Assembly (NCBI GenBank): GCA_020437755.1
Contig: JAGQVX010000023.1
Span: 1-36,814 of the forward strand
Reading direction: 5' to 3'
Length of the DNA: 36,814 nt
From: Flavobacteriales bacterium
GTDB taxonomy: Bacteria; Bacteroidota; Bacteroidia; Flavobacteriales_D; Sanyastnellaceae
Shown here: positions 1 to 36,814 of the stretch, piece after piece
Numbering within the stretch: position 1 is the stretch's first letter
Layout: each line of letters opens with the position of its first letter
Made by a program: the position numbers and the translations under genes
Notes under the pieces: model-generated
Seen by the model: only the letters and a program-made list of their open reading frames with translations
What the model was told of the DNA's origin: nothing
Databases searched by the model: none

Positions 1-1142
1 GAGAAATCAGTAGAAGCGTCAGAGTCGAAGTAATATTCGGCTCCATCGCCCGGTGCACCTTCTCCACCTGAGTATTCTCCAGCTCCACCCACGTTGCAGT
101 TGCCCATTTCGTTATCGGCAAAATCAAGAATTTCCACACGTGTTCCATTTGGGCATACCACTTCAATGTCCAGGTCGCCCATATAGGAGTGCTCCATGTT
201 GAGCATGATGACCATATTGGCACCGTCTTCGATGACATCGGATGTTCCAAACTGATTGAATTCAACTTCAGACGTGTAGCTATCGCCAGTTCCGTCGGGG
301 AGTTCTGTCGGGTCGGGATCGGGCTGAATTTGCTCTTCTTCCCAGGTATAGGGATCGGTTGCAGCGGCAAGGGTTACTTCGGTTCCCGCACACACTCCTT
401 CTTCGTCGGCATCAGAGCTGAGGCCAAAAGTTGGGGGACCGGCCACTTCGATCAATACTTCTTCAAGTACCGTACTGGAACATCCCAGATCATCCGTTAC
501 CACCAGGGAAACGATGTACCCACCGGCGTTGGAGAAGCTATGAGCACATACGGGGGTGCTGGAAGACAAGGTATTGCCATCACCGAAATCCCAGTCATAC
601 TGTTCAAATGAAGTACCATCGGCCTGGGTACTACCCGTAGCCGAAAAGGTCACCATTTCAGGATCTTCCTGGTTATCGGCCGAGGTTGCACAAATTTGCG
701 TTTGATCGGCACTGATACTTGCCGTAGGCGGATTGCAAATGGTTTGACACTCAACCGTCCAGGTGGTGGATGAGAAGTCTTCATCATCACAACTCACGCT
801 TTCATCGGAAGTAATTCGAAGGGTCACACAGCCATCGCCTCCTTCATCTTGAGAAGTACCAATGTAGGAATAACCGCTTGTTCCGTTGCCGTCAATGGTA
901 GCAAGTATGTCCCCTGAGGTATCGGAGCCGTCGTAGATGATCAACTCATCATACCCTGCTTCGATATGATAGGTGAGCAAAGTGAGCGATATGACCTGTG
1001 TCGCGGGATTGTCGGGACAATACGTTACAATATAGTCCTCATCATTTTCGTAGCAGTAGGACACTAATCCTACGGAGCAGTCTTGCGCCGTAAGCATGCC
1101 AAAAACTCCTGCGAACAGGAGGGAAAGCAAGAATTGTTTCAT
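1..1142 (-). CDS. Secreted CUB/PKD/P-domain-like surface protein, 5' part only
   Basis: The frame opens at an ATG at 1142 and runs without a stop off the left edge, so about 380 N-terminal residues are present. It starts with a signal peptide (MKQFLLSLLFAGVFGMLTAQ). Residues ~20-125 resemble a CUB domain: a Cys pair, YDELIIYDGSD and a later cysteine pair. Residues ~145-215 are a PKD domain with the hallmark YDWDFGDGN. Residues ~260-330 have the HSYMGDLDIEVVCPNGT pattern of a proprotein-convertase P-like beta domain. In Bacteroidota such mosaics are usually large T9SS substrates with a C-terminal sorting domain, which would lie outside the window. It follows the small secreted protein by 11 bases on the same strand, suggesting one transcript. 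The domain calls are from motifs only; the function is presumably adhesion or glycan/protein binding. Confidence 0.8.
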   Translation of the reverse strand, partial: MKQFLLSLLFAGVFGMLTAQDCSVGLVSYCYENDEDYIVTYCPDNPATQVISLTLLTYHIEAGYDELIIYDGSDTSGDILATIDGNGTSGYSYIGTSQDEGGDGCVTLRITSDESVSCDDEDFSSTTWTVECQTICNPPTASISADQTQICATSADNQEDPEMVTFSATGSTQADGTSFEQYDWDFGDGNTLSSSTPVCAHSFSNAGGYIVSLVVTDDLGCSSTVLEEVLIEVAGPPTFGLSSDADEEGVCAGTEVTLAAATDPYTWEEEQIQPDPDPTELPDGTGDSYTSEVEFNQFGTSDVIEDGANMVIMLNMEHSYMGDLDIEVVCPNGTRVEILDFADNEMGNCNVGGAGEYSGGEGAPGDGAEYYFDSDASTDF

Positions 1143-1153
1143 AGTTTACCGGT

Positions 1154-1465
1154 TCAGGGATGTTGTTGGGCGATTTTGAGATCAAATTGTTCCCGGTTTC
1201 GGATGTACAGACGGTACATATCGATCTTCACCAGGTCACTTTTTCGGGATTCCGAAAGTTGATTCCAGATCTCAAAGAAGGCCTTAATTTCCTGGAGTTT
1301 TGCAGGAGCCTCAATTTCGAGATGGTCAATTTGTGCCGAGGAATAAAGATCTTCCAATTGGAAGTCTTTTTTCAGTGTTTCTCCTTTCGATTTTACAGAC
1401 TGCGCTTGTTGTCCCCACGCGTTCATGGAGAAGGCAAGCAGACAAATACTCACGAATTTTCTCAT
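1154..1465 (-). CDS. Small secreted protein of unknown function
   Basis: A 103-residue protein with a clear signal peptide (MRKFVSICLLAFSMNAWGQQ) followed by a charged, helical mature part containing IKAFFEIWNQLSESRKSDL. I do not recognise a family. The ATG start is supported by the signal peptide and by a promoter-like sequence about 55 bases upstream. It lies 11 bases before the CUB/PKD gene on the same strand, so the two are probably co-transcribed and may act together at the cell surface. The overlapping plus-strand frames lack any comparable signature. Confidence 0.72.
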   Translation of the reverse strand: MRKFVSICLLAFSMNAWGQQAQSVKSKGETLKKDFQLEDLYSSAQIDHLEIEAPAKLQEIKAFFEIWNQLSESRKSDLVKIDMYRLYIRNREQFDLKIAQQHP

Positions 1466-1518
1466 GTTTTAGGCTTTGGTGAGCCGTTAAACATTCAAGT
1501 GATAATTGATTTCGGGGG

Positions 1519-1547
1519 TAAAAGTATGGGGAGGTAACCTCACCCAA
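1519..1547 (-). promoter_or_regulatory. Promoter for the 1154-1465 / CUB-PKD transcript
   Basis: On the minus strand a TTG (1547-1545) is followed after 18 bases by TACTTTTA (1526-1519), one base off the Bacteroidota -7 element TAnnTTTG. The spacer contains an odd-length palindrome, GAGGT-T-ACCTC (about 1530-1540), which could be an operator. The predicted transcript start is about 45 bases before the 1465 start codon. Confidence 0.45.
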
Positions 1548-1642
1548 GTAAGCCGTGATTCAGAAGGTCGTGTCGGTAGAATCTGATGCGCGTGTGAGAA
1601 GATAGGATCGTGTAGGGTTAGGCAACAGAATTACGACCCGTA

Positions 1643-1664
1643 GAGACGCGATGAATCGCGTCTC
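1643..1664. repeat. 22-bp palindromic repeat, copy 1
   Basis: A perfect inverted repeat with 10-base arms, GAGACGCGAT and ATCGCGTCTC, around a 2-base centre (GA). A second copy lies 86 bases downstream with the opposite centre (TC), so the pair is in inverted orientation. No T-run follows, so it is not a typical terminator. Confidence 0.8.
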
Positions 1665-1750
1665 AGCCATTCACCTTGGTAATCGGATTATCGGCTGGAT
1701 TATACAATGATCGTTTGCTATGATAATCTTGGGGGTTAGGTTGGGGGTCG

Positions 1751-1772
1751 GAGACGCCATTCATCGCGTCTC
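1751..1772. repeat. 22-bp palindromic repeat, copy 2 (one arm mismatch)
   Basis: This is the same palindrome as at 1643 but in reverse orientation: GAGACGCCAT, centre TC, ATCGCGTCTC, with a single mismatch in the left arm. With copy 1 it frames about 86 bases of non-coding DNA. Confidence 0.75.
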
Positions 1773-1809
1773 CATTCTCAAACAACCAATCAAGACCCGC
1801 AGAAAAATT

Positions 1810-2259
1810 TTACTGCCCGCGTGATAAACGGAAACCTACATCGTGGATGTCGGGGAGATCATCCTGGCGCATGGCCTGGTGGATTTCAATCCGGTAATTG
1901 CCTGCCAGGGGAAACTGCTTGTTTTGTTTATACAGGAAGCGATTGTCGTGCATATTTCCCATTCCCGTTCCATACCATCGTCCGGCCTGATCAGCCAAAA
2001 AACACTCAACCGTATCTACCGATTTCTTGCCGTTGGGAAAGTTGAGGGTCACAAACAGAAACATGTTCGAATAGGGGTAGTCATTTCCGTTTCTCAGATT
2101 GATGTAAAAATTGTGTCGGGAAACCGTATCACTCACCTGGAACTGAAATCGAACGGGTTCATCCCACGACCATACAGCACCGTCGATCTCCTGGTTTTGC
2201 TCAAAAACCATGTTGTCATCACAGGAGATAAGAAGTGCTGCGCACACCCATGCCCCCAA
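1810..2259 (-). CDS. gldH: Gliding motility lipoprotein GldH
   Basis: About 149 residues matching GldH, a lipoprotein needed with the Gld/T9SS machinery for gliding and secretion in Flavobacteria. Seen: a lipobox (LLISC, then DDN), a beta-rich body with FLFVTLNFPNGK and an ending resembling GNYRIEIHQAMRQDDLPDIHDVGFRL. The ricT-gldH gene order is, as I recall, common in Bacteroidota. The start is uncertain. The coordinates use a TTG at 2259, which gives only a short uncharged leader (MGAWVCAALLISC). In-frame codons upstream to 2283 would give a classic lipoprotein signal (KQFAGIILGAWVCAALLISC), but that version would start at ATC and overlap the end of ricT by 22 bases. Confidence 0.85.
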   Translation of the reverse strand: MGAWVCAALLISCDDNMVFEQNQEIDGAVWSWDEPVRFQFQVSDTVSRHNFYINLRNGNDYPYSNMFLFVTLNFPNGKKSVDTVECFLADQAGRWYGTGMGNMHDNRFLYKQNKQFPLAGNYRIEIHQAMRQDDLPDIHDVGFRLSRGQ

Positions 2260-2261
2260 TA

Positions 2262-3689
2262 TTATTCCGGCGAACTGTTTGATGGCTTCGAATTGTTGTT
2301 ATTCTTCCTTCGATTCGAACGGTTTTTAGGACCGTTTTGTTTTGGACCTCCTTCGCTTTTTGGTGCTCGCTGACGTTGATCGTTGGGCGCTTGTTGGCGT
2401 TGCTCGTTCGAACCTCCCTTTCGATCATTCCCCGGTTTACCCGGACGATTGTTGCCCCCGCGCGATTTACCCTTCGGAGGTCGGGAACCGCCTTGATCAG
2501 ATGCCTGACCACTTGCTTGCCTCTTGTCCCTGTTGCCGCCCCGCTGGTTGCCTTGACGGTTGTTTTTCGAACGCTTGTTGCGTCCTTTCTTCGAACGGCC
2601 AACCTGATCAAAACGTGTAAGACTGTCTTGCCCAACTACATTCGAATAGTCGATGACTTCTTCAACAAGTTCCGGCACTTCGGCAAATGATTCCAGATCT
2701 TCAGGAGTTTCTCCACGCTTGTTCATTGCCAACAACTCATGTACGTCATCAACGTTCACGGGCACCGGCGAACCGCCAACCTGCTTGTCGTAAATGAAGT
2801 ACATGATACGCTTGAATATGTCGGTCTTGAAATGAAAGGCCCTGCCTTTAACGGTATCAATCCGGGTGTTGGCCGATGGAAACTCCTTAATGGCTTCCAT
2901 GTATTGGTCCAACTCGTAATTGAGGCAACACTTCAACTTACCACACTGTCCGGCCAGTTTCTGCGGATTCAAAGCCAGTTGCTGATACCGCGCACTGCTG
3001 GTGCTCACCGTTCGGAAGTCTGTAAGCCAAGAAGCACAACACAATTCACGTCCGCACGATCCAATGCCCCCCAGCTTGCCGGCTTCTTGCCGCATACCTA
3101 TCTGGCGCATCTCAACACGAATGCGAAACCTGTCGGCCAGGCGCTTAATAAGCTCCCGGAAATCAACCCTGCCCTCGGCCGTGTAATAAAACGTGGCTTT
3201 TGCACGGTCACCCTGGTATTCAACATCACTGATTTTCATCTCCAACCCCAAATCCTTCGAAATGGTTCGGGCGGAAATCATAGTGTCCCATTCCATCGAA
3301 CGAGCTTCCTGCCATTTTTGAATATCGGCTTCATTGGCCTTGCGAAGTACTTTGCGGATCTCGTGATTGTCTTTCACGTTTTTCTTGCGCATCTGTATAC
3401 GAACCAATTCGCCTGTCAGACTCACAATGCCCACATCATAACCTGGACTTGACTCCACGGCCACGACATCGCCAATACTTAAATTGATTTCAGAAGTGTA
3501 GCGGTAAAACGACTTACGATCGTTCTTAAACCTTACCTCTGCTATGTTGAATGGTTTTTGCCCCATGGGAAGTTCCATGCCGGCCAACCAGTCGAATACG
3601 TCCATTTTACCACAGCCAGTAACCCCGCAAGAACCATTGTTTTTGCATCCTTTCGGGGTACCTCCGTTCGAACAACTGCTACATCCCAT
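2262..3689 (-). CDS. ricT: PSP1-domain protein RicT with long basic disordered tail
   Basis: A 475-residue homologue of RicT/YaaT. In Bacillus, RicT joins RicA and RicF in an Fe-S complex affecting RNase Y and development; the Bacteroidota role is not established. The N-terminus is cysteine-rich (Cys 3, 6, 15, 21, 26), as in other Bacteroidota homologues. The PSP1 core spans ~45-330 and includes GRELCCASW and QCGKLKCCLNYE, likely metal or cluster ligands. From ~365 to the end the chain is low-complexity, rich in Arg, Lys, Gly, Gln, Asn and Pro (for example RGGNRDKRQ, RGGNNRPGK), typical of RNA-binding disorder. It is followed directly by gldH. The ATG at 3689 sits about 25 bases after a TACCTTTG promoter element. 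Confidence 0.9.
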   Translation of the reverse strand: MGCSSCSNGGTPKGCKNNGSCGVTGCGKMDVFDWLAGMELPMGQKPFNIAEVRFKNDRKSFYRYTSEINLSIGDVVAVESSPGYDVGIVSLTGELVRIQMRKKNVKDNHEIRKVLRKANEADIQKWQEARSMEWDTMISARTISKDLGLEMKISDVEYQGDRAKATFYYTAEGRVDFRELIKRLADRFRIRVEMRQIGMRQEAGKLGGIGSCGRELCCASWLTDFRTVSTSSARYQQLALNPQKLAGQCGKLKCCLNYELDQYMEAIKEFPSANTRIDTVKGRAFHFKTDIFKRIMYFIYDKQVGGSPVPVNVDDVHELLAMNKRGETPEDLESFAEVPELVEEVIDYSNVVGQDSLTRFDQVGRSKKGRNKRSKNNRQGNQRGGNRDKRQASGQASDQGGSRPPKGKSRGGNNRPGKPGNDRKGGSNEQRQQAPNDQRQRAPKSEGGPKQNGPKNRSNRRKNNNNSKPSNSSPE

Positions 3690-3719
3690 GTGGCTGCCTG
3701 TTTCTCATTAATTCGGAAA

Positions 3720-3727
3720 CAAAGGTA
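3720..3727 (-). promoter_or_regulatory. -7 promoter element of ricT
   Basis: TACCTTTG on the minus strand (3727-3720) matches the Bacteroidota -7 consensus TAnnTTTG exactly. It lies about 30 bases before the ricT ATG. No convincing TTG at -33 is visible, so the call rests on the -7 element alone. Confidence 0.5.
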
Positions 3728-3878
3728 ATTAAATTAAATGCGTCCCGTCGATGTGATCGCGGCGATAAAGCACACAACTGAACATGGAAAACCGAATAGT
3801 ATTGGTACGCCTTGCGTCCCTTGAATACACACCTTTCAAATTCATTTGTAAAACCTACTGCCCGACTGACAAAAGGGA

Positions 3879-5147
3879 TTATTTCTTAGAAATCTTGAAC
3901 TTACCCATTTTGATCAGCACGCGTTCATCGCTGCCTGAAGCACCGGATGTGCCTTGGGTAGTGGTTGAAGAATTTGTCGTTGGAGCGTTTCCTTTGTCTG
4001 CCTGACGCTCACTGCGGAGGGCGTCAAATCGATCACGTACTTCTTGAACACCGTCGGATTCAGCAAAAGCCAACGCCTGTGGGGCTGCTACTTCTGCCTT
4101 TTGAAGAAGTGCGCCTGCCAATCCTCCAACCGATTCCAGCGCTTTCCAGGCGGTTCCCATGATTTCTGCATCTTCAATCGAAGGTAAAATATGAACTTCG
4201 CGCATTGAACCACCGGGTGTACGAGCCGACTCACTTCCCGAAACTGAAGTGGTGCTTCGGGTGTCCAATGCAGCCATCATGATGCGCTCGTCGGCAGGTG
4301 ATGTCGTTTCCCCTACTACCGGAGTTGAAATGTGACGAACCAACTGAACCTCTTTGGCCGTTGGATTCTCCATTTGGCGCATGCCTGAACTTACCGATTC
4401 AACACGCACATCCCATCCCTGACGCGAAGAAGCTAAACGCTCGCCTTCGCAAACGGTATTTCGGGTGCTTGACCATCCCCACCATACGGCAATAAGAACC
4501 GCTGCTGCAGCTGCTGCGTATCGGATATAACCCAACATCGAAACCACCACGGCTGTTTTCATCAACTCCTCCTTTGCAGGGTAAGTCACCGAAAGATCGG
4601 GCTGAACGTGAGTGGCAGCGAAGTAGGCACCCTCTTTTTGCAACTGCGGATTGGCTTGCTTACGACGCTGAAGCTCCTGCTCCTGCTGTGTCGAAAGATC
4701 GCCCTCCATAGCTCCAATGAGCAAATGCTCATCTCGACGGTAGTCCACCGACTCAGGAATCAAAAGCGATTGGTGATCAAACGAGATGGATACTCCTTGA
4801 AGCTGCGTGTGCGACATGAGCTTCCAGGCTTCTGCAACCTTTGGATAGCGTGCGATCCAGGCCTCTACCTCAAGGATAGCCTCGGCACTGAGATCCTTTT
4901 CCAAAAACGCGGCAAGTTGCTCATGCACCACCTCGGGATCGGTGGGCCATTCCGACTGGAACAAGGAGTCCTTATCCTGCATCTCCACACCGGGAGCACG
5001 AAGGACAACATCTTCCAACCCATCCATCTCCTCACGAATATCAGGATGGAGCAACAGAAAAGCCTCCATAGCCGCTTTCATCTCAGGATCAAGTGTTCCT
5101 TCGATGTAGTCAATCATCCATATTTCGTAATTCTCCCGGGTAATCAT
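3879..5147 (-). CDS. Membrane anti-sigma-like protein partnered with the ECF sigma factor
   Basis: A 422-residue single-pass membrane protein. The N-terminal ~190 residues contain three loose copies of one unit: YIEGTLDPEMKAAMEAFLLLHP near residue 14, FLEKDLSAEAILEVEAWIARYP near 80 and AMEGDLSTQQEQELQRRKQANP near 148. Each is an E-G/K-x-L turn, a helix, and a Pro-ended helix. A transmembrane segment (YAAAAAAVLIAVWWGW) lies at ~200-225, followed by a long periplasmic, Ser/Thr/Pro-containing region with no recognised domain. The ATG overlaps the sigma factor stop as ATGA, so translation is probably coupled. The position and layout imply an anti-sigma factor that holds the sigma at the membrane. 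I cannot see a zinc-binding anti-sigma motif, so the function is inferred from context. Confidence 0.7.
   Translation of the reverse strand: MITRENYEIWMIDYIEGTLDPEMKAAMEAFLLLHPDIREEMDGLEDVVLRAPGVEMQDKDSLFQSEWPTDPEVVHEQLAAFLEKDLSAEAILEVEAWIARYPKVAEAWKLMSHTQLQGVSISFDHQSLLIPESVDYRRDEHLLIGAMEGDLSTQQEQELQRRKQANPQLQKEGAYFAATHVQPDLSVTYPAKEELMKTAVVVSMLGYIRYAAAAAAVLIAVWWGWSSTRNTVCEGERLASSRQGWDVRVESVSSGMRQMENPTAKEVQLVRHISTPVVGETTSPADERIMMAALDTRSTTSVSGSESARTPGGSMREVHILPSIEDAEIMGTAWKALESVGGLAGALLQKAEVAAPQALAFAESDGVQEVRDRFDALRSERQADKGNAPTTNSSTTTQGTSGASGSDERVLIKMGKFKISKK
4372..4385 (+). repeat. ATTTGSCGAATGSC word, one mismatch
   Basis: ATTTGGCGCATGCC; the GGC/GCC stem is kept and the loop is GCAT instead of GAAT. 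It lies inside the anti-sigma gene, encoding part of GMRQMEN. Confidence 0.4.
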
Positions 5148-5629
5148 ACCACGTAATCTATGCTAACCAAGTATTTTTTCAATGCAATTCGAGCGCGGTA
5201 AATATACACTTTGACCTGCGCTTCTCCCAGACCGGTAATGTCTTCAATTTCCTTGTAAGAATAACCCTCGTAATCTCGCAGCAACACTACCGATTTCTGA
5301 ACTTCAGGCAGTCGGTCGAGTGCGGCGTGTAAGTGATCATTCAAATCGGAGTAATGCTGGTCGTGGGCAAACTGGGCCTCTCCCACTTCCTCAAAATCTC
5401 CCTTTTTCTTCTCGCGGCGTATCTGATCAATCATGGTCCGGTATCCGGTAGTGAACAAATACGACTTGGCCTTCTCAGCCTCTACCTCCTCATGCTTTTT
5501 CCAAAGCTTTTCAAATGCATCCTGTACCACGTCGCGCGCCCATTCCTCATCCTTGACATTTTTCACAATAAAGCGAAAAAGCCCGTCTGAGTATTGACGT
5601 ACGCAATCGTTATAGTCTGTAACAGTCAT
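5144..5629 (-). CDS. ECF-type RNA polymerase sigma-70 factor
   Basis: A 161-residue ECF sigma factor. Region 2 is at ~15-75 (ARDVVQDAFEKLWKKHEEV, then SYLFTTGYRTMIDQIRREK), covering -10 recognition and core binding. Region 4 is at ~104-155 (LPEVQKSVVLLRDYEGYSYK, then GLGEAQVKVYIYRARIALK), the helix-turn-helix for the -35 element. It overlaps the downstream anti-sigma gene by four bases (ATGA). The gene follows the T9SS adhesin-PorP-OmpA operon by 176 bases on the same strand, so it could respond to or control envelope and secretion genes, though that is only contextual. A TAACTTTA (5678-5671) about 45 bases upstream is one base off the Bacteroidota -7 element. Confidence 0.95.
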   Translation of the reverse strand: MTVTDYNDCVRQYSDGLFRFIVKNVKDEEWARDVVQDAFEKLWKKHEEVEAEKAKSYLFTTGYRTMIDQIRREKKKGDFEEVGEAQFAHDQHYSDLNDHLHAALDRLPEVQKSVVLLRDYEGYSYKEIEDITGLGEAQVKVYIYRARIALKKYLVSIDYVV

Positions 5630-5789
5630 TTTTGTGCTCCGGTATGTTGGTGGGACGGAGCGCTCTACGGTAAAGTTACAGAAAGGAAAAAAATTTTTTG
5701 TCGTGGACGTTTGCCAAACTTCAAGATGCGTGTTTTACACCGAAAACACCGCAATTTAATCGGGTTCCAAGGTATTGAGCACATTATGT

Positions 5790-5803
5790 GGCATTCGCCA
5801 AAT
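5790..5803 (-). repeat. ATTTGSCGAATGSC word, exact, abutting the OmpA stop codon
   Basis: On the minus strand the OmpA stop TAG is followed at once by CCATTTGGCGAATGCC. The word is flanked on its other side by the palindrome CACATTATGTG (5780-5790). It sits where a terminator might be expected, but no T-run follows. Confidence 0.85.
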
Positions 5804-5805
5804 GG

Positions 5806-8079
5806 CTAATTGCGTTCCTTGCTCCTGCGGTCGATACCCTCATCGAGGTCCGTCACCCGAAATTCTACACGACGATTGCGTTGGTGCTCTTCTTCGGTGC
5901 AATCAACTCCATCTGCGCATCGGTTCTTGAGTATGGACTCGCCATAGCCTGAAGCCGTAATGCGATCTGCAGCAATCCCGTGATCGATAAGCCATTGTCG
6001 GGCAGCTTCAGCGCGATTTTGGGAAAGCGTTTGGTTGTACTCGGTGGTGGCCCGTGAATCGGTATGCGCCATCAACTCACCTTTTAATCCGGGATGATCT
6101 TGCATAATGTGCAGCAAGGTTTCCAAATCGGGAACGGCATCCTCGCGAATGGTGAACTCGTCGCGGTCAAAATAAATATGAAACAACTCGAGAATCATGC
6201 CTTCGCGCAATACGATGTCCTCGCTGAGAGGCGGTGGAGCCACGCTTTCCTTCATTTGCATGCCCAGGGCCAATTCCAAGCAATCACCCACAATATCGAT
6301 GGTTTCAAACGTGGCGCGGGTTTCGTGAAACTTGTCCTTTCGCGCTACGATGTCAAACTCGCACTGCGCTTGTACCTCAAGGTAAAACGCTCCTCCCTCC
6401 CCCGTGGTAACGAAGGTAGATTCGCCCGTGCATCGATTGAATACTTCTAAATCCACTCCCGGCAATGGGTTGCCATATTTGGCGTTGATGATCCGTCCGC
6501 AGGCATACGCCAAATTTCGAGACTGTGAAGCCTCCGGACTCAGTGCCAGATGGATGTGCATCTTATCTCCTGCAGCCATATCACGGGTGTCCAATTCAAA
6601 GGTGCTTTGACAGGATGTGCTGGTGACGTAGTCATTGGCTTTTCCTGCTACAGTAAACCATTTGCCGGATGGCACCTGAAATGAAAAACGACCGTCCTCA
6701 TCAGCAAATGTGAGGTCGGAGTAAAATTCCTCGCCGGTAATGTGAACTTCCGCCCCCGAAATGGGACGTCGGGTATCACAATCCACAATCTGTCCATTTA
6801 CCAGAACATTGGCGCTATACTCAAAATAGAGAATGTCGTCGCGTGTATTGCCATTGCGATTGGAACTGAGGAAGCCGGAATGTCCCTCCTCTTCCCAGCA
6901 CAGGCCAAAATCGTCTTTAGGACTGTTGATGGGCATGCCCATATTCTCTGGAATGTCCCAGGTGGTTGCGTCCATGCGCGCACATGCGTGCAAATCCAAT
7001 CCGCCAAAACCTACCAATAAATCGGACGCGAAGTACAAGGTTCCACTCACTCCAATGTGCGGAAAAAGTTCATTTCCCTGTGTATTGATGTGCGACCCCA
7101 GGTTAACCGGCTCTCCGCAAGCTCCCTGTGGATCAATAGTGCAGTAATACAGATCCATTCCCCCTTGTCCACCCGGCATATCAGAAGCGAATACGAGAAT
7201 ATCTCCTTCGGGACTCAAAGCGGGGTGAACTAGATTGTATTTGCTGCTATTGATATCCAAGTCAACAGGTTGGCTCCAAATTACACCATCCTCACTCACC
7301 GAGCGCACCAATTTGAGCCGCGTATTGCGACGATCATCAAACCGCCTCTTCTTCTCATCGAAATCCGAGACAGTGATGATGCACGTGCGGTTGTCGGCCG
7401 AGAATACGATAGGCCCTTCGTGGTAAGGTGTCGCACCGAAAGTCTGCTCGGGAACCACCACACCAAATGTCCCTTTGCCGGTACGAAGCGCCTTGAACAC
7501 GTCGGTAAAGCGAGAAGTCGTCCATGGATCCTCCTCCCCTAAATTGACCGTAGCTCCTGGTCGGTTGCTGGTGAAGTACAACACATCACCTACCAAGAAA
7601 GGTGCGAAGTCCAAATCGGGTGTATTGATATTGACGGGGGTTACCTGACAATTATCTATTCGCTTGCCATTTTGGTGAATGCTCTTGCACCACGAACTCA
7701 TTTTGCGGGCATCACTTGCCGCTTTGGGATCAAGTTCGGAAGCCGCGTACTTGTCAAGCCAGGTTGCCGCCAGGTCGTACTTTTCATTGATGATCAGTAA
7801 CTGTCCATACCAAAGTTTCACCTTGGGGTCATCGCTCATGAGGGCAGCCCGGTTGAACCAGTATTCAGCCAGGGTAAGCTGATCGGTTTTCCAATAGGAG
7901 ATTGCCAGATTGGTAATTGCAGGGGTATTATCCAGATCCTTTCTGATCACCTTGTTATACAGTTCGATAGCCTCATCATAATGGTGATGTTCAAAGGCCT
8001 CATTGGCTTTGTTCATCTGTGCCGTAGAACCAATCGCCAGGATTAGCCCAAAGACGAAGAGTATGCTTTGCTTTATCAT
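5806..8079 (-). CDS. TPR-PD40-CRD-OmpA protein of the T9SS adhesin operon (PorE-like)
   Basis: About 757 residues from the ATG at 8079, chosen because a signal peptide (MIKQSILFVFGLILAIGSTAQ) starts there. The frame extends further upstream but without a signature and into porP. Order of domains: TPR-like helices ~24-110 (EHHHYDEAIELYNKVI), a PD40/WD40 beta-propeller ~140-440 (VLYFTSNRPG, DILVFASDMPGGQGGMDLYY, SGFLSSNRNGNTRDDILYF), two carboxypeptidase-regulatory-like beta-sandwiches ~450-625, and a C-terminal OmpA peptidoglycan-binding domain ~635-750 with NRRVEFRV near its end. This architecture matches PorE of Porphyromonas except that no lipobox is present. It probably anchors the T9SS/adhesin complex to peptidoglycan. 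It starts 13 bases after the PorP/SprF stop. Confidence 0.9.
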   Translation of the reverse strand: MIKQSILFVFGLILAIGSTAQMNKANEAFEHHHYDEAIELYNKVIRKDLDNTPAITNLAISYWKTDQLTLAEYWFNRAALMSDDPKVKLWYGQLLIINEKYDLAATWLDKYAASELDPKAASDARKMSSWCKSIHQNGKRIDNCQVTPVNINTPDLDFAPFLVGDVLYFTSNRPGATVNLGEEDPWTTSRFTDVFKALRTGKGTFGVVVPEQTFGATPYHEGPIVFSADNRTCIITVSDFDEKKRRFDDRRNTRLKLVRSVSEDGVIWSQPVDLDINSSKYNLVHPALSPEGDILVFASDMPGGQGGMDLYYCTIDPQGACGEPVNLGSHINTQGNELFPHIGVSGTLYFASDLLVGFGGLDLHACARMDATTWDIPENMGMPINSPKDDFGLCWEEEGHSGFLSSNRNGNTRDDILYFEYSANVLVNGQIVDCDTRRPISGAEVHITGEEFYSDLTFADEDGRFSFQVPSGKWFTVAGKANDYVTSTSCQSTFELDTRDMAAGDKMHIHLALSPEASQSRNLAYACGRIINAKYGNPLPGVDLEVFNRCTGESTFVTTGEGGAFYLEVQAQCEFDIVARKDKFHETRATFETIDIVGDCLELALGMQMKESVAPPPLSEDIVLREGMILELFHIYFDRDEFTIREDAVPDLETLLHIMQDHPGLKGELMAHTDSRATTEYNQTLSQNRAEAARQWLIDHGIAADRITASGYGESILKNRCADGVDCTEEEHQRNRRVEFRVTDLDEGIDRRSKERN
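6660..6673 (+). repeat. ATTTGSCGAATGSC word, one mismatch
   Basis: ATTTGCCGGATGGC, inside the OmpA gene (encoding SGKW on the minus strand). The similarity to the intergenic copy at 16814 extends beyond the word: both are preceded by CC and followed by ACCTGAAA, giving 23 of 24 identical bases. Confidence 0.5.
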
Positions 8080-8092
8080 AGCGGGTCTCGTA

Positions 8093-9061
8093 TTAGAAGT
8101 ATCTTGGGTGATCATACCCGTCTCGTTTGCGTTGCATGTCCCATCCCACGAACACTTCATGTGATCCAAAGTGGTTTTGAATGCGGGTAAGGGTAAAGTC
8201 ATAGGCATAACCCACTGCCAGGTAAGGAGTGAGGTGGTACTGAACCATCAGTTGAGCTGAGTCCCCAAATCGGTATCCTCCGCCAATCCATATTTTCTTG
8301 TTGATGAGTGCACTTACATTCACATCCACTTGCACCGGGGCGCCATGCACGTAGCGGGTCATCAGTCCGGGTTTCAGAATGAGGTTGGGATTGATTGTGT
8401 AAGCGTAGCCTGCGGTGAGAAAGTAGTGTCTGCGCAATGAATAGTCCGCGGTTCCCAGACTTTCACTACCCGAATAATCCAGGTCGGATTCCAGCAACTT
8501 GGGAATGGCTAGTCCCACATAATACTTCGGACTGTGCAAATACAATCCAAAACCAAAATTGGGGCTGGATACGGAAGCATCCGCAAATGGTAACTCGGCA
8601 TCTCCCTCATCAGTAGGATGCAAGGTGGACCAGTTCATGCGTTGAACGGCATACTCTCCATTCAGGCCAAATGACAACCTGGCAAAGCGCATCTTCAGGT
8701 GGTAAGCAGCAGATGCTGTAGCACTGAATTGCTCACTAATACCAAGCTGATCATGGGTCATGTGGAGTCCGGCGCCAAACTGCCTGTTGCTCAATGGCGT
8801 TTGAATGCTGATGTGTTGGGTTTGCGGGGCACCTTCAAAGCCCGACCACTGATTGCGGTAAAACAACCGGGCGCTCCATGATTCGGTGGTTCCGGCATAT
8901 CCCGGATTGATGACGAGCTGATCCCACATAAACTGGGAATATCCCGGCTGCTGCTGGCCTCGTGAGGTCAGTACAGCAAGAAGTATGAACAACGCTACCA
9001 AAAACAGCACTGCAAATTGTCGCTCGCTGCTTAAATGAAATATTGATGTGGGTTTAGTCAT
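8093..9061 (-). CDS. PorP/SprF family type IX secretion membrane protein
   Basis: A 322-residue outer-membrane protein of the PorP/SprF family, which assists T9SS export or surface anchoring of a partner adhesin. Seen: an N-terminal hydrophobic signal (LFLVALFILLAVLTSRGQQ), the family hallmark QPGYSQFMWDQLVINPGYAG right after it, FYRNQWSGFEGAPQTQHIS, and alternating beta-barrel strands ending in LAVGYAYDF. The start was set at the ATG at 9061 because it precedes the signal peptide; upstream in-frame residues overlap the adhesin and look like read-through. It lies 10 bases after the adhesin stop and 13 bases before the OmpA start, so all three are one operon. Confidence 0.93.
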   Translation of the reverse strand: MTKPTSIFHLSSERQFAVLFLVALFILLAVLTSRGQQQPGYSQFMWDQLVINPGYAGTTESWSARLFYRNQWSGFEGAPQTQHISIQTPLSNRQFGAGLHMTHDQLGISEQFSATASAAYHLKMRFARLSFGLNGEYAVQRMNWSTLHPTDEGDAELPFADASVSSPNFGFGLYLHSPKYYVGLAIPKLLESDLDYSGSESLGTADYSLRRHYFLTAGYAYTINPNLILKPGLMTRYVHGAPVQVDVNVSALINKKIWIGGGYRFGDSAQLMVQYHLTPYLAVGYAYDFTLTRIQNHFGSHEVFVGWDMQRKRDGYDHPRYF

Positions 9062-9071
9062 GGTGCTTTGC

Positions 9072-12000
9072 TTAGCGGTGTAATACGATATAGCCCTGAC
9101 GCACAGCGGTGCGGGCATCGGTTTCTTTAAATACATAGTAATAGGTTCCCTCCGGAAGTGGGTCATCTTTCCACTCACCATCCCAATTGTTCTGATATCC
9201 CGATGCATGGTACACTTCATGACCCCAACGATTGTAGATGTACAACTCGTTATTGGGGAAGTTTTCCAGTCCGGTGATTACCAGGGCATCATTGGCTCCG
9301 TCGCCATTGGGTGTGATTACATCCGGTATTTCGAGGTGTGGCAGAATGAAGATTTTCACCACTGCTGTGTCACAATGTTGGGGACATGCGTCCAAACAAA
9401 TTTCGTACGTCAACTCATCTTCCCCGAAATATCCGTCAACGGCTTCATAATTCACATATTCATTCAGACCAACCGAGGCAATTCCTTCTTGTGGATGTTC
9501 TACCAGCGATACATGAACATTGAGTCCGTCAAACCAGTCGTTGGTCAGGACAAACACGTCTGCATTGGTTCCTTCGCCCAGGGTCAGACTATCGGTCAGC
9601 GCCACGGGATCCTGAGGAGCAATGAGCAGCACATCGTCGGACGAATACACCCCGCAGCCTTCATTGAACAGGGTCCATGTAATTACATAGCTCTCCCCTT
9701 CCTGGGCCCCCAAAACGGCACTTGAAGCCGTTTCCGGACTTACGATTTGCAGTTCTTCGTGGGTCGTTGACCAGTAACCGGTGTACGCTGCATTATTGGA
9801 TGATTGCAGCCACACTTCGCCATCGTCACAGGCAAATACATTGTTTCCTGCAGCGGCCTGAATTGAAGGCACAACATCTACCTGCACGTTCAGTGTAGTT
9901 GAGGGCAATGAGTAGCAAAATCCGTCAAAGACCATCAGCGAATAAGCTCCCTCATCGGTCGGCACTACCGCATCTACAATCAACTCACCTTCGGTTGTTG
10001 TGAAGGCCCCTCCCGGAGTTTCCCATTCAAATTCTTCAGCATCAGAGGAAGTGGTAATGATCAATTCATCACCCGCGCATAAGGGAGCATTGGACGTTAT
10101 CGCCGGACTGGCAGGCAGTGCAAGAACTTCCACGTTCACTGTGCCGTTGGCCGACCAGCAGCCCGAATTTCCCACGCTCAGGGTGTAGGTTCCCGCTTCA
10201 AACGCTGAAATACCCTGAATCACCGGTGGGGAAGGCTGCGCCGAGGTGTATCCATTGGGACCCGACCAGGAATAGGTGTCTGCGTCGGCAGTAGTTGACA
10301 ACACGAGGGTAGAACCTGCACAGATCGCCGTTGACGACGGGATGATCTCCGGCACCTCCGGTTCGGGAATGATGGCTACTTCTATGGCATTAGAAAGATC
10401 GGTGGTACACTCGTTTACTTGCACGTAAACCGAATAATCACCGTCTGCGAACGCCGTGGCATTCGAAATCTCCCACACAGGTACCGTAGTGGAATCTACC
10501 CCATTTGGAGTATTCCAAAAATACACCACATCACCCGTGTAGCTGTTACACGTGAAAACCAGATCATCACCTTCGCAGGTAGCTCCGTTCACCTGAATCT
10601 GCGGATCGACAGGTGCGTTGGTAACGGCCAAAACTGCGCTGGCAGTGTTGGAAACACAACCATTGTCGTCAATGATGTACAACGTATAAACCCCTTCATC
10701 ATCGACTCCCGCATTAGGAATCACGGCCACGGCATTGCTGCTTGAATACCCTGGACCCGACCAGAAGTAATCGAAAGGGCCGAAGCCTCCATTGATTTCA
10801 GGAGAAATGGATACGTCGGTTGTTCCGTTGGTGCATGGTAAGTCAATATCATCTAAAACCACCACCGGATTTCCAAACACTTCAAGCGTGATTTCATTGG
10901 ATACATCCGTGGTACAATCGCCCACTTCAACATAAACACTATACAGTCCGGCATCGCCGTTGTTGAGATCCGCTATGGTGAGGAAGTTGTTGTTGTATCC
11001 GTTGGGAACACCCGGACCCGACCAATGATAAGTAACCCCAAAGCCTTCGTACTCCTGCACTTCAAGAGTGATCGTACTGCCATTGCACGCATCCGATGGA
11101 CCAATCAGCGTAGGAGTCACAGCGTTCTCGCTAATAATTTCAAGGGCACCACATTCTACATCCTCATAACCGTTGAGCACTCCTCCGGGATCGTCTACGT
11201 CGCCGGTTCGAGGAACGCCCATGGGATTCACCGGAACAAGGTCTAGGGAAGGCTCATCATCGTCATTCAAACTCCTCCAGGTAAGAGAAGCGCAGTAGTC
11301 AAGGAACGTACAAGGTGGGTAGGACTCAGAAATCTGAACCGTAAATACCATTTCACATTCCAATCCCAAAGGCAATCGATCCCAACGAGCGGTAACCGAT
11401 CCGAACGATTCAGAAGGCATCACCTCAAAAAGCTCATCGCACTCCACCGAAAACGATTCAGGGACTACCTGCATACCCAGCGGTAGATCGAAGAGGAATT
11501 GGAGGTCCTGCGCTTCGGCGGTACTGGCATCACTATGCTTGATCTTCACCGTGACAAATGTTTCCTCACCAGGATTCAGTTCCTCAGAGAACCAAATCAG
11601 GTCCAGTTCAATGTCGGGTTCAACCAGATCAACGTTGACCGAAGTTGTTTCTGTCACCACTCCCCCGCCGTTGCCCCGCACATAGTCGATACGGCTTTCA
11701 CTACTCAGTGAAGCACCATCGAGAGACTCCTCAACGTTCAATACTACAGCTTTGTAGTACAGGGAAATTTTGTCGACCGAGTTATTTCCTGCAGCGATAT
11801 TGGTAACATTACCCATCACAATCCGAATCTCACGGCGTGTATCCACCGGATCAGCACCATAGTTCAGAATTTGGGCATTGTCCCAAACCTCACTTGATGA
11901 CCCGGCTCCAAACGTTATTCCGTAGGGAACCACCAGTGAATCAATTGATTCCACAGACATGCCCGCGGGCAACAAATCCTTCAGCGTAACGGTTTTCGTA

Positions 12001-14447
12001 ACTCCTTCAATAAATTCATAGTCCACACGATAGGTGACCAATTCTCCTACTACCACCTCGCCATCGGCCCCATAACCGGGCTCAACATTGAGAATGGTCT
12101 TCTCGATCTGTGGCTCTTCCGTGTAAACAATAGCCGCGTCATACACAGGATTGAATCGCTCTACGCTTCCCGGAGCGGCAGCCCAGGTTGCTTCACATTC
12201 ATTGGTGAAGTCGTCAACGCTTTGCACAGTATTTACAACCTGGCAGGTATACTTAACAATGGCCCAGTCTCCGTTGACCGATCCTGCGCGGTCAATCTCA
12301 TTGATCAACATTCCCGAGGTAAATAGATTACCACTGTAAGGCATGTCTGTGCCAAATTCATTTTTCACCGACACCATCTGGCAATTGCTCAGGTATGCCG
12401 CAGGAGGAATATCCGCAACAATGACATCGTAAGCTGGAGCATCCCCAACATTCATCAGGGTTATTTGATAGGTTATGACGTCATGTGCATCCACGTGCTG
12501 CGCATTGGCGTTTACCGGAACTTGAATCGGATTTAGTGTTACGTTGGGGTTGTTGACTGATGCTACTCCTTTCTTCACTTCCAGCGCCGGTGCCCCCACT
12601 TCAATGGCGGCCAAATCGAGATAGGTAGCCACCGCACCTCCTGAGTTGCCGTAGCTAAAACGGGCAAAATTGCTGTGTATCAGCGCATTCGCAAATGGCT
12701 CCGAGGTAATGGGAATACTCACATCCACGGAAATCACACTGGCTTGCGACGGATTGGTGATGTCGAGATCTCCCCATACAATCGCCAAAATATTTTTATC
12801 GGTGTCAACAGAAATGCTTTGAGGGGTCAACCCCACATTATCAAAAGGAGACCAGTCAATGTCGTTACCGAAGGTCAGGTCAAGATCGGAAACATCATGG
12901 ATGGGAAGAGGAAACAAGTCCTGGAAGACAATGTCGCGCGCATCTCCCGAAGGCACTGTCATGGATAGTCGATAGGTAACTATTTCGCCAGGCACATATC
13001 CATTTCCATTGGCCGGATTGGAGACAATTTCTTTGGTAACCTCAGCCGCCGGTACTGTTAACACAGCTTCGGAACGAGAATCGCATCCATTGATTCCATT
13101 GATCAGGTCATACGACAAATGGGTTTCCACTGTCAGAGCGTCGGAAGAGGTTACAGCTGAGCCGTCGCTATATTGTTCTTCAGTGATGATGTCCATCGTA
13201 AATGAACCTTCATCACAGGCCATAAACGGACCGCCATACGCCGCGTTCAAATTGTACGTGAGTTCGTATACACCATCCGTAGGACCTAAAATGGTTGCTG
13301 GTGCAATAGGAACTCCGTTCAGCATTTCATTTCCGCCCGGTGTGAGTCCGTCGGCCAATATCAAAGTCAGTTGGGCAGCATCAATGCCATCCACATATTC
13401 CGAAACCTTATACTTCCACTGGAAAGGCTTTGTGGCACCCGGGATAAAATCTGCTCCTGATTCACCCGCATCGGTGAGGATGTGATATCCGTAGCTATTG
13501 GCATTCGCCAAAATGGTAGTTCCATTTTCACTGGTCAGGTTGGCATTATTCTGATACAAAGCACTATCACACGACATAGGATCCAGTTCATCGATCATGT
13601 GGGCCTTGAATGAAACCAGCACATCAGCCGGATCGGGGGTGCCGTAGGCGGTGTTGCAATGCACTTTAAACGTGCCTCCCGGAACTGAGGTCGAAGGTGC
13701 TTGCGTTACAACACAACCCGGCGTTACTCCGGCATTCAATGTATACTGAAGGGTGGGGGGCAAAAGATCGGTCACTTCCAGGTCATTGACCAGCATGCCT
13801 GTGGCAATGTTGACTTTTAACGAGTACACCATATCCCAGCATGACCCTGTAGCATAGTGGGTATGATCAATTTCTTTGGTGAGCGTGTACAAGGTAGGAA
13901 TCACTGCAGCAGTCATCTGATCATAAACTAATGGCCCATTGGCACCCGTCGGGTCATCACCAAAACGGTATACGGGCTGAGCGATAAGTTCAGCCGGAAC
14001 GCCCACTTCAACTCCGGCACCATCCAGGGTAATACACGCCATTAGTTGAAGCTCAACTCCTCCCTCTACCATGGAGCCTACAGGCAAATTCACTATGACC
14101 AATTGATACCCATCCGGACCAGTAACGATACTCTCGGGCAATTCGCTTGAAATGTTTGGGTCAAGAGCTGAGCCTCCCGCCAGGATTCCGGCTACCTGAA
14201 CATTGGTCAATGTTTCATCATAGAGGCGAACCAGCAAATTTTCCACATTCGTGGCAGGTGGCAACAACAATCTCACGTACGGCTGGTATCCGGGGTTGCC
14301 TTCATTGTAAACGCTGATACTACAGCAAAATTCTTCGTTGATCAACGACTCAGCAGGAGCCGAGAAATCGGAGACTATAGATTGTGAGAATGCCGTCAGG
14401 CTGAGCCCCAGGGCTGCCACAGTCAATCGTAAATTCATTGTTTTCAT
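9072..14447 (-). CDS. Giant T9SS-exported adhesin with type B sorting domain
   Basis: About 1791 residues from the ATG at 14447, selected because MKTMNLRLTVAALGLSLTAFSQ is a signal peptide; a TTG further upstream adds a leader that does not fit. Residues ~170-1090 are tandem DUF11/conserved-repeat beta domains, recognisable by phrases such as VTYRLSMTVP, ITYQITLMNVGDAPAYDV and VTYRVDYEF. Residues ~1100-1600 hold five or six Ig-like modules with repeated YHWSGPG/FWSGPG/YSWSGPNG strands and paired cysteines. A cadherin-like module follows (~1620-1700). The last ~85 residues are a gliding-motility type B sorting domain (PDVITPNGDGAND, LYIYNRWGHEVY, GTYYYVF). The product should be secreted and attached to the surface by T9SS with help from the PorP/SprF protein that follows. 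The ligand is unknown. Confidence 0.93.
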   Translation of the reverse strand: MKTMNLRLTVAALGLSLTAFSQSIVSDFSAPAESLINEEFCCSISVYNEGNPGYQPYVRLLLPPATNVENLLVRLYDETLTNVQVAGILAGGSALDPNISSELPESIVTGPDGYQLVIVNLPVGSMVEGGVELQLMACITLDGAGVEVGVPAELIAQPVYRFGDDPTGANGPLVYDQMTAAVIPTLYTLTKEIDHTHYATGSCWDMVYSLKVNIATGMLVNDLEVTDLLPPTLQYTLNAGVTPGCVVTQAPSTSVPGGTFKVHCNTAYGTPDPADVLVSFKAHMIDELDPMSCDSALYQNNANLTSENGTTILANANSYGYHILTDAGESGADFIPGATKPFQWKYKVSEYVDGIDAAQLTLILADGLTPGGNEMLNGVPIAPATILGPTDGVYELTYNLNAAYGGPFMACDEGSFTMDIITEEQYSDGSAVTSSDALTVETHLSYDLINGINGCDSRSEAVLTVPAAEVTKEIVSNPANGNGYVPGEIVTYRLSMTVPSGDARDIVFQDLFPLPIHDVSDLDLTFGNDIDWSPFDNVGLTPQSISVDTDKNILAIVWGDLDITNPSQASVISVDVSIPITSEPFANALIHSNFARFSYGNSGGAVATYLDLAAIEVGAPALEVKKGVASVNNPNVTLNPIQVPVNANAQHVDAHDVITYQITLMNVGDAPAYDVIVADIPPAAYLSNCQMVSVKNEFGTDMPYSGNLFTSGMLINEIDRAGSVNGDWAIVKYTCQVVNTVQSVDDFTNECEATWAAAPGSVERFNPVYDAAIVYTEEPQIEKTILNVEPGYGADGEVVVGELVTYRVDYEFIEGVTKTVTLKDLLPAGMSVESIDSLVVPYGITFGAGSSSEVWDNAQILNYGADPVDTRREIRIVMGNVTNIAAGNNSVDKISLYYKAVVLNVEESLDGASLSSESRIDYVRGNGGGVVTETTSVNVDLVEPDIELDLIWFSEELNPGEETFVTVKIKHSDASTAEAQDLQFLFDLPLGMQVVPESFSVECDELFEVMPSESFGSVTARWDRLPLGLECEMVFTVQISESYPPCTFLDYCASLTWRSLNDDDEPSLDLVPVNPMGVPRTGDVDDPGGVLNGYEDVECGALEIISENAVTPTLIGPSDACNGSTITLEVQEYEGFGVTYHWSGPGVPNGYNNNFLTIADLNNGDAGLYSVYVEVGDCTTDVSNEITLEVFGNPVVVLDDIDLPCTNGTTDVSISPEINGGFGPFDYFWSGPGYSSSNAVAVIPNAGVDDEGVYTLYIIDDNGCVSNTASAVLAVTNAPVDPQIQVNGATCEGDDLVFTCNSYTGDVVYFWNTPNGVDSTTVPVWEISNATAFADGDYSVYVQVNECTTDLSNAIEVAIIPEPEVPEIIPSSTAICAGSTLVLSTTADADTYSWSGPNGYTSAQPSPPVIQGISAFEAGTYTLSVGNSGCWSANGTVNVEVLALPASPAITSNAPLCAGDELIITTSSDAEEFEWETPGGAFTTTEGELIVDAVVPTDEGAYSLMVFDGFCYSLPSTTLNVQVDVVPSIQAAAGNNVFACDDGEVWLQSSNNAAYTGYWSTTHEELQIVSPETASSAVLGAQEGESYVITWTLFNEGCGVYSSDDVLLIAPQDPVALTDSLTLGEGTNADVFVLTNDWFDGLNVHVSLVEHPQEGIASVGLNEYVNYEAVDGYFGEDELTYEICLDACPQHCDTAVVKIFILPHLEIPDVITPNGDGANDALVITGLENFPNNELYIYNRWGHEVYHASGYQNNWDGEWKDDPLPEGTYYYVFKETDARTAVRQGYIVLHR
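13500..13513 (-). repeat. ATTTGSCGAATGSC word, one mismatch
   Basis: TTTTGGCGAATGCC on the minus strand, inside the adhesin gene (encoding ILANANS). It is the same variant as the copy in mfd at 35148. Confidence 0.5.
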
Positions 14448-14486
14448 TTTTGCCTCGGCACATGCCGCTTGCACATACAAAATTGC

Positions 14487-14517
14487 CAAGTCTAGCGGCT
14501 AAGGCGGGTCAGGCAAA
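14487..14517 (-). promoter_or_regulatory. Promoter of the adhesin-PorP-OmpA operon
   Basis: On the minus strand TTTG (14517-14514) is followed after 19 bases by TAGACTTG (14494-14487), one base off TAnnTTTG. This predicts a transcript start near 14480 and a leader of about 33 bases to the ATG at 14447, which supports that start codon. Confidence 0.5.
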
Positions 14518-14557
14518 CACCTGAGATCGGTGTGAGATAAATCTGACTTATACCCCC

Positions 14558-14571
14558 ATTTGGCGAATGCC
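14558..14571 (+). repeat. ATTTGSCGAATGSC word, exact, upstream of the adhesin promoter
   Basis: ATTTGGCGAATGCC preceded by CC, about 40 bases upstream of the predicted -33 element of the adhesin operon. It is non-coding. Confidence 0.85.
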
Positions 14572-14611
14572 ATAATTCTTGCACACTAACGGCGGCCCAT
14601 TCCAGGCACAT

Positions 14612-14647
14612 GGAAAAAGTAAAGGCCACCTCCAGGGAGACGGCCTT
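14612..14647 (-). terminator. Terminator-like hairpin, possibly of a small RNA
   Basis: On the minus strand GAAGGCC and GGCCTTT form a stem with a nested CTCC/GGAG stem, followed by ACTTTTTCC. It lies upstream of the adhesin promoter and about 160 bases after the tRNA-Gln terminator, so it may end a short transcript from ~14700. That stretch has its own hairpin, TACTTC/GAAGTA (~14656-14676). A very similar hairpin occurs at 22331. Confidence 0.5.
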
Positions 14648-14810
14648 CATCATTCACTTAATTACTTCAGTTCTTTTGAAGTACTACTATAGTCATTGCA
14701 GAGCAAAGATGCATCAACTGGAAAGGCGGGAAGTAGTCGAAGGGCTGACCGTGCTGTAGGATTTAACCCATTGGTTGGTCACAGGACTGAGAAAGAAGCA
14801 TGGCCCAAAA

Positions 14811-14844
14811 CAAAAAACTCCGATAACGCTTAGTCATCGGAGTT
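14811..14844 (-). terminator. Rho-independent terminator of tRNA-Gln
   Basis: On the minus strand AACTCCGAT and ATCGGAGTT form a 9-bp stem with an 11-base loop, followed directly by a T-rich tract (TTTTTTG). It starts 8 bases after the tRNA 3' end. Confidence 0.9.
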
Positions 14845-14851
14845 GAACTTG

Positions 14852-14922
14852 TTGCCCCACAAGGACTCGAACCTTGAATACCTGAACCAAAATCAGATGT
14901 GTTGCCATTACACCATGGGGCA
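14852..14922 (-). tRNA. tRNA-Gln (anticodon TTG)
   Basis: A 71-base cloverleaf on the minus strand: acceptor arms TGCCCCA and TGGGGCA with discriminator A, a D arm containing GTGTAATGGCAAC, anticodon stem TCTGA/TCAGG around the loop TTTTGGT (anticodon TTG, reading CAA), and T arm CAAGG-TTCGAGT-CCTTG. CCA is not encoded. It has its own promoter (14951-14983) and terminator (14811-14844), so it is a single-gene unit. Confidence 0.97.
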
Positions 14923-14950
14923 TCCTAACCGCTGTAATTAAACAGGGGCG

Positions 14951-14983
14951 CAAATTTAAAAAATATCTTTTTACCTGTGCAAA
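14951..14983 (-). promoter_or_regulatory. Promoter of tRNA-Gln
   Basis: On the minus strand TTTG (14983-14980), 21 bases, then TAAATTTG (14958-14951): an exact match to the Bacteroidota primary promoter. It sits back to back with the aldehyde dehydrogenase promoter, with only 7 bases between the two -33 elements. Confidence 0.8.
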
Positions 14984-14990
14984 TTTTCTC

Positions 14991-15024
14991 TTTGAGATTT
15001 AGTGAGGCGTAAGCCGTACCTTTG
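14991..15024 (+). promoter_or_regulatory. Promoter of the aldehyde dehydrogenase gene
   Basis: TTTG (14991-14994), 22 bases, then TACCTTTG (15017-15024). The predicted transcript start, around 15031, would leave only about 14 bases before the GTG at 15045, which favours that codon over the TTG at 15036. Confidence 0.7.
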
Positions 15025-15044
15025 AAGCTCACAAATTGCATGCT

Positions 15045-16487
15045 GTGGAACGAATTCAGAACTATATCAACGGAGAGCTGGTAGCGCCCCAATCGGGAAT
15101 GTATATCGACAATTATGACCCTTCACGCGGCGTGGTGTACAGTGCCATTCCCGATAGTGATGAGGCCGATATCAACGCCGCTGTGGCAGCCGCCAAAAGA
15201 GCATTCCCCGGTTGGTCGAATACTCCTTACACGGAAAGAAGCGCCATCATGCAACGCCTGGCCGACCTGATTCGCGACAATTTGAATCGATTGGCCGCTG
15301 CTGAATCGAAAGACAATGGTAAACCCGTTTCTTTAGCTCGTACTGTAGATATTCCACGTGCTGAGTCCAATATCCGGTTTTATGCTACAGCCATCATGCA
15401 CTTTGAGTCCAAGGCGCACATAATGGAGAATCGGGTAATTAACTACACCCACAAAAAACCATTGGGCGTGGTGGGTTGCATTTCTCCCTGGAACCTGCCT
15501 CTGTATCTTTTTACCTGGAAGATCGCACCTGCGCTTGCCGCGGGTAATTGTGTAGTAGCCAAGCCCAGTGAAATTACGCCAATGACGGCCTATCTCCTAT
15601 CGGAACTGGCCATTGAAGCCGGACTGCCGGCAGGGGTTCTCAATATTGTACATGGATTGGGTGGGCGCGCCGGACAAGCCATTATTTCCCATAAGGATGT
15701 TGTTGCCATTTCTTTTACCGGAGGCACAGCCACGGGGGCACATATCGCCCGTGAGGCAGCACCAAAGTTTAAAAAGCTCTCACTGGAACTGGGTGGAAAG
15801 AATCCCAACATCATCTTCGCCGATTGCGATTTTGATAAGATGCTCTCCACCACCCTGCGTTCTTCATTTGCCAATCAAGGACAAATTTGTCTGTGCGGTT
15901 CACGCATATTTATCCAAGACACCTTATACGATCGCTTCAAGGATGCGTTTGTGGAAAAAGTGGCACGTATGAAAGTAGGGGATCCCTCCGACCCGGCAAC
16001 CAAAATGGGAGCTGTAGTTTCAGAAGACCACATGAATAAAATCCTTTCCTACATAAAACTCGCCCAGGAGGAAGGTGGTAAAGTGCTTACCGGAGGACAC
16101 CGCGTGCATCTCGAAGGTGAACTTGCCGGAGGTTATTACATTGCCCCTACTATAATTGAAGGGCTGGAATACACTTGCCGAACGAATCAGGAAGAGATTT
16201 TTGGTCCGGTGGTTACCCTTACTCCATTCAAAACCGAAGAAGAGGTGCTTACCATGGCCAACAGCACGCCTTATGGTTTGGCCTCAACCGTATGGACTCA
16301 GGATCTTACGCGGGCGCACCGAGTGGCAGCCCATATTGAATCGGGTATTGTGTGGATCAACTGCTGGCTATTGCGCGACTTACGCACTCCTTTCGGAGGA
16401 GTTAAGCAATCGGGTGTGGGAAGAGAAGGAGGTTTTGAGGCTTTGGAATTTTTCACCGAGGCCCAAAATGTGTGCATCGAACTGTAA
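15045..16487 (+). CDS. Aldehyde dehydrogenase, aminomuconate/hydroxymuconate semialdehyde type
   Basis: About 480 residues, full length for the NAD(P)-dependent aldehyde dehydrogenase superfamily. From the GTG start, the general base is Glu248 in SLELGGKNPN and the catalytic thiol is Cys282 in NQGQICLCGSRIF; the Rossmann contact ISFTGGTATG precedes them and EEIFGPVV follows. The combination of GQICLCGSRI and the ISPWNLPLYLFTWKIAPAL segment resembles the 2-hydroxymuconate / 2-aminomuconate semialdehyde dehydrogenase group, which oxidises semialdehydes in catechol or tryptophan (kynurenine) breakdown. No neighbouring pathway genes confirm the substrate. The GTG start gives MERIQNYINGE, the usual N-terminus; a TTG nine bases upstream is the alternative. 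It is transcribed from its own promoter. Confidence 0.9.
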   Translation: MERIQNYINGELVAPQSGMYIDNYDPSRGVVYSAIPDSDEADINAAVAAAKRAFPGWSNTPYTERSAIMQRLADLIRDNLNRLAAAESKDNGKPVSLARTVDIPRAESNIRFYATAIMHFESKAHIMENRVINYTHKKPLGVVGCISPWNLPLYLFTWKIAPALAAGNCVVAKPSEITPMTAYLLSELAIEAGLPAGVLNIVHGLGGRAGQAIISHKDVVAISFTGGTATGAHIAREAAPKFKKLSLELGGKNPNIIFADCDFDKMLSTTLRSSFANQGQICLCGSRIFIQDTLYDRFKDAFVEKVARMKVGDPSDPATKMGAVVSEDHMNKILSYIKLAQEEGGKVLTGGHRVHLEGELAGGYYIAPTIIEGLEYTCRTNQEEIFGPVVTLTPFKTEEEVLTMANSTPYGLASTVWTQDLTRAHRVAAHIESGIVWINCWLLRDLRTPFGGVKQSGVGREGGFEALEFFTEAQNVCIEL

Positions 16488-16490
16488 GGT

Positions 16491-16598
16491 TCAATCGCGA
16501 TTGGCTTTGAAGCCATTGGTAAAAAACCATCCAAACTCCCGGTCAAACCAGTTGGTCATATTCGCCAGTATGTCAAAAAAGTAGTTCATAGGCATCAT
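16491..16598 (-). CDS. Small 35-residue aromatic-rich protein
   Basis: A short frame, convergent with the aldehyde dehydrogenase and only 3 bases from its stop. The product starts MMPMNYFFDILANM and ends WFDREFGWFFTNGFKANRD. It is rich in Phe, Trp and Asn and looks like an amphipathic or membrane-associated helix followed by a Trp-Phe-Phe turn. Random frames seldom read so coherently, and the amino-acid choice is unlike the shadow frames around it. I have a vague recollection of short Bacteroidota proteins with a D-x-x-FGWFFTNG ending but cannot name a family. The start may be any of three Met codons at its 5' end. The function is unknown. Confidence 0.55.
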   Translation of the reverse strand: MMPMNYFFDILANMTNWFDREFGWFFTNGFKANRD

Positions 16599-16951
16599 TT
16601 TCACAGGACACCAGCGCGTCCATTCTTCATACAATCATAACACGTGCCTCACCCCGGAATTGGTATGTGTAAGTCTTCTCAAATGACCCCATTATTGAAT
16701 TCCAGCAGAGGTGCTTCTTAGCATGAGACGCATGAAAGGCTTGAATTATTGGTTAAGCGCAGGTTAAAAAAATCTAAAATGCCTTGAATCCTATCGCAAT
16801 TTGGCTGCTATCCATTTGCCGAATGGCACCTGAAAAAAACCACCTTCAAGGACTTTCAGGTTCACATTGTGGTGTTTAAAAAATAAGGTATCCGACGCTC
16901 AATCTCTCTCCAAAGACCTCAATTTTGGACATTGGATTTAATGCGAATACC
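16599..16951. other. Intergenic region with hairpins and one dispersed word
   Basis: This 353-base stretch separates the small protein from the coiled-coil OmpA lipoprotein. I see no gene. It contains an exact copy of the dispersed word (16814-16827), overlapping the start of an inverted repeat ACCTGAAA ... TTTCAGGT (about 16828-16861) that itself encloses CCTTCAAGG. The promoter of the downstream gene should lie near 16890-16940, but I see no good consensus. Confidence 0.5.
16814..16827 (+). repeat. ATTTGSCGAATGSC word, exact, intergenic
   Basis: ATTTGCCGAATGGC preceded by CC and followed by ACCTGAAA; the flanks match those of the copy at 6660. It is the GCC/GGC form of the stem. Confidence 0.85.
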
Positions 16952-17941
16952 ATGAAGGCAAAGATGCTAGTGCTGGCCATAGCCACAGGAATGATTCTCA
17001 CCGGTTGTGTAACCGGTCGACAATACGAAGAGCTTCAGGCTCTGAAAAATGATTTGGACACCCAAAACGACGAACTCAGCAAGAACAATGAAAGCTTGAC
17101 GACTGAAAACCGCGAACTTTCATCGCAACTCGACGATGCCAATGAACGGCTCACCGCTTTAGAGACAGACACCACATTGATGGGAAACTCGTTGCGCAAG
17201 ATTCAGGATCAATACGACAAGATCAATGAACTCAACGACATTCTCGCCTCGAAAAACTCTAAGTTGTTGCGCGAAGCCGCCGAAGAAAACAGGGCTCTTT
17301 TGAACGAGTTGGAACAAACAAGGCTTGAACTTCAGGCAAAAGAGGATTCCCTGTTGATCCTTGAAAGTGAGATCGACAAGAAAGCCAATGCCCTAAATAA
17401 CGCTAGTTCAGCATTGGAAGACCGTGAAGCACGTGTGCATGAACTGGAGCGACTCATCGCCGCCAAAGACTCCACGGCCAACGCCCTTAAGAATAAGGTT
17501 AGTGCAGCTTTGCTCGGGTTTAAGGACAAGGGACTTACCATTGAACAACGCAACGGTAAAGTTTATGTGAGTCTGGAAGCCAAGCTGCTGTTCCCTTCAG
17601 GAAGCACGGTGATCAATGATGAAGGTAAAAAAGCATTGGTGGATCTGGCCAAGGCTATTGAAGACCAGGCCGACCTGGAAATCGTGGTGGAAGGTCATAC
17701 CGACACAGATGCTATTAAGTCGAGCAGCATTCCACGAAATAACTGGGAACTAAGCGTGCTGCGTTCTACGGCAGTAATTGAGATTATGGTAGCCAACAGT
17801 AAAATTGAGCCTTCGATCCTCGCAGCATCCGGACGAAGTGAATTCCACCCTGTTGATCCCGAGGATAAAGCGAAGAATCGTCGAATTGAGATTATCCTTT
17901 CGCCCAACCTCAACGAACTCTACGAGCTCATCGAGGAATAA
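16952..17941 (+). CDS. Coiled-coil OmpA-family lipoprotein
   Basis: About 329 residues from the ATG at 16952, chosen because it gives a lipoprotein signal (MKAKMLVLAIATGMILTGC) with lipobox LTGC; a TTG nine codons upstream adds an unconvincing leader. Residues ~25-185 are a long heptad-rich coiled coil (LKNDLDTQNDELSKNN, LESEIDKKANALNN). Residues ~205-325 are an OmpA peptidoglycan-binding domain with KLLFPSGSTVI, VVEGHTDTDAI, LSVLRSTAVIEIM, and NRRIEIILSP at the end. The lipid-anchored head plus coiled coil plus OmpA tail suggests a tether between outer membrane and cell wall. It is followed by a long hairpin at 17961 and is apparently transcribed alone. Confidence 0.9.
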   Translation: MKAKMLVLAIATGMILTGCVTGRQYEELQALKNDLDTQNDELSKNNESLTTENRELSSQLDDANERLTALETDTTLMGNSLRKIQDQYDKINELNDILASKNSKLLREAAEENRALLNELEQTRLELQAKEDSLLILESEIDKKANALNNASSALEDREARVHELERLIAAKDSTANALKNKVSAALLGFKDKGLTIEQRNGKVYVSLEAKLLFPSGSTVINDEGKKALVDLAKAIEDQADLEIVVEGHTDTDAIKSSSIPRNNWELSVLRSTAVIEIMVANSKIEPSILAASGRSEFHPVDPEDKAKNRRIEIILSPNLNELYELIEE

Positions 17942-17960
17942 GATAGTACACCATCACAAC

Positions 17961-18003
17961 ACACAAACAGGCCTGTTCTCGTTGAGGATAGGCCTGTTTG
18001 TGT
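17961..18003 (+). terminator. Strong hairpin after the OmpA lipoprotein gene
   Basis: ACACAAACAGGCCT pairs perfectly with AGGCCTGTTTGTGT around a 15-base loop, 19 bases past the stop codon. The lower stem is A/T-rich on the left and T/G-rich on the right, so the TTTG tail is part of the stem. It is probably a terminator or an mRNA 3'-end stabiliser. Confidence 0.7.
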
Positions 18004-18049
18004 GATTAGTGACTTTGCCGGCGCTCTTCCGTCATAATATTTGGAAGAC

Positions 18050-18195
18050 TTGGTATGGTCAGGTAGCCTAGCCTCTTCCAACATTGTTGGCGAATTTCCC
18101 AATAGTTGATAGGGCTTTATAGCAAGGTTTAGGGTGCCAACAATGATTTAGGCGTTTAGCTGCCCTCTGATGATTTCAGAGGGCAGTTTTGTTTG
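18050..18195 (+). ncRNA. Candidate structured small RNA
   Basis: This gap between two transcripts has no credible gene but strong RNA structure. CATTGTTGGC (18082-18091) pairs perfectly over 10 bases with GCCAACAATG (18136-18145), enclosing a 44-base loop with possible inner pairs (CCC/GGG, GCTATAAAGC-like). A textbook terminator follows (18160-18195). A promoter-like TTTG (18014-18017), 17 bases, TAATATTTG (18035-18043; one base longer than consensus) lies just upstream and would start transcription near 18050. Short frames in it hit stops quickly. I do not recognise an Rfam family. It could instead be a structured 3' extension of the upstream mRNA. The 5' end is an estimate. Confidence 0.4.
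18160..18195 (+). terminator. Rho-independent terminator
   Basis: CTGCCCTCTGA and TCAGAGGGCAG form a perfect 11-bp stem with a 5-base loop, followed by TTTTGTTTG. No protein gene ends nearby on this strand (the closest stop is at 17941, already followed by its own hairpin), which points to a non-coding transcript upstream. Confidence 0.9.
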
Positions 18196-18338
18196 TGGGA
18201 GTATGCTCTTCACCGCCTGGCATTACTGCTCGAACCATGATTCCGATTGCAAGGAAATCAAACAAATGGATACCTCATTGGAGCTGCAAAAGACGCATTG
18301 CTCATGGTTCAATCGCAGTCCAGTACACCGGCATGAAA

Positions 18339-18374
18339 TGAAAAAGGGCCGACTTCCGGATGGAAGTCAGCCCG
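18339..18374 (-). terminator. Terminator of the cysteine-repeat lipoprotein gene
   Basis: On the minus strand GGGC-T-GACTTCC and GGAAGTC-G-GCCC form a stem with one internal mismatch, followed by TTTTTCATTT. It lies 25 bases past the stop codon at 18399. Confidence 0.88.
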
Positions 18375-18398
18375 ATATTATTGAGGTTGAGTATCTAC

Positions 18399-19370
18399 TT
18401 ATGGAATGTTGAACAAGAGGAATCCATTGCTGATATTGACAATAACTCCGTCAACATCGGAAGTGGTTCCAGCAAAGCTCATTACAATCACACCACCCGG
18501 ACCCGGTACATAGTTCAATACCGTGAACGTCATATTTGCAGTGGTAAGAGCTGTAGAATATGAAAAACCAACTGCATCGGTATAGGTGCAGTTTGCAGGG
18601 AGCGATGTAGGTGAAAGCGTTACAATTGCTCCGGTTAACCATCCAAATCCCGGTTCTTCGAGCACCATCGAAATTTGTTCACTGGCAAACGTTGTACCTG
18701 TAATGGTAAACGTGGATCCATCGAAATTAAAGGTCTTGTCGGCCTGCGCAATTTTCAATCCGCCGGCATTCCAATAGAGTGTATCCTGACAAGCCGGGCA
18801 CGTAGGGCCACCGCAGTCAATCCAGAACTCACCACCGTTCATGCTACCGCTCAGACAGTTACTGTCATCAGGACATGGACCGCAGGTTCCTCCACAATCA
18901 ATTCCAATTTCCTGTCCGTTCATAATGAGGTCATCACACGTCGGACATGGATCACAGTAATCACCACCGCAGTCGGCCAGTGTCACATCTGGTGCAATAC
19001 AAGTTGGGTCGGCACCATCTTCATCACCATTTGGCAAGCCATCGTCGCACAAGTCAGCACAATCGCCACAAAACGTACCCCCACAGTCAACACCCACTTC
19101 ATCGCCATCCTGGCAACCATTTGCGCATTGGTCACATTCGCCACACTCGCCGCCACAGTCTACCCAGGTTTCACCATTCTCGGGGTTCCAGAGTCCGTTC
19201 AGACAAGGGTCACACGCCGGACAAGGTCCGCCGCAATCGATTTCCTCTTCACCATTGTTTTGCTCTCCATCATAACAGTTTGGAGGAATAAGGTTGTCGT
19301 CATTCAAGCAACTGGTTAGCATGAATGAGAACATCAACAATGTGAAAACTCCACTAAAAAACTTAGTCAT
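18399..19370 (-). CDS. Lipoprotein with six cysteine-rich DCGG repeats
   Basis: About 323 residues from the ATG at 19370, chosen because MTKFFSGVFTLLMFSFMLTSC is a lipoprotein signal with lipobox LTSC; the upstream extension has no signal. Residues ~30-200 carry six variants of a unit of about 25 residues, N-G-x-E-x-x-(I/V)DCGG-x-C-x-x-C (EEEIDCGGPCPAC, ETWVDCGGECGEC, EVGVDCGGTFCGDC, a longer fourth copy ending LADCGGDYCDPC, EIGIDCGGTCGPC, EFWIDCGGPTCPAC). The acidic Asp/Asn content and paired cysteines suggest small disulphide-stabilised, possibly calcium-binding, modules. Residues ~215-323 form a beta-rich domain with no recognised family. It is probably exposed on the cell surface. It is divergent from recJ with 129 bases between. 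Confidence 0.85.
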   Translation of the reverse strand: MTKFFSGVFTLLMFSFMLTSCLNDDNLIPPNCYDGEQNNGEEEIDCGGPCPACDPCLNGLWNPENGETWVDCGGECGECDQCANGCQDGDEVGVDCGGTFCGDCADLCDDGLPNGDEDGADPTCIAPDVTLADCGGDYCDPCPTCDDLIMNGQEIGIDCGGTCGPCPDDSNCLSGSMNGGEFWIDCGGPTCPACQDTLYWNAGGLKIAQADKTFNFDGSTFTITGTTFASEQISMVLEEPGFGWLTGAIVTLSPTSLPANCTYTDAVGFSYSTALTTANMTFTVLNYVPGPGGVIVMSFAGTTSDVDGVIVNISNGFLLFNIP

Positions 19371-19499
19371 GGTATTCAAAATTTTTATTTCCGCCGAAGC
19401 GCAAAGAACGAAGATACACATATAAAGACTACCCAAGAAAAATTTTGGTTGCAAACTGAAGTGCATATTTTGTGCAATTATTAGAATTTCGAAGCCCAA

Positions 19500-21263
19500 A
19501 TGACACCATCTCTGAAAAAATGGAGGCTTGCCCCATCACTCGACACTACTCAGGTACAAGCCCTGGCAAGTCAGCTTAATGTTGATCCTTTTGTCGCTGA
19601 ACTGCTGATTCGGCGCGGAATTACGACGCTTGACGACGCCCGGGTGTTCTTTCGTCCGACGTTGCAGGATCTCCATCCTCCTCTAGTCATGGCCGACATG
19701 AAGAAGGCCGTGAAGCGCGTGGTGCAAGCGATTCACAATCGCGAAAAAGTTCTGGTTTACGGTGATTATGACGTAGACGGGACAACCTCGGTAGCCATGA
19801 TGTACTCGTTTTTGAAGCAGTTGGATGTCCCCTGCGAGCACTATATTCCCCACCGCTATCACGAGGGCTACGGGGTTTCGGCTCAGGGGGTGGCATTCGC
19901 CAAATCCGAGGGCTGCAGTCTCATGATCACCCTGGATTGTGGAGTTAAGGCTGTAGACCGCGTAAAGGAGGCCAATGAACTGGGAATCGACGTAATCATT
20001 TGCGACCATCACAAGCCCGGAACGAACCTCCCCCCGGCGCTGGCCGTGCTCGACCCCATGCGTGATGACTGCCCTTACCCCTTCAAAGGACTGAGCGGCT
20101 GTGGAGTGGGATTCAAACTTATCCAGGCTATTGTCGAAGACCAGGGATTTCCAGATGAAATGCTCTGGAGCTATCTCGACCTACTCACTATAAGCATCGG
20201 CGCCGATATCGTGCCGATAATCGGAGAGAATCGCACACTTTGCCGTTTTGGATTGGATCTCATCAATAAACATCCAAGGCCCGGTGTGCGAGCCATGCTC
20301 AATGCAGCAGGGTTCAACAAAGAAAGCATGACTATCAGCGACGTCGTGTTCATCCTTGCTCCTCGCATCAATGCGGCAGGAAGAATGGACCGGGCTGCTC
20401 ATGCCCTGGAACTGCTATTGGCACAGAATGATGAAGAAGCCCTGCCTTTAAGCCAAACCATCGAAGAGTTCAACCGAAACCGAAAAGAGCTCGATAAAAG
20501 CATCACCGAAAGTGCGTTGGAGCAAATCGCCGAAGATCCCTGGTATGAAACGGCGTGGAGTACCGTGGTGTTTGGTGCCGACTGGCACAAGGGAGTCATC
20601 GGTATCGTGGCTTCCCGGATTATGGATCAACACTACAAACCCACTATAGTATTCACGGAAAAAGAGGGAATCTTGTCGGGCAGTGCACGAAGTATCGAAG
20701 GATTGGACATATACGAAGCTCTGGGATCGTGTAGGGATCTCCTGATACAGTTTGGTGGACATGCCATGGCTGCAGGAATGACCATGAAGTTGGAGCAATT
20801 TAAGGCGTTCCGCCAAAAGTTTGACGAAGTGGTGAAATCAATGATCTCGCAAGACGACCTGATTCCGGTTGTGGAAATTGAGCATGAATTACCCTTTGAT
20901 CAGATATCTACCGCCAACTATAAAATCCTAAAACAATTTGCTCCGCACGGACCTGCAAACATGAAACCCGCGTTTCTCGCAACTCAATGTCGGGATACTT
21001 CCTATTCCCGACTCGTGGGTGGAGACTTCAGTCATTTGAAATTGCATGTGGTTCAAGAAAACGGTCGTCGTGCCATGGAGGGGATTGGGTTTAATATGTC
21101 GCACGGCTTGTCCATGCTAAAGTCTACCGAAGGTGCCGATTTAGTGTACACTTTGGAGGAGAATAGCTGGAACGGAAAGACCGAATTGCAAATTCAGGTG
21201 CGCGATATCCATTTGGCGAATGCCAACATACTTACTTCTGCAACGAGCCCGGAAATGTCCTGA
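19500..21263 (+). CDS. recJ: Single-stranded-DNA-specific exonuclease RecJ
   Basis: A 587-residue, full-length RecJ, a 5'-3' single-strand exonuclease of the DHH phosphoesterase family that acts in recombinational repair and mismatch repair. The metal-binding motifs are in order: VYGDYDVDGTTS (~87-98), ITLDCG, CDHHKPG, then INAAGRMDRA, and the DHHA1 region with WHKGVIGIVASRI, SGSARSIEGLDI and FGGHAMAAGMTM. A C-terminal OB-like domain follows. The ATG at 19500 is the only sensible start. Its last 32 bases overlap the convergent channel gene. Two exact copies of the dispersed word fall inside it (19892 and 21211). Confidence 0.97.
   Translation: MTPSLKKWRLAPSLDTTQVQALASQLNVDPFVAELLIRRGITTLDDARVFFRPTLQDLHPPLVMADMKKAVKRVVQAIHNREKVLVYGDYDVDGTTSVAMMYSFLKQLDVPCEHYIPHRYHEGYGVSAQGVAFAKSEGCSLMITLDCGVKAVDRVKEANELGIDVIICDHHKPGTNLPPALAVLDPMRDDCPYPFKGLSGCGVGFKLIQAIVEDQGFPDEMLWSYLDLLTISIGADIVPIIGENRTLCRFGLDLINKHPRPGVRAMLNAAGFNKESMTISDVVFILAPRINAAGRMDRAAHALELLLAQNDEEALPLSQTIEEFNRNRKELDKSITESALEQIAEDPWYETAWSTVVFGADWHKGVIGIVASRIMDQHYKPTIVFTEKEGILSGSARSIEGLDIYEALGSCRDLLIQFGGHAMAAGMTMKLEQFKAFRQKFDEVVKSMISQDDLIPVVEIEHELPFDQISTANYKILKQFAPHGPANMKPAFLATQCRDTSYSRLVGGDFSHLKLHVVQENGRRAMEGIGFNMSHGLSMLKSTEGADLVYTLEENSWNGKTELQIQVRDIHLANANILTSATSPEMS
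19892..19905 (-). repeat. ATTTGSCGAATGSC word, exact, inside recJ
   Basis: The plus strand reads GGCATTCGCCAAAT, encoding AFAK in frame. RecJ sequence around it is otherwise ordinary. Confidence 0.8.
21211..21224 (+). repeat. ATTTGSCGAATGSC word, exact, near the recJ 3' end
   Basis: ATTTGGCGAATGCC preceded by CC, encoding HLANAN in RecJ. It lies just beyond the point where the convergent channel gene ends (21232), so it sits in the 3' region of both transcripts. Confidence 0.82.
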
Positions 21264-22080
21264 CGTGCAAATCCCGCTGTGGGAAAGGGATACTGATGCC
21301 TTTTTCGCGAAATGCCCTGTCGATTTCCAAACGTAAATCGCTGAGGTTTACCTCAATTTCAAACGAACGCTCGGCCCAGAAGTATAGTCTGAACATCAGC
21401 GCGGAGTCACCAAAATCCACAAAATCAACCCGCGGATGGCGATCGTCAACCAGTTCGGTGAAGCGCTGAGCACAATCGAGCAACACTTCCTTCACGAGGG
21501 TGGTATCCGTACCATAAGCGACGCCCACATTAATTTGGAAACGGGTCACCTTGTTCACCATGCTCCAGTTGTTGAGCTTTTGTCCGGTAATCAGCGAATT
21601 GGGAATAATGATGTAATTGCCGTCCCGTTTGATCACCTTGGTGGTGCGGATGTCTATTTGCATCACCTTGGCCGGCATGCCGTCTACTTCGATAACATCA
21701 CCAACTTTCACCGTGCCTTCGAACAAGATGACAAAGCCCGACACAAAATCACTGAAAACATTCTGCAATCCCAGCCCGATACCCACCAACAATGCAGCTG
21801 ATCCGACCAGGAGGCCGGAAATATTGACGCCCAGCGTTTGCAGCGACAAAACGATTCCGACCGTATACAAGAAATAGCGTACCAACTTCATGATGGTGTA
21901 CTTCTTTGCCTTGTCGATGCGATCGGAACGTTTTACAGCACGAGCCAACACAATTCCGATGACGGTAATGATCACCTGAATGACCAGGAAAATCGCTGCA
22001 ATTTTGATTACGTCGAAAACAGTGAGCGCGTACTTTTCGTACCGCAACAACTCATACTGCAGAAACTCGTGCATAGTCAT
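21232..22080 (-). CDS. MscS-family small-conductance mechanosensitive channel
   Basis: A 282-residue MscS-type channel, an inner-membrane valve that releases solutes on osmotic downshock. Three transmembrane segments are visible: ~22-45 (VIKIAAIFLVIQVIITVIGIV), ~63-82 and the pore-lining TM3 at ~88-115 with the Gly/Ala pattern LVGSAALLVGIGLGLQNVFSDFVSG. The beta domain follows (VKVGDVIEVDG, IDIRTTKVIKRDGNYIIIPN, NWSM) and then the alpha-beta C-terminal cage ending in FPQRDLHVRTFPG. The start ATG at 22080 precedes a short amphipathic leader. The gene is convergent with recJ, overlapping it by 32 bases. Confidence 0.94.
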   Translation of the reverse strand: MTMHEFLQYELLRYEKYALTVFDVIKIAAIFLVIQVIITVIGIVLARAVKRSDRIDKAKKYTIMKLVRYFLYTVGIVLSLQTLGVNISGLLVGSAALLVGIGLGLQNVFSDFVSGFVILFEGTVKVGDVIEVDGMPAKVMQIDIRTTKVIKRDGNYIIIPNSLITGQKLNNWSMVNKVTRFQINVGVAYGTDTTLVKEVLLDCAQRFTELVDDRHPRVDFVDFGDSALMFRLYFWAERSFEIEVNLSDLRLEIDRAFREKGISIPFPQRDLHVRTFPGSLQK

Positions 22081-22330
22081 GGCCCGAATTTAGGAAGATA
22101 ATTGTTCAGTATCCCTGATATACGACAGGAATATCAGGCCTTTGGACCTCCGCATGGTCACCACATTAAAAAAGGACGTAAAATTTAAAGTGCTCATTTT
22201 TAAGCTGTTGTGATTTTTTTCAAAATCCTTCGAACAGAAACGAAACCAAACAGCCTAAAATGCGTTAAACCCTCTTGTAAGTTCTCATGTAGAGATAATA
22301 GATAGTTTAATTGTTTTCATTTATTTACCA

Positions 22331-22360
22331 TTGAAGGCCGTCCAACGGGATGGCCTTTAA
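22331..22360 (+). terminator. Terminator-like hairpin upstream of the thioredoxin-fold gene
   Basis: TTGAAGGCC and GGCCTTTAA form the outer stem and TCC-AACG-GGA an inner one, followed by TCTTTTC. The outer stem and the GAAGGCCGTC start are shared with the hairpin at 14612 (minus strand). Each lies upstream of a same-strand gene for an exported protein. Confidence 0.5.
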
Positions 22361-22437
22361 TCTTTTCTACCCCTCTCATCTCTGTACCTTTCCCATTCAT
22401 TTAGATTTTTTTAGCGTCAACCTAAGGTTTCATAGGC

Positions 22438-22445
22438 TACATTTG
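22438..22445 (+). promoter_or_regulatory. -7 promoter element of the thioredoxin-fold gene
   Basis: TACATTTG matches TAnnTTTG exactly and lies 21 bases before the ATG at 22467. No clear TTG is present at the expected -33 distance. Confidence 0.5.
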
Positions 22446-22466
22446 GGTGAAACAAACCACTTAGTC

Positions 22467-23108
22467 ATGAAAAACAAAATACTCCTACTTGCTGCTTTAG
22501 GTCTGGTAATTTTAGGTTCTTCTTTCCTAATAGGCGGACCGGAAGAAAGCATTGCTCTGGGCACGAAGGCTCCTATGAGCGACCACAAGATGATGGGAAT
22601 TGACGACAAAGGCCACACCCTCGCATCCCTTGCCGGAAAGAATGGACTGCTCGTCATTTTCTCATGCAACACCTGTCCATTTGTAATTGGCAACGGCGAA
22701 AAAACCGAAGGTTGGGAAGGTCGGTACGCTGAATTGTATAAATCATGCACCGCCAAAGAAACCGGAATGGTACTCATCAATTCCAACGAAGCCAAGCGCG
22801 ATGCCGGAGATTCGATGGATGACATGAAGCACCACGCCAAGGAGCAGGGGTACGCTCAAATACCCTACGTAATCGACACCAATCACCAATTGGCAGATGC
22901 CTTTGGCGCCAAAACCACTCCTCATGTATTCCTGTTCAATGCCAACATGGAATTGATTTATAAGGGTGCCATTGACGACAATGTGGATCGTGCTTCAGAA
23001 GTGGAGCAGCGCTGGCTCATCAATGCCTTGCGTTCCAATATGGCCGGTAAAACCATTGATCCGGCAGAAACCCGGGCTACGGGCTGCAGCATCAAACGCG
23101 TTAAGTAA
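22467..23108 (+). CDS. Exported thioredoxin-fold (AhpC/TSA-like) redox protein
   Basis: About 213 residues from the ATG at 22467, where a hydrophobic signal or anchor begins (MKNKILLLAALGLVILGSSF). The body is a thioredoxin fold: GTKAPMSDHKMMGIDDKG, then VIFSCNTCPFVIGNGE with a Cys-x-x-Cys pair, NSNEAKRDAGDSMDDM, a cis-Pro segment KTTPHVFLFNAN, and IYKGAIDDN. The C-terminus has a further conserved-looking cysteine (ATGCSIKR). This resembles the peroxiredoxin-like / thioredoxin family proteins common in Bacteroidota, which probably act in the periplasm as disulphide reductases or peroxidases. The precise substrate is unknown. Its stop is adjacent to that of the convergent TM2 gene. Confidence 0.88.
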   Translation: MKNKILLLAALGLVILGSSFLIGGPEESIALGTKAPMSDHKMMGIDDKGHTLASLAGKNGLLVIFSCNTCPFVIGNGEKTEGWEGRYAELYKSCTAKETGMVLINSNEAKRDAGDSMDDMKHHAKEQGYAQIPYVIDTNHQLADAFGAKTTPHVFLFNANMELIYKGAIDDNVDRASEVEQRWLINALRSNMAGKTIDPAETRATGCSIKRVK

Positions 23109-23516
23109 TCAGGCTTTAGCTGAATCAGGATCCCCGGATTTTTCGGGGATCCACATAAATACGTGGGTGTTGTTCTTGTAAGGCTCCAAATCCTTGGTGA
23201 ACAAGATGTGCATCAAATCCACAAACGGAAGCACCCCAAATCCTCCGCCCAACGTGGCTACGTAGATAATGGGTACCTTCACATCGGTTCCGAGATAGAG
23301 TCGATGCATTCCAAAAAAGCCCAATCCAACGGTGAGCATGGCCGCCACCCATCTTGGATTTTCTCTGAAGGTAGAATCGGAAGTAAAGTCAATACCATTC
23401 TCCAGGTCCATCATCACATACTGCTCGAGCTCAATAATTACAGGCTCAACAGGCTGACCCGCCCGAAGATTGAGCGAGAACAATGTAAGGAGTAAGATGA
23501 CCAGGTATCGACACAC
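23109..23516 (-). CDS. TM2-domain membrane protein
   Basis: A 135-residue protein with an N-terminal signal (YLVILLLTLFSLNLRAGQ) and a TM2 domain at ~58-105: two hydrophobic segments with the diagnostic GFFGMHRLYLG turn and a Gly-rich second helix (VATLGGGFGVLPFVD). TM2 proteins have no agreed function in bacteria. The start is a GTG at 23516; a stop codon a few codons upstream rules out a longer form. The last codons contain a perfect hairpin, GGATCCCCG/CGGGGATCC (23128-23152), and the stop is adjacent to that of the convergent thioredoxin-fold gene. It follows queA by 27 bases on the same strand and may be co-transcribed. Confidence 0.85.
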   Translation of the reverse strand: MCRYLVILLLTLFSLNLRAGQPVEPVIIELEQYVMMDLENGIDFTSDSTFRENPRWVAAMLTVGLGFFGMHRLYLGTDVKVPIIYVATLGGGFGVLPFVDLMHILFTKDLEPYKNNTHVFMWIPEKSGDPDSAKA

Positions 23517-23543
23517 AGCAGGTCGAAATTACGAAATCGGCGA

Positions 23544-24593
23544 TTAAATAATCAGCATGGCGTCGCCATACGCGTAGAACCGATATTTTTCCTTGATGGC
23601 TTCTTTGTATGCCTTCATCACATGATCGTATCCACCAAATGCCGCGGTCATCATCAACAAGATAGACCCCGGAGTGTGGAAGTTGGTGATCATGCTATCA
23701 GCAATATGGAAGTCGTATGGAGGAAAAATGAACTTATTGGTCCAGCCGTCAAATGGCTTCAAACGATCATACGTACTTACGCTTGATTCCAATCCACGCA
23801 TTACCGTTGTACCCACTGCACACACGCGATGCTTACTTTCTTTGGCGGTATTGACGCGATCGGCACAAGCCTCAGGAATGTGAACCTCTTCGGAATCAAC
23901 CTTATGCTTGGTGAGGTCTTCCACTTCAACAGGGCGGAAGGTACCCAATCCAACGTGCAACGTCAATTCAGAAAAATCAATACCCTTCAATTCCATCCGC
24001 TTAATCAGCTGTCGGGAAAAGTGAGTGCCCGCGGTAGGAACTGCCACCGCACCTTCATGCTTCGCAAAGATGGTTTGATAACGTTCTGCATCACCTTCTT
24101 CAACCGGACGATTGATGTATTTCGGAAGAGGAGTTTCGCCCAACTTGTAGATGGTCTCCTTGAACTCATCGTGGGTTCCGTCGAACAGGAAACGCAAGGT
24201 TCTTCCTCGTGAAGTGGTGTTGTCGATCACCTCAGCCACCAGTTCGTCATTCTCTCCGAAGTACAACTTATTGCCAATTCGAATCTTACGTGCAGGATCC
24301 ACCAACACGTCCCACAACAAACTCTCGGCATTCAGTTCACGAAGGAGGAATACCTCGATAGTTGCTCCGGTTTTCTCTTTGTTTCCATACATTCTTGCCG
24401 GAAACACCTGCGTGTTGTTCACAACCATGACGTCACCGTCATCGAAGTAATCCAACACATCTTTGAACATGCGGTGTTCAATCTTGCCGGTGTCCTTGTG
24501 CAAAACAAGCAGACGCGATTCATCGCGGTGTTCTGCGGGATGTTGAGCGATAAGATTGGCCGGAAGGTTAAATTTAAATTGAGAAAGTTTCAT
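23544..24593 (-). CDS. queA: tRNA preQ1(34) S-adenosylmethionine ribosyltransferase-isomerase QueA
   Basis: A 349-residue, full-length QueA. It transfers and isomerises the ribosyl group of S-adenosylmethionine onto preQ1 at tRNA position 34 to give epoxyqueuosine, the penultimate step of queuosine synthesis. Seen: [20 protein letters not shown] at the start, [56 protein letters not shown] and the C-terminal [17 protein letters not shown]. The ATG at 24593 follows a good promoter (24627-24658). truB lies upstream on the same strand with 103 bases between. Confidence 0.98.
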
Positions 24594-24626
24594 GGAGCAA
24601 CCGTTTAAGCGCTTCTAAAGCGGGGG

Positions 24627-24658
24627 CAAAGGTAAGCAAAACACGATGGAAATGCCAA
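24627..24658 (-). promoter_or_regulatory. Promoter of queA
   Basis: On the minus strand TTG (24658-24656), 21 bases, then TACCTTTG (24634-24627), an exact Bacteroidota -7 element. The predicted leader is roughly 25-30 bases. It gives queA a transcript independent of truB. Confidence 0.72.
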
Positions 24659-24696
24659 TGCTATTCCATGCCGTGTAAAACATACCCCAACAGGGC

Positions 24697-25431
24697 CTAA
24701 GGGAGCTCTCCGGGCGGAGTCTCTCCAATGCGCTCCACGAGGGATTCAACAGACTCACTTTGATCAACGGAAAAGTTGCCACTTGCCGTTCGGCGTAGCG
24801 CGGTGAGATAGGCACCTGAGTTCAAGTTCAAACCGAGATCATGTGCCAGACTTCGGATGTAGGTACCTTTTGAGCATTTCGCACGAAACTCCACCCAGGG
24901 CAAATCGAAGTGAGTGATTTCGAATTCATGTATGGTAACCGGTGCCTTTCGCATTTGAACCTCAACACCTTTTCGGGCCAGCTCATAGGCCTTTTTTCCA
25001 TCGATTTTCTTCGCGCTGAACACGGGTGGTGTTTGATCGTGCGTTCCTAACATTTGCCGCATGGCTTGTTCAACCAACTCGCGACTAATATGCTCTACTG
25101 GATAAGTGCCGTTAACTTCCGTCTCCGAGTCGTATGACGGGGTTGTTTCGCCCAATTTGATTTGTCCGGTATATACCTTGTCGGCTCCCATGAAGTCATT
25201 AATCTGCTTGGTCATTTTTCCGGTGCAAATAATGAGCAAGCCCGTTGCCCGCGGGTCGAGAGTTCCGGCATGACCTACCTTAATTTTGCGAAATCCAAAG
25301 CGTTTCCGAATGGCAAAACGCAGTTTATTCACCACATCAAATGACGTCCAATCCAGCGGCTTATCCACCAAAAGGACAGTCCCTGTGCGGAAATCATCAC
25401 CCGATTGAAAGACATTTACTGGGGTTTGCAT
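24697..25431 (-). CDS. truB: tRNA pseudouridine(55) synthase TruB
   Basis: About 244 residues from the ATG at 25431; a TTG four codons upstream is a weaker alternative. TruB makes pseudouridine at position 55 of the tRNA T loop. Seen: LLVDKPLDWTSFDVVNKLR, then KVGHAGTLDPRATGLLIICTG containing the catalytic Asp in the GTLDPxATG motif, YTGQIKLGETTPSYDSET, TPPVFSAKKIDGKKAYELAR, and CSKGTYIRSLAHDLG. The length is that of the short bacterial form without a long PUA tail. It is divergent from the kelch-repeat gene with only 44 bases between the start codons. Confidence 0.98.
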   Translation of the reverse strand: MQTPVNVFQSGDDFRTGTVLLVDKPLDWTSFDVVNKLRFAIRKRFGFRKIKVGHAGTLDPRATGLLIICTGKMTKQINDFMGADKVYTGQIKLGETTPSYDSETEVNGTYPVEHISRELVEQAMRQMLGTHDQTPPVFSAKKIDGKKAYELARKGVEVQMRKAPVTIHEFEITHFDLPWVEFRAKCSKGTYIRSLAHDLGLNLNSGAYLTALRRTASGNFSVDQSESVESLVERIGETPPGELP

Positions 25432-25475
25432 TGCTGAATACAATAATTTTACGCTGCGAAGTAACTATAAAACTC

Positions 25476-26798
25476 ATGAAAAAACTCACACTACTTTTAA
25501 CACTACTAGCTCCATTGGCGTTTCAGGCCCAGCTCACCGCTGTATCGGATATGAATGAAGTACGGGCCGGACATGCAGCAGCCACTATCGATGGCGCCGA
25601 TGTTTTGGTCACCGGTGGATTTGGAGACGGGGCATACCTCAACTCAGCCGAATATTTTGAATTTGAAAGCGAAACCTGGGTGGAAGTTGATCCTATGTCG
25701 ACTGTGCGTTATGGCCATACGGCAAATGGAATAGGCAATAATAAGGTACTGGTTTGCGGTGGATGGGACGGCGAACTCACCAATCATCTAACAACTGAAA
25801 TCTACGACCACACCTTTGAAACGTGGGAAGATGGACCCGATATGGCTGTAGGACGCAGTAACCATCAATCTGTACTCTTACTTGACTACCGAATACTGAT
25901 TTCAGGGGGATTTGATGGCACTAATGATCTGGCCAATTGCGAGATCTATGATCCGGTCTCAAACACCTTCACCGTAGTAGGCGACATGCAGATGGCCAGG
26001 AGTTCTCATACCCTCACGCTTCTTCCCGACGGGAAGGTGTTGGCGACGGGTGGCTTCAACCCTAATTTTGGCTTTCAGCTGAATACCTGCGAAATCTTTG
26101 ACCCGGCCACCAATTTGTGGACTACCGTGTCACCAATGACTTACGGAAGGGATAATCATGCTGCCGTACTGATGCCTGATGGCCAGATACTCGTGGCCGG
26201 CGGTCGCTACTTCAATGGAGACCTGAACTTGTTTGAAGGCCAGCTGGAATGTGAATACTACAATACCACAAATGACACCTGGAGTTCAGCCGGACAAATG
26301 ACCGAGGGGCAATCTTATGTGAAGCTTTTCAACGTCAATGGCACCATTTTCATGCCGGGAGGAGTTGATCAAACGGGCAACGGCGTGACGACTACCTATT
26401 CATCAGGCGCCACGTTCAACAATGGTACGGAAGAGTGGACCATCCTCACCGATACCGATGCGGGCGGACGTTACCGATATGCAGCAACCCATATTACGGA
26501 GGGCACGGTGCTGGTTTGCGGCGGCGAAGATGCCGGTGCCTACCTGTTTTCCATCATCACCAACACCAACGATATGGATGACATTGAAGTAGAAGTATAT
26601 CCCAACCCTGCCAGCGAAGAACTCATCATTCGTGGAGTGAGGGTGGACCGTTGGGTTTTGGTCAATACCCTTGGGATGGAAGTAGCTACCGGGGAAGGAT
26701 CTGATGTCCATTTGCCGAATGGCTTAACGACCGGAAACTATATCCTTCACGTCGCTTCCGGGGACGCCTGGTTTTGTACCCACGTGGCGCTGAAATAA
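25476..26798 (+). CDS. Kelch-repeat protein with T9SS type A sorting tail
   Basis: About 440 residues from the ATG at 25476, where a signal peptide begins (MKKLTLLLTLLAPLAFQAQL). Residues ~25-345 are five to six kelch blades with repeated VLVTGGF/VLVCGGWDG/ILISGGFDG/VLATGGFN/ILVAGGRY strands, each followed by an E-(Y/I)-(F/Y)-(D/E) strand and a Trp, forming a beta-propeller. The last ~75 residues are a T9SS type A sorting domain (VEVYPNPASEELIIRG, VLVNTLGMEV, GLTTGNYILHV). It is therefore exported to the surface or medium through the T9SS; the ligand is unknown. An exact copy of the dispersed word lies in the sorting domain (encoding HLPNG). A strong terminator follows at 26840. Confidence 0.93.
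   Translation: MKKLTLLLTLLAPLAFQAQLTAVSDMNEVRAGHAAATIDGADVLVTGGFGDGAYLNSAEYFEFESETWVEVDPMSTVRYGHTANGIGNNKVLVCGGWDGELTNHLTTEIYDHTFETWEDGPDMAVGRSNHQSVLLLDYRILISGGFDGTNDLANCEIYDPVSNTFTVVGDMQMARSSHTLTLLPDGKVLATGGFNPNFGFQLNTCEIFDPATNLWTTVSPMTYGRDNHAAVLMPDGQILVAGGRYFNGDLNLFEGQLECEYYNTTNDTWSSAGQMTEGQSYVKLFNVNGTIFMPGGVDQTGNGVTTTYSSGATFNNGTEEWTILTDTDAGGRYRYAATHITEGTVLVCGGEDAGAYLFSIITNTNDMDDIEVEVYPNPASEELIIRGVRVDRWVLVNTLGMEVATGEGSDVHLPNGLTTGNYILHVASGDAWFCTHVALK
25714..25727 (-). repeat. ATTTGSCGAATGSC word, one mismatch
   Basis: The plus strand reads GCCATACGGCAAAT, in the kelch gene (encoding HTAN). The stem bases are kept. This is the weakest of the listed variants, because the codons alone could explain it. 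Confidence 0.35.
26710..26723 (+). repeat. ATTTGSCGAATGSC word, exact, in the kelch gene 3' end
   Basis: ATTTGCCGAATGGC preceded by CC, encoding HLPNG within the T9SS sorting domain, about 75 bases before the stop codon. Confidence 0.8.
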
Positions 26799-26839
26799 CC
26801 CCTTTCACCGCAGAAAACGTTCTGCTAAAGACATTTTCA

Positions 26840-26872
26840 AACAGGATTTCGACTTCGGAATCCTGTTTTTTT
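26840..26872 (+). terminator. Rho-independent terminator of the kelch gene
   Basis: AACAGGATT and AATCCTGTT form the stem around a short loop containing TCGACTTCGG, followed by a run of T ending TTATATA. It lies 42 bases after the stop. Confidence 0.92.
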
Positions 26873-27039
26873 ATATACGCTTTTTAAAAGCATTATTCAC
26901 ATTTTACAGCGGCTACAGTTGAACTCATGCTTCATTCGTAAAATACGTTTTTTTCGAAATACGGATTGTAGGGCCCTGATTCTTGAGGGATGTTTGCCTG
27001 GTCAATACAAACCAATAAACCTCATTAAAACGAAACGAT

Positions 27040-27573
27040 ATGAAAGCAACATGGATTACAACAGCATTCCTCGCTCTGGCACTTTTCACAAGCACGGCCA
27101 CAATAGCACAGGAATCCCACAAACGCCAAACCGAATCACTACGATTGAATACGGCGGCCAACAGTACCTTCCATTTGGGAACCGCCTTTGGAATGACAGG
27201 GGGAAATGGCTTATCCGCCCGGGTGTGGTACAAGCAATTCGGTATACAAGCTAATGCCGGCTACTTCGGTGTGAACAACATGCGCCAGATCAATCTTGGT
27301 GCTACGGCTATGGGTCGTGTGTATCGAGGGAAGGCCGCAAACATCCTCCTTTTTGTAAGCCATTCGGGAAGTCAATTTCTCGACAAGGAACGAGCAGATT
27401 CCTTTTTTATCCGTCAGAAAGTGATGCACGGGACCGGTGCGGGTGTAGGTTTCGAATTTGCCCCCCGAAGCAATGCAGGAGTATCACTTTTGGTAGGTAT
27501 GGGAGAGTCATCTATTTACAGAAGCCACCAACTGAACGCCATATTTGAACTTGGTATTCATCGCAGGTTTTAA
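27040..27573 (+). CDS. Secreted outer-membrane beta-barrel-like protein, unknown
   Basis: A 177-residue protein with a clear signal peptide (MKATWITTAFLALALFTSTATIAQ). The mature part alternates short hydrophobic strands with turns (FHLGTAFGMTGGNGLSARVW, FGIQANAGYFGV, INLGATAMGRVY, NILLFVSHSG, GAGVGFEFAPRSNAGVSLLV) and ends in an aromatic-terminated strand (LNAIFELGIHRRF), as outer-membrane barrels do. About eight strands fit the length. No named family is recognised. It precedes the large acyltransferase fusion by 38 bases and may share its transcript. Confidence 0.78.
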   Translation: MKATWITTAFLALALFTSTATIAQESHKRQTESLRLNTAANSTFHLGTAFGMTGGNGLSARVWYKQFGIQANAGYFGVNNMRQINLGATAMGRVYRGKAANILLFVSHSGSQFLDKERADSFFIRQKVMHGTGAGVGFEFAPRSNAGVSLLVGMGESSIYRSHQLNAIFELGIHRRF

Positions 27574-27611
27574 TCCCTGTTCCACTTAACACTTTTAAAA
27601 ACCACATCACC

Positions 27612-30600
27612 ATGAAAGCAATCAACAATAGCAAGTGGCTGCCATTGCTCGCCACACAGTTTCTGGGGGTACTCAATGATAACCTTCTGAAAGGGGCCAT
27701 TTCCTTCATCAGCGTGGCTTGGGTAAGTCAGGAAGAAATTCCAACAGTACTGGCACTGGCTTCAGCACTGCTCGTGGTTCCTTTCATTCTTTTTTCACCA
27801 TGGGCCGGCAAGCTCAGTATGAAATACCGCAAAACCGAGATTGTCTCCATGGCCAAACTGGCCGAGGTATTTATTATGGTCATTGCCTTTGCCGGATTCG
27901 CAATGGAAAACCTGTACGTGTCGATGTCGGCACTGCTCCTCATGGGAATTCAAAGCGCTATGTATTCTCCTTCAAAATACGGTCTGATCAAAGACATTGG
28001 CCACGACCATGAAGTTTCTCTCGGTGTAGGGCTTATGGAAATGATTACGTTCGTATGTGTACTTCTCGGACTTGTCGTTGCCGGACTGGTCGCTGAAGTG
28101 GATCGCTTTCAGGTGCTGATTCTTGGTATTCTTTTTATGCTTATCGCCGTAGCCGGCTGGTGGGCAGCTACCAAAATCACTGCCGATGAGGATCCTGTCG
28201 TTTCCGGTGGATTTTCGCGAAGAATAGACCCGGTTTCATTTTCAATTTCATCCATCCGACTGGTGCGTCAGTACCGTAGATTAGGACTGGGAATTCTAGG
28301 ACTCATGACCTTTTGGTTCGTCGGATGTCTGTTCCAGCTTAACTTACTCGTACATCTGCCTGCCCGGTATGGACTGGGTCCCGGTGCAACCGGATTGCTC
28401 ATCGCCGTTCTCGCTGCCAGCGTGGGGCTTGGCTGCTGGGTGAGCGGACTCCTCAACAAAGAACGTATCGAGTGGGGATGGGTGCCTTTGGCTGCGCTCG
28501 GCATGGGAGGTTGTTTGCTTGTTTTGGCATTTGCCCATTTGCCTTTATGGCTCTTTTCTACCCTGGCCGGAATCATGGCTTTTCTTTCGGGATTGTTTAA
28601 AGTGCCGCTCAACTCATGGATTCAACAACGGGTTCAAGGTCGAAATCTGGGTCAGGTATTGGCATTTCAGAACATAGCCGTGTACTCCGCAGTACTTGTT
28701 GCATCGGTACTTTTTGGCATCCTGGCCGGTCCCGATTCTGTATCGCTGGTTTTTGCCCTGGCCGGTGCAGTAATGATTCTTGCAGGATTGTTTACCCTCA
28801 CCCTTACTCCCGACTATGTGCTTCGACTAATTGTTGTGGCCATTGGGAGGTTGTTCTTCCGAATCCGTGTTACCGGCAGTCAATACATACCCCGACACGG
28901 AGGTGCTTTGATCGTTGCCAATCACAGTTCGCTGGCCGATTTTTTCTTCCTGGTCATGACCGTTCCCCGTCAGTTGCGCTTTGTGATGCTCAAAGATGTG
29001 TATACCGCACGCGGATTACAATGGCTGTTTCGCAAGCTGCATATGATTCCGATTAATGCGCGTGGTGGAGAAAATGATCTTGCCGAATTTAATGCGTTGT
29101 GCAAAGAACAGCTCCGCCAGGGCCACATTGTGTGCATTTTTGCGGAGGGAACCGTGACCCGTACCGGTCAGATTCTGGAATTCAAAAAAGGCGTCGAGCA
29201 CATCATAGCGGGAGAAGACGTTCCGGTCATTCCGCTATTTTTCGGCAACGTTCAGGGCGCTCCTTTTACCTTCCGAGTAGGCCAAACACGCGCTGAACTT
29301 CCCCGTTTGCGATTCATTCGTCAGCCCATTTTCGCAGAAGTAGGTCACCCCATGTTTGCTCCTGTAAGTGCATTTGGCATTCGCCAAATCATAACCGAAC
29401 TCGAATCGAGGAGTTACGCCAAAGCCATTGGGCAGGACGAAACGGTGGGAAAACTACTTATCCGCTCACTCCGAGACCACGATTTTGAAATTCATTGCGG
29501 CAACCAAAAACGCACCGCCCGAAAACAGCTGATCCAGGCTCTTTGTCTGGCCGAGCTCATTGAAGACCGTGCGGGCGAACATGATGCTATAGGGGTTCTC
29601 CTACCCAAATCCCTGGATGCTCAGGCCGCCCACATTGCCCTCCACAGAATGGGGTTATCGGTGATGCCCTGTAATCCAAAATGGACCCCGGAACAACAAA
29701 TGAGCGCCTTCCGCCAGTCGGGAGTTGAGGTCTTACTCACCACCAAAGACTTGCATTTTACACGCTTCGTCCCCGTGGCGAAAAAACTGATCTACATCGA
29801 GGATCTGCACGATGAAATGGAGTTGATGGTTCGATTGGGGAGTTCCCTGGAATCGCTCGCTTTGTCGGGCAACGCACTCCATCCGCACAAGCCGGTGGAT
29901 AAGCTGTCGCACGCGATAATTGTGGCACAGCCGGGCGCTGATCATTCCATGGATGTTTATCGGTTCACCCATGAACACCTGCTGGTCAAAAACCGATCGA
30001 TCCGTCAGGTTATCAGCAGAAAGCACGATGAAGGAGTAGTTTCCAATCTACAGTGGTTCAACGCATACGGCTATACCATCGAGTTGATTATCTTCCTGGC
30101 TATGGGGTACGACATCAGTATTTCACAGGCTGACAAGCCCGAGCAATTTGCCGCGGAAGTAGAGGCCCTCAAACCCAAAATTGTGCTTGCCGATCACAAG
30201 GAATTGCATGCTTTGCAAACGTCTTCGATGCAATTTGTGGAGCGCATTTTCACCGATAGCGAACCGGTAAGCCCCACACTGCGCGAGGAGCTCGAACTGC
30301 GCGGAATTTCGCTCCACCAGTCGTGTGGATTGAACCAGCTTGCCGGTGTATTTGCGGTAAACACCCCCAATTTTGAGGGGACCGACATAGCCGGAAAAAT
30401 GATGAAACAACGCGCTACAAAATGGGGCACCGTAGGACGTCCGCTGCCCGGGACCTCAGTGCGCGTGGTGGATCCCGCAAATACCAGTCGTGTGTTGAAT
30501 CCGGGTGAAGTGGGCAGGATTATTATCCGCTCGGCAAGTACTGCCATCACCCACTTGTACCAATATTCTCAGCACAGTGCCCGTCAATGCGAGGAGTGGA

Positions 30601-30677
30601 TTCTCACGCCTTTCTGGGGCACTATTGACAAGGAAGGGTTCCTGGTGATGCACAGTAATCAGGCATTCGCCAAATAG
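27612..30677 (+). CDS. LplT-PlsC-acyl-ligase fusion with degenerate, truncated ligase domain
   Basis: 1021 residues with three domains. Residues 1-400 are an MFS transporter of the LplT lysophospholipid flippase type (WLPLLATQFLGVLNDNLLKG). Residues ~410-600 are a PlsC-type acyltransferase with intact motifs: His438-x4-Asp443 in ANHSSLADFFFL and Glu512-Gly-Thr in FAEGTVTRTG. Residues ~610-1021 align with the acyl-ACP synthetase domain of Aas, but its ATP motifs are gone: the P-loop is replaced by VAQPGADHS (~771-779), the PLFHSFG segment by LQWFNAYGY, the YGxTE motif by SCGLNQLAG and the TGD motif by LTPFWG. The chain stops after SNQAFAK, just where Aas continues into its C-terminal lid. The first two domains should take up and re-acylate lysophospholipid; the third is probably non-catalytic. 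The stop codon overlaps a copy of the dispersed word. Confidence 0.88.
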   Translation: MKAINNSKWLPLLATQFLGVLNDNLLKGAISFISVAWVSQEEIPTVLALASALLVVPFILFSPWAGKLSMKYRKTEIVSMAKLAEVFIMVIAFAGFAMENLYVSMSALLLMGIQSAMYSPSKYGLIKDIGHDHEVSLGVGLMEMITFVCVLLGLVVAGLVAEVDRFQVLILGILFMLIAVAGWWAATKITADEDPVVSGGFSRRIDPVSFSISSIRLVRQYRRLGLGILGLMTFWFVGCLFQLNLLVHLPARYGLGPGATGLLIAVLAASVGLGCWVSGLLNKERIEWGWVPLAALGMGGCLLVLAFAHLPLWLFSTLAGIMAFLSGLFKVPLNSWIQQRVQGRNLGQVLAFQNIAVYSAVLVASVLFGILAGPDSVSLVFALAGAVMILAGLFTLTLTPDYVLRLIVVAIGRLFFRIRVTGSQYIPRHGGALIVANHSSLADFFFLVMTVPRQLRFVMLKDVYTARGLQWLFRKLHMIPINARGGENDLAEFNALCKEQLRQGHIVCIFAEGTVTRTGQILEFKKGVEHIIAGEDVPVIPLFFGNVQGAPFTFRVGQTRAELPRLRFIRQPIFAEVGHPMFAPVSAFGIRQIITELESRSYAKAIGQDETVGKLLIRSLRDHDFEIHCGNQKRTARKQLIQALCLAELIEDRAGEHDAIGVLLPKSLDAQAAHIALHRMGLSVMPCNPKWTPEQQMSAFRQSGVEVLLTTKDLHFTRFVPVAKKLIYIEDLHDEMELMVRLGSSLESLALSGNALHPHKPVDKLSHAIIVAQPGADHSMDVYRFTHEHLLVKNRSIRQVISRKHDEGVVSNLQWFNAYGYTIELIIFLAMGYDISISQADKPEQFAAEVEALKPKIVLADHKELHALQTSSMQFVERIFTDSEPVSPTLREELELRGISLHQSCGLNQLAGVFAVNTPNFEGTDIAGKMMKQRATKWGTVGRPLPGTSVRVVDPANTSRVLNPGEVGRIIIRSASTAITHLYQYSQHSARQCEEWILTPFWGTIDKEGFLVMHSNQAFAK
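29376..29389 (-). repeat. ATTTGSCGAATGSC word, exact, in the fusion gene
   Basis: The plus strand reads GGCATTCGCCAAAT, encoding FGIRQI. An ATTT just upstream lengthens the hairpin to ATTTGGC-ATTC-GCCAAAT, a perfect 7-bp stem. It reads a different frame from the copies at 19892 and 30662. Confidence 0.82.
30662..30675 (-). repeat. ATTTGSCGAATGSC word, exact, overlapping a stop codon
   Basis: The plus strand reads GGCATTCGCCAAAT; its last T is the first base of the TAG stop of the acyltransferase fusion. It encodes the terminal AFAK. Confidence 0.85.
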
Positions 30678-30725
30678 GATATTTCACCTTGTGTATGCTG
30701 ATTTTTTATGATGTAGTACCTTTCT

Positions 30726-30736
30726 GCCGAATGGGC
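30726..30736. repeat. Partial dispersed word
   Basis: GCCGAATGGGC, the right-hand part of the word, 23 bases upstream of a longer copy at 30745. The two share the direct repeat GCCGAATGG. It lies in the leader of the helical-repeat gene. Confidence 0.5.
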
Positions 30737-30744
30737 GATAAAAC

Positions 30745-30758
30745 ATTTGCCGAATGGA
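30745..30758 (+). repeat. ATTTGSCGAATGSC word covering a start codon, one mismatch
   Basis: ATTTGCCGAATGGA; the ATG inside it (30754-30756) is the start codon of the helical-repeat gene. Confidence 0.65.
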
Positions 30759-32283
30759 TCACCTTGTAGAAACAATAGCCATACTTACCGATGAAGAGCG
30801 AAGGGAATTTCGGGCTTTCATACAGCGGCGACGTTCAAAAAAGGAGCGAAAAGACCTCGAGTTGTTTGATATTCTCGCCAGTCAGGACGAGCTGAAACCA
30901 CGCGAAATTGCAGGCAAACTCTATGGCAAGCCCATGCTCAATGCCTACCATACGCTGCGCAAGAGACTGGTCAAAGAACTGCTCGATTTTACCATGCTTA
31001 AAAGTATGGACGAGGATAATACTTCGTATTCTACGTTGCTCGGCATGCTGGCCATGGCCCGGCGGCTCATCGATAAAAACCGCGCTGACATTGCGCGTCG
31101 TTATCTGGATAAGGCTGAACAACTAGCATTACAGACCGAAACATTCGACCTGCTCGACAATATTTACAATCTGAAGATTCGGTATGCACATGAGTTGGAT
31201 ATGGACGTGACACAGATCATCAGCTCTGCACAGAAATACCGCGAAGAAGCCGAAGTAGAAGAGAAAGTCAACATGGCGTATGGGTTGATTCGTCAGCGGC
31301 TCAATGAGATTCGCCTCACTGGAGAAACACGCAGTTTGAGTTCCCTCATGACCAGTGTGCTTCGCGAAATCAATCTGGACGAAGATCGAATTGTGAGTCC
31401 GTCATTGATGTTCTTGCTGGTATCCATGACCCGCAGCGCGGTGATTGCAACCAAGAATTACCACTTGTTCGACCCGTATGTCACGGCGATCTATGATCGG
31501 TTGGTGCAGGCCGAGGCATTCTCAAAAAAGGACCACTTACATCATCTTTGGTTCCTCTATATGATTGCCCATGTTAAATACCGAAATCGCGATTTTGAGG
31601 CCGCCCGAAAGTATGTAGATGAACTCACCGAGCGCGTCTCCGATTTCAACAAGCTCCACTACAACCGGTTTTATCCACGTGTAGTAATGCTGGATGCTGC
31701 AGTGTACAGCTATATGCAGGAAAACGAGGAGGCCATTCGAATTCTCCAAAACGCATTGGGCGATGATCGCCTGAATTTATCGGTAGAAGACAAGTGCAAT
31801 ATGACCCTCAACCTGGCTGTATACCATTTCCAGGCCGAAGACTTTCGCAGCGCAAATCGTGTGTTGCGCGATATGGGACATTCCGACAAATGGCTCGAAA
31901 ACCGCATGGGTGTGGAGTGGCGATTTAAAAAGAACCTTATTGAGATCATTGTGCAGGTGGAAATGGGAAATTCCGAGATTGCTCTTTCTCGAATCGCCTC
32001 GATGGATCGGTATTTCAGCGGATTTTTCGAAAACGAGATGTACCAGCGGGCACGCATCTTTCTGGGATTGATCAAGCACGTAATCGAAAAACCGGAAAGC
32101 GTGACCACGGAGGCCTTTTCGAAGAAAGTGGATGATACCATTATCAGGCTCCCCGGACACCGCGAGGATATTCAAGCTATGACATTTTACTGCTGGCTGA
32201 AAAGCAAGATGCAGAGACGACCCTATTACCCTGTTTTGGTGGAAACAGTGCGCTCATTTGGCAAGGAACATCCAAGCGAATAA
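30754..32283 (+). CDS. Helical-repeat (TPR-like) protein of unknown function
   Basis: A 509-residue, almost wholly alpha-helical, cytoplasmic-looking protein. The first ~90 residues are compact and basic (LTDEERREFRAFIQRRRSKK, REIAGKLYGKPMLNAYHTLR), resembling a winged-helix or DNA-binding-type module, though I cannot name a family. The remainder is a chain of helix pairs with TPR spacing (ARRYLDKAEQLAL, DFEAARKYVDELTERV, NEEAIRILQNAL, YHFQAEDFRSANRVL). It has no signal peptide. A near-consensus -7 element (TACCTTTC, 30717-30724) lies upstream. The leader and start codon contain two copies of the dispersed word. It is followed by a lipoprotein gene after 17 bases. Confidence 0.82.
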   Translation: MDHLVETIAILTDEERREFRAFIQRRRSKKERKDLELFDILASQDELKPREIAGKLYGKPMLNAYHTLRKRLVKELLDFTMLKSMDEDNTSYSTLLGMLAMARRLIDKNRADIARRYLDKAEQLALQTETFDLLDNIYNLKIRYAHELDMDVTQIISSAQKYREEAEVEEKVNMAYGLIRQRLNEIRLTGETRSLSSLMTSVLREINLDEDRIVSPSLMFLLVSMTRSAVIATKNYHLFDPYVTAIYDRLVQAEAFSKKDHLHHLWFLYMIAHVKYRNRDFEAARKYVDELTERVSDFNKLHYNRFYPRVVMLDAAVYSYMQENEEAIRILQNALGDDRLNLSVEDKCNMTLNLAVYHFQAEDFRSANRVLRDMGHSDKWLENRMGVEWRFKKNLIEIIVQVEMGNSEIALSRIASMDRYFSGFFENEMYQRARIFLGLIKHVIEKPESVTTEAFSKKVDDTIIRLPGHREDIQAMTFYCWLKSKMQRRPYYPVLVETVRSFGKEHPSE

Positions 32284-32300
32284 TTCGGTATCTTTGGGTC

Positions 32301-32795
32301 ATGAAAAAATGGGTCCTTTTCCTCGCAATTCTGCCTTTCTTTTTAGCTTCATGTGAGCCACATTCACAAAAGGCAGCCACTTACAATGATGCCATTATCG
32401 ACCATCAAATTGCCATTAGTCAGGCATTCGATGCGCTCGATACCACATTCAATGAATATGTAGCAGATGAGATGGACTACGCCCACCTGATGCTCCGCTC
32501 GAAGATTGAAACCGGTCAACGCGTTCTGGATACCTTGGGGGGATTTGAAGGGGATGAGTCGCTCCTGAAGGCGGCCCGACAGCTCTTTGATTTCTACGAC
32601 AACGTAAGCAGCAATGAATACGTGCAAATGATCGATATAATGAAAATCCCGGATTCTTTGTACACTGCTGAAGATCAGGAACGTGCGTCACAAGTTGAAG
32701 AAGAAATCATCAACAGGTTTAACCAGGCACAAGAAGCCTTTACATCAGCACAGGCCGATTTTGGCAAAGAATACAACGTGGTATTCGAGGAATAA
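32301..32795 (+). CDS. Small lipoprotein, LIC11966-like
   Basis: 164 residues with a lipoprotein signal (MKKWVLFLAILPFFLASC, lipobox LASC) and an acidic helical body (YNDAIIDHQIAISQAFDALD, ETGQRVLDTLGGFEGDESLL, INRFNQAQEAFTSAQADFGKEY). The spacing of its helices resembles the LIC11966 family of surface lipoproteins, a tentative match from memory. TATCTTTG, an exact -7 element, ends 4 bases before the ATG, so a leaderless or very short-leader transcript is possible; no good -33 element goes with it. The gene also lies 17 bases after the helical-repeat gene. It ends one base from the convergent mfd stop. Confidence 0.8.
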   Translation: MKKWVLFLAILPFFLASCEPHSQKAATYNDAIIDHQIAISQAFDALDTTFNEYVADEMDYAHLMLRSKIETGQRVLDTLGGFEGDESLLKAARQLFDFYDNVSSNEYVQMIDIMKIPDSLYTAEDQERASQVEEEIINRFNQAQEAFTSAQADFGKEYNVVFEE

Positions 32796-32796
32796 G

Positions 32797-35700
32797 TCAG
32801 TCCTGTAGTTGATCTACTCCTCGCAGTCGCTGCAAGATATCTACCGCTTTTTCGATGGTCTCAACGGCATCGAATTTCATGCGCAGACCTCCGGCTTTTT
32901 CGTACATCTCCCCTTCTCGTGGATTGTGCTTCATGAAGTCCAATATGCGGGTGAAAGATTCAGACTGGTAGTAGGGCGAATCTTCACGGGATACGAAGTA
33001 CCCAATGAGTTTACCGCTTTTGATAATGAGTTTTTCAAAGCCGATTTCCGAAGCCAACCATCGCATGCGAATGGTTTGAATGAGGTCTTTGGCCTGGTCG
33101 GGTAACGGCCCGAAGCGGTCGATCAATCGCTCGGTGAAGGCTTTCAGTTCGCGCTCGGTATTGCAGCCGTCGAGTTCTTTGTAGAGGGAAATGCGCTCTG
33201 AAATTTGCGAAACATAATCATCAGGGAAGAGAATTTCAAAGTCGGTTTCCAGGGCTGTCTCCCGCACAAACTGCTGACTTTCTACCTCCTCTTCTTCAAG
33301 CATCTGGCGGAATTCGTCTTGCTTCAACTCCTGCATGGCCTCTTCAAGAATTTTCTGATAGGTTTCGATACCGATATCGGCCATAAATCCGCTTTGCTCA
33401 GCACCCAGCAAGTTACCTGCGCCGCGAATGTCAAGGTCGCGCATGGCAATATTCATCCCGGAACCCAGATCACTAAACTGCTCCAGTGCCTGCAATCGCT
33501 TGCGGGAGTCGGAAGGCAGCAGGTGCATGGGAGGAGCCAGTAGGTAACAAAATGCCTTTTTATTGGACCTGCCAACACGTCCGCGGAGCTGGTGCAGGTC
33601 ACTCAGACCGTAGTTCTGTGCCTCGTTGATGATGATGGTGTTGGCATTGGCGATGTCAATTCCCGACTCGATGATCGTTGTAGCGAGCAGCACATCATAG
33701 GCGCCATCGATGAAGTCTCCCATGATCTCCTCCAGTTTCGCGCCGTCCATTTGGCCGTGTCCAATCCCTACCCGAACATCAGGAACCAAACGCTGAATCA
33801 TGCCGGCAACTTCCTTGATATTGGCAATGCGATTGTGCACAAAATACACCTGTCCACCCCTGCTAATCTCATAGCTCACCGCGTCACGAATGATCTCTTC
33901 GTTGAACGGACAAATCTCGGTTTGAATAGGATAGCGGTTGGCTGGAGGCGTGCGCAGAATGGAAAGATCGCGTGCTCCCATCATGGAAAATTGCAGCGTT
34001 CGAGGAATAGGCGTTGCCGTAAGCGTAAGGGTGTCAACGTTGGCCTTGAGCGTTTTAAGCTTGTCTTTAACAGACACACCGAACTTTTGCTCCTCGTCGA
34101 TAATAAGCAGACCCAAATCCTTGAATTTCACACTCTTACCTACTAGAGCATGAGTACCAATGATGATGTCAATTTCACCGGCTTGCAGTCGCTTCAACGT
34201 ATCGGTTTTCTTCTTGGCCGATTTAAACCGGTTGAGATAATCCACTTTGCAGGGGAACTCCGCCAGACGGGCTTTAAAGCTTTTGTAATGTTGCAGCGAT
34301 AGAATAGTGGTAGGCACCAGTATCGCCACCTGCTTGCTATCGGACACGGCCTTAAACGCCGCCCGCACGGCGATTTCGGTTTTGCCGAATCCTACATCAC
34401 CACATACCAGACGGTCCATGGGGTGAGGACTTTCCATGTCCTTCTTCACATCTTCGGTAGCTGTCACCTGATCGGGAGTATCCTCATACATGAAGGAAGC
34501 CTCGAGCTCGGTTTGAAGATAGGTATCGGGAGTATAGGCGAATCCGGGTGTTGTTTTACGCTTGGCGTAGAGCTTGAGCAAATCGTAGGCAATTTCTTTA
34601 ACCCTCGTTTTGGTTTTCTTCTTGAGGTTCTGCCAGGCCTGAGTTCCAAGTTTGTTGATCTTGGGCTGCCCCCCGTCCTTACTGGTAAATTTCGAAATCC
34701 GGTGCAAACTGTGAATACTCACATAGAGCACATCGCCGTCTTTGTAAGTAAGACGGATAGCTTCCTGCTCCTTGCCGTTGACTTCAATTTTATGCAATCC
34801 TGCAAATTGTCCGATGCCGTGATCGATATGTACCACGTAGTCACCGGTCTGCAGTTGGTTAATTTCACGAAGAGTGAGTGCTTCCTTATTCTTGGCAAAT
34901 CCCTCTTTCAGTCGGAATCGGTGGTAGCGCTCGAAAATCTGGTGGTCGGTATAGCAGAGGAGCTTTTGTTCCTTGTCCACAAAACCTTCCGACAACTCAA
35001 CAGTAAGGGGTGTAAAATGAACCTCATGATCTTTATCCTCGAAAATGGAGTATAGCCGTTCAATTTGCTTCGGCTGACCCGAAGAGATCAGGGTCTTGTA
35101 ACCCTGGCGATCCATATTGGCCAGGTTGGTGCTGAGCATGTCAAAATTTTTGGCGAATGCCGGCTGCACTGCCAAATCAAACGTGACAATCTCCCCCTCA
35201 ACGAAATACCTCCGACTGCCAAACTCCACGGTTGTGGCATCGGAAGTAAGGTGTTTGAATTCGTGTTCGCCAATGTATAATTCCGACGGTTCCAGGTGGT
35301 TGGTCAGTGCTTCTAGCTTTTCATATTGGCGTTCAGCTTTTTCAAACTCGAGGCCCATCTCATGCGCACAGCCCTGGTAATCGGCATACCAAAACACAGT
35401 ATCACCGCCAATAAACTCGAAAAAAGACTCGCTGCTTTCTTCGATGAGTTTTTCACCCAGACTGGGAATGATGGTCGCACGAGCCATTTTCCCGATAGAC
35501 AATTGCGTATCAGGTTCAAACTTTCGAATGCTTTCGACTTCATCACCGAAAAACTCAATGCGGTAGGGGTGATCGAAAGAAAAAGAGAATACATCCACAA
35601 TACCTCCGCGCACGGAGTATTGTCCGGGTTCATAGACGTAATCCACCTTCGCGAAACCAAACTCATGAAACGCCTCATCGATAAAATCCATATCGAAATG

Positions 35701-36147
35701 GTCGCCCACCTTGACATCGAAGGTGTTTTTGGTGAGTTGTTTCTTGGTGGTCACTTTCTCGGCTAAAGCTTCCGGAAAGGAAACTACAATGAGGAGATTG
35801 TGCTCTTTGTTGATCTCATTGAGCACCTCCGCACGCATGGAAATGTTGGCATTCTCGGTAGTTTCCGTGGCATAGGGCACGCGGGCCGAACGCGGAAAAA
35901 ACAAGACTTTCGTATCGGTGTACAGACTTTCGAGATCGTTGTGGAAGTAGGCCGCTGATTCCTTATCGGGCATCACCACCAGATGCGTGCCACGGTGTAC
36001 TTGCATAGCTGAACCAGCTACAAGTGCTTGTGAAGAGCCAATGAGTCCTTTGAGGTGGGTTTTACTGCCGCGTGGATGCAATCCTCCCACGACCTTACCC
36101 ACACGGAGGTCTTTTTCATAAATCGCCAGGAGCTCGCCCACAGTCAC
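32797..36147 (-). CDS. mfd: Transcription-repair coupling factor Mfd
   Basis: A 1116-residue, full-length Mfd. It displaces RNA polymerase stalled at DNA damage and recruits UvrA for nucleotide-excision repair. Domains in order: UvrB-like module ~30-290 (GGIVDVFSFSFDHPYRIEFF), RNA polymerase interaction domain ~430-500 (GDYVVHIDHGIGQFAGLHKI), SF2 helicase ~540-900 with Walker A (CGDVGFGKTE), DEEQ box (IIDEEQKFGV), TLTATPIPRTL and motif VI (QLRGRVGRSNKKAFCYLL), then the TRCF C-terminal domain (FGPLPDQAKDLI). The start is a GTG at 36147; a second GTG two codons on is possible. A variant of the dispersed word is at 35148. Confidence 0.98.
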   Translation of the reverse strand: MTVGELLAIYEKDLRVGKVVGGLHPRGSKTHLKGLIGSSQALVAGSAMQVHRGTHLVVMPDKESAAYFHNDLESLYTDTKVLFFPRSARVPYATETTENANISMRAEVLNEINKEHNLLIVVSFPEALAEKVTTKKQLTKNTFDVKVGDHFDMDFIDEAFHEFGFAKVDYVYEPGQYSVRGGIVDVFSFSFDHPYRIEFFGDEVESIRKFEPDTQLSIGKMARATIIPSLGEKLIEESSESFFEFIGGDTVFWYADYQGCAHEMGLEFEKAERQYEKLEALTNHLEPSELYIGEHEFKHLTSDATTVEFGSRRYFVEGEIVTFDLAVQPAFAKNFDMLSTNLANMDRQGYKTLISSGQPKQIERLYSIFEDKDHEVHFTPLTVELSEGFVDKEQKLLCYTDHQIFERYHRFRLKEGFAKNKEALTLREINQLQTGDYVVHIDHGIGQFAGLHKIEVNGKEQEAIRLTYKDGDVLYVSIHSLHRISKFTSKDGGQPKINKLGTQAWQNLKKKTKTRVKEIAYDLLKLYAKRKTTPGFAYTPDTYLQTELEASFMYEDTPDQVTATEDVKKDMESPHPMDRLVCGDVGFGKTEIAVRAAFKAVSDSKQVAILVPTTILSLQHYKSFKARLAEFPCKVDYLNRFKSAKKKTDTLKRLQAGEIDIIIGTHALVGKSVKFKDLGLLIIDEEQKFGVSVKDKLKTLKANVDTLTLTATPIPRTLQFSMMGARDLSILRTPPANRYPIQTEICPFNEEIIRDAVSYEISRGGQVYFVHNRIANIKEVAGMIQRLVPDVRVGIGHGQMDGAKLEEIMGDFIDGAYDVLLATTIIESGIDIANANTIIINEAQNYGLSDLHQLRGRVGRSNKKAFCYLLAPPMHLLPSDSRKRLQALEQFSDLGSGMNIAMRDLDIRGAGNLLGAEQSGFMADIGIETYQKILEEAMQELKQDEFRQMLEEEEVESQQFVRETALETDFEILFPDDYVSQISERISLYKELDGCNTERELKAFTERLIDRFGPLPDQAKDLIQTIRMRWLASEIGFEKLIIKSGKLIGYFVSREDSPYYQSESFTRILDFMKHNPREGEMYEKAGGLRMKFDAVETIEKAVDILQRLRGVDQLQD
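35148..35161 (+). repeat. ATTTGSCGAATGSC word, one mismatch, in mfd
   Basis: TTTTGGCGAATGCC; on the coding (minus) strand it encodes PAFAKN. Confidence 0.5.
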
Positions 36148-36343
36148 GCCGCGAAATTAACAAGAAGCGAGCGTTGTTTGACGGATTTCCTCACAATTGA
36201 GATAATTCTCCACCGATCTCTAACAACAGGAATAATAACCGATGTATAGAGCTACTGAAAAAGACTACAGGAATGTAGGATACAACCTCACGACCAGCAG
36301 ATGGATGGTGGGGTATAAGCACGCATACATTTAAAACATTTTT

Positions 36344-36661
36344 ATGACTTATTACGAACCGCGGTTGAACCTAACCGAAGTAGACCCAAGCACCAATCAG
36401 TGGGAATTGACAGTAGAAATTTACTATCCGGCAGGTGAAACCGGACAAGCAGTTTCCGATACCGTAACCGGCGGACGACGTGAGATTGTAGTTGATGTTA
36501 TTAACAACCCCGTATTCCAACACGATCATTTAGTAACTTCCACCCGCACTTACACACGACAAACTGGTGAAAATGAAGTGGTTGTTACCGTTAAAAAGGA
36601 TGGGAAGAAGAAGGGGCAGGGGATTATTGCTTACCATTTTTCTTCAAGCAGCGCTGCATAG
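36344..36661 (+). CDS. Small protein of unknown function
   Basis: A 105-residue protein with no signal peptide or membrane segment. It is rich in Thr, Val and charged residues in an alternating, beta-sandwich-like pattern (WELTVEIYYPAG, RREIVVDVINNPVF, HLVTSTRTYTRQTGENEVVV), then a Lys-rich turn (KKDGKKKGQG) and a final strand with a Ser/Ala tail. I do not recognise a family. TACATTTA about 12-18 bases upstream is one base off the -7 consensus. It stands alone, divergent from mfd, and is followed by a hairpin at 36699. Confidence 0.68.
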   Translation: MTYYEPRLNLTEVDPSTNQWELTVEIYYPAGETGQAVSDTVTGGRREIVVDVINNPVFQHDHLVTSTRTYTRQTGENEVVVTVKKDGKKKGQGIIAYHFSSSSAA

Positions 36662-36698
36662 CCCATTTTATTGTTCATTGAAAGCTTCACCAGAAGCT

Positions 36699-36735
36699 AA
36701 TTGCCGAAGTCTTAACGATTCTTCGGCAATTTCTC
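36699..36735 (+). terminator. Probable terminator of the 36344 gene
   Basis: AATTGCCGAAG and CTTCGGCAATT form a perfect 11-bp stem with an 11-base loop, followed by a short TCTCTT tract. The T-run is weak, so read-through or a role in both directions is possible. Confidence 0.7.
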
Positions 36736-36814
36736 TTGTACATACTCGAAACCTGTTGTACGAAGGACTGTTTGATAGTGCCTTTGTAATAGCCAATGAA
36801 GGCCTAAGACATGC

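Follow-up and report, generated by a model that had tools for sequence, protein, structure and literature searches.

The locus and its predicted RNA

The window analysed here is contig C155 (JAGQVX010000023.1), a stretch of 36,814 nucleotides from an uncultured Flavobacteriales genome (G000; 303 contigs, 3.78 Mb). Along it, tRNA-Gln (minus strand) comes first and is followed by an aldehyde dehydrogenase gene and an OmpA-domain lipoprotein gene (ompA), both on the plus strand. Behind the end of ompA at 17941 lies a gap with a candidate small RNA (sRNA), bounded on its far side by a minus-strand cysteine-rich lipoprotein-like gene (18399 to about 19370; named by eye and without a Pfam family), after which comes the plus-strand RecJ gene. 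Our comparison genome, G001, was the sole other member of the same genus compared; positions 5882–25371 of the window are collinear with L096 (G001), in a block of about 19 kb that includes the candidate element.

Directly behind ompA, a first hairpin (17960–18004, plus strand) forms the upstream border of the element. The preliminary description had given ompA a terminator hairpin of its own at this place; the 21-nt arms (17960–17980 and 17984–18004) are indeed present and 90% complementary, but the T tail in the window genome is weak and U-poor, and the hairpin is absent from the list produced by the terminator scan.

The candidate sRNA gene occupies 18043–18195 on the plus strand and would yield an RNA of about 145–153 nt, in the order hairpin P1, hairpin P2, whose large loop is conserved, and intrinsic terminator. 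In P1 (18043–18079), GGAAGA (18043–18048) is paired with UCUUCC (18074–18079) in the predicted fold, and the hairpin contains the invariant UUGGUAUGG (18050–18058). The 5′ arm of P2 (18082–18091) pairs with its 3′ arm (18136–18145) in a perfect 10-bp stem with 44 nt between the arms, exactly as the long-range pairing had been described; perfect stems of at least 10 bp with loops of 20–80 nt arose in 3 of 1000 dinucleotide shuffles of 18010–18195. Within the loop, a 34-nt segment (18102–18135) is a candidate seed or binding site. The putative 3′ end is formed by the intrinsic terminator T2 (18158–18195), whose reported 11-bp stem and T-run are likewise present: the stem (18160–18170/18176–18186) is perfect, extends to 13 pairs over 18158–18188 if G-T is counted, and is followed by TTGTTTGTGG, whereas 11-bp stems with a 3–8 nt loop occurred in 0 of 1000 shuffles of 18010–18195.

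Folding stability reached a z-score of −3.98 for 18048–18195, most of it accounted for by the terminator. When the terminator was left out, the z-score was −1.60 in G000 and −0.20 in G001, so the G001 RNA without it is no more stable than its shuffles. The predicted fold of the window RNA also depends on the exact start: when the start was moved from 18043 to 18045, P2 dropped out of the predicted minimum-energy structure, and the first bases of P1 may be lost if the RNA begins at the predicted start site. Farther along the gap, 18200–18340 contains the inverted pairs 18232–18240/18302–18310 and 18239–18249/18310–18320, which are unconserved in G001 and lie in a stretch that folds about as its shuffles do (z-score −0.64).

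A homologue in the same genus conserves the P2 pairing

A homologous element lies at G001:C28:12180–12297, in the corresponding gap, again flanked by ompA and the lipoprotein gene. It was found by reading the DNA behind ompA orthologues; a blastn search with the element against 100 relatives (E up to 1) had missed it. Of the gap, the element alone can be aligned between the two genomes (0 of 500 shuffles aligned as well), and for the other parts of the gap between 23 and 431 of 500 shuffles were as good, depending on the part and the scoring.

The alignment of the two elements was made without structural information. The sequence of P1 is identical in G001 and, being invariant, shows no covariation and carries no information on its pairing. 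P2 behaves differently: only 4 of 9 letters are unchanged in each arm, yet 8 of the 9 pairs are kept, four of them by two-sided changes and a fifth through a switch to U-G. G001 has lost the remaining one of the nine, and it also lacks the tenth pair seen in the window (18091/18136). A lack of conserved pairing in orthologous gaps had been named beforehand as the refuting outcome; in the one orthologous gap that carries the element, pairing is conserved in the same register. Over the whole structure, 97.5% of the positions are paired in register, compared with 36–58% when the partners were slid by 1–3 columns. When the same number of substitutions was placed at random, at least eight P2 pairs survived in about 0.4% of simulated trials, and RNAalifold recovered P2 unaided from the same alignment. 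A control that shuffled within pairs did as well as the real alignment in 40 of 500 cases, a comparison that has little power with two rows, and the covariation evidence as a whole comes from two sequences only, G000 and G001.

The loop segment was more conserved than the stem that closes it, with 26 of its 34 letters invariant (76% identity). A conserved loop on a changing stem is what would be expected where the stem merely presents a functional loop, and this comparison indicates that selection is acting on both the P2 pairing and the loop sequence. The fast-evolving stem and the fixed loop thereby point to the site of function.

These observations bear on the possibility that the stretch is a remnant of intergenic DNA in which an inverted repeat arose by accident and the second terminator is a mere back-up. 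Inverted repeats of the P2 class are somewhat abundant in the window (4, compared with counts of 0, 0, 3, 0 and 1 for five shuffled windows), and a promoter-like pair upstream, discussed below, is at chance level, both of which would suit an accident. The conservation in G001 and the compensatory pairs, set in a gap whose remainder is unalignable, largely refute this reading, and we regard it as highly improbable.

Strand, coding potential and promoter

The plus strand is favoured because the U-G wobble in P2 would turn into A-C on the opposite strand, and because the T run comes after the T2 hairpin when the plus strand is read; P2 does not form when the minus strand of G001 is folded. Of the plus-strand open reading frames of at least 50 aa, just two, both mechanical, touch 18005–18170, and they do so with their ends alone (17805–18005 and 18170–18412), in agreement with the earlier statement that the second terminator serves no protein gene. 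With no same-strand gene directly downstream, a riboswitch or leader is unlikely. The two elements differ by indels of 2, 3, 1 and 1 nt, so no single reading frame can run the full length of both; because these indels break the frame, coding is unlikely as well. A very short protein gene could still be imagined at the 5′ end, where a TTG at 18050, and at 12189 in G001, opens one frame over P1 (LVWSG.. and LVWFG..) that is the same over about 12 codons in both genomes. Against it, the start codon is TTG, the two frames have no stop position in common (19 and 15 aa), and neither covers the P2 loop, which is the most conserved part of the element and carries 1-nt indels. We consider such a gene exceedingly improbable.

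A possible weak promoter (18007–18038, plus strand) consists of TAGTGAC and CRTAAW elements with the same spacing in G001. The promoter-like pair of the preliminary description, GTGACT-N18-CATAAT at 18009–18038, is present and matches 9 of 12 consensus letters, but it is no better than chance, with 8 such sites in 6 kb and 6.9 expected. TAGTGAC is common to G000 and G001 at equal distance from the element, and the upstream stretch alone did not align above chance (254 of 500 shuffles were as good). The strict Bacteroidota promoter TTG-N17-23-TAnnTTTG was found upstream of the element in neither genome. A textbook example of this promoter stands before tRNA-Gln in both genomes (window 14982 and L096 9083, both on the minus strand) and can serve as a local yardstick when promoters are called.

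Relation to ompA

Each genome has a terminator hairpin downstream of the element, and the sequences of the two hairpins are unrelated. Directly after ompA and upstream of the element, G001 also carries a strong terminator whose T run is long and which is unrelated to the first hairpin of the window. An ompA orthologue was matched in 96 of 100 relatives; at the ompA loci of 28 other genomes drawn from these 96, the covariance model described below, run with its filters off, gave a best score of 11.6 bits, which was rejected, and by eye the gaps behind ompA at 13 of the 28 loci held no matching element. The gap behind ompA in G042 (L042) contains a GC-rich stretch with CGCCCGGTGGCGGGC twice within about 600 bases, seen by eye, which looks like a repeat family.

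The main competitor of an independent sRNA is a structured 3′ part of the ompA transcript, arising by read-through of the first hairpin and ending at T2, in which P1 and P2 would be a 3′ UTR element or a 3′-UTR-derived sRNA. The weak T tail of the first hairpin in G000, which the terminator scan passed over, would permit such read-through, the lack of a canonical sigma-A promoter before the element fits it, and UTR-derived sRNAs are reported for Bacteroides thetaiotaomicron (PMC7366714). It is harder to reconcile with G001, where the strong terminator separates ompA from the element, and with the 28 further loci, none of which has the element downstream of ompA although this gene is so widely kept among the relatives. 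On balance we hold the ompA-linked origin to be unlikely, though it deserves more weight than the other alternatives.

Distribution among relatives

A covariance model built from the two sequences was run on 114 family genomes (E up to 1) and on 399 order genomes, and both times it detected the element in G000 and G001 only; the family and order runs used stricter filters and their genome sets overlap. Within these 114 and 399 genomes, the element was not found in those of other genera by a two-sequence model, which can miss distant relatives. An exact pattern scan also matched the G001 element in JADFAK010000084.1 (MAG Flavobacteriales bacterium isolate C15_102_105_12; L087).

Several other candidates were rejected. 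A second covariance match in G000 (C284, 18.6 bits) lies inside a coding frame that by eye is HtrA-like. Blastn matches to the element in 55 of 100 relatives are nearly all short; the 11 inspected look like chance and are mostly coding, and several recur at query positions 72–123 without a common structure. A loop pattern with two mismatches allowed, which is unable to match the window itself owing to a 1-nt spacing difference, matched 7 of 100 relatives along with many controls, and only the place in G001 is real. Exact pattern scans returned 12 stretches in genome contigs and 5 in viral contigs, one of them the G001 element; the other 16 scored at most 16.1 bits, and the 13 inspected look coding or unrelated. 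An 18-nt perfect match on C222 is no antisense target, since it reads in the same direction as a symporter-like gene (named by eye).

Rfam, 6S RNA and Hfq

A link to 6S or Flavo-1 was not confirmed by the Rfam check: no family of Rfam 15, which includes both, reached its cut-off on the element, and the weak matches sit mostly on terminator hairpins. The novelty of the element as a family rests on this absence from Rfam 15. Neither 6S-Flavo (RF01685) nor 6S (RF00013) matched anywhere in the window's genome, in which SRP RNA was found.

6S RNA has a long closing helix with a central bubble. Such a helix was predicted in neither the G000 nor the G001 fold, and this weighs against the idea that the element is a divergent 6S RNA missed by the Rfam models. 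The idea draws on the missing 6S match in a genome whose SRP RNA was detected, and on the expression of 6S RNA in Flavobacterium psychrophilum (PMC9723704), which leads one to expect 6S here too. The silence of RF01685 says nothing either way, as that model matched 0 of 100 relatives with the controls also silent, making its absence uninformative in this order. A housekeeping RNA should, moreover, not be restricted to one genus. The element would share with 6S-Flavo the nature of a stand-alone Bacteroidota RNA but differs from it in predicted fold and in the lack of a model match, and we judge a 6S identity very unlikely.

Hfq was not detected in the window's genome; it was found in 5 of 14 control genomes. 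To our knowledge, little is known about the sRNAs of Bacteroidota that lack Hfq.

Interpretation and comparison with known sRNAs

Taken together, we think it probable that 18043–18195 (+) encodes a small structured non-coding RNA of the stated length with its own terminator. The pattern of an independent small RNA, proposed earlier, is supported by the conserved pairing in G001, the compensatory changes and the downstream terminator; the two-species comparison places the putative gene at the same genomic location with a predicted terminator in each genome. The element thus appears to be a real, selected plus-strand RNA, most likely an intergenic sRNA that forms a new family of an ordinary kind. 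It provides a specific candidate that is open to experimental test in an uncultured lineage and has compensatory changes in its support.

Transcription would start from a promoter of the RNA's own, located after the ompA hairpin and before P1. The RNA would then act in trans, its conserved 34-nt P2-loop segment pairing with mRNAs or binding a protein; by analogy with known sRNAs, mRNA pairing through the loop is probably the mode. The UUGGUAUGG segment of P1 might also contact an mRNA or protein partner, and the action would proceed without Hfq, as reported for Bacteroides sRNAs.

sRNAs of this kind are common in the phylum, as two published surveys show. In B. thetaiotaomicron, 124 intergenic sRNA candidates were described, 49 of them with terminators (PMC7366714), and in F. 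psychrophilum 85 new RNAs with a median length of 176 bp, Rfp18 among them (PMC9723704). The B. thetaiotaomicron sRNA GibS (RF04182) is reported to act via a conserved unpaired seed in a host without obvious Hfq (PMC7366714). It resembles our element in its intergenic position, its own terminator, its genus-level conservation and its conserved unpaired segment, and differs in that its seed lies at an unstructured 5′ end, whereas the conserved stretch here lies in a hairpin loop. The GibS model itself gave a single row, at 16.1 bits against a cut-off of 115 bits, located on the opposite strand of G001 and beyond the limits of the element. Rfp18 and the other Rfp RNAs are likewise short, non-coding, structured and genus-conserved, and the pairing region of Rfp18 is in a stem-loop (PMC9723704); Rfp18 was compared with the element by description only.

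A bolder reading takes the element as the first member of a new class of structured RNAs restricted to one uncultured Flavobacteriales genus. In it, a fast-changing but always paired stem would present a fixed 34-nt loop segment to one specific partner, be it a protein, RNA polymerase (with the element in the place of 6S) or a single essential mRNA, as opposed to the ordinary mRNA-pairing sRNA that we prefer. We see this as quite unlikely.

Other conserved elements in the window

Two further elements of the window are conserved in the congener. An unlisted small protein gene of 34 aa, MPMNYFFDILANMTNWFDREFGWFFTNGFKANRD, lies at 16491–16595 on the minus strand, convergent with the aldehyde dehydrogenase gene; it has no Pfam or NCBIfam match and is kept in G001 (10594–10698, minus strand). 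A second conserved non-coding block (14600–14711, minus strand) is flanked by tRNA-Gln on one side and by a very long minus-strand gene on the other. It has no Rfam match, and among 60 relatives a strong match was seen in only the two congeners. Its part 14642–14711 aligns with G001:C28:8735–8807 at 82% identity over 73 columns (0 of 500 shuffles; E 2.2e-12), and in both genomes the block contains a small hairpin and is followed by a terminator-like hairpin, making it a candidate for another small RNA.
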